Part shown: in pieces, positions 1-64,000 of the stretch | How positions within the stretch are numbered: the stretch's first letter is position 1 | How the letters are laid out: each line of letters begins with the position of its first letter | Origin: Litoditis marina | Lineage: Eukaryota; Nematoda; Chromadorea; Rhabditida; Rhabditidae | Length of the DNA: 64,000 nt | Direction: 5' to 3' | Assembly (NCBI GenBank): GCA_964036275.1 | Contig: OZ038440.1 | Coordinates: 5,369,690-5,433,689, forward strand | The notes under the pieces: generated by a model | What the model was told of the DNA's origin: nothing | What the model saw: the letters and a program-made list of their open reading frames with translations, nothing else | The model's database searches: none | Translations under genes and position numbers: made by a program

Positions 1-3000
1 TTAAATAATACAAAAAGTACCCAACATTACCACTAACTGATAACCTCGTCTACACTTAGCCTCAATACTTCAAAAGCATAATGTCTAAAGATTCAAGAAC
101 TACATCCAGAGTTCCGACAAGCCACCGGTATTCTAGAGTACAGAAAGTATAGTGCCAGCAGTGTGTGTTGAGTTGGTTCGGGCGCCTCCCCCAGAGGACT
201 AAAAAACCAATTGATGTTCTTTCTCTGTGCTGCGTGCAGAGCAGCAGTCACGAGTGGCGCAGGGGCAATGGATGAATGGCCGACCGATCGCGGCCCCGCG
301 ACTGCCTGGCCCCATTTGCCCCGTCGTCTTGCCAGACATACATATTACAAACGATCGGCGGCAACGATCACACGCCAACTCTAGCCAACATGAAACATTA
401 CAAAATTTGAACAAACGATGAGGTAATTGTGTTCCCCCTAAGCTAAAGCTACGTATGAATAGGAATTACCAACTTTACACAACTGAGCATATATACGTGA
501 TAACAGTCGCCAGAAACGTAGGTACCAAACTGATGTTTGGGCGTGAAGATTTCGAAAACTAAACGAATAAATTTCGACGAAAGATGCGAAAGTGGCCCAC
601 TAGGAAGACAAACATCACATGCTAGGCCGGCTAGACAATATTATGCAAATGCGTGTTAGCTGGCGAATATGAATCAGTGTGCTTTATTATTTCTGTATTG
701 TCCGGCGGCCGCGCAGCCGTGAATCACAGCAGAAGGCAGGAGCCATGGATGAAAGAAAAAGCAAGGCATTTTTCTGCATCCAAATATAGACACAACCGCA
801 AGAAAGGTGATCTTCGAAAAAAGTGCTGCATTATTGCCACATCTCTTCGCGGCTGACTATAATGTTGGCTGCCACAGACATATCTCCTAAGAAGCAGAAG
901 TTCCAACACGTTCGGCATCTCATTGGTGACTTTCTTGTGAGCGGAACAGCGACGGGTGTCTTTGGATTCGAGAATAACCAGAGAACAACAACTTTAAGGG
1001 TTTAAACAGTATGACTCGCTGTGGGGAGACTAGTCGGCTAAACTACAAGGTGCAACTGATGGGATAATCTACACTTCGTCGTGAATAAATAGACAGATAT
1101 TCAGCCAAAAAACTCTTTCCAATCAACAACTGATAACGTCAACCGTAAAATGGAAGAAAATCGGTCTTCCAGAAACCTATACAAGCGATAAGAGATGATT
1201 TGACTCAGAGCATCGAAAACCACTTTGAACGGCTCTTTACGAAGAAACAAGGAAAACTCTCGGTTTAATCTGAACTCAGACCAGAACGATATTCCAATAT
1301 ATAGTTTTCATACGCACTGCTCTCAATTTCGCAGAAGATGATGCAATACTCGATTTTAAACGCCGATAGCAGAGTGTTGGTGCTAACATGCATGTATCAG
1401 CACTCCATCGTATCTGCAGGCCAAAAGTCGAATGTGTCTGCGGTAATCAAATTAATTCTACAGCATCAGCAAACGAGTTTCTCCGCGCTGACCTGTGGTT
1501 TTATGAGAACGAGAATGGTCGATCAGTGACAGCTCACTTAGAAATTCACACGTACCAAAGTCGATTTTGAAACCAAAACAGAACTATCGAACCTACAAAT
1601 ATAATATAAACCAAAAAAAGTAAAGTTAGAAAAGAAGCCCACTACTCTGGCAGCAATAACTATCTCATTTATGAAGCAAGGTCGAATAATTGCGTCTATT
1701 AGTTATCGATAATCAAGTTGCTATTAGTAATGTTCTAGGAAACCTAGAAACGAGAGACATCTATTCAAAATCCCTATCGCCTCACAATCTCTGTTGGACT
1801 ACTACCAATCTTTCAATCTTCTCTCAGTGTGCTGGAATATCACGTGTCTAGTGGAGCCAAAGCGGCGGTGGAAAGAGACAAGGTCAATCGCACCCCGGAC
1901 AAAAACCAAATTCGAAGGCAGCTGGGAATCGGGAAACATCGGAAGTAACCGCAAGGTCAGCCGAGTCACGTTACTCCGGTACAGTAATCCAGATTAGCGC
2001 CAAATGATTCAAATATCCTCTTGTCGAGGAAAGAGGTGCTGCATATTCAGGGAAAATGACCATTCTAAGAAGAAAACGGCTTTCGTCTGTGACTATGAAT
2101 AAACAACTCTAGTGAATGGATTCTGAAGTTCGAAAACCCTAGCGACTTCACTTGCATCTGTATCTATAGGGAGATCAATGACATACCATCATCGATCATT
2201 CATTCTTTAAATGGTCAAGGCTATCAATTCGGTTAGGGTTCAAAGCTCCCAAAGCAGGTATCATTCATCTAACAGTCTTGTATATATTCACAAGCCTAGT
2301 CACAACAGTGATCTCTCGCAGAGGGAACGGAGATACATGTTGCAGTCATCACAACCCATTTTAAAGTGATATCACGAGCCGGACGCGTTGTGCGAAGCCA
2401 TTTGGCACGTCGAGAGGCCGCCAGGAAGTGACACTCAATCAACTACGACACCACGATTCCAACCTTACATACCGACTTTAGTGTATCACATCACTTATCT
2501 TAGTTGGTTACCATCTGAGAATATCTGACAAAACCATATGTGGCCATTTTAGTAGTTTTGACAAGGTACAACTCCGATCTCGGAGAAACAGAAGAAAACC
2601 AGTGCTCTACATACTCTTCGAGAGATAATCTCGCCAGGATTGGATAAGCTTCGGGATAAGCGGAGATTACATAGCGTCATATTCAATTAATGCAGTGTAT
2701 TAATATAGATACATCTCGATATCTCATAGCGAAACGTTAATAGTTCTTCTATTTTTTTTTCAAAACCTAGTCACCAAATCAAATCATGAGCAGCGCAAGA
2801 GCGAAAAAACAGTATTCATTCGCTAGTGGATCCGCACTTCAAATATGGCCTGATATATTGCGAAACGCTTCCAAAATTATGGATGGTATTGAATGGCTGG
2901 GAAATAGATGCTATTTCGAAACCCTTTTATCGAGCTGTATGTTCCTAATGCCTATATTGTGTCTCTCTACTGTGTCGTAAAAGGCGAACTTGAAAACAAA

Positions 3001-4204
3001 GGGACACGGGAGAAATACATGAAACTGCTACAATATAAACAACTACATAACCATGACAACTAGTGAAAACAATACCGTCTTAGCGGTGAATGAGCTATAC
3101 CAGAGCACAATATGGAGCTTAGCCTGCTCCATTTATGGCGAAAAATGTTGGCAAAGGGTCAAGTGAAACGTGTGCAACAAAGAAGAAACCAAGAACGTGC
3201 AATCAACGTTTCACGTGAATATCCAAATCCACCTAGAATACAGTGTATAAAACCAGACCTCTGTACAGCACGGCTGCAAAGGAGATAATGAATGTATTGG
3301 CCTAATCTGCGCAGAGGCCGCGCCGCCATCAAGAACCTTCTATGAACATCAAGAACAAGGGTCATGTCACTCTGGTCAAACGGTCATCCTATTGCTTTAG
3401 AGGGTAAACAACGTTGCAGAGGGTAAACAACTTGGAGGGTCAGAAGGTTACAGATGGTCAAAAATTGGTGCATACAGTTACTGCTCAACTCGAGCAGGCA
3501 ACATAGAGCGTAAACCTCAAACTAGTCGAGCGCAATTTTCCTCAAAAACGATGTTTACAAAAGGACCACATCATAAACGTACGTTTTTGTAAACATACAA
3601 TATGTGCAACACATAATCTGCTGATAATTGTCCGCCGAAGTTTGCACAGTGTAAATCGTTCCGCAACATTTCATAGAGAACGATATGATAGAGAAGGGAA
3701 ACTATAAATTATTTGGATGAACTTTGAAAACAAGAACATCAATATTATAACAATATTAGAACATTAGTATAATAATATTATTTGGAACGTGACAGTACTG
3801 TTCTATTGTTCCATGCCAAATACAGCACCTATACCTATATTTCCTACAACTCGATCAGTCACTCAGAAGGAGTGTAAACTAAAATCATCAACGTGCAATT
3901 CAAGATTGGGCGCTACGTTGGTTGATTATTACACCAATGTGAGTGTTCTCTGCTCCCGCACATGATAGTGCATGTCTGACCAGCCATGCATAAACATGTT
4001 GCGTGCTGACCACACCAATGCGTATTTCCAAATAATGTATATGTATTACATTTACAACGCTAAACAAACCAAGAATAATAGTCTGTTGCCTGTTCGAGAC
4101 CAAATATTCAGAAAGTTAGTCAATTTTCATAAAGTCAAATGGGTAATCAAGTGAAACGCCGTGTCAAATACAACCGGAGAATGTTCCATAATATAGTGGC
4201 TAAG

Positions 4205-4500
4205 GGAAAGAAAACTATTACCCCCACCTAATTGAAATCCTAGAAGAATCGTGCGAAGGTGGGGGGTAATTGGTAAATGGGTGGGGGGACATTGTACATC
4301 TTCGACAATGAACAATCACCCCCAGAATACAAAATGGAGGGTGATAGTACATACCCGGAACTGATGAACAATGACCCCCCACTCAACCCAAGCCTGCAGT
4401 AAATAAGCATGGTGTATAATCGCCCCCCAAAGGTGGGGGGCGATTGTAGTACGGGCCCTTTTCAACCAATTTTCGACCAGGGTGGGGGGCAAATGTAAAC
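4205..4500. repeat. G-run/C-run block, possible G-quadruplex region
   Basis: About 300 bp studded with runs of five to seven G or C (for example ggtggggggt and gaccccccac), spaced by 20-60 bp in both orientations. The same style recurs at 13715-14000. The mixed orientation suggests an inverted-repeat element with G-rich arms rather than a simple satellite. No coding meaning is seen. Confidence 0.5.
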
Positions 4501-6215
4501 TACTCCCAACTTTTGAACCCTAAAGCAAACCCCGTTCCTCAACATGAGCAAACAGAGCTAAGGCCAATACCAAATATAATATTACTGTGTGTCAAGAAAA
4601 CACAACGGCCGCGAAATGTGACTTTCATCAACCAAAAAATACGCCCCACCCAAAAGATGACACCATAAAGAGGAAAAAAGTAAACAACAAAGAGTCAGCT
4701 GTAACGACTTTGCTAGAGTTACAAATAAATATTATCTGTCAGCTCTAGAGTTGTACTCTGGTTATATTCTAGTGGTCTAGCTGATGAGTTGCGCTCTAAT
4801 TTTGTACGAGATGCGTAAAAATCGAGTAACCAAAATTGAGTATCAATGGTAAACGGTTGTCGCTTCATTTCTAATGGAAAAGCTTCGTTTGTAAGCGAAT
4901 TACAAGCCTGTAACTGGCGAAACTCAGTCTAGAAAATGTTCAGTGACATTTCTGTTGGTACCGTGCCAATATGAATAATACAAACGACATATTGCACGTA
5001 TTGCTGGTGTTATTGGCTGGCGGCCGGCCATAGCGCACCCTTGAATCGATGGACACAAAATCGGGGAAAGCCCCCCGACGAATACAAAACTAGCCCACTC
5101 GTGAACAATGAGAGAAAACTTCGAAGTGTTTCATCTCTTCTGACCTTTTCTGTCTTATTGGCAAAAATATATTGAAATTATATATAGATTTGATAGTAAG
5201 CCTTCAAACTTCGAACGCGTATGTTAGATATCCGAGAAATCATGAGTAGAATAAATACGAGATCGAATAGTGAAGACCTGTGTGAAGTGCAAACAACAGT
5301 GAAATCCATCCTCATCTTAGAGATGAACAAATGTTCACCTATCACTAATTTCGTGAGGACGTGTTTGTCAATGAACAAAGAACACAGAGCAACGCTATTT
5401 CATACACATTCTAATCAGATGATGATTGATTGAGTACGAATATGATTAGAGCATTCAGCATAAATAATTGCAGTACGACCTTGAATCTATTTACCACATG
5501 AGGCACATTAGATCATCTGGTTGAGTCAAAGCGAAGCCAAGGCCGCCTTTCAGATTTTTATTACTATAAACTCTTGGATTAGCTACTCATCTCCCGTGAC
5601 GTTTAGATAAACTTCGAATCAAGACCATAAAAAGTGGACCCACCATAATCACACATCGGAGTGCTCCTATACACAGACAGGTGAATAGATATTCGAATCT
5701 GGCGATTATACTTCTTTTCAAGTTCAGAACAGACTGCATATGGCCCAGATTGAATTCGAACCAACTGACTTCAAGAGCAAAGTGTTGGAAAATGATTCGA
5801 CTGCAGAACGAAGAACGTGACAACCACGTGGAATATTCTAGCGATTACGTGGAGTCGTGAAAATCTTATTTTCGTGGTAAGCGAAAGTGTTGAAGGCGTG
5901 TAGATGATGAATAGAAGCTAATCCTCAGAAACAGCGAGACGATAGGACAGAAGCAATACTAATGAAGGCAAACGGGGAACGACCAAGTTGCTCCCAGAAT
6001 TGAGGTAGTTACGTGTGGCAGTTATATCAGTTGGACTCGATAATACGGGATGTAGTGCCCCCAGGCAACCAACGCCTTGGCTCGCCTTGCCTATTGATTT
6101 CGGCCTCTTCACAACGTACGTACACGTAGCACAACAAACATCATTTGTTGTTGTTGTTGTGCCGCTTAGATAGATAGTTGTGTATGCGGAGTTCGAACGA
6201 GTCGTTCATCTATTC

Positions 6216-6339
6216 TTAAAGAAGGACGATTATGTGGACCAATCCCGTGTCAACGGTCCTTTAAACTGCAACTGAAAAATGTATTGCAGTTTAAAGGACT
6301 GAAGCGTTGCGATTGGACCACATAATCGTCTTTCTTTAA
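6216..6339. mobile_element. palindromic MITE, copy 1
   Basis: The two halves are inverted copies of each other: the left arm reads ttaaagaaggacgattatgt and the right arm is nearly its exact reverse complement. It starts with ttaa and ends in ttaa, so a TTAA target (piggyBac-like) is possible. A second copy lies at 51136-51258 in a PPCDC intron. No coding capacity. Confidence 0.75.
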
Positions 6340-6557
6340 CACATAAAACCCAGCTGGGTTACTGCGAGCAACCTAGGTGGTATGAGTAAAGTCAACGTAC
6401 AAGATCTAGGAACTGGGATGTGGATATTCTCTACTCTATAACCATATGAAAATTCAGCAGGTTCTAGTTCTGAATAATAGAGTTTCTTACTATTTTCTTT
6501 CCAGCTCTCATATGACATTCCAATAAGCTGAACCGACCCAACATCATCGTTATTCTA

Positions 6558-6788
6558 TTCCCTGCCAGGGGAGGGCAGGTATGGCGGGGCAAACCAAAAA
6601 AGTCAAAGAGGGGGTCGTTTTTGGTCTAGAGAGAGTTGAAAATTGCACGTTTTTGGCAACCAGAACGAAAGTACGCTCGAAATTTTTCGTTTATTTGTTG
6701 AAATTTGAGTTTTTCCATTTTTGAAAGGAGACGGGGGTCGTATTTGACTCGACGTCAAACCATTTTCTGCCCGCCCCTGGTCCCTGCT
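6558..6788. mobile_element. imperfect TIR element
   Basis: Left end ccctgccaggggagggcag and right end ctgcccgcccctggtccctg are imperfect inverted copies about 210 bp apart. The interior is AT-rich with no open frame. Probably a small non-autonomous DNA transposon. Boundaries are approximate. Confidence 0.45.
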
Positions 6789-6803
6789 AAAGGGAGGATA
6801 GAT

Positions 6804-9800
6804 CTAGATTCTTTCATAGCTTATAACCCCCACGCTCCACCAAACGCCATATAGAATAGTAAAACCATGCGGTTTTCCTTTGGATATGCTACATTTCCCA
6901 ACCTTTTCTATCTCCTGTTTGTCTCTAACTACAGTACACTTTCGCAAGATGGGGATGGTGGGTGGGCAGACGCTATCCGACTGAATTGGAAGCCGGGGCA
7001 GTCGGAGACACAGATTGTAATCAGAAACCTAAATGAAACATTATCACAACAAAATAAATGTAAAACTTGGAATAAAAAAGACAAAAAATCCCCAATTGCT
7101 TGAATGGTCTACGTCTTGCCTCAAAACGTGTAAATTGAGCCGTTCCTTATATGAATAACAAGAGATGTACAACTATGACACCGTCATTAAGCAAATATCA
7201 GCTATTCGCGTGCTGATTCATAGCTATGTGGTTTTCCGGTGTACTGTTCACTGGAGGTCAAAAAGTACTAATTGAGCCGTTTTCCGAGTTTACTGAGCTA
7301 GTAGGCAAAATGAAGGAAGCACACTATATGACTAAGTACTGAGATGTTACCACTCAATTGTATTTTGCGTGACTTAGACTAGGATGCTGAATATTCCAAT
7401 ACCCCTATCTAAATCACCTTCCAACAGTCGTGAAACATCCCTGTTTCCAAGTTCGAGTTCTCCAACTCTAGCCGCAGCAGAACTACGTCCATGTCGTTCT
7501 TTCTGAAGCCAACCACAGCCAGTTGACTGCCATCTGCAAAAAAGTTGAATACAAAATTTGTGAAAATTTTTTCATACACTCAATACCCTAATGGTTCCAC
7601 TTAGTGTATATCATTGCACCAGAGATCATTTATGCGGCGAAATGAGCGCAGCGCGACCGGTTTTAACTTTTGGATATCAATCTAACCGCGTGTAATGATC
7701 ACAGAGACCATTAATAATGAATGCATCTTCCAGAACCTCGATCGCAACAGTTTAATATTAAACGTTACATTGATGAAATGTGGGATCCTGATTAGGCACA
7801 TACTCCGAATTGAGACTTAAGATGTGAAGCTTTAAACCATCTTGACTGGGAAAGCACATGTAACACTAGCAAAGAAGAGCCCGAGAAGTTCTTCTTGATA
7901 TCATTATCAATTATCTCCACCTGTAATTATGTAATCTACCCCAACTATCCTACGCTCAAGAAAACTTGACTAAATAACAGATACAGATTCATAAACGGGT
8001 CCGACAATTTACAAAAAGTAGTCCGCATCTTGATTTGAACACGTGAAAAATATAGTCATTTTGCATCGAAAGTAGGGCAATTTTCGTGTTTACGGCGTAA
8101 AAGTAGCCCGTTTTTTTTATTTAGACTGAATTTTTGGAGAACTTCACTGGTGTTTATACGATAAACTGAATGAAAGCTAAAAGTAGGTGGTACCTTCAGC
8201 CTCGGACATCTCGACGTAGAGTCCACTGACAAAGGTGACAGCCGATAGAAGGGGACGGGCGTCACTGATCGTCTGATGCGTCTTGCGGTTGTTCCGCGAC
8301 GAGTGCAGAGGCCACAGCAGATCCAGACTGAACAATCAACTTCTACTAAATCTCGATCGTATTCTAACTAGACAGATTACTTGATCGAAAAGTGTGGCGA
8401 CATCAAGCAAAATATGACCATATTCCGTTTTGAGTGAGGACGTTAGGCAGACACCCACGCGTGAACTATTCTCTTACAATTGATACTAACTACTAACTCT
8501 TTTTGAATAACATTTCCAGTAGATTAAAGGTCTAAGGGACCTAAGCTTATCCTATCTTTCATTCCGAGTTCCACCCATCTACCACTTGGTTCCAATTAGT
8601 TTCCAACCTATGAGCATAGACTGCCAGATGGGTGTTCTGCTGCAGCAAGAAATGGGCAATCTTCCGCAACATGCTGGGCCGGTGATCTGTGGAGCCAGTC
8701 ATCGACCAGTCAGAGTCAATCAGAAGTGTCGACAGAAACTGAAAGTATAGTTCGTTTCACCCATCGATAGCAGCCAGTTACAGTACATTTTGGTGGGCGG
8801 AGTCAATTGTGTTGGAAAGTTTCCAACAGCGATCAGCCTAATCAAAATTGTGCACCAGCTGGGTCTTGAACTCAGCTGCGATAGGCGGCGCGGCGCCCAC
8901 ACGCAGCCGGCCATCTGAACATGGTCGGACCAAACTAAAAACAGTGATATCCAACCATCTTCTCTGGCCGTTTTTCATTGCTTATTTTATCACACAAAAA
9001 GTTGTTTAAATTACTCCCCGATCATGTGGTAACCTTTTGAAAACAAAAACGTTGCAAAAATACTAAAATAACCCGTTTTCGAAAATTTATTTGCAATGAA
9101 AAGACTGGCAAGCTGCCAGATCACTCGCCCGCAATGTAGGGTGCGTTCGGCCAGCATGGCTGACTGCTATCGATGGGTGAAACGAACTATACAAAAGGTT
9201 GACATACACCAGTAAGTTTCGAGTAGACCACAAAAAGTCAAAAAGTAGTCCATTTTTAGATTGTAACACGTGAAATATAATTATTTCACGTCAAACATGG
9301 ACAAATTTCCTCGTTTTCGGCAAAAAAGTAGTCCATTTTTCGATGATGTATCCACAACCGCACAAACACGACGAAAATCTAGCGCACATGCATCGGTCAT
9401 GACAATATTTCAAGACCCTAACTTGATAAACCAGATGCCAGAAATATTCGAATCAAAAACAGGCTCCCTTCCGCCATTTTTTGAAGAAAAAAAAGAGATT
9501 TAATTGTTTTAATCAAAAAACGAGTTCCCTTTTGAAATATTTTTCATACTATGTATGACCTATGATCATCGAAATGAGCTTCAGTTTTTCCCCTCCAACA
9601 ACTAATCAGACGAATTCCCATGACTATGTATTTCACTTATTCACCTGATTCGCTTCTCTCCGAGCAATATCAGCCAAAGTTCGATGTAATTTACACATCT
9701 CTGGCAGGGAAGGGTGGAAACGGAACTGCAATTACAATAAATTAACAGCTAGCAGGTGAAAGAAACTTTTCAATTATAGAGTTGCCAGTTGACGGCTCCT

Positions 9801-10587
9801 GATGTGAACTCGAATAAAAAGTATTAACTATTTGATTCCCTAACGAAACGAAGTTAACGTTATTCCAAATGAGTACCATTACACCGCCATAGTCACCCTA
9901 CACTCCAACTGGCTAAAAATACATCTTGAATTCAGGACAAAACAGCAATAATAATGAAAAAATAAAACTTCTACTAAAACTAACAGCAATAATAATAAAA
10001 AACTAAAACTTCTACTAAAACTAAATGTCAAACAAGTTTCGTGACAAGTGAACAAAAGTGGTGCATACCTTGATGAATTTGGCCTTTTTACTACTCAATC
10101 CGACCACATCACAGGGAACGGCCCAGGTACCATCCACTTCATATGGGGCCGATATACTGGCATCCAGCACAACATGTACCGGCAGGGTACGGTTGTGTAC
10201 GTTTCTGAAACGTTTTCAAAATAAGTACCATGATAGATGACATCATCAGAACTTCAGAAGATAGGAAAAATTATATATCAACAAGGTTCATACATTTTGA
10301 ACTTCGAATACCAACCTTTGCTCTGTACATTTTTTCTATACTATAATACAATTTTCACAATTGCTCTGAAAGAGTGCTGTAACTGAGCATTTGTTAGTAT
10401 ATTTCACAAATCATATTCAGGTTTACAAATCAGGTTTACACCATCTCAAAATCATGTGTCAATGAATTTCTTATGTATCCAAAAATGAACAATAACCAAC
10501 TTGTGATGCAGGGTGATAAGAAGGGAGTCGTTCTCAAATGTGCAGTCGGACTTCATTCTCGCAATAGTTCTCGGTTTGGGTTTAGTT
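6804..10587 (-). CDS. unidentified multi-exon protein gene (5' end not certain)
   Basis: Seven exons join in phase on the minus strand: 10587-10501, 10204-10069, 9725-9645, 8738-8608, 8327-8194, 7533-7418 and 7028-6804 (stop TAG at 6804). Together they give at least 302 residues. The acceptors are good (TTCAG, TTGCAG, TTTAG) and the phases agree at all six junctions, which is hard to get by chance. I do not recognise the family. Readable segments include LLITLHHKNVHNRTLPVHVV, FLSTLLIDSDWSM and GSQLAVVGFRKNDMDVVLL; no membrane segment or catalytic motif is evident. A start could lie upstream at an ATG (10793) in a CpG-rich CGCCGCCATG context, but the linking donor would be weak. The last exon may instead splice at about 6946. 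Introns carry TIR elements at 7988-8158, 8746-9190 and 9203-9345. Confidence 0.6.
7988..8158. mobile_element. intronic TIR element, 'ACACCAGTAAGGT' family (diverged copy)
   Basis: Shares with other copies the terminal pieces tccgacaatt and cactggtgttta, and the interior words aaaaagtagtcc, cacgtgaaa and aaaagtagcccg. Lies in an intron of the unidentified gene. Ends are approximate. Confidence 0.5.
8746..9190. mobile_element. TIR element with TATA...TATA ends (mariner-like MITE)
   Basis: The left end tatagttcgtttcacccatc and the right end are inverted copies for about 28 bp (8746-8774 and 9164-9190). TA flanks fit a Tc1/mariner target duplication. The ~390-bp interior has no long ORF. The element lies in an intron of the unidentified gene and stops 7 nt before an exon (acceptor CTTTCAG, exon edge 8738). 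Confidence 0.75.
9203..9345. mobile_element. intronic TIR element, 'ACACCAGTAAGGT' family
   Basis: Begins with catacaccagtaag and contains two aaaagtagtccattttt words around a short cacgtg-like hairpin. The right TIR is degraded. Intronic, like the other recognised copies. Confidence 0.5.
9943..10022. repeat. short tandem repeat, two ~43-bp units
   Basis: Two adjacent copies of a unit containing cagcaataataat and aacttctactaaaact, differing by a few bases. Lies in the intron between the second and third exons of the unidentified gene. Confidence 0.7.
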
Positions 10588-10739
10588 CTGGACAATAAGA
10601 CAACTTGAAACTGGTAAATAACAACAGAAACCGCAACAGCTGTTTCTCTACCACAACAATCAAACAAGCCAAACAGAAAGCTTATTAGCGGTGAGTAGAT
10701 CTAAAGCAAGGAGAGAAATACGTGTATGAAACATGTACA

Positions 10740-10900
10740 AAACGTAGACGATGAAAAACATGCACAATGCACTATGGTCAAGTAAACAGACATGGCGGCG
10801 CCTCCCGGCCTCTAGATCGGGGAGTAAACGGAGAACATTCGAGAAAAGGGAAGAGATAGCAGCGAGCGGCATCACGGGACAACACTACTGCTCGGCTCAA
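10740..10900 (-). promoter_or_regulatory. CpG-rich patch, possible promoter/start of the unidentified gene
   Basis: A local GC- and CpG-rich island in AT-rich surroundings, with an ATG at 10793 in a GCCGCCATG context on the minus strand, resembling YY1/initiator-type starts. It lies just upstream of the first recognised exon of the minus-strand gene. This is inference from composition and position only. Confidence 0.3.
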
Positions 10901-12649
10901 TCACTACAACTGGAGGAGAGTCCATGTTCATATCATAGGCAAAGAATAAATATACCTACTATAGAAAACAGAAATATCAATATAACATAGCACCCTTACG
11001 TTCTCCTTGAAAAAAGAGATCGTAAACAAAATTTTCGATTAACAAGAGTGTTAACGACGACGTTGCTGAGAGGTTAGCCGATTTCCGATCGTACAAGATA
11101 TAATATATGATACATGAACAATTTAGGGCTACTTGTTTGTGAACCACAAATCCAAATCGGTTGAAAAGAAACATGTTTTAGTTATTAAGTAGTTGATTTG
11201 TATAATGAACATTGAACATTTAACAAACTTGCTGAAATCAAAAAACTGTCCTTTTCAGATTTAAGAAGAAAAATTGACAAAATGGCCAATATTACTGAAA
11301 TCGAACAGTAAATATTAGCTGACTCTCCATTGATCATATCAGCCTCGGGCAAACAACATGCTGGAGACTAATACTACGGGAGCGTCAAAACAAATTCAAA
11401 ACAAGGTCAGCATGAAGTTTGAACTTGTTCGGCATACACAATTTGGACCCCAAATCTTATCTTATCAGTCAACGCTTGCTATTCACGAAGGAAAATGCTG
11501 ATACTGAAAAAAGGTTTTTACTGAAAATAATTAATTTATAATTTTACTGAATCGTCTTGAATCGATTCAGGGTATCTTGTAAGTGTCATTTTGATTACAT
11601 AATCCGTACTGTTTACGATGAACACAGTAATAGTTACTGAAAAAAGACCAAAGATAATGATGTAATTTGCAAAATGAAACACTGTTCGTTTTCAATTTCA
11701 CTTCAATCTGCCCTAGATATTTATCTTTTTAAAGCTTGAAATCGAACTATAACCTTTTACGCTGATAGACCACATTCAACGGCTGTTTTTTTGTGCGATT
11801 CAGGGTGGTAACTGGTAGAGAACAGACTTCCATTGCGATAACACTCTGCGTCTCCCACTATGTGCCCAACCTTTATTGGTTGATGCCACTTTCCATCGTG
11901 GCCAACCAAGTTCAAATAATCTAGTACCGGTACATGTTTAAGTACTAACAACGCATACTAAGCCCCTCGTGCCGTTTATGCAAATCAATGTGAATGTGAG
12001 TACATCTACATAATACACTGCGAGCTCATTTCAACCCGATTGTCCAATATTTCATAGAATACCAAGAACTTTCATAGGTAATCAGAAAACACGCACTTAG
12101 AAGAAAGTGAAAACGAGATTCCGAGTTCCCTATGTTAATCAGGTAGTGGAACAAAGCGGACAGTGGTGGAGGGAAACCGATGGTGAGAGAATAGACAAAT
12201 CATCCTTCGCGCGAACCCCGTCATCTCCGTGTGTGCCCCAAAAACAAAATGGACCAGCGCGCTGCGCTCACAGTCAATCAACCCATGAAAGGATGTCGAT
12301 GTTTTCCACTCAAAAACTTCAGCTCCCGAAGTGAACCACTACAAATATAGTGAAATGGGGTGAATATGAACATTACGATCGTTTTTTAGACGAGATCTTT
12401 ATGAGACGAATGTAAATACACGTGTCACTTCCGCACCAACGCAAAACCCCCAACTCCCTAGTAATCGGGAGTCCCTTTCTGGCAACAAATAGTAAACACT
12501 TGAAGGGGGGTAAGGTTCTGAAGGCAATTAGTGAGTATACTCAAGTACTCTCTACTCTATCACGCATCAGCATCAGAAAAAGTAAAAACCACATTTACTA
12601 GTATGAACCGCAGTGTTTCGAAGGAATTAATACATAAATGTCCCACAAA

Positions 12650-12790
12650 CGGGAACTATATGATAATTGTCAGGGCATGTTTCCCGCCTCATCATTTGCA
12701 TTTGCACTGTTTTTACAGGATTTGAATTTTGCGCAATTTTCTTTGCGCTTTGCGTTTTGTTTTTTGCGTTTTGTTTTTCGCGTTTATCGT
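12650..12790 (+). repeat. dispersed repeat, copy 1 (inverted partner at 15225-15370)
   Basis: Contains ggcatgtttcccgcctcatc followed by a ttttgcg/tttgcgttt-rich tract. The reverse complement of 15225-15370 has the same order of parts with scattered differences. These are either TIRs of one ~2.7 kb element or two independent insertions. Confidence 0.5.
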
Positions 12791-13714
12791 TTTCCGAATA
12801 ATTTCATAATATCCGATCAACTGTATGCAAATTTCGGAAGGCGGGAAATTTGAATTCAAATTAATATGAATTGTGTACTTTCAAAAGAATGAAGCCAGTT
12901 AGAAATATCGATGTGAATGTTGGTACCATAATGCTACTACAGAATGATATAAATGCGCAGTCTATTCTGACATCATTCAGGATGTATAGTAAAGTCAATC
13001 TGTCAACCGTTCCAAGAATTACCTCCAGTTTGGATTAGTAGTCCAGATTTTCTTTTTATAAGTCAGGTTGATAATAAACATTAAACTACAGATTTAAAAG
13101 AAGAGCAAATGCTTGAACAATGGTTTTTGACAGTTTTAAGTCCCGTTTGATTACAATACAACATGGATTTGCCCTCTGCCACTCCGATGGTAACGTTTTT
13201 CCTTCTGTTAGATTCAAGACACGAATAAATATACAATAGTACCGTTTTGATCACCTTTTTCATCCACTCTAGGCAAACCTCAGATCAATTGTTTAATCGA
13301 AGCCACTGTTTGAAACACATTCTTTTTTCAGGTTTTCATAATTGAGGTTAACACTGTGGGAATAAGCATTATCAGGCTCGTTCATAGGTGGGATCTGCGA
13401 TCATATGGGGTGGAAAGTTCCAAGCATAAAGGTTTCGTGAATACAACGTTGGAAAACGCGGAAAAAGTAGTGGCCCTTCCCGGGGAAGGGGTTGAGGCGA
13501 GGACCGGAACAAGGGCTGGACAGATGGTTCTGTGGCATACTATGACAACTAAAACCGTTTATAAGGTCTTAGTGGTGAATGTAGTGGTATAAATACTCAT
13601 AAATATGTGTTCACCTTCAAGTGTTCTGTGAAACTCTTGTCACCTTTACACCTTTACTGTTCCCTTTAGTTGCGCCGAACCAAAACTATAACAAAATTGA
13701 TGGGAAAATTGAAG

Positions 13715-14000
13715 TATCGCCCCCCACTTTAGTTGGGTCCCCCCCGTAGCACTTCAACCCCCCACTAAACCTGAAACCTGAAAATCTAGGATAGGGGGGG
13801 GGTCAAAATTCAACTTCGACATTTACTATTTACCCCCCACCTGGGTCGACGGGGGGTAGAACTTCAATGGTGGGGGGTTAAAATTCAACGAGTGGGGGGC
13901 TGAACTTCAATACCCGGAAATGTATACTTTTTACCCCCCACCCTCAAACTTTTGTATTGCAGGTGATAAATTGAATTATCACCCCCCCCCCCCCCCGTCA
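13715..14000. repeat. G-run/C-run block, possible G-quadruplex region
   Basis: Many runs of six to fourteen C or G (cccccccactttag-like on one side, gtggggggtt on the other), separated by cttcaa/ttgaag words. The layout resembles 4205-4500. Likely a diverged inverted-repeat element; length-polymorphic C runs are prone to sequencing error. Confidence 0.5.
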
Positions 14001-15224
14001 GATTAGAGTTTTCTATTATGTATAGCGTAAAAAAGATGGGCTGTACAATGTGCTTAGCATACGTGAAAATGGTGAAAAAATTCATAGTCGGTAAAAGTGA
14101 GCATGAGAATGCCCTAAAAGGAAGAATATGTCTTTGGAAAACATGATTTTTCTTCAATTCTACCGAGAATCTATAACATTACCACAAAAAGTGAGCATGC
14201 CCCGGTCAAAACCGGGCGAAGGAGCATCAGTCAACATCGAAATAACGGAGTATTTTACGTTTGGTGCTTAGATAAAACCATTGGCATTTGATGGAAACTT
14301 TTTCATCTCTTCAAGTTCCGAAGCGTGATTCACCCCAAGCCACATATGGGGAATTTTCAAAGAGGGGGCTTCTGAGGCTTCTGAGGTCTGCGTATTCAGG
14401 AAATGAGAACTTGTGGAACGTTTCTGTTCTATAGTTTGTTTCATTCCCACTGAGACTTTGGCAGCGTGCCAATGAAACTTCGAATGAGCATATTTCACAG
14501 AAATACCAGGTTTATGAGAGTAATTTCATCTACGTACTATAACAAAGGTTATCTGCCGCTCAGAAAAACTTGGTGTTTTGCAAAACAGTCAAATGGAGAA
14601 AAGCCGTGTTGGGATTTGGGATAGTATAGTTAGATGGTTAGAAATCGTCAATGCACGGGTGAGGAGTAAAGAAAACTCCCATTGATCTGGTTTGCGAAGA
14701 ATTCAAAAATGTCGGGAAGGTCAAAATCAAAGTAAAGCTTCAGTTACCTGGGGTTAACTACATGTGTCCATTCCATTATAATTGAATGTAATGGTGGATT
14801 CTCTAATCAGCTGACCGGTGTGCCCTGCCCATCAAATTGAGAAAAAAAAACTTTTTCCCCATATCCTGTCTCTATCACCAGAACCAATATTCAAGTTGAA
14901 TGTAGATTGGGAAAATGGCTGGTCATCACCATGGCAGCCTCTATTGAAAGGCAGAAGTGAAATCATGATCACGGTGATAAACTGAACGCATTTTGTGGTC
15001 AAGGTGGGCCTTCACAATACGTATATAGATAATTGACAACTTGTCACCCTCCCGGGAGGCATCACTAGTAAAATCGGATCAATATTCGGCAATAGAACAC
15101 CCTAGGCGATTCGGAGAACTTCGAATATAGTTTTTCTTCGGCAAACACTCGTATTTTTCTCCACACTCCGACGTAGGCCAGTATGAATGATGAAATTGAC
15201 TGAGCTCTGAGAACCGCGACGCGA

Positions 15225-15370
15225 CCGCCCCCCATGGACTGAACGCAAAAAACAAAAAACAAAACGCAAAATTTAAACGCAATTGCGTAAACGTAGAACA
15301 CAAAACAGAAAATTTCAAACGCAAAAGATGAGGCGGGCAACATGCCGGGACAGATAATGATAAACCGTGC
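15225..15370 (-). repeat. dispersed repeat, copy 2
   Basis: On the minus strand it reads ggcatgttgcccgcctcatc and then a tttgcg-rich tract, matching 12650-12790 on the plus strand. The 167-codon open frame covering it on the minus strand is low-complexity and not considered a gene. Confidence 0.5.
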
Positions 15371-16888
15371 ACTAATTGAAAATCTATAAATTTAGCACTT
15401 TTTTCAAAATTTTGAATTTGAAATAAATTCAAAATCACAGACGTGGTGGCAAAAATGAGAGGGAGCGCGAAATACAAACTCAACCCACCGTAAACCAAAA
15501 TCATCACTGCCAGATGACGACTCGGCTGGCAGGTAAATCTTCGTAGGGACAGCCAATTTAGATAAATCGTTAATATTACCAATGTTCAGTCATAATCATA
15601 CAATTTTTGTTTGTAACATGATTGTCTCTGATGGAAACAAAATGATACCAAGCGTTCACAATCCTCACACGTTTATAACCATCAAAAAATTTGACTCGCA
15701 GATATTTTTCGGAGAAAGCGAGAACTTCTGTTCAAACGTTCTATTGCTCTAAATTTTGTCAGACTTCCATACCGTCTGTGGGATCTACACGTCTTTTCAA
15801 TGTGAAATGATGCGGCAAACTCGAATTAAGTGATTGAGCGAAGCTCGAAAACGGCTGGTAATCGAGCGAAGCATTACAGAAAACGCTCATGCAGAGCCAG
15901 GACAGTACTGTCATCTTGTTTCTATCACCTGTTTTCGTAGTTCATTCCTGCGTTTCTAGCAGAAAAGCGAAATTCTACCATCCTTCAAGAGCAAACTACA
16001 AATCAAATGTGGCCTCTCCTTGCAGCTTTTGTTTCGTCGTAATACTGTTTAACCTGATGATATCATCACGTTCGACACTTAGAAAAATAACAGAATCGTT
16101 AAGCTTCATTTCACATTGAACCCGTTCAGTAAAACACGATGAGAGCAGAATAAATATGTACAAAGAAGAAGGTGAAACATTCCTCCTTACGCGAAGAACT
16201 GACAGAAATGAACGACAACTTTGGTACACAGAACAAATATCATGTAAACCATAGAGAAAATATCATGCCGTTTCGAAAAATACATAGAGAAATAGTGATC
16301 CCCAAATATCCATAATAATTTACCGAGTGCAAATCAGAATAGCAATGTGAATAAGTCAACCAATGTCAGTGTCGAACTATACTCAAACGTCTAGGTCGTT
16401 CACTTTTCCGGCATAACATGGTAATGAACTTCTCTTCTAAACGAGAAAGTACTCAGCGTTCACGAAAAAAAAAACATCAAATCTACAAGCTACAACATTT
16501 CCTGAAGTCAGCCTAGTTTTCACAATTGTGACTCAAGAAATGACGAGCAGATTTGGAGTTTCCGTAAACGCTGCGCTAAGGACTATCTCGGTTACGATTA
16601 CGCAGTCTTGAAAATTGTGAAAGTGACATAAATGGTTGTTATAGTTCAGACCACCAAGTGAATTGTCCAGTCGAGTTGATAGTAACGTAAAACTTGTGAA
16701 AAACACCAGATCAAATGCCATGTATCTGACGCTTTCTCACGTATCACGTAAGTACTTCAATAACTTCCAGTCTCTCAGGTCCGGGAGAAACTTTAAACGC
16801 GCTAGTTTTACGGCGTAAACAATGGATGCATACGTACGGACCATTTTCTTCACCAAAAAAAGTATGAACCGAGCCTCAGTCTGTCTGA

Positions 16889-19800
16889 TCACTGTACAGT
16901 CTGCATGTTCTGCCAGTTGACCTTTTTGAGGGAGCCAGATGCTCTGACACATCGACCATCCTTGAAGGTGGCCAGACACAGTCGATTACACTTGGTGACG
17001 GAGGGGGTGCGCGACACGGTGATTCGTCCCTGTGACGGAGAACTCGCTTCCGTTGACGCACTGCTCACGGCGGAGACGGGCGAATCGGAGTCAGAATTGG
17101 ACTGGAAAATAGAACGTTCTCAAATTCACTTGATATGATGAATAGCACAACAGGTCACACTAACTTGGTTTCTGTCGCATTTTCACTTAAACAGTCATTT
17201 TCCAACATTTTCCGAGCATGTCAGGGTGGTTATCTGATTTTCTAGTTGAAAATGGATTAACAACCAGAACAACATTAGACAGATGACAGGTATAAGCGCA
17301 ACCAAACCCTTGTCAACGGTGTACTTTCAAATTTCTAGAGGCGGAGCTCATAATTGTAATCAATAGGTATACGTATCCTTCATCTACACTGTCTATCAAC
17401 AGCTTGAAAAAAAGCTCAACGACGGCTTAGTTACTTAGTTCCCGTTCCTCAGAGGGCGGTTGCTCTTCTGCGGGACCCAACTCTTCTTCCATGTCTCTCT
17501 GTCTTGGGCGATCGTTGACTAATAAACCAAACAAGTTTCCTGAAACTCGATAATGGAGGCATAAAACTCTCACCTGACTTCCCGCCTGAGCGCAGAGTTC
17601 GGTCATTGAGGTGAGCATGGCATTCATGAGCAGGATCTGGGAGCCGAAAACCTGAGAACGAAACAAATCAGTCTGTTTCTGCTGAAAATTCTAAAACCAA
17701 TAATGTTGCAAGTCAGCTTCAACCAAACTTTTCCACGTCGCGTTCCACTCTCGTTCGTAGTTTGATCTTACTCCTTTTAACATAATGACATATTGCTGTC
17801 AAGATCAACACAACCAAGTATGGTGACCATCCATGATATGTTGTAGATTTCTCCTTCTCTGATGAACGAGTGCCACATTCTCTGAAAGTAAATGAATAAA
17901 AACAATTAAATACTATTATCGATCCATATCAGTGGCCCTGACCTGTAGGAGGTTGGTCTTGACGGCGCCTTTACGTCTGCGTTTCTCGCAAGGCGATGTG
18001 TCCTCTTCCTCATCCTCGGGAAAATGAAGGAGCAACATCGGCTCGGCCCCTGACTGCGCCTCGTCATTTGTACTGCAAATATTGATTATTTTAAACATTG
18101 AGATAGAACAGTTTACATTTGCTGACTCGTGTATAGATATGGTGAAAACACAAGGTAAAGTACTTTGCTAGAACCGAACCCCAATTCATCTCTCGATTAC
18201 TCAGCAATACATACTTCAAACTTAAACACTGAATGCTTTACATACTAAATTACTTCGAGTAATCAACACTCACCAGTCAATTTTTCTCCACGAACAATCG
18301 GTGATCTTCTGGACTAGCAGTACTTCTCGCTGAGAAATATCCACCACAGTAATAAATTGACGATTAATTCCGATACGTACCTGAGAAAGCATAGGTGAAA
18401 TGGACTATTTCATGTATGTACTACCAAGTGCGAATTACGGATGTACCGCTCATAGTTTCGAACGCAAAACTAAAATAAATACCAAGAAAGATGACAATGC
18501 ATGCATGATACTCACCTCAACACTGGAATCCCCAGATGTTACGGCCTTGAGGAACTTCTTGAAGCTTTTGAACGGCGACACTGATGGGCGCTCGATGGTT
18601 CCGTGGAAAAATGCTGATCTGTAAGGGAGTAAATAAGAGAAGAACTCATCTCTCCATAATCCAGACTATAACTCATATCTCCACTATATTCACAATATTA
18701 TAACATCAATATTATAATAACAATACTAATGTCATTTACTATGAAATATACACTGAAAGAGCCCGAGGAAACGCACATGTTAACGTGACCGACGGTTCGA
18801 CACCAACAAAACTAGGCGGTTTACACATGCAACCAAAATTCAACCGGGTTGCATGTGTAAAGAAAATTTGGTTGCTTTCGGTTGCTTTTCAAATGCAACC
18901 AAACACTCAATTTTTGGACATTTTCCTGTTTTTAATGCAATTTGGTTGCTTTGGTTGCATTCGGAAAGCAACCGAACTGTCTTTACACATGCAACCCGAT
19001 TGCGTTTTGGTTGCATGCAACCCGGTTGCTTGAGTAATTGGCCACAAAACTAACCCGTAGTATGGTGCAGCTTCTCTCAGTTTCGTCAAATACTGTCTTC
19101 GCAATTCTTCCACACTCGATGATACAATCGTTTCTTGACCTTTGAGCCAGCTATTCAGAACCAACTCCATTTCTCTGAAAGTTGTAAGTATGATGAAGAA
19201 ATTAGATCAATTGTAAACCATTCCCAAGATTTCTGAAAAATTCTTTACTTGCTTGGTCTGGTCTCTCCCCCCCCCTCTCTCTCCCCCTCTCTCTCTCTCT
19301 CTCTCCCTCTCTCTCTCTCCTATCAACAAAAAACCCTCCAATTCCATTCGAGAAAGCTGATCTGGGTTCGCTGTGGCTGGCAGGAAGATAGTACCAGCTG
19401 ATAAGATACAAACTACAAATGTGGCAGTTCGCCTCATGCAACTACTCCCTTCTTACCTTGCATTGCTGAGCGACTTTCCGAACACCATTGGTCCTCTTAT
19501 CTCGTCAGCAAGGTATTCAGGCAGCTGTGTTTCCAGATTTTTTCTGAAAAGAGAACAATGACAGTCTTAACTGTTGGTTACACATAAAAAATGTAGCCCG
19601 TTCGCATAAGTTTTATTTGAAGTTCGCTCCAAATGAAGACTCGTTTTCCCAGTACGTGAAGCGTTTTACTCGTTTCAACTGTCAATTTTCAATTCTACCC
19701 TAAAAACCTAGGATGATTAACCTAAAACATCGGTTTTTTTCTATAACATTTTTATAACACTCTTCGGTTGCCTAGTGAATTCATTCCCTCAAACCACCGC

Positions 19801-22800
19801 AAAGTAATCGATTACCTAATATATTCGATGGATGGTGTCTCCTTTCTGTCTGTGTCTAGGGCCAGTCCAAATCCAGCCAGTTCGGCCGCGTCGGATACAT
19901 TAATGGGATAGCGACCGGAAAACAGGGCCGCGCGCGCATCTAGCCATAGCAACTCCAGTGAACTCGCACAGAAGGTGACGATCTGTAATGAAGTGGTAAA
20001 ACTGATTACTTTAAGAACGAACGGCTCGTATTATGTGGGACTGAATATAAAACTAACAAAAAAACGCTAGAATAAAGATGATTCTGGAACCGAAATGCAG
20101 GGCTGAATCAACAAAATTAAACTTGAAACAATGATACGTTCAGTCATGTCGCGTGTTATAATTTCAGGTATGAAACTACTCCGAAGAAGCTCCTACAATG
20201 AAGAGAGCGGAAGAGTTCGAAAAAAACCACACTGCGCAGTGTTCATTACAATTTTTCGTATAGTTCACCTCAACTTCTCTAGCCTCACTGAGGGAGACGT
20301 TTCTTTTGAGGAAGAGCACCGGCTCATCTGCCTCTATCTCCTCGTCACTGGCTGTCGAGACAAACCGACGGAGTACGGTGGACCAGCCACCACGAACCTC
20401 ATGAGGACTGTGATGCGGTTTCAGTTGCACCTCTAGAAAATAAATAGATCATAATTAAATAGTTATTCATGTTACCATTTCAATATTCAATGATGATTAT
20501 GTACCTCCTTCTACGGGTTTTTGAGGACATACTTTGAGCACCTAAACAGAGAACGTGTACATTTCCTACACCACCTGAGACACGCGCGGGTTCAATCGAT
20601 AGTCATTATTTTGCGCCTCTGCTTCCCATTCTCGGGGGTTGAAGTATGAACGCAGCCTAAGAGACAGACAGCTGGAAGTACAAACAACCAAAGTGATGCT
20701 ATCACGAGGGAAAGGGAACGGTGTACCCAGCGGATCACAAGTTCCGCACGACATTCTCGTTAGGATTAATCTACGACCCCCCCCCCCCGCTCTTGAACAG
20801 ACCACTGAGAAACCAAACCAAGCGAACATTGAGACTTCAAGTTCATCCTCTACTCAAATATTTACCGAACGGTCTCCGTCTAACTGACAACAATTTTTTT
20901 CCATATAATCACAATAATCACCAGAGAGGGGACCACAAAGTAGGCACAGATTTAGAACCGCAAATAGAATGTTTACAGGAACCAGCTATAGGGTTCGCTA
21001 TCTACGAAATTTTTTAAAAAAAAATGTAGGTCTAAACTGTGTATATTATCCTATCCCGTTGTTTGTCGATCGCAATTCATCAATTACGGCGTGTTTTGAG
21101 ATCAAACGATAACGATTATTTGGCCTATAGAGCAGCTTCATTAACAAATATATGTATGTTTCATGCGGTCTTACGGCGATAATTTAACCTTTACCAACCT
21201 AGCAGAGGGGATACCATCCATAGCGCAAACGTCTCCTGCGCCAGATTCTCATCGATCTGATAGGTGGATGCGAGTAGGGTCAGCAGGTATTCGGCTGTCA
21301 CCAGATGACCACTTTCTATATCGAATTGCACACCGGACACTGAAACACAAGAGGAAGTCATGATCAATGTACCAGCTTCAGTAAATGCTGACAGCTTAAT
21401 AATTGAAAAAATCTTTTTAAAGGGCTGTAGGGTTGGATGATGATGATTTCGTTTTAGTGTATTTTGGGAGACATTTATAACGATATTATTAAATGAACAT
21501 ATTATTATTATTACTATTCTACTAGTTGGTAGTGATACATTTGTTCCACTTCCACCAAATATGATCTTCCCGGTCTTTTGATGATAGCTACCACCTACGA
21601 TTTTAGAACTCGGTTACCTCTCAGAAAAACTCACCGTTATCGTCGTTTTCTACTTCGTCCTTCTTCAGTACATGGGGCAGATAGATTCTCATCGAGACCA
21701 CATCGTGAGGCTTCAGATGGCGCGAGGCGGCAGAACGGTTCACGTCGCTGAGAAGAGAACAATATAGGCAATTACTCACAACAAGACTTGATCGACTTCG
21801 TAATAATGTTTGTTCTAATGTAATGTAATTTAATGTATGTTACTCACACCGAGGCCGAACGTATCTTATGCGCTCATTTTTGAAGTAACAAGCACAGACA
21901 GTATCAGAAACGAATGTCCCAACTCTTCAGAAAGTATCCGTTTTCGAAAAAGAAAACTTTTGGTTTCACTAACTTACTTCGAAAAGCATGAAAATAGCCG
22001 GATGAGGCCAATATACGCAACAAAAAAACCCGGAGATACACTGGTAGAGTAGACTTCATATTCAACGGAAGAAAGCACATATATAGGATGACGTTTGAGT
22101 TCATTTTAAATAAGCTTGAATAACTTACTAGAGAGTATTTCCTAGTGGCGAGGTAGCAATCGGAGGAGTCGATTTCAGTGGTCGAAGAATGTTCGAACTG
22201 GCTGGTCTCTGGAATATAAAAGAAGACTACAATGTTTGAAGATGTTAATTATGGTTTGTAGTTTGATCTGCACAAACCCATGACTCCACACCAATGGAAT
22301 ATTTCATTCACGACTACAGAACTATTAGAACTATGAATAGCATCGAACGAAACGAAACATCAGGTAGAAGATCTCATATGGAATATAGTTGTGTTGATAT
22401 TAAAACTCACTGTAACAGTAAGTTTCTCCAAGTGAACATTTCTTGTCACGCTGAGCTTTTTCTTGAAGCTAGGTCCGGCCATTGCATTTGGGGAACTACC
22501 TGAAATAAGGAAAATAAATGACGAGCACATACATTTTTCACAGAAACGTACTGTAGAAATAACAAAAGTATTCGCAAAAAGTTTTCGGCCAATTTCATTT
22601 GTTACCACCGTCAAATCTAACTACCCAGAATTGAGTCTAAGAGTCAATGTGGGGGGTCATGTAATGTTGCGCTTCTCTGATGATTGCACGGTTACAATCG
22701 ACTTCTGGTGGTTACAAATGATAGTAGCCAACGTTTTTCCATCTCTCTCTCTATACTTAAGTTATTTATAGTGTCCCCGTTCTGATGTACCGCGTGCGCA

Positions 22801-24808
22801 CCGCGAAAGACGTGATTCATGGATTCATGCTAGATGTTTACGACCATGGTCAAATCACATGTCTTGCGCATCACATCATCGAAGTGTTCCGGAACCGGTT
22901 ATTTTGCCCGGAAATAGTTTTTGTGCCCAGCTGCTCCTATGTTTACATTGAAATGCTAATCTGGGTGCGACAACAAATCAAAATAGCGATCAACTAGTCT
23001 AAAGATTTGAAAAAGCAGAACCTCCACTATTTCAGTTCAAAATCTCTGACTTAGGTATCAACACAAATATAGAAAGCAGCCGCTCAAAATGAAAGTGAGT
23101 GAACTCACTAGACCCACATTTATAGATGAAATTTCACACCTACGATTTCATGTATGATGTATATCAGTATTACATAACTTGTGATCTTGTTATTACGTCA
23201 TTTTATTATTCACTTCCGGTCGTAAAAGTACCAAAGTAAAATACGTGGTTGTTTGATAGATAAGAGTGGTACGAGGCCATAACCCTAAGGAAAATGAGAT
23301 AAGAAGACGGGTCGGAAGGAAAGACGCACGTTTGTCTACTTGCATGTGTTTCAAAACGAATTACAGATGAATTTTGTGAAAACGAGTTTACTACAAAAGA
23401 TAAATATATATTTCTTAGAATGGAACAGGACAGTTAATTCGCAAATTCAACGTGATTGTCCACATTGACAGATGTGGCAAGTAGCATTCCAATATATGAG
23501 ATGGAAAAACTATTTCGTTAACACCATTCTCAACAAATGTGGATTTTATTTCAACAAAAAGCGCTCCATGTGTTTGGGACAAACAGCGATCGATATTAGG
23601 CGTCCACATATCATGTGCGCGGCGGCATCAAGGCAATTACGGCACGAAAAATCGCTTCACTTATTATATACACCAGCAAACTTGTCCGGAAAGTCAGAAA
23701 ATATCGAAAAACGGACTAATTCTTCTTCGAAAACGAAAGAATTGGTCCATTTTTGATGCAAAGTCAACAATTTCCACGTGCTTTAATCCAAAAACAAACT
23801 CTTTTTTTGTCGAATAGTTGGACCTTACTAGTGCGTGCTTATTATAAACATCAGAAAGCAGCGAATCGCATTCAACGAACAGTGTTATAATTATACGATA
23901 CTGGAACACGTGTCATATGGAAATTCAAGAGAATCCGCCACTCAGTCGACTCATATAATAGAATAACAACAGAACTAGTTGAATATTAATGTAGTCTTCC
24001 AAAGTAACATTTTAATAGGGGGATCTATAACGATTACAGATAATCGACAATAGTGCATTTCAACTCCTGAATAGCTGTTCTTTTCAAGTTGAGCTGCATA
24101 CTGTAAGATTCGCCGTACCCGTGCTATAGAGTATACCGCCCGCACACGCCAATCATATGTATAAAGTACTTTATTTAAGTCATTCTAGAATGTGATTCAT
24201 TCATTATTTTTTCTTGTATACCTTGAATTAATCTCACCTAGCACTGGAGCGGAGGTCTTCCGTATAACCGTCTGCTCCTCCTCCTTGATCATCTCTATCC
24301 GAATGTCTCCACTGAGATTGCGTCGATGACCGAAGGTGGACACGTTTACGGTGCGCGGCACGATCAGAGTGTCCTATAGACACGCAAATCATCTTGTTTC
24401 TTGTTATCATGTTACAACAACTAGGAGAAAGTTGGCCTTCAATAGGGAAAATGATGCAAAAAATGCCATTCACTACTGCAGACACACTTCACTGACCGCT
24501 AAATGCCATTGCCGTTTAATACCACTAAGTAATTCAAGGACAATAGTTTTCAGCCGAAAAGTAGACGAACTAGCTCGTACTATAGTTCACAAACAATCAC
24601 TTGTTCTTTTCTTGAAGCGCAAAAACTTTATTTTTGTCTCGTCTAAATCTTAGCACGATCTTGTAGGTTAGTTTAACCAGCACATCTGGGGCGAAATTGC
24701 CAGAGGTACTAGAATTTGTTTTCAAAAACATTCTGCAAACAACGACAAATGTACCTGTTTCTCCATTAATGGTCGACTTTCAGCCGAAGAATGCTGATTT
24801 TCGCTCAT
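16889..24808 (-). CDS. FRMD8: FERM domain-containing protein 8 (FRMD8/iTAP) homologue
   Basis: Sixteen exons join in phase to 600 codons plus stop: 24808-24755, 24373-24238, 22499-22411, 22208-22129, 21747-21635, 21339-21215, 20541-20505, 20432-20269, 19982-19816, 19543-19457, 19174-19055, 18618-18516, 18380-18274, 18072-17943, 17651-17574 and 17101-16889. Family hallmarks are ETFALWM followed by EVQLKPHHSPHE (about 193-223), DEPVLFLKRNV (about 245-255) and AFFHGTIERP (about 391-400), as in vertebrate FRMD8. In vertebrates FRMD8 binds iRhoms at the cytoplasmic face and stabilises the iRhom-ADAM17 sheddase complex; the role here is inferred. At 600 residues it is longer than the ~464 of the human protein: about 120 residues of Ser/Lys-rich sequence precede the FERM region and a Ser-rich tail follows. 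Exon 7 (12 residues) is short but in phase. If exon 15 is read through its donor, an acidic alternative tail ends at 17427. Confidence 0.9.
18818..19030. mobile_element. palindromic element rich in TGCAACC/GGTTGCA
   Basis: About ten copies of tgcaacc or ggttgca occur in 210 bp. They are arranged so that acacatgcaacc at the left recurs later in direct and inverted form (ggttgcatgtgt). It lies in the FRMD8 intron between exons 11 and 12, ending 25 nt from the exon 11 donor. Probably a MITE with repeated subterminal motifs; exact ends uncertain. Confidence 0.6.
19266..19320. repeat. CT-rich microsatellite
   Basis: Impure (CT)n with C runs in the FRMD8 intron between exons 10 and 11. It generates two overlapping spurious Arg/Glu-rich open frames on the minus strand. 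Confidence 0.85.
23662..23838. mobile_element. intronic TIR element, 'ACACCAGTAAGGT' family
   Basis: Left end tacaccagcaaacttgtccg, right end ttggaccttactagtg, interior aaaaacggacta and ttccacgtgc as in the TUG-intron copies. Lies in FRMD8 intron 2. The two open frames over it are chance. Confidence 0.7.
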
Positions 24809-25498
24809 GCCGCCGTCTCGAGTAGGTGTGTGTAGTTGGGAAGCAATTGCTGAAATCCTAGTAAGGTTATAAGAGATAGATAGATGATAATACGAATAAC
24901 TTTCAAACTATGGATACCAATCGGCAGACAACTTGGCAACAGACTGTGATTGAGGGTAGGAAATCAATGAACCAACTGAGAGACAAACATGGTGCCGAGA
25001 GGGAAGGAACACAACAAGCTATGTCAACACCGCACTTCTTCGTCAACGTTCCTGATGTTGACGAGAGAGAGAGTTAGAAAAAGAGAGAGAGGGAGAGAAC
25101 GAGATTGAGATAGATGGCGAGAGAGAAAGACAGCTGAGATAGAGGAAGGAAGAGAGAGAAAGAGAGAAAGAAAGAATCGTGAAGAATACAGTACCAACCA
25201 CCTGGTTGTCTGCTAAATAGATTGTGATGTGTTATCAGTGACATTTCGGTCATCAGGCAGAATGATGTGGGGAGGGGGGGGGGGGTTATATACATACCCA
25301 CGTAAATGAACCCGCTTGATTATTATGACGAATGATAGTACCGCACTATCACTATCATCAAGATACGATCACTGCCATCTCTCATTCGCCACATTAGTCA
25401 CTAGATATAGTCGTCGCCAACGGAAAGGTGGGTGACTACTGTAAATATCACTTTTCGCTGTGCATGCACATAGGTCTTCGATTCCAACGCTTACCGGT

Positions 25499-25562
25499 TG
25501 TTTATAGCACAGTGGTTAGTGCCTTGCTGCGAAACTTTTGCTCGCATGCTCGATCCCGGCGA
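25499..25562 (+). repeat. tRNA-derived SINE-like segment (copy at 28014-28077)
   Basis: tttatagcacagtggttagt matches a Pol III A box, and gctcgatcccgg, about 30 bp downstream, resembles a B box. The spacing is tRNA-like, but I see no proper anticodon arm or acceptor stem, so it is a SINE head or tRNA pseudogene rather than a working tRNA. The identical segment recurs in the second copy of the tandem duplication. Confidence 0.55.
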
Positions 25563-26317
25563 AAGACAGAAATTTATAAATTTGGCACCCACAATAAATC
25601 GAGACGTAAATATGAGGCAGGTTGTCTACTACTAGAAAAGCTTGTTATACATCTTTTCCTAGCTGGGAATGACCTATAAACCTAGACTCCTACAGTCTAC
25701 AATGCTGATATAATCCCTAGGACCCCGTGTACAACATAAGCAATTCCGCGAAAAGAGCTATATTCATCAATACACCTGTTCTTATAATATACCTATTCTC
25801 GAATCAACTATTATGATCTACGATCACTATAGGTTTTCTCGAATCAACTATTATGATCTACAATCACTACAGGTTACTGTAGGATAGAGTGAATGAAATG
25901 CTGGTGCCAATAGACGTTTTGTGCCAACCGACCGCCAGAGCAAACAAGTAGGGAAGTGGTTGGAATAGGGTTCAACTTCTATTTGTACAGGCTTATAGAA
26001 CACCCAAGCGACATCATCATCACGAGTATGAATTTACAAAATAATATAGCTAATGATGGTCAACTAGGTAGAACGAAAGAAACAAACCCTACCAGGGTGA
26101 GGTAATAGTAACATTGTACTTTGGTGTCGTGGTAGTATTTGGTCAGAATTGCTCTCTACTCTCTAGACTAAAGCTGTCAGTAATGTCATCAAAAAAAATA
26201 TTGGAGTATCTTGAAAAGAACCCGTCAACTATTCAAAAAAATACTTCCTGACCTTCTATCAATCATAACCTAATTAGCGAACAGGTCTAAATCTGCGTTT
26301 AGGAACAAGACGTCAAT

Positions 26318-26319
<2 letters not shown>

Positions 26320-26388
<69 letters not shown>
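26320..26388. repeat. (CT)n microsatellite
   Basis: About 33 uninterrupted CT units. The counterpart in the duplicated copy (about 28834-28885) is shorter and accounts for most of the length difference between the duplicates. Confidence 0.95.
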
Positions 26389-26390
<2 letters not shown>

Positions 26391-27171
26391 CACTATCATT
26401 CGTGCATATTTAGATGTTCACTAGAACATCCATAGATAGGCAGTGGTTAACAACCACTACTGATAAAAACCAGTTCGTCAGCAAATCGTGTTCATTACCA
26501 GAAAATTTAATTATAACACGTTACGCAAAGGTCGCGAAAGAAAGAACGATGAAAAAGAAGTGCAAGCGAAATCATACAAACATCATGCAAATCTGAAACA
26601 AAACTGGAAAACCGAATAAATGTAGGATAAAAGGTATAGATTAGATAAAATTTGCAACCTGTCCAAAAAATAAATTTCACAACGAATGTTTCAAGACAGT
26701 CTTTGATAACAATCTGCGTAGGTTGAATTATGGGTATGACTCAAGAACCAAATGGTCCAAAAAGCGAGTCTATTGGAACCAATCAATACATAGAACATAG
26801 ACTGGGGAGGACACTACAAACACCACTCGAAGGACTAGAAAAAGTCACATACTTATAAACAACAACAAATGACGCACAGCGTAATTTGTTTCAAATTAGT
26901 TATGCTTACTACTAATGAACAAATGATAACCTAACAGAAAAACTCAGGCTGGATAATATACTAACTATGAAGTAGGTCGGATGAACTAAGATAACAATAG
27001 GATAGAATGGGCTTTCTAAGCTTGTAGTAAATTAGTTATGCTTACTACTAATAGCTAATAGCATAATGACATAGGCTGAATAATATACTAACTACAGGGT
27101 AGGTCAGATAAAAAGATAACAATCGGATAGAAAACATGTGGGCTGTTTAAAGGGGACGGATTGATCAATTG

Positions 27172-27260
27172 AACAGGCGCGCGCGCCAGGGAAGCGTCGC
27201 GCGGCTTGTTGACTCATCCTCGACCTTGCGCAGCCAATCACGTCACTAGACATGGAAGAA
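27172..27260 (-). promoter_or_regulatory. CpG-rich promoter-like patch upstream of FRMD8, copy 1
   Basis: A GC-rich island with gcgcgcgcc and gtcgcgcgg, and clustered motifs that read on the minus strand as TGACGTGA (CRE/ATF-like), ATTGG (inverted CCAAT) and ATGAGTCAAC (AP-1-like). It lies 2.4 kb upstream of the FRMD8 start codon and is repeated almost unchanged at about 29687-29775. The promoter role is inferred; an untranslated first exon would have to be spliced to 24808. Confidence 0.45.
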
Positions 27261-27386
27261 AAAGACAGTCAACAACTACCCAACATCTTCAACTACAGGG
27301 GAGGAGTTAGAGAACACGGACTGACCAGACTCATTCTTCGAATCTGAAAATAGTTCATGAAATAATCTCAAAATTCACTGGCGAAC

Positions 27387-28832
27387 AGAGATAGATAGAT
27401 GATAATACGAATAACTTTCAAACTATGGATACCAATCGGCAGACAACTTGGCAACAGACTGTGATTGAGGGTAGGAAATCAATGAACCAACTGAGAGACA
27501 AACATGGTGCCGAGAGGGAAGGAACACAACAAGCTATGTCAACACCGCACTTCTTCGTCAACGTTCCTGATGTTGACGAGAGAGAGAGTTAGAAAAAGAG
27601 AGAGAGGGAGAGAACGAGATTGAGATAGATGGCGAGAGAGAAAGACAGCTGAGATAGAGGAAGGAAGAGAGAGAAAGAGAGAAAGAAAGAATCGTGAAGA
27701 ATACAGTACCAACCACCTGGTTGTCTGCTAAATAGATTGTGATGTGTTATCAGTGACATTTCGGTCATCAGGCAGAATGATGTGGGGAGGGGGGGGGGGT
27801 TTATATACATACCCACGTAAATGAACCCGCTTGATTATTATGACGAATGATAGTACCGCACTATCACTATCATCAAGATACGATCACTGCCATCTCTCAT
27901 TCGCCACATTAGTCACTAGATATAGTCGTCGCCAACGGAAAGGTGGGTGACTACTGTAAATATCACTTTTCGCTGTGCATGCACATAGGTCTTCGATTCC
28001 AACGCTTACCGGTTGTTTATAGCACAGTGGTTAGTGCCTTGCTGCGAAACTTTTGCTCGCATGCTCGATCCCGGCGAAAGACAGAAATTTATAAATTTGG
28101 CACCCACAATAAATCGAGACGTAAATATGAGGCAGGTTGTCTACTACTAGAAAAGCTTGTTATACATCTTTTCCTAGCTGGGAATGACCTATAAACCTAG
28201 ACTCCTACAGTCTACAATGCTGATATAATCCCTAGGACCCCGTGTACAACATAAGCAATTCCGCGAAAAGAGCTATATTCATCAATACACCTGTTCTTAT
28301 AATATACCTATTCTCGAATCAACTATTATGATCTACGATCACTATAGGTTTTCTCGAATCAACTATTATGATCTACAATCACTACAGGTTACTGTAGGAT
28401 AGAGTGAATGAAATGCTGGTGCCAATAGACGTTTTGTGCCAACCGACCGCCAGAGCAAACAAGTAGGGAAGTGGTTGGAATAGGGTTCAACTTCTATTTG
28501 TACATGCTTATAGAACACCCAAGCGACATCATCATCACGAGTATGAATTTACAAAATAATATAGCTAATGATGATCAACTAGGTAGAACGAAAGAAACAA
28601 ACCCTACCAGGGTGAGGTAATAGTAACATTGTACTTTGGTGTCGTGGTAGTATTTGGTCAGAATTGCTCTCTACTCTCTAGACTAAAGCTGTCAGTAATG
28701 TCATCAAAAAAAATATTGGAGTATCTTGAAAAGAACCCGTCAACTATTCAAAAAAATACTTCCTGACCTTCTATCAATCATAACCTAATTAGCGAACAGG
28801 TCTAAATCTGCGTTTAGGAACAAGACGTCAAT

Positions 28833-28889
<57 letters not shown>

Positions 28890-29885
28890 CACTATCATTC
28901 GTGCATATTTAGATGTTCACTAGAACATCCATAGATAGGCAGTGGTTAACAACCACTACTGATAAAAACCAGTTCGTCAGCAAATCGTGTTCATTACCAG
29001 AAAATTTAATTATAACACGTTACGCAAAGGTCGCGAAAGAAAGAACGATGAAAAAGAAGTGCAAGCGAAATCATACAAACATCATGCAAATCTGAAACAA
29101 AACTGGAAAACCGAATAAATGTAGGATAAAAGGTATAGATTAGATAAAATTTGCAACCTGTCCAAAAAATAAATTTCACAACGAATGTTTCAAGACAGTC
29201 TTTGATAACAATCTGCGTAGGTTGAATTATGGGTATGACTCAAGAACCAAATGGTCCAAAAAGCGAGTCTATTGGAACCAATCAATACATAGAACATAGA
29301 CTGGGGAGGACACTACAAACACCACTCGAAGGACTAGAAAAAGTCACATACTTATAAACAACAACAAATGACGCACAGCGTAATTTGTTTCAAATTAGTT
29401 ATGCTTACTACTAATGAACAAATGATAACCTAACAGAAAAACTCAGGCTGGATAATATACTAACTATGAAGTAGGTCGGATGAACTAAGATAACAATAGG
29501 ATAGAATGGGCTTTCTAAGCTTGTAGTAAATTAGTTATGCTTACTACTAATAGCTAATAGCATAATGACATAGGCTGAATAATATACTAACTACAGGGTA
29601 GGTCAGATAAAAAGATAACAATCGGATAGAAAACATGTGGGCTGTTTAAAGGGGACGGATTGATCAATTGAACAGGCGCGCGCGCCAGGGAAGCGTCGCG
29701 CGGCTTGTTGACTCATCCTCGACCTTGCGCAGCCAATCACGTCACTAGACATGGAAGAAAAAGACAGTCAACAACTACCCAACATCTTCAACTACAGGGG
29801 AGGAGTTAGAGAACACGGACTGACCAGACTCATTCTTCGAATCTGAAAATAGTTCATGAAATAATCTCAAAATTCACTGGCGAAC
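27387..29885. repeat. 2.5-kb tandem duplication, copy 2
   Basis: 2499 bp, nearly identical to 24872-27386. Unlike copy 1 it is followed by unique sequence (gactaaaaatcttg) leading to the 3' end of CHAC2. It carries a second promoter-like patch, so FRMD8 may have two alternative upstream start regions. Confidence 0.95.
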
Positions 29886-30515
29886 GACTAAAAATCTTGT
29901 ACCATCACATTCAGAAACCATCAGTGAGATATTTTTCAACAGTAACCAACTAAATAGAAGACTGAACACAGTAAGGTTCTGACTGAAGAGTTTGCTCTTT
30001 TCAAAGCAAGTCTATACGGCGTATGTTGCACTACCCCACTCTGTTTGTAGTTTGATGCCATTGCTTATCGGTAGAAAGATGTGAACAACTACGTGTCCCG
30101 AGATCAAACTACAACAAACTACTGAATTGCCTAGATAACATCCATTGCGGATCCACAACTAGCTGTGACAATCGAGAAAACTTTCCACGTTTCCGACCAA
30201 ACGTAGGGCGGCTTTGTTTATATCCCTTAAATCACCCGCTTTTCTTTCAAGTCGTGATTTTGAATTACACGAATTTCACCAATAGTCGACTTTACTGGTG
30301 AATAGGTTAACTTCACTCCCGTAATTTGGTTGCCCGAACGAAACACATGATTTTCAATCAATTTCTGTGGACAACAAAGGGCATGAGTGGGTGACGATTA
30401 AGCTTAAACAGATTGAGCGGTTGTCTCCTATTGAAAACTGTGTGAATGGATTTTCTCCAAGTTAGCACAACCACAGTTTGTATTGTATAAAATATCTATC
30501 ATGCCACTTTGAACT

Positions 30516-33500
30516 TTACGGTGATGTTCGAGCTTGAGTTATGAGCTGTAGCTGAATGCGTTGAAGCTTAACCGTCACCCACAACCCACTCAGCGCATCG
30601 CGTATGTTTCCAACCAACCTTATATATCCGAGGTTTTTCAGTACATTCTTTCCGAGTCCCGTCCGTTCACTCATGTCGAGAAGACGTTTCTCGAGATCGA
30701 ACACGTGCTCGTCCGGCGAATGAGGAGCCTGTATTCGAACAAGATCGAAGTACACAATTTAACAAAAGACAACCCCTTATATTCCTTGTATATAAAACAA
30801 ATAACATCAAAGTACATGATTTCGAAAAGAGAACCCCATATTTTCCCTGTATAAAATTTCAAAAAACTCCAAAATGGTCATCAACCTTCGCAAGGTTCAA
30901 AGCCTGGTGAAGCCTGGTGATCAGAACGAGAATCGAAAATCAATCTGCATAACATCTGCAGTTTACAACTCATTATTGACAGCTTGAAGACCTCTAAACA
31001 CACATGATAGCAAGTAGCAAGAGATAAAAATCTGAGCAAAGTACGGCTTTTTGCAGCGTTGTATTGTAAACAATACCAGATGTGCAGAAAAAACTCAGCA
31101 TTTGAGTCTTCTTATCTTCTAACTCCGTCCCATAAAGTTTGGTGAAACCATACCCTAAATGCTCAGCGTTTTGAGAAAAACCCCCCTGTTTTTGGTCCGA
31201 AGATTTGGGCAAAACCCCCTCAAAAATTCTCTGATTTAGCGATTTTCTAAATTAAGGGCAAAACCCCCTTATAATGGCTGAGGGGGGGGGGGGCACAACC
31301 CCCCTGTTTGAGAAAGTCACAACTCTGAGGCATTTAGGGTATGGGTGAAACCTAAGTGTTCCCTATTTCTCACCTGTTTATGAAGGACATCTGCTAATCG
31401 CAGCAGATACTCTAAATTCGAGCCAGACGGTCCGTGACTATGCAGAATCTGAAAAAGCGAAAAACCTTGACACTAATTAAATTTAAACTCTGTAAAAAAA
31501 ATTAGGAACTAAACCAAAGTCTGGTCAAGCCTCACTTTTCAGTGAGTTTTCATAGAAAATAACATGAGGCTCTACCTTTCTTTTTTTGGAAAATCTTCAT
31601 ATCAATCAGTTTTCAAAATGAGATTAAAGATTGAATCATTTTACACGACAAATCCTAAATTTATTCTATAAGTTGTGCAGGAACATACAATTTCGGCAAT
31701 CTCTTCATTTTCCGACGGGCCCGCGTGATGTTCGTTATCGTCTCCCACGTTCATGTACACCTGAATAGCACAAAATTTCCATGACACCTTGACTGATATG
31801 TGTTTTTTGAAGGTGCGGGCACGAAGAACGATCGGAAAACGTGTCTGCTCATCACTCGATCAAAGTGCAGAAAAACACTTACGTACAGTATTAGTCAAGT
31901 GCACAGTCACATGAATCATGTTAAACACAGCAGAACTGAGAAACGTGCAATAACAAAGCGCTAGATGTCTCATAAGAATGCTAACTTTACGTGACCATTC
32001 CATTTAATTTTGGTATACCGAAGAGCGTACAACCTCATATGTTAAAACTACAAAGTTCAATAAAGTTGCAGATCGCATCTCTCCAGTTGAGCTCTGACAC
32101 AGCACCTTTTTCGACAAATAAAATAGATTTTTCACAACTATTCGAATCGGTTTACGAAGTGTGTGATAGTTTTCACTCTGCGTTCCCCTACCTCAACATC
32201 GAAGGTTTCCAAACTAGGATCATCCGGTTGAAACGAGACAGACACACACTGCAAATGATATCATTGTGTTAGATTCCTGACTACGCTGAGTCATTTTAGT
32301 AGCTCAAAATAGTTAGTAAACAAGAAAAGAGAGCAGAGAGGATTCGCCCACGGAACAACTGACACGAGCGAGAATATAAAAGGCCAGAGAAGAAGAACTG
32401 GACACCGGTCTGGGCATGCTACCCACTTGTTAACTAACCTTTTGATCTCGTTTGTACTTGATATTAATCTTACCTTTCATCTCCCTCGTTTCATCTATAA
32501 TTGTTAGATTCAACATGCTTTAATAGTTCGCTTCGCTTCACTATTAGGTTAGATATTCACATCACACTCATATAATAACATTCATCTTTCATAGAACATA
32601 CAATCATATATTAACGTAAATTATATGTCACAATCTAGTCTATGTACAATATAAGTCACAAGCATTGACAATAGTTATCACAGTTGATATCACAGTAGTC
32701 ATCATAATTGTATCCACTATAAAACCCATAGTTTAAATCATATATCACACATTATTTACTTGTAGTCTGTTCTATAGATAGCTGACCGTTATTGACACCC
32801 TCTACGTAATATTTCTCCGACCTTCTGCCTACTCTACAATCTATAACACTGTAGGGCACTCTCTACAACTCTCTATCCTCTCTATCAATCCCCCTCATAT
32901 CCTGGGTCAACACACTCTTATTCCGTCAGTATTATTATATATTCGCCTTGATCTTTAATGACCCAACTCTCTCTATGTCCTTTGACGCCCACATACAGTG
33001 TATTCTATCTATATTACATAGGCACGAGCCACCATGTTTAGGTCATGATTTGAATATTACAGACATTATATTACATTGTTACTTGAGTGTCAACAACGGT
33101 CCAATTGCTTATTATAATAATAAACTTGCATACAACCCTGGTACTTGTTATAAGGACGTACCGCACATTATAAAATATTACCGCTACACCAGAAACACCC
33201 CATAATGGTAAGCAGGGTGCCGAGAGTTATTCAGAGTGACTCTACTTTCCCACCGGCACCTCTGCTGTAGTTTTGTCAATGTCAACCTATTATCTAATTG
33301 CTCTCCAAAAGAGATGGTCACTCACAATTTTGGGGTTTTCACCAGTAAAGGCGAGGAGTCCTAAACCGGATCCACCTCTAACCTTTCATGGAGTTCCTCG
33401 GGGCTTTAGATGCTAAAAGGAGCTAACCTTTCATGGAGGTCCTCGGGTTGCGGAATCCCCTGAGTTTCCAACTTTTTGACGAAAATTTTCGGGTTCCCAA

Positions 33501-36500
33501 AGCCGGGCTACCCATCTTTCATAGGGTCCCAGTTCCAACTTTCGATCAGGAAAAGAGTCTTAGACTACAAAACTAAGTCGGTACGTCCCTAAACCAGGTT
33601 TCAGGAACCAAACTACACTCGACGACCACTCGATACAGAAGAGAGGAAAAGTAAAATATGTCTATCGAAGGTCGACAAGGGAAAAGTCGACAACCGAAGA
33701 TCTTCAAACTATCTATACTGGCAGATATCAGCCAGAAGTCGAGGATAAAAAACTCGACTTGTTAGAAGCCACTGTGCAAATCAGTGCGGTCTAAGTAAAT
33801 GAAAATAAAATCGAGTGGACGCCGAATGCGGAAAAATAAAATACCAGAAAACGACGATTCGACGGAGATGTTTGGGAACCACGGGTAAACTGTCCTTTGT
33901 AATCGATGATGTTCTGTCCGGTTTCCACGGAGTCTGGCCTCATTGCTGAAAAATGCAATTATAAAATGGTGAAAGACAAGTGGAATGAAAATACTTTTGA
34001 TAAGGATGACAGAACGGAGACCAAAATCCTTGAATTAAAGCCCGGGCGAAGGGTGAACGGACTCCGTGAAGTAATCTTATTTACTAGAGTTCACCCTGAG
34101 GCTATGAAAAATGAAAATGAAGAAGGCCAAATATTTAGATTTAGGATCCAAGTTTATAATACCCCAGATTACAGAAAAAGCTAGCAGAAACGTGAGTTAA
34201 CCAGTTGCGAACCAAACAGAATCAGTACCTGATCAGTACACGGTTCTTCTACAACATTCGGAAATGGTTCCAAGAGGTTTTCTCACCCAAAAAGAAAAAG
34301 GGAAGAAATCAGGTAAACTTTGAAATGTATAATTACAGCACCCGACAGAGTGCTGCATGTGTGAAATATGGAAAGAAAATAGAGGAAACATACTACTTTT
34401 GTGAATTTAATATACTCAAATATCTTGTTAAAATAATCTAGGAAGGAAAAATGGTAGTACGTTGTTTTTTTTTGGAAAATATAGCTGTATGGAAAATTGT
34501 AAATAGGGATATTACCACCCATTCCAGCCAGTTACAGTACAGTTGTGGTGACGACCATAACTTCGTAACTAAGGAAAAGGTAAGAAGGCTAAAAAGACAG
34601 AAATAGCCACAAACCGGGTACAAAGTCCATAGGATTCTTCCAGAATCCGGGTAAACAACAGTCCCGTGCCGAACAGTTGGCCGAGCCATTCCGCGAATCT
34701 GGAAAATTAATGATAGCACTCGTCGTGTGATCTTTGGAGGCGAACGGAAATAGCCAGAAAATAGAACAAAAATTGAGAGAGTTATCGTGTACGCCTTGCG
34801 CGCCCAACACATCTAGTTCCTATCTGTGCTGGTCCCTCAACTGAACAGCTGACGCAACTACGCCACTCCAACAATTGGTCCCTTACGCCACCCAAACAAT
34901 ACATTAACCTGTCAACAAAAAGGTGATGATTGATTGCTCATCAGTCGTAGCTGACAGCCTCCAACATCAAACGAAAGCCGACATTATTCCGGCCAACCGA
35001 TACATCATATCCGGTCACACCTGTCAACCTTCTAAGACGCCGACGTCAACTATGACAAGAACATGACAACCTGTCATCACACGTGAAGCCACCTGCCCGA
35101 GATCAAAGGTTCCGACGACACCACCTGACAGAAGAATGGGTATATAAGCAGCCCTCCGGCCAGAGAAATCAGTCCAGTCCACAGCTCCGATGTGATCGCC
35201 TCTCCTCCGCGGCCGAGCCCGCTCCGTGCACCTATTCACCTATCTCCCCCTCAATGCAAGGATTACGGTATCCATTATAACCCCTATAACTAACTAAGCA
35301 TAGTCATTCTCATATTCGTATATTGATGTGTTGCCTTACATCATACTCTATATAAACACATATAATCCACACCCTGTTCGTGTTATAAGCTACAGTATCA
35401 AAGCAGGAATGTCCAGAGTCCTGATATGGAGGATCCGGGAGATTTTTTCTCTGAACTTCTGTTAGCTTACACATAACACGGAAAAGAGCGTAAATATTGG
35501 TTATCTTTAACATCAATCAAATCCTATTAATTTTTTCTCAAATTCTCAATAATCAATAGTAATTTCTTTGTTCTAAATTACATCCCAGACTCCTGATATG
35601 GAGGTCTTGGGAGATTTTTTTTGAAATTCAAGATAGCTTAAAATACGAAAAGGGACACAATTATCTTTTTTTCGAATTTACCAAATTATATGTTAAAATT
35701 ATTAATCATTTCAGCTACTAATATAATATTATTTAACTAATATAAGATAGTTTCTGAGATTTTTACACAGATAAACTACAGTAAGAGGCAAAAGCTTTTC
35801 AAGTAAACAAGTTTTTAACTCGTAAGGAAAGGGCGTATGACGTCAGATTAGATTCGAAAGTCAGTACAACCTGAAGTTTCGGAAGATTCTAAGGGCTAAA
35901 CGAATCTAAGAACTGTTGCCCTAACGAAGGACGATGTCTTGTAAGTGGTTCGAGTCCACGAACAATCCTTCGTACTCATAGTTATCACGAAAAACATTAC
36001 TAACTAAGATCTCATAAATAAGTTCAAGGTCTTATAAGATTACTAGGATAGAATACAGAACAATTGAAGGAGAAAAAACAATACCAGGTAATACTTGAAT
36101 GGTGAAAAAGACATTTGAGTCAGGTAAGACAAAGGTGGAAATAGTCCCTATAGATTGATAATATTCTTGTGCATGTAAACAAAATGATAACTCGTAGGGA
36201 AAGGGCGTATGACGTCAGATTAGAATCGAGAGAAGGTGAAACCTGAAGTTTCGAAAGATTCTGAGGGCGAAACGATTCTAAGAACTGTTGCCCTCACGGA
36301 AGACGTCTGTCTTGTAAGTGGTTCGAATCCACGAACAGGCTTCCGTACACATATTTCTCAAGAAAAGTGTAGTTAACTGAGAAAGTACGTATCATAGTTA
36401 GGAAATCAGTTTCGTAAGCCTGACTAACACAGTAAAAATAAAACACACAGAGCAACCAAGACGGGAGAGAAGAAGGCCAATCGAGAAATCTGACTAAAGA

Positions 36501-39500
36501 CATGGTCAATAAGCAACTGCAGCACCGTAAAAGGTAAAAGTAGTTCGGCATGCGATGGAACGGAGACTGCACGTTATTGCCAAGCACGAGACAACAAGCA
36601 CAACAAAACGAGTGGAAGTAGAGCGAGAGAGAAAACCAACTAAAAAGGAACAAATCGACCGAAGAAAAGCGGTTTTTGATTGGTTTCGTGAATGAGCTGG
36701 TGTATCGAGAGAAGAAAAGGAACATCAAACGGGGAAACGGGAAACGAAGAGACACCACGGGATAAGAATGATGGAGTACCAGTTGAAGTGAGCAGAAGTT
36801 GGAAAATGGCTACTGGATCAAACAAGGAGGACCGAGAACAACACGAGCTAAAGGAAATGCTGCACAGAGGAGAGCAGGTAAAAAAGGCAGAATATCGGAA
36901 AAAGACCCTGTAAGCAAGGTTTACGGAAGTAAGTATTTGAAAAGGGGAAATTTTTATAGAGAATAAGAAGGGGAACCATAAATGTGTTTGTTAGAAGAGA
37001 CTAGTAACTGAGATAATGCGGAAGATAATGCGGGATATTTTCAATATATACTCTTTCAATAAGGTCAACAAGATTGAACTATCCAAATTTACAATTTTTG
37101 AGATAGATGAATCTGAGAAGTTCAAGTATAACATGTTTTATGTCGAGCAAAGAACGCTCTCGACTCACAGCATCTGAAAGTAGGTTAAGGATACTACTCA
37201 GGTGTTAATTATATATTAATAGCTCTCTAATAGACTCTTCAAAGTAGGAAGTAGGGCAAGATGATAAGGCCTTAAGTATATCCTGAGAAAGAAAGTGGCT
37301 TGGAAAATAATATTTAATTGTACCGAATGAACTATCCAAATTTACAATTTTTGAGATAGAAGATTCGAAGAATATTTAGATTAAGTACCGAATGAACTAT
37401 CTGAATTTACAATTTTCACGATAGAGGATTCGATGAACAAAAAGTGTAGCTGAGGAAGATACCGAATGAACTACCCGGATTTACAATTTTCGTGGTAGAG
37501 GATTCGAGGAATAACAATAGATGAAACAGCAATTCAGAATGTACTACCCGAATTTACAATTTTCGTGGTAGATGATTCAACAATTCAATACAGTAAGGAG
37601 ATAAACTATTCATATGAGTAAAATAATAGAGAAAGTAGTCAAAGAGAACCGCAGAGCGGAACAATATACGAAATTATTGGCAGGCGACGAGTTTCCATGG
37701 CTTGGACAAGTGGATAATGGTTAAAAAAAATACAACACGAACTAATTTTTTTAGAAAGAAAGAGAGAGACCAAGACAGCAAGATAAAGCTGATAACTACT
37801 GATATAAGAAACTACTTTTACTTTTCGCCGAACCTAAGAATTTTAGCCAATAAGATAATATAAATAAAACTTAGCTAGTGAATGACAATAATTTTCATGA
37901 CCTTGCATCATTATTACTTCCGAGAAATATACCGAGAAATATACCGAGAAATAGGCCGAGAAATATACCGAGACACTGACTGAACTTCCCGCAACAAACT
38001 ACAATTATCGATTTTACCCCGAACAACCACAAGCCAATGGAAACTCATGTCGCCAAAGTATGGATCCAACAAGAAAAGTGCACACAAAAACGAAATTTGA
38101 GAGCTTCAGAGACGTCTGAACTAGTTCGACGATTTCACCAAAAACAGTGGAAACCAAAGCTGTTTTATTGAAGAAGATAAAACTAGTAGCTACTGAGTTT
38201 TAATGAAAACATTCACGAATGTAGAGGTTTTCGAAAGAAAAATTTAGTGTTAATTTAGTTATGTATCAGAGTGTAGTGATAATTTTAGTGACATTTCAGT
38301 ATACTTTCACAGATAGTGGTAGTTTACTGACGTTAACATTTGTAGTAGTCTACTCTCTTTTCAATGGTAGTTCAGTAAAACATTTCAGTTATTGAATGGA
38401 TAGTGAACGATTGCTGAAGTATCGAAAGTAAATTTTACTACTGGTAATTTACTAAATTATCGACAGTGCCCAATTTCCTATGTATACTGTACTCTGTTTC
38501 ACCAATCCATGTCCTTCTACAGTAATCCGTCAAGTATTCAGAAAACTTTTCACGATCCATTGTTTTTGTTCAAAGTTACTTAGTTTGAAGTGGTAAAGAT
38601 GCAAAAGAATCTAACAAAGATTGGGCAACATTCAAAAATGGTAACACACCAAACTTTGACCTGGAAGTTTGAACATATTACTGTAGAGGGTTATAAGTGG
38701 GTGGAACAAACCATAATTACAAACGTTAAAAGCACTAAAGCGAGAATTCCAATGAAGAGTGACAACACGAAAAAAAAATTTGAGAGAAGCACACACATGT
38801 CAAGTGAATGACACGACGAAAATGTATTGAGTTTTGAGCTCGACATTTGTTTGATAATTTTTTTGGTTTCTTCAAATCCTTTTCCTTATTGAAAATGTAT
38901 TTTATAGTCGTTTTAATTAGATTTTGTTCTCTTGAAAACAAAAAGGACCAAATTTCCAGCAATTTTAGAATCATCCTTACATTTTGGTGGAAAAATACGT
39001 TTGAAGAAACTGAAAACAACTTTGGAGAACTCAATTCCACAATGAATTAATTCTCATAAATTATCATTAGGCACATTTTTTTCGATCAAAATATACTAGC
39101 CAAACATTTGTTATTGAAACAGAGAAGATAGTGAGAACGATAACTAGTGACGAGATTATCAAGTAACTTTCAACGAGTAACTTTCACAAAACGACAAAGT
39201 AAGAACGGCAATAGTCTGGACAAGAGAGAAGAAGTAGTCGACAGCTCTGATCTTTCCTCTGGCGCTTATATACGGAGAATCGGAGCAGTTGTTGCCAAAC
39301 TTCAAAAGAAAAACCGCCAAGAATAGTTTAAAGTACAGTAATCCTGGTTATGGTACAATCAGGCACCAGTGGCACGTTCAAACCAGAACGACTAAGCTTA
39401 TGATGAATTAGGCGGTAAAACTGACAATACAAAGCACTTTTGACAAGTAAGCAAACAGAATGACAAGTACAGAACACGATTAAGCTGGTAGCAACAGATG

Positions 39501-42500
39501 GGAACGAGAACAAAGTATGCCGATAAACGATACATCAAACGTTGTTTTCGGGAAAAACTCTAGAAATTCTCCAAACCACGCACTATGGCCCGAGGCACTA
39601 GCTGTCTGAAACCTATGTGGGAGCTATCTCTAGACGACAAGCACAGTATATAAGCGCGATCAAAAAGAGCAGAGCATCAACCAGCCAACTGGTACAACTA
39701 CAAGCCGCTCTCCATGTTCTCCGAGCCCACTCCTGAACAAGGCACCGCTGCAAGAACAACAACCCGCCTACCCACCCACCAATCAGGAAGGATCGACCCA
39801 CGGACTACGGTAAACCAGGTACACTTCTCGAGTGAGAAATCGCCATAACCAATAACCTTAGAATAAGCTTTAGCTGAGATACGCCCAAGAGTAGAGTTTT
39901 GGGTAAACGTGCATGAGCGGTTGGAGCTCAGACGACGAATCAGAGAGCCGTTCTGACAGTAGAGAAGACTTCTTCACACCTAGAGAAAGAAACCGAGATT
40001 CACACACATCAGTAGACACAGACCTAGAGGACACTATAGTAGAACGAGGACTAGGTAACGGGTTAGATAACATCAGTGACAGAGAGCTCCGACTATTCAA
40101 TCGAAATCAACAGAGATAGTTCGACCTTTTAAACCTTCGACGGGTTCTGTACGTACCTAACGACAGTCTCAGAAAAAAAAACACAACCCCCAATTCCACA
40201 ACAGGAGCTAGCAGAACTTGACCGCTTACCAAATAGGATAGACAACCGTTACAATATATCATCGGCTTGAATCTAACGATAACGATAGTGACACCGACAT
40301 CATGGCCAATCAACCGCTCGTAGATGTTCTAGACAAGTTAGCTGGTTCCATGAACAATATGGCTTTGGCAGGTTACGCTGAAGAACTCTCAGTTTTCAAA
40401 GGAGACCAGGAAGCTAAGGGGATTCGATAATTCTTTGAACGTTTCAATGAAATCGGCACAGCGCTAGGCATGGATGAACCAAAATTGAACCCACACTTTT
40501 ACCACTCCATCTGAGAGGAAAAGCAAAAGCTGTTTATGAAGGCGCGACTCTAGCAGAGAAACAAGATTGGCAACTAATTACAACTAAACTTAAGGATACA
40601 CTAACATCTGCTAGCTATCTGGACAAAGTTCAAGGAGAAGTGATGCATCTTAAGATGGGTAACACAGAGAGTCCTACTATATTCTATATAAGAGTACAAA
40701 ACACTCTAACTGAAGTTTATCCCAACAACAACAACATGGTAAATACTATGATTCGTCCTCTATTTGCAGCAGGATTTTTGACCACTATCAAAAACAAGTT
40801 GATGATGTTAGGAGAACTTAACGCAGATGTAGATATTCTAGTAACGGATGCCGAACGAATTTATGACGTAATCAAATCAAATAACCAGAAAAAAGGAGAG
40901 ACTAATTTTATGGTAAACAGTATTGTTGACTCTTTTTTGGAAATAGTTGCAAAAACTAATCAAACACACCCAGAAAGAGCAAACTATGGTAATCGCACGT
41001 TCCCAAGAAACTACAACTCTTTCGAGAATGGAGAAAGACATTTTCAGAATAACTACCAAAGAGAATCAGTAGGATATAATTTCTATAGACGTAATCAAAA
41101 TGAGGTGGGGCGCTATAGTAGCAGAGGACGTGATTGGAGCACGCCATTGACAGATAGAGAGCGCTGCCAAACAGAGCAGTGTTATACAGTGCCTAGTCAA
41201 CAAGGAAATGTAAAAGAAGAAAACGAAACAGGATATGAGAATTTCAAACAAAATGACAAATCACAACCACGCTTCGATAGTGTGAATTTTGATCGATTTT
41301 GAGAAAAAAAAGCTAGAGGAGTAGAAGTATATCACTTAATTTTTTTCAGTCATTAAAATTAATTCATTCTCGTACTTCACTTAAACTTTTTTTGATCAAC
41401 TCTTCTACATCACAATACAGAACAAACTTCTAAATATAAGTCAATCTAATTAATAGTTATGTTGTACAAAATTGATACTGCGTAATTTTTATAGTTCGTA
41501 CCGTTCTTGTTATTTTAGAAAGAAGTTATAGGCCTCTGATTAGACAACAGAAAAAACCACGTTTTGTTTAAATTAATGTTCGTTATATTCTTCAATATTA
41601 ACTATAGCACAAAACGGGATTGATCCCAATTTTCGTGAAGAAGTTACTTATAATTTGTTTCAGTTGTAATTTTGAATTTTGATTTCAGTTACCGCTCTCA
41701 AGATGGAAAAAGAGAATGGTCAATTTTTCAAAATTTGTCGTTTTCGCATTTAACACCAGTGTACGAACTACAACTAATACAGTACCGTTTTATCTGGCGC
41801 ATGGCACAGAAGCCCAAACTTTCGCACACATCATTCATAATATTCCCTACCAATCTTTTTTAACGATGTAAACTTCAAAACTAATTTGGGGGAAGCGCTA
41901 GAAAGAACTAAACAATCAGCAAAAGATATGATTGAAACTGCCGCAGTCATACTAAAACAAATGTATGACAAAGAAAACAAGGTAAGTTTGAAAGAACTGA
42001 AAATTGGACAGCTGGTGATGCTCCGAGTCGAAGCCAGCAAGCCGAAACTCAGCCTCAAATGAACAGGACCATACGAAGTCATCGCAAGCAACGGACCAAA
42101 CGTCAAACTACAACTGATCAGCAACCCAAAGAAATAACAAGAAGTGCAATTGGATTAAGAAATATTCCAATGCCACGAAAGAGAAGACGAAAGACGTGCC
42201 AAAGGAAGAAGGAGATACTAATCTGGACGAACGTGACAGCAGTGGAGAAGAAAGTACATAACAAAGACAAAACCAGTTTACAAGAAGATTATCCTTTTTT
42301 GTAATATTATAACTAAGTTTAAGTATAATTGGAATTTTTCGCTAAGAACATATAGGATGTATAGTTATTTAGGCTCCACCATGTATAGTTTAATTGTATA
42401 AGTGATAAAATGTGTTGTTCACAATTATATAACTGTAGACTAGGTAGGAACATATTTTTGTAGTTTTTTGCTGTGTCATAGTTCAATTGTATGACCATAA

Positions 42501-45500
42501 GCGAGAATGACTAATAGGTAGACATTTAATTCTAACTTACCGAGATAGAAAGAGTGAGAACATCAAAAAGGCTATTAAGTTTTTACAAATGGCACATACG
42601 TTTCCCGCAAACGATTTCGGAGTTTCTTGCAAACGGCCACTATATATTTGTAAAACAGCCATTTCTGTCTGCCTTTGCCTCAGGTACGCAGATTCCGATC
42701 TCTACCGTACAGGTTCAAAGAAGGATTTTCTCATTCTTAACTCGTTTCCGCTCGAGGGCGAGCTATCTGAAAGAGGGGGGATATCGTGTACGCCTTGCGC
42801 GCCCAACACATCTAGTTCCTATCTGTGCTGGTCCCTCAACTGAACAGCTGACGCAACTACGCCACTCCAACAATTGGTCCCTTACGCCACCCAAACAATA
42901 CATTAACCTGTCAACAAAAAGGTGATGATTGATTGCTCATCAGTCGTAGCTGACAGCCTCCAACATCAAACGAAAGCCGACATTATTCCGGCCAACCGAT
43001 ACATCATATCCGGTCACACCTGTCAACCTTCTAAGACGCCGACGTCAACTATGACAAGAACATGACAACCTGTCATCACACGTGAAGCCACCTGCCCGAG
43101 ATCAAAGGTTCCGACGACACCACCTGACAGAAGAATGGGTATATAAGCAGCCCTCCGGCCAGAGAAATCAGTCCAGTCCACAGCTCCGATGTGATCGCCT
43201 CTCCTCCGCGGCCGAGCCCGCTCCGTGCACCTATTCACCTATCTCCCCCTCAATGCAAGGATTACGGTATCCATTATAACCCCTATAACTAACTAAGCAT
43301 AGTCATTCTCATATTCGTATATTGATGTGTTGCCTTACATCATACTCTATATAAACACATATAATCCACACCCTGTTCGTGTTATAAGCTACAGTATCAA
43401 AGCAGGAATGTCCAGAGTCCTGATAGAGTCATGAGAAAAACAGAAGCAGTTGGTGGATACTAGTTTAATACCGTGGGCAGCAAGCTGAACCAATACATAA
43501 GACCAAGCGAGACTACAGCTCCCCAACCATCCCTCCACTTCTCTTCTTCTTCAAGTTCTTTCTAGTTCTCCTCCATACACATTGCCATATAGATTTGCAT
43601 ATACATACAGAAGTAACACCTCATTAGGATAGAAGAGGTTACATACCAGTAACCGACATAGATACTGGTATGAAACATACTTCCAACCTGGTACTCTTAG
43701 ATAACAACTCTTATATAGCAACTATAGTAGCAGTCTTCAACTAGAAATTAAATAGGTATTGAATAATCTACATACAAGAGTCAAGCCTAGTATGATAGAC
43801 TCGTGGTATAATTCCGATTGTTGCAGAAAAATTATTCAAAACTCAACACAAAGTCAATCACATTCAGAACCTATCTCGAATTTGGATAAAGTTATTGGAC
43901 AAGGAACCAGTCCACAGTCAACACAACAAACAACCAGACGATCAATCGACAACTACAAGAAGAAAAGGTACGCACAGAGAACAATTCGGAGTGAAAGAAA
44001 AAGTGTATGAGCCAATTTAGACGATCTGAAAGGCTTAGAAATAAGAGGGCACCTCTAGCTACAATAGATTCTGATAGCGAACACTCAGACGCAGACTTTT
44101 TGAACAACTCGTTCAGAGAAATTACAGCGACGAGTCGAAAAACGAGTCGTATAGCAATAAATCGATAAGAAACGAGAACGAACTTGAGCAAAACACCCCG
44201 GAAGCACAAAACCAAGGGGATAACGCAAGCATAGAAGACAACGCAGACGAGGAAATCGATATCGCAACACGGAGTTTTGGCGATAGACTAAGAAACGCAT
44301 TTGGAATTCTCTCGCCGGCAACTCCGAGACAGAGGCAAATTCAATCCCCAACTAACTCAAAGGCTCGTTCACCATCAGTTACCCCACGTAACCTAGGAAG
44401 TAACCAGAATAACACGGCTAAGGCTAAGGCAGCTAAAACTATGAACGCACAACAACTGCATCTTATGAATACTCTTCAACAGCAAGTAGCTGACCTAACC
44501 CTCCAGGTACAAAACAATAATGCGGCAAGAGCGGGAGCGCAAAATAACGCTAACTTGTCCACTATGCAAATGGTAAAAATTCTAGATGATAGAGTTGGAA
44601 AATATGCAGGAGGCGAGGAATCACCGTTCGTTAAGTGGCTCGAAAAGTACGCAAATACCATGAGAACTTTTGGAATACCAGAAGCTAAAGGAATGCAACT
44701 GCTCCCCCTGTATTTGGTAGATGCAGCGAAGATAAGATACGACGCTATACCTAACAAGGCTAACTTGACTTGGGCAGAACTAACACGCCAATTAGCAGAG
44801 AAGCTGAAAAATCCACTAAGTATCCAGAATGCATGAGAAGAACTGCATGAAATTAGTCAAGGAGGAGAGAGTGTAGGCCAATATGCGAAACGTGTGAAAG
44901 AGAAGTGTGAGCTAGCTTACCAGGGTCAAGGAAACATGGAAGATCATCTGATTGGTCATTTTCTGAGAGGTCTCAGACCAGACATCCGCAAAACCGTGAG
45001 ACGCATGACTATACCAGCAACTTTCGAAGACGCTATTGAAATCGCCGAAAAAGAAGCGCGGATTTTGCTACAAGAAAAGATCGAAGAAATAGATCATGAT
45101 GATGCTGGGAGAGTTAATGCTGTCGTTTTAGAAAACAAAATTAAGAGGCTCGAAAGAGATTTCAGAAAGTCGATTGGAAATCAAGAAGATCAGGAGCAAT
45201 GGGATCAGCAAGAACAAGATTAAAATTAAAATATTTTACCATTGCGGAGCCAACATTGGCAGCAAATGCCCCCGCAAGGATCGTCGTATGACCAGAGGTG
45301 GTCCCTGGACCCACCTGAAAACGGGTGGATAGGACCTGCCCAGCCATATCATGAGGGATCCTGGCAAGACCATGGTACAGAGTATTATAGAGGACGAGGT
45401 ACGGACCGTCCTGACGACTCCTTCTGGGGGTACTACAGTACCCCTGGCGGCTATCCAAGCCAGAACTTCTATGGAAACAACGGAACTTACTACAACTCAG

Positions 45501-48487
45501 AGGACAATGGCGTGCAGGCTAATTTTGCAGAAGAGCCAGCTCAACAAGCCATGATGAACTGTACTGGGCAAAACCAGAGTTCTAGTCCGAGTCAAAATCA
45601 GAGTCAAAATTCGAGTCAAAATCAGAGTCAAAGTCAAAATGAAAATGGAAACTATGTACGATCGCTTCCCGTCTGGCAAAACCCAGGAAACTGGGCCATG
45701 TTGGCCACGATTGTGGGTCTATTGGCACTCTGTTTTGTAGCCGAAGCATATCAAAATCGTGATGTTCATGAAACAGGTGAGATGTATCAACCATTCAATA
45801 CTACCGACTTTTACCTCACTGGAAGAGAGCAGCAAATCATCCGGACCAGAGTACACCTTTACGCAGAAAAACAACCGCGTTTCAGGATGAAAACCAGTAC
45901 GTGCTCCCAAATTAAAATGAATGTCAAAAAGTCTCTAGCGGAAATGCATGAAAATGCGAAGCAAGGAGTATTTAATAGCGTAGAAAGAGTTAAATCATCG
46001 GTACGCGACAAAATATTCGAATTTGTAGCATTTTCGTTGGTTCTTATGTTTACTATGTTCAGGCTAAGATGCGGAATCAAATGGTTCATCACTCGGAAAA
46101 TGAGTAAATCAAACACGAATGCAGCCATGCCGGATCTGGGTCAGCTTTTCAACAAAGCGGCATGTAGTAATAAATCATCAGAGAAGGTTAGAGAAAAGGT
46201 GATAGAGTTGATCGACGACATACCGTTAATAGGGAAAGATGATTTACAACTACTTGAGACATCGACATTTACTATCAGACCAGCAGCATCGCCAATACCT
46301 AGCGATTATGAGATTTCCAAAATTCACACTGGGAATAGATCAGCTAAGAAACATCGAAATAGCTTACCTTTCATCCAAGCATATTTTAATGGCTACGGTA
46401 TGCCATGCCTCCTTGACACTGGGGCCACGGTCTCATATATTGGCAGATCTACAATGGGAAAAATTATCGGAACAAATTTGGCGGACAGTCAAAGACTGAC
46501 AGCAGAAACAGCAAATGGATCAACTTTTGAATTCGTAGCAAATACAAAAATGACAGTTCGCATAGGAAGCATAGATATACTTCAAACATTCATGATATCG
46601 AAAAACTCAGAATGTCCTGTTCCAGTTTTACTGGGAGCAGACTTTTTGATGAATGCTAGTATGCTTGGACACCAACTGTCTCTGAATTTTGCCAAAAACC
46701 AATTAGAAATAGGAAAAGAACAACTAAAACTAATCGAGGGTAATAAGATCAGAACTGAAAGGACAGTAGAAGAAATTGACAACACACTGAACAAAATAGA
46801 CAGAATAAGATATTGCGAAGAGTACGCAACATATGTTCGAGACACTAGCGAAATGGACATTCCCGCAGAGCACTCTGTCAGTGATTTATTGAAGTGTAAG
46901 CAAACTCAATCAAGAGTCAAAATATCGGACATCTAAAAGATTTTCATTTAATCGAGAAACACAAAATTAAACCATCTGTTACTGTCTGGAACTAGATAGG
47001 ATTAGAAACCTTTGTCGTATTTTTGAAATAAAATTAGAACAACGGATAGACTATCGAGATTAAATAACAGGAACTGTGTGAAAAGGAATAAAAAAAACGT
47101 AGAAAACATCGTGTCAGGAATCTTGAGACATAAAAAAAGCCTCGGAGACCTCAGCATGTCGAAGAGGGGGGATGTTAGATTCCTGACTACGCTGAGTCAT
47201 TTTAGTAGCTCAAAATAGTTAGTAAACAAGAAAAGAGAGCAGAGAGGATTCGCCCACGGAACAACTGACACGAGCGAGAATATAAAAGGCCAGAGAAGAA
47301 GAACTGGACACCGGTCTGGGCATGCTACCCACTTGTTAACTAACCTTTTGATCTCGTTTGTACTTGATATTAATCTTACCTTTCATCTCCCTCGTTTCAT
47401 CTATAATTGTTAGATTCAACATGCTTTAATAGTTCGCTTCGCTTCACTATTAGGTTAGATATTCACATCACACTCATATAATAACATTCATCTTTCATAG
47501 AACATACAATCATATATTAACGTAAATTATATGTCACAATCTAGTCTATGTACAATATAAGTCACAAGCATTGACAATAGTTATCACAGTTGATATCACA
47601 GTAGTCATCATAATTGTATCCACTATAAAACCCATAGTTTAAATCATATATCACACATTATTTACTTGTAGTCTGTTCTATAGATAGCTGACCGTTATTG
47701 ACACCCTCTACGTAATATTTCTCCGACCTTCTGCCTACTCTACAATCTATAACACTGTAGGGCACTCTCTACAACTCTCTATCCTCTCTATCAATCCCCC
47801 TCATATCCTGGGTCAACACACTCTTATTCCGTCAGTATTATTATATATTCGCCTTGATCTTTAATGACCCAACTCTCTCTATGTCCTTTGACGCCCACAT
47901 ACAGTGTATTCTATCTATATTACATAGGCACGAGCCACCATGTTTAGGTCATGATTTGAATATTACAGACATTATATTACATTGTTACTTGAGTGTCAAC
48001 AACGGTCCAATTGCTTATTATAATAATAAACTTGCATACAACCCTGGTACTTGTTATAAGGACGTACCGCACATTATAAAATATTACCGCTACACCAGAA
48101 ACACCCCATAATGGTAAGCAGGGTGCCGAGAGTTATTCAGAGTGACTCTACTTTCCCACCGGCACCTCTGCTGTAGTTTTGTCAATGTCAACCTATTATC
48201 TAATTGCTCTCCAAAAGAGATGGTCACTCACAATTTTGGGGTTTTCACCAGTAAAGGCGAGGAGTCCTAAACCGGATCCACCTCTAACCTTTCATGGAGT
48301 TCCTCGGGGCTTTAGATGCTAAAAGGAGCTAACCTTTCAATTGCAGAATACAAAAGTTAATTTTTTGATTGAAGAAATACAGCTCTAATGTTATACTTGA
48401 ATTGTGTAACCTGCAACTGATATAGTTCCCAAAATTGTCCAAAACGTGTTATAAGAAGAATATAAGGGAAAAGGGCAGTGAAAAAAT

Positions 48488-48573
<86 letters not shown>

Positions 48574-49640
48574 AGGGACATTCCAAGCGGATACAGCAAA
48601 AATTCAACTGACCGAATATCCAGCCTTCTCTCGATGATCCAAATACGCCTTCGTGGGCGCAATGTGCTCCTCAGCTACCTTGTAAGCAACACCCCAAACG
48701 TGACCCTGAAGATACAGTAAGAAATTTCAAATATTTTACTTAAAATTGTTATATTGAACTTCAGGAGTACGCTTATAACAAACAACACCTATAAAAACCG
48801 GCAGGAAGGCTTCTACGTTGGAACTAACCTTCTCATCTGGCACTATGGTGACAGTTCGTCCTGGCTGAAAATAAACGGGTACAGAAAACATTTTTGTATC
48901 CATTCTATAGTCATGAACCATATTACGTCTCCCGTAATACACACTTTAAAGAAAAAACTACTAATAAACGTTTTCGCTAGACTTAGAAATTGATATCACA
49001 GTTGCCAAAGTTCACGCGAATTCTGCAGGAATAGGGAACAAGAACGCACGTAAACACCATTTCAGCAAGAAACAAAGTGTTGTTTTTGCATAAAATTAAC
49101 TAAATGATATATAATTCTCACCTTTTCCGGTGTTCCGCGATGATCGGGGCTGTGCTGCCAAAAACGTCGAGAATATCCCTTCACAACGCCGCCCACTTTC
49201 TGAAAGGAACTATATGAGTAGTGTAGAGGGTTCGTTCCATATAGTAGTATGATCCGACTATTCGACAAAAAACATGAAAAATGATGATTTCGCATCAAAA
49301 ATGGAGAAATTTTCTCGTTTTCGGCAAAAAGGTAGCCCTTCTGACTTTTTCTGGCTGGAGTATTGTTCTCTATCCAAAGTAGCCAACATGTTGCAAGTTG
49401 TCCTATACCTCCGTCTATAGTTCGATCCTGTTGCTTCTCCGTCGAAACTCGTAGGTTATGGCGTATATCGTGATCAAACTACGACAAAGACTCTGTCACT
49501 CCCTATATATGAACTAGATCGTCGGCAACTCTACAACACACGAATGAACAGAAAGTCAGAGACAATCTGAGATATGAACTGACCTTTTCAAATGGGAAAT
49601 CCTGGTACCAGAGAAGAGAACCATATCCGAATACCCACAT
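30516..49640 (-). CDS. CHAC2: gamma-glutamylcyclotransferase, CHAC2 type
   Basis: Eight exons join in phase to 226 residues: 49640-49584, 49199-49122, 48864-48829, 48705-48613, 32248-32192, 31760-31689, 31448-31374 and 30728-30516. CHAC enzymes cleave cytosolic glutathione to 5-oxoproline and Cys-Gly. Motifs seen are VFGYGSLLW at 3-11, YSRRFWQHSPDHRG at 28-41, GHVWGVAY at 58-65, YLDHREKAGY at 78-87 with the catalytic-type Glu at residue 83 (as in human CHAC2), HHAGPSENEEIAEI, and GPSGSNLEYL. The start aligns with the family start (MWVFGYGSL). The C-terminal tail is longer than in human CHAC2 (184 residues). Intron 4 (48612-32249) is 16.4 kb because it holds a nested LTR retrotransposon pair. 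All exons look intact, so the gene is probably functional if that intron is still spliced. Confidence 0.94.
31147..31346. mobile_element. TIR element with C/G-run interior
   Basis: Left end accataccctaaatgc is the inverted copy of gcatttagggtatgg at the right. The interior repeats gcaaaaccccct-type words and a run of 12 G. Lies in CHAC2 intron 6 just upstream of exon 7. Confidence 0.7.
32267..33433 (+). repeat. 5' LTR of outer retrotransposon
   Basis: Starts tgttagattc, ends aacctttca. TATAAAAG at 32375-32382 is the likely core promoter. The AT-rich middle contains an 85-codon open frame present in both LTRs that I regard as chance. Confidence 0.95.
33434..33451 (+). other. primer-binding site, outer element
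   Basis: tggaggtcctcgggttgc directly abuts the LTR and begins with TGG, the complement of a tRNA CCA end. The priming tRNA is not identified. It resembles the inner element's site (tggaggatccggga), suggesting related families. Confidence 0.7.
33452..34782 (+). other. 5' leader of outer element (first part)
   Basis: Non-coding leader, up to the inner insertion; it resumes at 43430. One open frame (33906-34184, 92 codons) has a mildly coding-like composition but no recognised domain. The end of this stretch was the target (gagt) of the inner element. Confidence 0.5.
34783..35426 (+). repeat. 5' LTR of inner retrotransposon
   Basis: Starts tatcgtgtacgcc and ends gagtcctgata. TATATAAG at 35141-35148 is the likely TATA box, followed by a CpG-rich stretch (ctcctccgcggccgagcc) that may hold the transcription start. 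Confidence 0.95.
35426..35646 (+). other. primer-binding region of inner element, duplicated
   Basis: After the LTR comes tggaggatccgggagattt (from 35427/35428). About 170 bp further on, cctgatatggaggtcttggg followed by agatttttt repeats the LTR-end/PBS junction (about 35586-35625), and both are followed by a similar gttagctta/gatagctta stretch. The second copy has a different but related primer-complementary sequence. Confidence 0.65.
35817..35975 (+). ncRNA. structured RNA module, copy 1 (pseudoknot plus T-arm-like hairpin)
   Basis: Paired segments: TTAGATTCG (35848-35856) with CGAATCTAA (35901-35909), 9 bp. AGGGC (35892-35896), inside that loop, pairs with GCCCT (35918-35922) outside it, which makes a pseudoknot. 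ACGAAGG (35924-35930) pairs with CCTTCGT (35967-35973), enclosing GTGG-TTCGAGT-CCAC (35945-35959), a tRNA T-arm mimic that also fits a Pol III B box. Copy 2 keeps these pairings with different bases. Function unknown; the strand is that of the retrotransposon. Confidence 0.7.
36190..36348 (+). ncRNA. structured RNA module, copy 2
   Basis: About 80 percent like copy 1 by eye, beginning ctcgtagggaaagggcgtat. Pairings: TTAGAATCG (36220-36228) with CGATTCTAA (36273-36281); TGAGGGC (36262-36268) with GCCCTCA (36290-36296), the pseudoknot arm; ACGGAAG (36296-36302) with CTTCCGT (36340-36346); and GTGG-TTCGAAT-CCAC (36318-36332). Against copy 1, the first and third stems change on both sides so that pairing is kept. 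Confidence 0.7.
37071..37114 (+). ncRNA. 44-nt hairpin A
   Basis: Outer stem AGATT/AATCT, 3x3 internal loop gaa/atg, inner stem CTATC/GATAG, then CA/TG closing a loop AATTTACAATTTT. First of five hairpins of identical length and layout in the inner-element leader. Confidence 0.7.
37324..37367 (+). ncRNA. 44-nt hairpin B
   Basis: Outer stem CGAAT/ATTCG, internal loop gaa/aag, inner stem CTATC/GATAG, CA/TG, loop AATTTACAATTTT. The outer stem differs from hairpin A on both strands while keeping pairing. Confidence 0.7.
37389..37432 (+). ncRNA. 44-nt hairpin C
   Basis: Outer stem CGAAT/ATTCG, gaa/agg internal loop, inner stem CTATC/GATAG, then TG/CA in place of CA/TG, and the same loop. The swap of the two closing pairs is compensatory. 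Confidence 0.7.
37463..37506 (+). ncRNA. 44-nt hairpin D
   Basis: Outer stem CGAAT/ATTCG, gaa/agg internal loop, inner stem CTACC/GGTAG (an A-T to G-C type change against A-C), CG/CG closing pairs, loop GATTTACAATTTT. Confidence 0.7.
37536..37579 (+). ncRNA. 44-nt hairpin E
   Basis: Outer stem GAAT/ATTC (4 bp), gta/atg internal loop, inner stem CTACC/GGTAG, CG/CG, loop AATTTACAATTTT. Last recognised member; none was found elsewhere in the window. Confidence 0.65.
37580..39912 (+). other. distal leader of inner element, non-coding
   Basis: No coding capacity seen. It contains a short tandem repeat of ccgagaaatata (37918-37975), four to five units. A 12-mer gcgcttatatac (39262-39273) recurs inverted as gtatataagcgc (39647-39658), the latter followed 250 bp later by the gag start. 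It may be an internal TATA promoter. Isolated ORFs of 60-100 codons here are AT-rich and have no domain. Confidence 0.5.
39913..41302 (+). pseudogene. gag of inner retrotransposon, broken
   Basis: The segment opens with an acidic, Ser-rich stretch (ATG 39913, stop at 40117). It continues with a capsid-like region from ATG 40302 that is stopped by TAA at 40428-40430 and frameshifted at about 40490-40510, then open to 41302. The last part contains the conserved-looking FYIRVQNTLTEVYP and an Arg/Gly/Asn-rich basic tail (FYRRNQNEVGRYSSRGRD), a nucleocapsid-type end without a zinc knuckle. At least three breaks make it non-functional as written. Confidence 0.8.
41737..42137 (+). pseudogene. integrase C-terminal remnant of inner retrotransposon
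   Basis: The end of the integrase core reads FAFNTSVRTTTNTVPFYLAH from frame 41737, then a frameshift near 41860. The C-terminal domain continues from 41865 with YDKENKVSLKELKIGQLVML and a GPY motif after an in-frame TGA (42060-42062), ending at TAA 42135. Only the last quarter of a gypsy pol remains. The gap between gag and this piece (41303-41736) is too short for the lost enzymes. Confidence 0.8.
42138..42768 (+). other. 3' non-coding part of inner element
   Basis: AT-rich sequence between the integrase remnant and the polypurine tract. Overlapping ORFs near 42554-42925 run into the LTR and look like chance. Confidence 0.5.
42769..42781 (+). other. polypurine tract, inner element
   Basis: gaaagagggggga immediately precedes the 3' LTR. 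It closely resembles the outer element's tract at 47161-47172. Confidence 0.85.
42782..43425 (+). repeat. 3' LTR of inner retrotransposon
   Basis: 644 bp, the same length as the 5' LTR, and I saw no difference from it on reading; TATA box at 43140-43147. Followed by the target duplication gagt and then by the rest of the outer element. Confidence 0.95.
43430..44007 (+). other. leader of outer element (continued)
   Basis: Continuation of the sequence interrupted at 34782. No convincing gene; it leads directly to the gag start at 44008. Confidence 0.5.
44008..45223 (+). pseudogene. gag of outer retrotransposon, broken
   Basis: Probable start ATG 44008 (MSQFRRSERLRNKRAP), with an acidic/Ser-rich N-terminus. 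A frame change at about 44100-44160 leads into the main frame, open through ATG 44441. An in-frame TGA at 44834-44836 interrupts the capsid-like region. The C-terminal part has FLRGLRPDIRKTVRRM and a coiled, charged tail, ending at TAA 45221. The LRG.RP..R signature is typical of gypsy capsid. Damaged as written. Confidence 0.8.
45242..46936 (+). CDS. protease-containing ORF of outer retrotransposon with two membrane segments
   Basis: A 564-codon open frame, in the same frame as gag and separated from it by two in-frame stops; the true start is uncertain. The N-terminal ~140 residues are Gly/Tyr/Gln then Asn/Ser/Gln repeat-rich. Two strongly hydrophobic stretches follow (about 150-170, MLATIVGLLALCFVAEAY, and about 258-276, FVAFSLVLMFTMFRL). 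The retropepsin active site PCLLDTGATVSYIG is at about 388-401, and a VLLGADFL strand follows. Reverse transcriptase should come next in an autonomous gypsy element, but the frame ends and the polypurine tract follows within 240 bp. Membrane segments between gag and protease are not usual for this class. Confidence 0.75.
   Translation: MRSQHWQQMPPQGSSYDQRWSLDPPENGWIGPAQPYHEGSWQDHGTEYYRGRGTDRPDDSFWGYYSTPGGYPSQNFYGNNGTYYNSEDNGVQANFAEEPAQQAMMNCTGQNQSSSPSQNQSQNSSQNQSQSQNENGNYVRSLPVWQNPGNWAMLATIVGLLALCFVAEAYQNRDVHETGEMYQPFNTTDFYLTGREQQIIRTRVHLYAEKQPRFRMKTSTCSQIKMNVKKSLAEMHENAKQGVFNSVERVKSSVRDKIFEFVAFSLVLMFTMFRLRCGIKWFITRKMSKSNTNAAMPDLGQLFNKAACSNKSSEKVREKVIELIDDIPLIGKDDLQLLETSTFTIRPAASPIPSDYEISKIHTGNRSAKKHRNSLPFIQAYFNGYGMPCLLDTGATVSYIGRSTMGKIIGTNLADSQRLTAETANGSTFEFVANTKMTVRIGSIDILQTFMISKNSECPVPVLLGADFLMNASMLGHQLSLNFAKNQLEIGKEQLKLIEGNKIRTERTVEEIDNTLNKIDRIRYCEEYATYVRDTSEMDIPAEHSVSDLLKCKQTQSRVKISDI
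47161..47172 (+). other. polypurine tract, outer element
   Basis: gaagagggggga directly before the TG of the 3' LTR. Confidence 0.85.
47173..48339 (+). repeat. 3' LTR of outer retrotransposon
   Basis: 1167 bp; I saw no difference from the 5' LTR on reading; TATA box at 47281-47288. Followed by target duplication attg and CHAC2 intron sequence. Confidence 0.95.
48490..48572. repeat. (GA)n microsatellite
   Basis: About 80 bp of GA repeats with one gatagatag interruption, in CHAC2 intron 4 close to exon 4. Gives a spurious Ser/Leu-rich open frame on the minus strand. Confidence 0.95.
49230..49370. mobile_element. intronic TIR element, 'ACACCAGTAAGGT' family (degraded)
   Basis: Contains tgatccgactattcgacaaa, ttctcgttttcggcaaaaag and gtagccc as in the other copies; the left terminus is lost. 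CHAC2 intron 1. Confidence 0.5.
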
Positions 49641-50674
49641 TATCAGATTGTCTAATAAACGGACAGCCGACTGTAAACATACACGTTTAATTTATACGAG
49701 AGTATCCTGAACTCATGTTTAACAAAACTAAAACGTAATGAAAAGCAGGAAATAGCTTGTGGATAAGGAAAACCGTATTGAAACTGATGTCAATAAAAGT
49801 GGAGAACAATTTATGTAGACCGCAACATCTTACATGAAAGAGATCAGACACTCTTTAAAGGTCCACGGACACTTGAACTGGAAACGAACACCCCATATGA
49901 GAGACAGTGGAACGGCTAGCCAAATCGGATAGACGCACAAGTACAGCGATAAAGTACACAAAGAAATCGTCTTATCTGGGGCTCACATGCACAATTCGTG
50001 TATAGTACAGTGGAAAACACCAGATAACATATTATACATGTCAATCTTAGAAGACTGCGTAGAAAATCGGAGCGGGAGCTGCAAACCCTGTCAATACATG
50101 GATCAAACACTTCACAAACACCTTCTTTATACAGAACATGGAATGATTATACTAGAAAAACACAGGAAATAAAGCGACAAACAACATTTCTCTATGTCGA
50201 ACTAATCCTGCACAATTCTGAGAACAAGTATGAATAGTAAGTAAAGCAACACAATAGTTACATCAACACGTATTGAACTACAGTAGTAAACCGCGCGCAG
50301 TCCTATATGAACTAACCATGCACTAATACATCAAAATTCGACTACTCTGAGAAATGAACAACCGGTTGGAGGTAAAAGCAAAAAGAAACTGGCAATGAAA
50401 TGTGTGACAATAAGAACACTCATGGACAGATAGAAGCAAGAGTATACGTTGTTCACATCTTATTTTTCATTCTCCAGTTCCTACGAAAATGAGCAATTTG
50501 ATATAACACTAGCTTTGGGGAAATTACTAGCTACTCAACAAAGCCAACTACTCCAACGAGGCGCTCAAAAGAACGAAGCGTAAACATCGAAGCTGCCTAT
50601 AAATAAATAAACTTCAACTACCTATCACAAACGTTAAGGAGATACTCTAAGACCGTAATATTTAAAGTGATGGA
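49641..50674. other. intergenic region, CHAC2 upstream / PPCDC downstream
   Basis: About 1 kb between the CHAC2 start codon and the PPCDC stop codon, both on the minus strand. It must contain the CHAC2 promoter, but I see no clear TATA or CpG island. Confidence 0.5.
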
Positions 50675-53646
50675 TTATTGATTGGAGTCATCCATCTTCA
50701 TTTCCGAGTAGACTGCAAATCGATTTTTGACCTCGGTGGCAATGATGGTGGAGATCATGTTGACAGTCGCCATGGCGCCCATTCCCGTGTCGCCGCAAAT
50801 CAGTTCCTTCGACATCGGGGGAATCTCCTGGACATATATACAATATTCTCCAAGTCCTGCTTTCTTTGAGCCTCGGCATTGTTGTGTATATGGTTGGATT
50901 TCGTTGTTGAACCGTACACGAGCAGATACTCTCAGACCGCAATATCGAAAGTGATGAATGATGGAATATTTATTGTGGCGTTTCGGCAAATTCGTCGTTT
51001 TCAGAGCCTTTTTCACACGAGGTAGCTGATGAAAGAAGGACCAACCGAGTTGTGTTAATGTCCTAGTATAAAACTCGGTACTACCTCGTGTACGGAGTAC
51101 GGTTCAACAATAAAATCAAACCACAGATACAGTTGTTAAAAAGGACGATTGTGTGGACCAATGGCAACACTTCCGTCCTTTGAACTGCAATAAATTTTTG
51201 GACTGCAGTTCAAAGGAACGATACGTCGGGATTGGTCCACATAATTGTCCTACTTTGAATGTAAATGTCCCACCCACAAAAGTGATCATTCGTCTCGCTT
51301 ATCGCGTTTGAAACATTTTTCACTTCTAGCAATTGAGATGAGTTCAAGAAAGGTGGCAAAAATGAGAATGGGTCAGCCCGTTTTTGAGTGGGTATTTCAC
51401 CTGTGCTCCTGCTCGAATATGTAGCGTTACTATGAGTCACCGATAACTTGAAGGACCACGAGTAAAGAGAAATGAATTTCATTCTTACGTCAAAAAATCT
51501 TGGCAAAAGTATCAATCAGCAGTCCAACTTGTTGGTAAATTATTTCATTTTATTCAAAATATCATGGAGTTTGGTTCTTTGGATCTTTTTTTTTTGGATC
51601 GTCACCTTATAACGAAGCAGCTCCTTCAACGTTTTTCTGTGCTGCGAGGTGAGAGGATTCTCCCACATCATCGTATTCATTGCTGGTGCGAAATACAGAG
51701 GCTTCCTGGGATCCCAGGCTCGCACCTGAACCAATCAATTGAATGCGAAAATTTTCGAGTCAAATCGAATTCAAAACTGGAAAACTCGGTTTTTGCGCAA
51801 ACTCGAAATTTGGAACTCGAACCTAACTGTGAATATACATGTTCATACTGAAAAAACACACTACAACTGCTTGATTCACTAATTCAGAAACAATAAACAA
51901 ACGTCTGAGAGAAAGTACACTTCAGAGTTATTGTCATTACTAATTACTCATGGAAGCAGTTTCTGATCGGGTTTATGCCAATTAGATAAACTTCATCTCA
52001 ACTAATTGAACATTTGGATAACCTACCAGGGATGTGAGCAGATTGTCACACAGTCCTTGAGATATCTTTGCTAGTGAATTGGCGTCGAGTGGCGCGAGAA
52101 CCATAGCGTCGGCCCATTTACGGAGCTCTGTGTTCAAACAAGCTCAATCAGCGAAAAAACAGAGCTTCATCACAAAACAAATTGATAGATTAAAGAAATA
52201 AACCAGAGACTTTGGTTTATACTCTGAAAAACGTTCATTTCAGAAAGTTACATTATAACTGTATAGTTTACACATAAGAAATATGAGTAATGTACCTCTC
52301 TTGTTCTTCTGAAAACACTGAGCGGTGTCAAAACGTGTTAAATGCGACCGGCTGTCATGAATTTCCCACTATGTACGCTGTGTTTGTATTTGTAATTCAA
52401 TCGAGCTGTGTTTTAGTTTTAATCGTGGTTGGAAAATTATACAACCTGTTCTGTCTAAACTACACTTCCGATATAACTACCCCCCCCCCCCTATTATGTA
52501 GATCTCAGCAATACAGAAACCGATGGTCCAAGTGGTTAGCGCTAAGGTATTACTACACAGAATCTGGCTCGCCGCGGTATGTCTGGCGGATCGCATGAGC
52601 TGGTAACAAAGCTCACTTGGGCTCATTTCCACCCTTTACAGACAGTCCATCTATGGTTCATATAGTGATTTGTGTGTGTGTGTGTGTAAGTCTATGAATA
52701 AAGTAATACACTGCTGAAATACTTGCCATGAAATATTATATCATAGTAGACTAAACTGACCAATGTGAAGAACCTGATCGCCCCGCCCCCTCCACATAGA
52801 CCATTCGTCCTTGTCTTCATAGATAGTCTCCTCCAAATCAACGTCTTGTGTGGCGAGAAGAGTTTGGGCAGCCTTCGTTGTCACCACCTAAATGGAGCGG
52901 TTACCATGGTGGGATCATACTGACACCGCCTGACAATTTTAAAATGGAAAACTACACTTTGTTCTAAAACACAGAAAGAAGCAGAGAAGGTCACTTTTAC
53001 GATTTAAATGTCTAGGTCTTATATTCAACACTGACCAATACTGGGTAGACAGCCAGCTAATCGCAACCGCAGGAATAGGGAATTTAAACTATCGACTCTA
53101 CTCAAAGTAGCTGAAAGTGAGAAACATCAAAATACCTCATATCGGTAACAAAACCAATGTACATAGTCAGGCACATTTGCTCAAACGGACTGCAATGAAA
53201 CACCCCCTATATCCGAGAATGTATCTCAATGTCACCCCGAGTATGCAAAGTCATACTTTATAGATTCGTTTACTCCTTCATGTCGCTTCGTTACGAAGCA
53301 GTGATCATCCCACATGGCTCAGATTACAGACAGAGAAGGCATGTGAGTGTAAATCTAAAAGTTCACCTTGATAAATAGCTTATTTGCAGGACAGGACTGT
53401 TTGAGCTGTTCGATGAGTTCGGGCAACTTGATGACGGCGATACTGCCGGTCACTCCAATCAGCAGATGGAACTTCCCACTCTCCCGGGTGATCTTGTGAT
53501 TCCGCGTGAACGGGGGTCGGCCGGCCTGTAGAAGACGTACGAATTATAAAGAATTATAGAAGCTGATAATAATAGATACGGAGAACATTAGTTACCTCAT
53601 GGTCGCTATCCGCCAGTTTCCTTTCGCTTTGAGGGGAACACGACAT
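50675..53646 (-). CDS. PPCDC: phosphopantothenoylcysteine decarboxylase (PPCDC)
   Basis: Six exons join in phase to 236 residues: 53646-53596, 53525-53367, 52887-52761, 52127-52027, 51725-51606 and 50827-50675. The enzyme is an FMN-dependent decarboxylase of coenzyme A biosynthesis making 4'-phosphopantetheine. Motifs in order are the flavin-binding HLLIGVTGSIAVIKLPEL, the catalytic-type His in QVLHI (His111), APLDANSLAKI, PAMNTMMW (160-167), and a Cys-containing CGDTGMGAMAT flap (Cys197). All match the HFCD family. It is slightly longer than human PPCDC (204) at both ends. The start is the only in-frame ATG of exon 1 and sits shortly after an upstream AG-rich stretch. No damage is seen. Confidence 0.95.
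51136..51258. mobile_element. palindromic MITE, copy 2
   Basis: Same family as 6216-6339: aaaaggacgattgtgtggac is inverted as gtccacataattgtccta at the other end, with the centre ctgcaataaatttttggactgcag forming a second hairpin level. In PPCDC intron 5. Confidence 0.75.
52521..52730 (+). repeat. SINE-like element with A-box-type head
   Basis: gatggtccaagtggttagcg resembles a tRNA-type A box. Further on, gacagtccatctatgg and a final tctatgaataaagt tail match a second place (63345-63410) where gacagtccatctacg and cacaataaagt occur. A (GT)n run lies near the end. Lies in PPCDC intron 3. Confidence 0.4.
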
Positions 53647-54491
53647 CTAGAAAGAAAATTAACAATAACAAAAACAACATAATTACATTAAAAATTTGAA
53701 ATGATATGACTATAACTATACTGTACAGAAACAGTTTCACTAAGCCAAAAATGACATAGTAAATAGATAATGAGAAAAACATGTAATGGAAATCCATCAA
53801 GTATCGTAACCACAATTCTGACGTATTTTTCCAAACAAAAACAATAACTGACAACAATATAGTCCTAAACAAACGCAATCAAAAACAACATACACTAACT
53901 ACTGTACTTGGTCGTGCTCGTGATAAACCCACCACCTTTCACGGACAAAAACAAATTAATAAAGTATTGTGACACAATGCCATGCAAACCGTTGTATTCA
54001 GGATTAACAACAATGTCCTATTAGAAAGCCTTGGAGGCAGAAAATAATAATAGTTACGATACGAAGTAACTCAACAAACAACAACTGCACTCATTAATAG
54101 TGAGCTAGTCAGAATGAAAACACGTGAATTGAGATAACTGTGTACACGTGAAGTGAGATGACACACCAAAAAACATCGATAGAATCTAGATAAAACAATG
54201 TCCATTATTACTACAAGTAGTCACAATAGGCAGCAAACTGTCACTTCAATGGCAATGGCATTGTCTTTGACATCATATCCAACTTTCTGAAAACGAGAAG
54301 TTAATGTACTCAAAATCTTCAAAACTTGTGATTGCAACTCAAGAGTATTGAAGGGCCAATCTAGTATTCTCGTGTGTTGACTCGTAAATATGCTTATTCG
54401 GAAAAAATAGAAAATGTAACTCATCCACGTTTGAGAATACGTAGTGTCTAACTCTAAACTAGCACTTATACTAATCGAGAATAAAAAACAG
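53647..54491. other. intergenic region, PPCDC upstream
   Basis: 845 bp of AT-rich sequence between the RING-gene stop and the PPCDC start, on the same strand. No obvious promoter motif; the isolated hydrophobic ORFs here are AT-rich chance frames. Confidence 0.5.
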
Positions 54492-57400
54492 TCAAATAGT
54501 AACAAACGTTTTCTTGGTCGGCGTTTTGAAGGTCTGTTGCGTGCTAGTTCTCACATAGGCTCCCTGGGTGGATGACGCCGTCCTCGATTTAGGGTCAGTC
54601 TGCAATCGGAATACATAATTGACAACCTGAGTACGTATGCTAGAAGTTCCCGGAACCTTCATCCCATCCTGCGTCTCTCGCTCCGCCTCACTATCTCTCG
54701 TCTCTTACATCCCGGCGGGATGTAAGAGTAGAGAAATAGCGTACGTTTGAGGAGACGCAGGATGGGATAGAGGTGCCGGGATCTTCTAGCAAACATACTC
54801 TGAACTTCCTAAAAAGTCATTGAACGAGTGAACCCAACACAGCTTCTCCTTTACATTTGAATTTGATTTTTCGAAAACAGAATTAATCACACTGCGCTGG
54901 AGACGGGTTCACGTGGTCAATAAAAATGAGAAGCAACTGAAAAATTACATCAAAACTGCATTTTGAGAGCAAGCCGGTAAAAAAGAATTGCTGGTCACCT
55001 GTTTGTCACCGGAACTGCATCGCTTCTTGCCACCAGATGCCGTTGTGGTCACAGTCGGGGCTGCCTGCAGAAAACAATAGGATATATTTGCCACATTCAT
55101 GAAACATGGATTTTTTTCAAAATCCGCTAATAATCAATTTAAAGTAGCCTGTAGACCGTCCCCGGCTAGTCCTCTAATCTATGTTTACAAATTTAACAAA
55201 GTACACCAAAAGTTTCATTCGTTATATTGTACGTTCCGAAAATAGGTTTTCCAAGTATTTTTTTTTGTTAAAATCCATTCATAACTGATATAATCCTGAT
55301 TTCATTGTTTGTTGATGTAAATCTACAGGATAATGAACTATTACTATACGAACTTACCTGAGTCTTTGCCGGTGCGGGTGACTTAGCGGGAAGAGATGAT
55401 AGACTAATAGCCTCAGCTGCGAATCCCAGTCGCGAAATCTAGAACAAAACCATCAAATAAAGATATCTAAGCGTTATAGTCCTGATGAATATGTCTGCAG
55501 AAGTCCATGGTTACTTTCCTAATAATAGAGAATTCGGACAAGCTCACACATCAGTATTCAGTAAAGCTGTGCGAATAGCAAGAACACTTCTTAAAACAAG
55601 CCTCTACCGCCAATATAGTATTTTGGTATACTAGAAGTGAATTGAATAGTCACGTTAAGTTAGAATTCTAATGAGGCAGCGCGCACTTTGTGATTGCACG
55701 TTTCTCAGTTATGCTGTCTTTAGGTTTAACAAGTTTCACGTGACTGTGTGACTAACAGTATAGTATGGTCACATCTTACTGGTGTGTGAACTACCTTCTA
55801 CAACTCACGTCGGTCGAGCTGTCGTGATTCGATTTCGGTAGACCGGTGGCCGCAGAGAAGGACAGACTGTTGTTGGCGCCACTCATATTTCCCATTGTTG
55901 AATTCATCGTCACATTTGATTGGTCAACTAAATGGAGACTATGTCTACAACCTTTCTTAGAGTAGGCAGCGTTTCACATTTAAAATAAATGGAGTAATAG
56001 AATGAAAATAAAACAGGAAAACGACTGCAAAACAGCAAACACATTACACATTACTGAGCTGCATCTGTGTTTCAGTTCAGATTTTCTTACTATATTAAAA
56101 CTTTGAAATACTTGAAGTATAAAACACCGTCGTTTCCGGTAAATTACCCGGAATTTTCTTACATGCCTATTTCAGCTTGAAAAACGGAGTTGTCAGCCTA
56201 ATAATTCAATAAAAAATTGTCAAAATTCGAAGTTGAGCACTGAACAAACATCAAAAATGCCGTATTTCCCTGAATCCACCATTTTTCGGCGAATTCTTTA
56301 TTTAACCCGGTATTTCGTTAACCCTAGCAGTTAACTATTAACCGGGTTACATGGTTAACCCTTATGTTAAATACTTTGTAAACCCCAATTTCCCCAAAAT
56401 ACATTCTAAAAGAGGGTTACCAAGTGGTTAACAAAAGGGTTAACCAAGTAACCCGTTTAAGGTTACCTGATAGGGTTAACGAAATTTACGAAATACCGGG
56501 TTCCTTGTGGAATTGGCCCCATTTTTCTACTCACTCTCTATGGAGCTGCGAGGTAGATACGGGGTAGAGGTGACGAAGCTGCGATTGTTCTTATTTCCGA
56601 CCGCGGGCGTGCGGAACGGATCATGCGTGAGATTGGCCAAACTGAAAACATACACCAGTAAGGTGCAATTATTCGACGAAACGTACTCAGTCTTTAGATG
56701 GAACATGGAAGAATTGAGGACCGTATGACTAAAAACGTAAGACTCTCAGGTTAACGGTTGTGTAGTAGTTGTATTATTGAGCAGAATACGTGAAGAAGAG
56801 CAAGCGTGGTAAAAAATAACAGATTTATGTTTTCTGGCACAAACCTATGACGTAATCTATATTTCGTTCAATTATAGCTATTTCCATCTAAAAACTTGTC
56901 AGTTATCAGCTCAGACGCACGTTTTTCACAAAATCAACCTATTACAATTTAATTTTACTTAACTATATTGTACCAATAAAACTAGGAATCGTGGAGGTGT
57001 ATGAAATGACCGTTGGTCTTATTAGAATATGTTTCTTGAAAATCCTCATTCATTACTCATTAACTTGAAGTGTAGAAACTTAATGACTTTTACATATTTC
57101 TCTTCTAATGCCTACTTCATGGTGGTGTCTCCGGCGGTGACAGCCGATTTGGTCTTCAATGCCTGAACGGTGGCCTTTTCCTTGACCAGCTGTGTCTTCA
57201 GCTGCGAAAACTCCTTCTCTGATCGTTTCTTGAATTCCTGCATCTTCAGCAACTGCCTGAAAAAATGTAGAAAGTATGGCCGTATTCACCAATGTCGCGG
57301 GAAGGTTAAAAAAGCTTCCTCTGGACCCTCCTCACCAGCACACTATTTTTGTGCGCTACTCATAGACACGCGATGATTCATGGACAAGGTCCGACAAATT

Positions 57401-59469
57401 TTTTAAGTTATAGTTTCAGAGCTATCAGACGTAAAATACCCCCTTTCGATTCTGAGTGATGCTCAATTCTGCCAGATTTCGATCGCGGTATTGTCACGGT
57501 CGAGACTCAAGTTTGGTCTTGATAAAAAACTGTTTCAGACTTGAAAGCTATAAAACTATTTTTCTGTTCATACCGTTTCACATGTACTTCCTTATTTTAT
57601 TTTCAAACTATTTCGCAACATGTGCACTAGAATTGAAAAAGTTATCATAGTCAGTAGTCACCTAGTCACTAGTCATTGTCACAATAAGTATCTCGAAGGG
57701 TGAACTACACACTCACTGCTTATACTGCTCCTTCTTCTTCATTTCGCTTTGGCAGAAGTGCTCTAGTTTCGAGAGTGTGTCGGCCTGAAAGTTGGGGTTA
57801 TCGAGCGTGAACTACAGGTGAATCCTTGAAATAGCAGTAGGTTTACGGATAGCTCTTCTGCTCTTCATTGTTACCGTTACACGCGCTATGCGCAACTATC
57901 ATTTACCTACTTAATGACCTTAGTATTCGGTTTTGAAAACGTTCATACATGAGAATCAGTGAAAACGAGCGGAGGGGGGTGTCGTATAATCACTAACCAA
58001 ACCCCTATTTTTTGTTCAACTCCCAATCCCAATAATCAGAAGAGTGGAAAACGTTAGAAAGTTAGCTAAGCACTGCCTCTCCATAACACTTATGCACTTG
58101 GGTTCGATTTTCTATCATAGACAATAAATCGTCGCACGCCCGAGTATCGCTAAGACTACACTGTGCAACTACTAGCGATACTATGTCGTGTAACTGGCGC
58201 GTGCAATTTGTGAAAATTTCGAAATTTTGAAAAGGCAAAACATTTTAAATTTAAAGAGTCTAAGTTGAGTTTGATTTGAGAATAGAATTTCAATTCGAAT
58301 TCAAGGTCCGAACTTTGAAAAAAAAAGTTCGGCATTCGGCAACAAAATATAGCGATTCAGTCTTCAGTCATCTTATTTGTCACATGTGGCAAGTTTCTAG
58401 ACTAGAACGAGCAACTAGCGATACTCTAATTCGAACTTGCGCATGTTCCAACTTTTGCGTGGTACTTGCGTAGAAGTTTGTAAAGCATACATCATGGGGT
58501 GTTTGGTGCTATGGAGTATATTATTGAGTGTGCTTAACTAGTTAACAGCACAGGAAATATAATTAACAGAGACAGTGTGACTGATATAATTTCGGCTGGC
58601 TTGGCTGGCAGGTGATACTGGGTCACAAGCAAGCACAACGCGTTATGACAATTTTTCACGTGAAATTCATTGAATTATGAATACAAATGTAGGACATAAA
58701 GTTAGAAAGACAGACATTAGCAGACAACTCACTTTGTGCTGCAGATTTTGGATGAGCTTATTTCGGTGGCCAGCTTGGAAGTCTAGATGCATATTGACAT
58801 CTTTCCCCATTTTATCAATACCGTCTGCCATAGAAGTGAACATGTCCGACAGCTGGAAAAGGTAACATATCCTTTCCTTACATTTTCTGAAATACAAACA
58901 CAATCTTTACCGAGTTAAGCTCTTCTTACACAAACAAATTTGATTATATAACTAGGTTATGACTATTTTCATCGTTGATTGAAACTAATACATCATTTCA
59001 ACAATTACCTCGACCGGTATACTTCGATTTATTTCAATAACACGAATATTCTCCTTCTGACAGATTTTACATCTCAGCGACCAACATCCTGAAAGAGAAA
59101 TTTATGAACGTTTGGCCCGAGAATCGCACAAAACCGATTGACTCGTCCAAGATTGACAGCATCAGTTTTCCGATTAGCAACGGGAACCACTGCTAAAAGA
59201 ATGTTCATACAGGGGGCTTTCATCTGTCATGAACATGTGACAGCTGTTTGATTCCTCTATTCTTTTTTACAATAAACTTTCGTTTAAACATACGTTTACA
59301 GGTATATCTGATTATTGTGGACTATCTATGGAAAAACTGACAAAACCGGACAAGATTACTTACCATTATTGATGCAATTGAAACATGCAATATGGCCACA
59401 GCTGGTAATATAAAATTTGGTATTCGCTGAGGGAAATACAAAGCACACCATACAGTGCACGAAAGACAT
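54492..59469 (-). CDS. RNF212/ZIP3-like meiotic RING-finger protein
   Basis: Ten exons join in phase to 331 residues: 59469-59364, 59088-59009, 58852-58733, 57784-57717, 57256-57116, 56641-56535, 55927-55809, 55438-55358, 55064-54999 and 54599-54492. The N-terminal RING has a complete C3HC4 ligand set: C6, C9, C24, H26, C29, C32, C42, C45. A helical region follows with LDFQAGHRNKLI and a Lys/Glu/Gln-rich coiled coil (about 85-165). The second half is a Ser/Thr/Asn-rich tail. This plan (RING, FQ..HR coil, low-complexity tail, ~300 residues) is that of the ZMM SUMO/ubiquitin ligases RNF212/RNF212B, ZHP-3 and ZIP3, which mark crossover sites on the synaptonemal complex. The assignment to this superfamily is good; the exact orthologue is not decided. 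The first donor-to-acceptor chain and the stop TGA at 54492 are clean. Confidence 0.78.
54635..54797. mobile_element. 163-bp palindromic element
   Basis: The outer arms are inverted copies for about 45 bp (gtatgctagaagttcccgg-type against ccgggatcttctagcaaaca). A perfect central palindrome ctcttacatcccggcgggat continues to gtaagag. In the RING-gene intron 9. Confidence 0.75.
56304..56502. mobile_element. TIR element with repeated GGTTAAC motifs
   Basis: aacccggtatttcgttaacc at the left is inverted at the right (cgaaataccgggtt with ggttaacg). Several gttaacc/ggttaac words lie between. In the RING-gene intron 6, 33 nt from exon 6. Confidence 0.7.
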
Positions 59470-60279
59470 GTTATCTGTAAACAAAAGGGTTATTTTTTAT
59501 GTCACATGAAGATAATCGAATGGAGAGGGGTCTACTAGTATCCCCCTTAACAAAACTAGAACATTTTATTTAAAATTTCAAAAAATTCTACGGAAAACTT
59601 GAAAAAATAAAACTTGTCGACGTCGTAACAAAAATGAGCGGCGTGGTTGCGTATAACGTTTCTTTCACGCCGATCCTACTCAGCAAACCTACCGGTCAAT
59701 GACGGTGCACCGACAGTCGGAGTGGTCCGACTTGTCGCGACAGAAATAGAAAATCACTCATTTACTACTTTAAATTGACAATAAATGAAGTAGGATAGAC
59801 AATTAGAAGAAATTGTTGAATATCATCATGTAGAATGTGAAAATATGTGGGTATTATTGAATTTATCCAATTTTGAGAAATTTACCAGTGAAAAGCAAAT
59901 TTTCATAAAAAAGGTCGAAAACTGAGAAAAATAACCTATTTTCATGTTTATCGCGTTATAGTTGAAGATTACATTCAAAATAGTAAGTAGTAGAAATTAT
60001 CTCCTTTTTCCGAAATGCACAAACTTTCTTTAGCCTTATCATATAAAACATGCAAAAATTTGAATAAATTTTGCCGCCGTCGCGACAAGTCGGTCCTGAT
60101 TCAGGATTTCCGACAGTCGGCGCGGTTTTCGACTGTTTTCGCGTTTTAGTCGGTTCCCGTCATTGACGCCAAAGTTACGGAGCAAAGTCATTCCGCGGAT
60201 TTCAAAAGTGTTTTCGTTAAACTCATTCTTTACCGTTCTTGTTTGAGTATTTTCTGACTACAAATAGCTTGGTTTCGCT
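59470..60279. promoter_or_regulatory. shared divergent promoter region of the RING gene and TUG
   Basis: 810 bp separate two start codons in opposite directions, so both promoters must lie here. Most of it (59696-60168) is occupied by a TIR element, leaving about 225 bp on the RING side and 110 bp on the TUG side. No TATA box is evident. Confidence 0.6.
59696..60168. mobile_element. TIR element inside the divergent promoter
   Basis: The left end gtcaatgacgg, then ccgacagtcgg and ccgacttgtcgcgac, is mirrored at the right by gtcgcgacaagtcgg, ccgacagtcgg and ccgtcattgac. The CpG-rich arms enclose about 300 bp of AT-rich sequence without an ORF. The repeated ccgacagtcgg is itself a palindrome. 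Confidence 0.75.
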
Positions 60280-63200
60280 ATGAGTAGCGTGACAGTAGTT
60301 TGTCCGAACGCTAGAAGATGCCCAGTCAAAGTTACACCAGGGATGCTGATCAGACAAGTAAGTCTTCGATCTTCGTTATTCTTTTACTCTTTCTTAAATG
60401 AACAGTCGATCGAAATGAACCTTTTGTATTCTATTCTCCTGAGAATGTGAACGCGAATATATACTTGCGATGGTTGGTTTATGCTTCCATAACTAATATT
60501 TCCTTGTGGAAAAGAACCATCTCCATCTCTCTGTGATTTCTCTCTCTATGTGTTTTGAACTTCTTGCCGAAGTTCAACGGTTCAGGATGAGTCTCACAAG
60601 TGGAAAGCACTCAATTAGAAGTGATAGGCGGTGGTAGGTGTTCGCAACACTGTCGTAATCTACTGGAAGTTTGCTTATTTGCCTAATTCATCAGTTTGTG
60701 GGACATCGTATGATACGTAGTCTAAGCTCCATGGAATAAGTGGGCTATATATGAACCTCATCCTTTTGACCTTTATTTTTAGATAGTAGAAGAAGCTTGT
60801 CTGAAGCATGGGTTCGACGTCAACATGTACGATGCGTTCAATCAAAAGAAGATTCTCGATATGGCCCTCCCATTTCGACTGAGCGGCCTCCCAAACAATG
60901 CTACGATTGAGTTGGTCACATCCACCAACAAGGGGAGTGGAACGGCCGACATTGCTCTTCAGGTCAGATAGTTTATAGTTAAACGATCAAGATTTAACTA
61001 TACTAACACGGTCACCTTTCTTGATACCCTCCCAAAAAAGTTGCTTGAAGCAATTTTTCATAAAGTTCACGTGATGATTAAGAGAAATCACAAGGTAGTC
61101 AGAGCCTTAGATTCCATTCAGTGCTGGAGATTCCATCAAATAATCAACGCACATAAAATCTCAACCAAAGAATGATATAATGCAGTCATACACCAGCAAG
61201 GTCGTCCAAATAGTCAGAAAAATTCGAAAAACAGACTACTTTTTGCCGAAAAGATGAAAATCGGTCTACTTTTCTGGAAAAATCCTAAATTTTCACGTGT
61301 TTACATTTGAAAACGAATTACTTTTTGTCGCTTAGTCAGACCTTACTGGTGTATGAATGCAGTTTGTTAAGGTTTTGAATCCATCATTCTTTCTTGAGCT
61401 GTTATTCTTAAAACTTAACAATATGAATTGACCCATTGATTAATGTTTTCAGGGACCGGGTGGAGTGCGTAAACAGCTCACACAGCCAGTGTCGAGAACC
61501 TTGCATGATGTGCTCATCAGTTTCGGTAATGAGTTTGGGGAAGATCTCACCGCAACGGTGGAAGGAGCGGTTCCAAGCTGCATGTTCATGAACAAGCACG
61601 TGAGTTTATAAGTGGACTATTTCTATGCTGACTAACGTAGCAGATCACTCTTCGAATCAATTCTAGTAAAGTTATCCGACTAGTCAGAAAAACTCGGAAA
61701 ACGAACTACTTTTTCGACAAAAACGAGAAATCTGTCTATTTTTGTTGCAAAACTATTTATTTTAAGGTTTTCAAATCTAAAAACTGACTACCTTTTGTTG
61801 AATAATCAGACCTTACTGGTGTATGCTTGGAATCCATAGTGGGCTCAATCAGAAGTACAGTGGTGTCTTTTCCTGGTTCGTGCAGTTTATAAAAATATCC
61901 GCGCACCTTTCTATGGTAGTATTCTCTGATGGAGACATTGTTTGTTCTCAATTACAATAAAACATTTCAGTATAAATGCGAAGAACTTCAAAGAACGCTG
62001 TCTTCTATTGGAATCACGAGCGGAAAGTGTTTGATAAGGTTGGTTTCATCATGCTTGCTTTTTTTGTTTTGCTTATGTATCTGTCATGTCTGAACAATAA
62101 TGTGATCAAGTTATTGCCATGTGCAGAATTATGGCTACCACTGGATGTTTGAACAACATATCGGCAGTTTTTTGAGTGTTCAGGTTGTAGTTGTTGAAGC
62201 TTGTAGAAAACATGGAAAAAAATAGAAGAGAAGTCATGCCACGTAACAGTTGTTTTTGGTTGGATATCTCCATCTCCACTCCCTATATTGATTTTCCAGT
62301 AAAGTTGTGCAAATAGCCAGAAAACTTCCAAAATAGGTTTTAATTTCCCCAAATTTAGAAGAATTGGCCTATTTCTGTTATAAACCTTTGGCGAAAACTG
62401 GCATATTTGATATTTCTGCAGTCACTTTTTACTGGTGTATAGCCTACTTCTTTTGCAGACACATTCCAGTAAAGTTGTCCGAATAGTCAGAAAAACTCGG
62501 AAAACGAACTACTTTTTTGACAAAAACGGAAAAATTTTATTTTTTATTTTATTTTAACATTTTCAAATCTAAAAACGGACTACTTTTTGTTGAATAGTCA
62601 GACCTTACTGGCGTATGTTTGCAGATACCAGCGTGTGCAGATCTCAGAAGAAGAGAGCGCAGCCATGGAAGCTCGTTTGGCAGAAGAAAAGAAGCGAAAA
62701 CAAGTTCTCGAGGCTACATTCGAACAGATGCGCATGGAAAACGCCGAACGAAATCGCATTGAGGCCGAACGGCTCAAGGTACGGAGGTTATTGAATTTAT
62801 AATAATAATAATAATAATAATAGTATAATTAGTTTGTATCCGACATTTCTTAGTCATGCGATAAGAAATTTGAAAAGCTTAGTACAATATAGCGATTATA
62901 TTGCTATGCTTTTCGGATAACCACGAAAAAGAGAGCTGTTGATTATGTATGGTGACTTGTTTAGTACATGTACAATACACTCGAAACATTCATTATTACT
63001 ATCAAAATACGATCATGCGGGAAAGGTTATCAATGTTTGTGATGTAGTTGTAGATTTCAATCAATTTACTTACGTGAGTCCTAAGCCCCTAAGCCCTCAC
63101 ACTAACACCCTGCACCATATGGGGGTCCCGAATTAAGTTCGTCCCGTTTGTAGCCATACACCAGCAAGGTCCGACTATTCTACAAAAATGAGTTTATTTT

Positions 63201-64000
63201 CAGAAATTTCAGATGTACAAGTTTAAAGTAATGATTTTTGCGTTTTTCATAGAAAATAGCCTGATTCTTCTCGTTTTCTACGAAAAGGTAGCCCGTTTTT
63301 TTTTATTTGGCTACTTGGACAACCTTACTGGGGCCCCTCTACGGACAGTCCATCTACGATTGATATTGATATTATGTAATTGTATGAATGATTCACAATA
63401 AAGTGACAAACGGATGAAATAGGCCGTACGCAAATTTATTTGTTTATTCAACTTTACATTTGTATGCTTACAGCGCTTCGAGGAGGAAGTACAACTGCGT
63501 GAGAAGGAAGAAGCCAGATTGAGACAGGAGCAAGAAGAGTTGGAACAGACACAAGCTATGGACACCACGGAAAACGTTACCGCTCGGGATATTCTGTTAG
63601 TTCAGTTTTACAGCACCTGTGGCCGTAACCACCGATAATTTATCCTCTCCTGGGAGCGTTTTTAGGCTCCCGGGAGAGCAAATTTGGGAGATTTCGCTTC
63701 CGGAAGAAGGGCCAATTATTGGTGGATACGGTCACGGGAGGGGTCAAACTACAATTTTCTCTGTAATCTTTTGCTTCAACTTCAATTCAGAAACCGTATT
63801 TGTCAGATTTGTCTTATTTCCCGCTCGTTTGAATAATCAAATCTGAACAGAACTAAATATCAAGAATGACCTATATTTTCTGGTTAATAATACAGTAATA
63901 ATCAAAATGAGTCTAAATTCGGGATAGTACAATTATAACTTGGATTAATTTATACTATTCGTTTTTCAGTTCAATTTTAATTTTTCTATGTTCCAGGGGT
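60280..64000 (+). CDS. ASPSCR1: ASPSCR1/TUG (UBX domain-containing tether), 5' part
   Basis: Exons 60280-60357, 60783-60962, 61453-61599, 61971-62038, 62625-62778 and 63474 to about 63598 join in phase. A further acceptor (ttccag, 63996) lies at the window edge, so the gene continues outside. The first ~85 residues are the TUG N-terminal ubiquitin-like domain: VTVVCPNARRCPVKVTPGML, DVNMYDAFNQKKILDMALPF and LSGLPNNATIELV match mammalian TUG strongly. GPGGVRKQLTQPVSRTLHDV begins the second conserved block. Exons 5-6 encode a charged coiled coil (EEKKRKQVLEATFEQMR). The UBX domain expected at the C-terminus is outside the window. TUG binds p97/VCP and, in vertebrates, tethers GLUT4 vesicles. The exon 6 donor is ambiguous. 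Introns 2-5 each contain at least one TIR element of one family. Confidence 0.9.
61189..61354. mobile_element. intronic TIR element, 'ACACCAGTAAGGT' family (full)
   Basis: catacaccagcaaggtcgtc at the left and cagaccttactggtgtatg at the right are inverted termini. The interior has two actactttttg words around a ttttcacgtg segment. TUG intron 2. Confidence 0.8.
61662..61826. mobile_element. intronic TIR element, 'ACACCAGTAAGGT' family
   Basis: Left end ttctagtaaagttatccgac, right end cagaccttactggtgtatg, with the shared interior aactactttttcgacaaaaa. TUG intron 3. Confidence 0.75.
62296..62440. mobile_element. intronic TIR element, 'ACACCAGTAAGGT' family (diverged)
   Basis: ttccagtaaagttgtgcaaa and tttttactggtgtatag mark the ends; the interior is more diverged than in the neighbouring copy. 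TUG intron 4. Confidence 0.65.
62464..62617. mobile_element. intronic TIR element abutting TUG exon 5
   Basis: ttccagtaaagttgtccgaa to cagaccttactggcgtatg. Only tttgcag separates the element from exon 5 (62625), so the region in which the branch point of intron 4 should lie is within the element. Confidence 0.75.
62801..62822. repeat. (ATA)n microsatellite
   Basis: Seven ataata-type units at the start of TUG intron 5. Confidence 0.8.
63158..63335. mobile_element. intronic TIR element, 'ACACCAGTAAGGT' family
   Basis: catacaccagcaaggtccga at the left and gacaaccttactgggg at the right, with aaaaggtagcccg inside. It is followed by a SINE-like tail (63345-63410). TUG intron 5. Confidence 0.7.

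What the first reader, a model, noticed from the sequence alone, without database searches (positions are those of the whole stretch)
37071..37579. Five 44-nt hairpins with an invariant loop and compensating stems in a retrotransposon leader
Seen directly: five segments (37071-37114, 37324-37367, 37389-37432, 37463-37506, 37536-37579) share one layout of exactly 44 nt: a 5-bp outer stem, a 3x3 internal loop, a 5-bp inner stem, 2 more pairs, a 13-nt loop RATTTACAATTTT and one bulged base on the 3' side. The loop is nearly invariant. The stems change on both sides and keep pairing: outer AGATT/AATCT against CGAAT/ATTCG; inner CTATC/GATAG against CTACC/GGTAG; closing CA/TG, TG/CA and CG/CG. Unconstrained repeat decay would not give this. 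Inference: a selected RNA structure, perhaps bound by Gag for packaging/dimerisation, or a translation or localisation element. I know of no described family with this loop.
Basis: partly seen in the sequence, partly recalled or inferred. Interest (0 to 1): 0.92.

Follow-up and report, generated by a model that had tools for sequence, protein, structure and literature searches.

The report
Covarying RNA hairpin array in retrotransposon
A family of retrotransposons, probably in a roundworm, carries one to five copies of the same small RNA hairpin near the start of its genome, and evolution keeps the hairpin's shape while its letters change, so it is very probably a working RNA signal whose job is still to be tested.

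Summary
Observation confirmed and strengthened. Five 44-nt hairpins lie at the stated places, in the ~4.8-kb leader of an LTR element with identical LTRs. Genome searches found the hairpin in 12 element copies of one Ty3/gypsy lineage, each time on the element's strand and towards its 5' end. In 27 distinct copies 92% of pair cells are standard pairs and 9 of 14 pairs show double changes. A tree-based null gives 2.6±1.4 compensatory events against 12 seen, 32.5±4.1 breaks against 11. The loop, UUUAYAAUU, is really 9 nt. G·U beats A·C 16 to 2, so the sense RNA folds. No Rfam match. An acceptor-like site lies downstream in 8 of 11 leaders, donor-like sites upstream in only 4 of 11, so an intron position is possible but not general. 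Reading: a modular cis-acting, protein-binding RNA signal, most likely for packaging genomic RNA, second for nuclear export. The three copies with a detected RT have one hairpin, the other nine two to five (one phylogenetic contrast). Against: three places with the neighbouring block C, and one LTR-paired element, show no hairpin in the stretches read. Function untested.

The parts
37071..37114 (+). hairpin 1 (outer AGATT/AATCT, inner CTATC/GATAG, closing CA/TG)
37324..37367 (+). hairpin 2 (outer CGAAT/ATTCG)
37389..37432 (+). hairpin 3 (closing TG/CA)
37463..37506 (+). hairpin 4 (inner CTACC/GGTAG, closing CG/CG)
37536..37579 (+). hairpin 5 (4-bp outer stem)
37679..37720 (+). block C: conserved GGCGACGAGTTYCCAT..., just downstream of the array; the same 7-bp hairpin appears in the MFE fold of 5 of 14 stretches, not in the window's
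   Evidence: 14 places in the genome, 11 of them in hairpin-bearing elements
34783..35426 (+). 5' LTR (644 bp, TATC...GATA)
   Evidence: 0 differences from the 3' LTR; GAGT on both sides of the element
42782..43425 (+). 3' LTR
35427..35446 (+). primer-binding-site-like stretch (starts TGG right after the LTR)
   Evidence: by position only, tRNA not identified
35810..35975 (+). second structured leader domain, copy A (possible pseudoknot plus hairpin enclosing GTAAGT)
36182..36348 (+). second structured leader domain, copy B, 372 nt downstream of copy A
38025..38148 (+). block D: conserved stretch with acceptor-like CTTCAG|AGACGTC
   Evidence: the site is in 8 of 11 leaders examined, not found in L054, L055, L056
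40191..41290 (+). gag-like coding region, interrupted in this copy; no reverse transcriptase found in the element
42769..42781 (+). polypurine tract before the 3' LTR

Best explanation
The array is a modular cis-acting RNA signal of a Ty3/gypsy LTR-retrotransposon lineage. Each 44-nt unit is a stem (5 bp, 3x3 internal loop, 5 bp, one bulged base, 4 bp) that presents a nearly invariant 9-nt loop, UUUAYAAUU, to a protein (inferred); several units in a row would give multivalent binding (inferred). In the window subgroup the array lies between donor-like and acceptor-like sites; in other members only the acceptor-like site is seen, which would still remove it if the mRNA is trans-spliced, as in nematodes (inferred; no splicing shown). 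It would then mark full-length genomic RNA. Shown: structure, sense strand, selection for pairing, restriction to this lineage in this genome, constant place in the element.
For: Pairing is selected: (12 compensatory events against 2.6±1.4, breaks 11 against 32.5±4.1, 0 of 300 simulations each). Loop slowest: 0.89 changes per column against 2.11 in the inner stem and 4.89 in flanks. Sense RNA folds: G·U 16, A·C 2 cells. Lineage-bound: 27 of 27 hits of one pattern and 26 of 27 of a looser one lie in the same 12 element copies, on the element's strand, about 0.4-5 kb after the 5' LTR start (positions). Acceptor-like CTTCAG|AGACGTC or CTTTCAG|AGACGTC downstream in 8 of 11 leaders. Copies in which no RT was found keep two to five hairpins, the 3 with RT have one, as expected for a signal used in trans.
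Against: No protein partner, expression or splicing data. Donor-like GTRAGT lies between LTR and array in only 4 of 11 leaders (window, L052, L060, L061), and 3 of 11 (L054-L056) lack the acceptor-like site, so the intron argument does not hold for the whole lineage; short splice-like words also occur by chance (others in the window leader: 35708, 38293, 38382). Block-C places C4:27613444 (RT match about 12 kb downstream), C3:14351810 and C1:14804934 show no full hairpin in the stretches read (best E 0.068, outer stem only), and LTR-paired element C1:10074422 none in its first 5 kb (best E 0.94), so the hairpin is not required throughout the lineage. RT against no-RT is one subfamily against the rest. 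Nothing here separates packaging from export.
Confidence: 0.4

Rival explanations
1. Nuclear-export element for unspliced RNA: the hairpins bind a Rev-like element protein or a host export factor and carry genomic RNA out of the nucleus, a step for which the nematode element Cer1 needs its protein CERV.
For: Array upstream of an acceptor-like site in 8 of 11 leaders, and downstream of donor-like sites in 4 of 11; the host is probably a nematode; in Cer1, a Ty3/gypsy element of C. elegans, genomic-RNA export needs CERV (PMC10309623: abstract, sections 6 and 15 and passages seen). Multimerising binding would favour arrays.
Against: No CERV-like gene was sought here; the RNA target of CERV is not given in the parts read; copies with RT manage with one unit; donor-like sites are missing in 7 of 11 leaders.
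Confidence: 0.25
2. Translation element or leader-shaping structure (IRES, shunt, or control of splicing) for a leader too long to be scanned.
For: The 4,875 nt after the 5' LTR hold 63 ATG, so plain scanning to gag is unlikely.
Against: The array is 2.6 kb upstream of the gag-like region; if the leader is spliced or trans-spliced, the array is absent from the mRNA.
Confidence: 0.12
3. Binding site for a host RNA-binding protein or small-RNA pathway, serving localisation, stability or silencing rather than a step run by the element's own proteins.
For: Near-invariant single-stranded AU-rich loop; several copies in a row.
Against: Kept by compensation across subfamilies, which points to benefit for the element; no paired copy outside the lineage, as a host-gene motif might show.
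Confidence: 0.14
4. DNA-level array (insulator or transcription-factor sites) like the Su(Hw) array in Drosophila gypsy, with hairpin shape a by-product of dyad symmetry.
For: Same leader position as the gypsy insulator (PMC7168160, passages seen).
Against: A duplex-DNA reader needs fixed letters, yet stem letters change in matched pairs; G·U is kept 16 to 2 over A·C, as expected for single-stranded sense RNA.
Confidence: 0.03
5. Ordinary repeat decay or gene conversion among tandem copies, without function.
For: Copies do recombine: by eye, the fourth hairpin of L052 has the 5' flank of window hairpin 4 and the 3' flank of hairpin 5. No single structural pair reaches E below 0.05 over all column pairs.
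Against: Phylogenetic nulls exceeded for the structure as a whole; hairpins stay alike where the spacers no longer align.
Confidence: 0.05

Closest known systems
Retroviral/retrotransposon packaging signal (psi) in the 5' leader
   Same: RNA stem-loops between primer-binding site and gag on genomic RNA
   Different: Here one module is repeated up to five times over 0.5 kb, starting about 2.3 kb from the LTR start; no Gag binding shown. Details of psi are recalled; a passage on packaging of Gag-less BARE2 was seen in PMC3735527
Cer1 / CERV genomic-RNA export in C. elegans
   Same: nematode Ty3/gypsy element needing a way to export unspliced RNA (PMC10309623)
   Different: CERV is a protein; a term search of that paper found no RNA hairpin or stem-loop; no CERV relative was sought here
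CTE (MPMV) and RRE (HIV) export elements
   Same: structured cis RNA elements on unspliced RNA (as described in section 15 of PMC10309623)
   Different: anatomy differs (recalled): CTE has two inverted internal-loop motifs, RRE is branched
gypsy Su(Hw) insulator array
   Same: repeated motif array in a Ty3/gypsy leader (PMC7168160, passages)
   Different: bound as DNA by Su(Hw); here pairing covaries
Sirevirus palindromic repeated motifs
   Same: clustered palindromic motifs in non-coding parts of LTR elements (PMC2829016, passages)
   Different: plant Ty1/copia, upstream of the TATA box in the LTR and near env, mostly with a CGG-CCG core, proposed as transcriptional boxes

Membership tests
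any described RNA family (Rfam 15) | covariance-model match | tested here: not met
   window 30000-50000, E up to 1; the only match, snoR130, lies at 30770-30879 and is below its gathering score
LTR retrotransposon | LTRs, target-site repeat, primer-site-like and polypurine stretches | tested here: met
Ty3/gypsy lineage | RT, RNase H and integrase zinc-binding domains in a lineage member | tested here: met
   for relative C1:9927502; best protein relatives. Not found in the window element itself; the gypsy label rests on these domains and on recalled family knowledge
retroviral-type packaging signal | conserved RNA structure in the leader of genomic RNA, between primer site and gag | tested here: met
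   (gag located in the window, L052 and L054-L056 only)
retroviral-type packaging signal | absent from spliced RNA | tested here: inconclusive
   acceptor-like site in 8 of 11 leaders, donor-like in 4 of 11; no transcripts available
retroviral-type packaging signal | specific Gag binding and encapsidation | not testable with these tools
   needs protein and RNA experiments
dimerisation (kissing-loop) signal | self-complementary apical loop (about 6 nt, recalled) | tested here: inconclusive
   read by eye: loop UUUAYAAUU holds only AAUU
RRE/CTE export element | binding of an export factor or adaptor | not testable with these tools
   no binding data
duplex-DNA insulator array | binding sites fixed in sequence | tested here: not met
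   stem letters covary, G·U over A·C; the loop is fixed, so a loop-only DNA site is not excluded

The most novel reading that the evidence does not exclude
A modular, dose-like packaging or export code: one RNA hairpin recognised through its UUUAYAAUU loop is present once in RT-bearing elements and has been multiplied to three to five in parasitic elements without RT, which thereby compete for the helper's proteins; the array number changes by template jumps between hairpins.
Probability: 0.2. Interest if true: 0.82.

Novelty: new variant of a known kind. Interest (0 to 1): 0.62.

Why it matters
To my knowledge few cis-acting RNA signals of animal Ty3/gypsy elements have been defined. Here copies within one genome give an exact unit, its strand, its fixed and free positions, and natural copy-number variation from 0 to 5. 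That makes the question of how such an element singles out its own genomic RNA directly testable with short RNAs.

Tried and rejected
Viral-contig scan with one exact pattern: 0 matches. SL1 RNA search, to support the nematode host: not completed, so the host rests on RT relatives alone. tRNA scan with the bacterial code: 0 genes. By eye I considered a SECIS-like or k-turn G·A core (GAA/ANG internal loop) and set it aside: the pair in columns 11-46 is kept as U-G in two copies, and no Rfam family matched at the array. Paper searches for a described hairpin array in an LTR-element leader; only listings with titles and abstract starts seen, apart from the four papers named.

That holds for 4 of 11 leaders; the acceptor-like site alone for 8 of 11. 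I lowered packaging from 0.42 to 0.40 and export from 0.27 to 0.25, and raised the translation and host-factor rivals a little.

Rows dropped or trimmed before counting: two of the three hits of the second C2 element (L053:8559-8604, loop deleted but stems still paired; L053:8616-8683, 3' half replaced). Model hits at chance level left out: L054:2766 (E 0.071) and L060:977 (E 3.3); L014:2902 (E 0.95) and window 34493 (E 3.5). The third L061 hairpin was extended by hand beyond the model match (4942-4981 to 4936-4987). Identical rows counted once (31 to 27).

Full report
WHAT IS THERE. Each is an imperfect hairpin: 5-bp outer stem (4 bp in copy 5), 3x3 internal loop, 5-bp inner stem, one bulged base on the 3' side, then 4 bp and a 9-nt loop UUUACAAUU. 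All five fold this way alone and inside a 721-nt stretch.

WHERE IT IS. The element is bounded by two 644-bp LTRs without a single difference, with TATC...GATA ends and GAGT on both sides, a TGG-starting primer-site-like stretch and a purine tract. It appears to be nested in another LTR element whose LTR-like repeats start at 32267 and 47173. Between the 5' LTR and a gag-like coding region at about 40191-41290 (interrupted in this copy) lies a leader of about 4.8 kb. No reverse transcriptase was found in the element. The RT of a relative (C1:9927502) is closest, among named hits, to strongylid nematodes: 53% and 59% identity for the two best named, 67% over 43% of the query for another. So the host is probably a nematode; this is an inference.

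COPIES IN THE GENOME. Searches by DNA, pattern and LTR gave 12 element copies with the hairpin: the window (5), C4:3.40M (4), two near each other on C2 (3; and 2 plus an interrupted third), two on C17 (3 each), C330 (3), C521 (3), C4:9.07M (3), and C1:9.93M, C3:11.36M, C3:9.11M (1 each). Specificity: 27 of 27 hits of one pattern with up to two mismatches and 26 of 27 of a looser one with up to one fall in these copies; the odd one does not pair. Reversed-pattern controls gave 0 hits, and 3. These searches score best candidates only, so counts are lower bounds. In each copy the hairpin is on the strand of the nearest LTR match and downstream of it; a gag or pol part was located further downstream in the window, L052, L054-L057 and, by RT match, in the two C3 copies, not in the others. 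Of 11 same-strand LTR pairs that I read, 10 hold hairpins; the eleventh (C1:10074422) shows none in the 5 kb read and has lost much of the leader. Three more places with conserved block C (C4:27613444, C3:14351810, C1:14804934; 3 of 14) show no full hairpin in the 1.4-2.1 kb read (for the last also a further 3.8 kb). In the last, the place of the hairpin falls in a 167-nt gap relative to L057.

IS THE PAIRING SELECTED? MAFFT alignment A2 holds 31 hairpins, 27 distinct. With 12 pairs: 91.4% of 324 cells paired, 40 double-changed cells against 12.7±4.4 in column shuffles, 0 of 500. With 14 pairs: 92.1% of 378 cells, 9 pairs with double changes, 42 cells against 12.7±4.2, 0 of 500; but the number of further pair types is not unusual (61 of 500 shuffles reach it). 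Sliding the partners destroys the signal. Shuffles ignore descent, so I simulated substitutions along the hairpin tree, keeping number and kind of changes on each branch: 42 against 9.7±5.3 double-changed cells, 92% against 65±5% paired (0 of 500 each); the number of pairs with double changes was reached by 2 of 500. Events by parsimony: 12 compensatory changes against 2.6±1.4 and 11 breaks against 32.5±4.1 (0 of 300 each). Pair by pair the power is low: only columns 18-39 and 21-35 have p below 0.001, neither reaches E 0.05 over all column pairs, and the top-scoring pair (3-28, E 0.05) is not in the structure. Changes per column: loop 0.89, outer 5' strand 1.20, inner stem 2.11, outer 3' strand 2.40, flanks 4.89. 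G·U 16 cells, A·C 2, so the sense strand is the one that folds. Some copies were located with a model that knows the structure, but the elements themselves came from sequence searches.

OTHER CONSERVED LEADER PARTS. Islands shared with diverged members include LTR ends, primer-site region, a 166-nt structured domain present twice 372 nt apart, the hairpins, block C, block D, gag and the region before the 3' LTR; not every member shares each of them. The 166-nt domain folds with a possible pseudoknot and a hairpin that encloses GUAAGU; in 9 distinct copies 97.4% of 234 cells pair and four pairs show double changes (11 of 500 shuffles reach four), so only a few events underlie this. An acceptor-like C(T)TTCAG|AGACGTC follows the array in 8 of 11 leaders and was not found in L054-L056; a donor-like GTRAGT lies between LTR and array in 4 of 11: window, L052, L060, L061 (words before the LTR start in L057 and L059 not counted). 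So the array may sit in an intron in some members, or in an outron if the mRNA is trans-spliced; no splicing is shown.

HOW IT MOST LIKELY WORKS. A fixed loop on a replaceable stem is the anatomy of a protein-binding RNA hairpin; repetition suggests multivalent binding. Since the hairpin belongs to one lineage here, is kept in its leader, and is kept by copies without RT that must be served in trans, packaging by the lineage's Gag is my first choice (0.40); export of unspliced RNA is second (0.25), encouraged by Cer1, where export of genomic RNA needs CERV (PMC10309623: abstract, sections 6 and 15, and passages). RT was found in 3 of 12 copies, each with one hairpin, and not in the other 9, with two to five. 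The three are close relatives, so this is one contrast. One search scored 82 of 330 candidates; one search covered only the fetched stretches, which do not cover every element whole; the C521 copy lies near a contig end.

COMPARISON AND NOVELTY. No Rfam family matches at the array. Packaging signals, RRE/CTE and the gypsy insulator array (PMC7168160, passages) share place or logic, not anatomy. BARE2, which cannot make Gag, is nevertheless packaged (PMC3735527, passages). Sirevirus palindromes (PMC2829016, passages) are a different motif proposed as transcriptional boxes. The listings of six paper searches showed nothing like this array. I rate it a new variant of a known kind: the logic (cis RNA signal in a retroelement leader) is known, the repeated covarying module is new to what I could search.

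Noticed in passing
window 35810-35975 and 36182-36348: A second structured leader domain in two copies 372 nt apart, with a possible pseudoknot, a hairpin enclosing GTAAGT and a T-arm-like GTGGTTCGARTCCAC; four pairs change on both sides among the copies.
   Followed up: partly
window 35586-36487 against L060 and L061: About 900 bp are 95% and 93% alike between elements whose LTRs match only in pieces at about 86%, which suggests leader exchange by template switching.
   Followed up: no
L057:2028-3947 (-): One unbroken frame joins the C-terminal part of a Monjiviricetes-type fusion glycoprotein domain, a likely membrane segment (by eye), an aspartic protease and a weak dUTPase-like match, upstream of an RT frame: an unusual place for an envelope-like part.
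   Followed up: no
window 45230-46936: The outer element's protease frame also carries two hydrophobic stretches ahead of the protease (by eye; protease), perhaps the same layout.
   Followed up: no
L053:8559-8683: One hairpin has lost its loop with stems intact, and the next is joined at its loop to glycoprotein-like sequence: breakpoints at hairpins.
   Followed up: partly
window 32267-32566 and 47173-47472; 24872-29134: Further long direct repeats: LTR-like repeats of the outer element, and what looks like a tandem duplication of about 2.5 kb.
   Followed up: no
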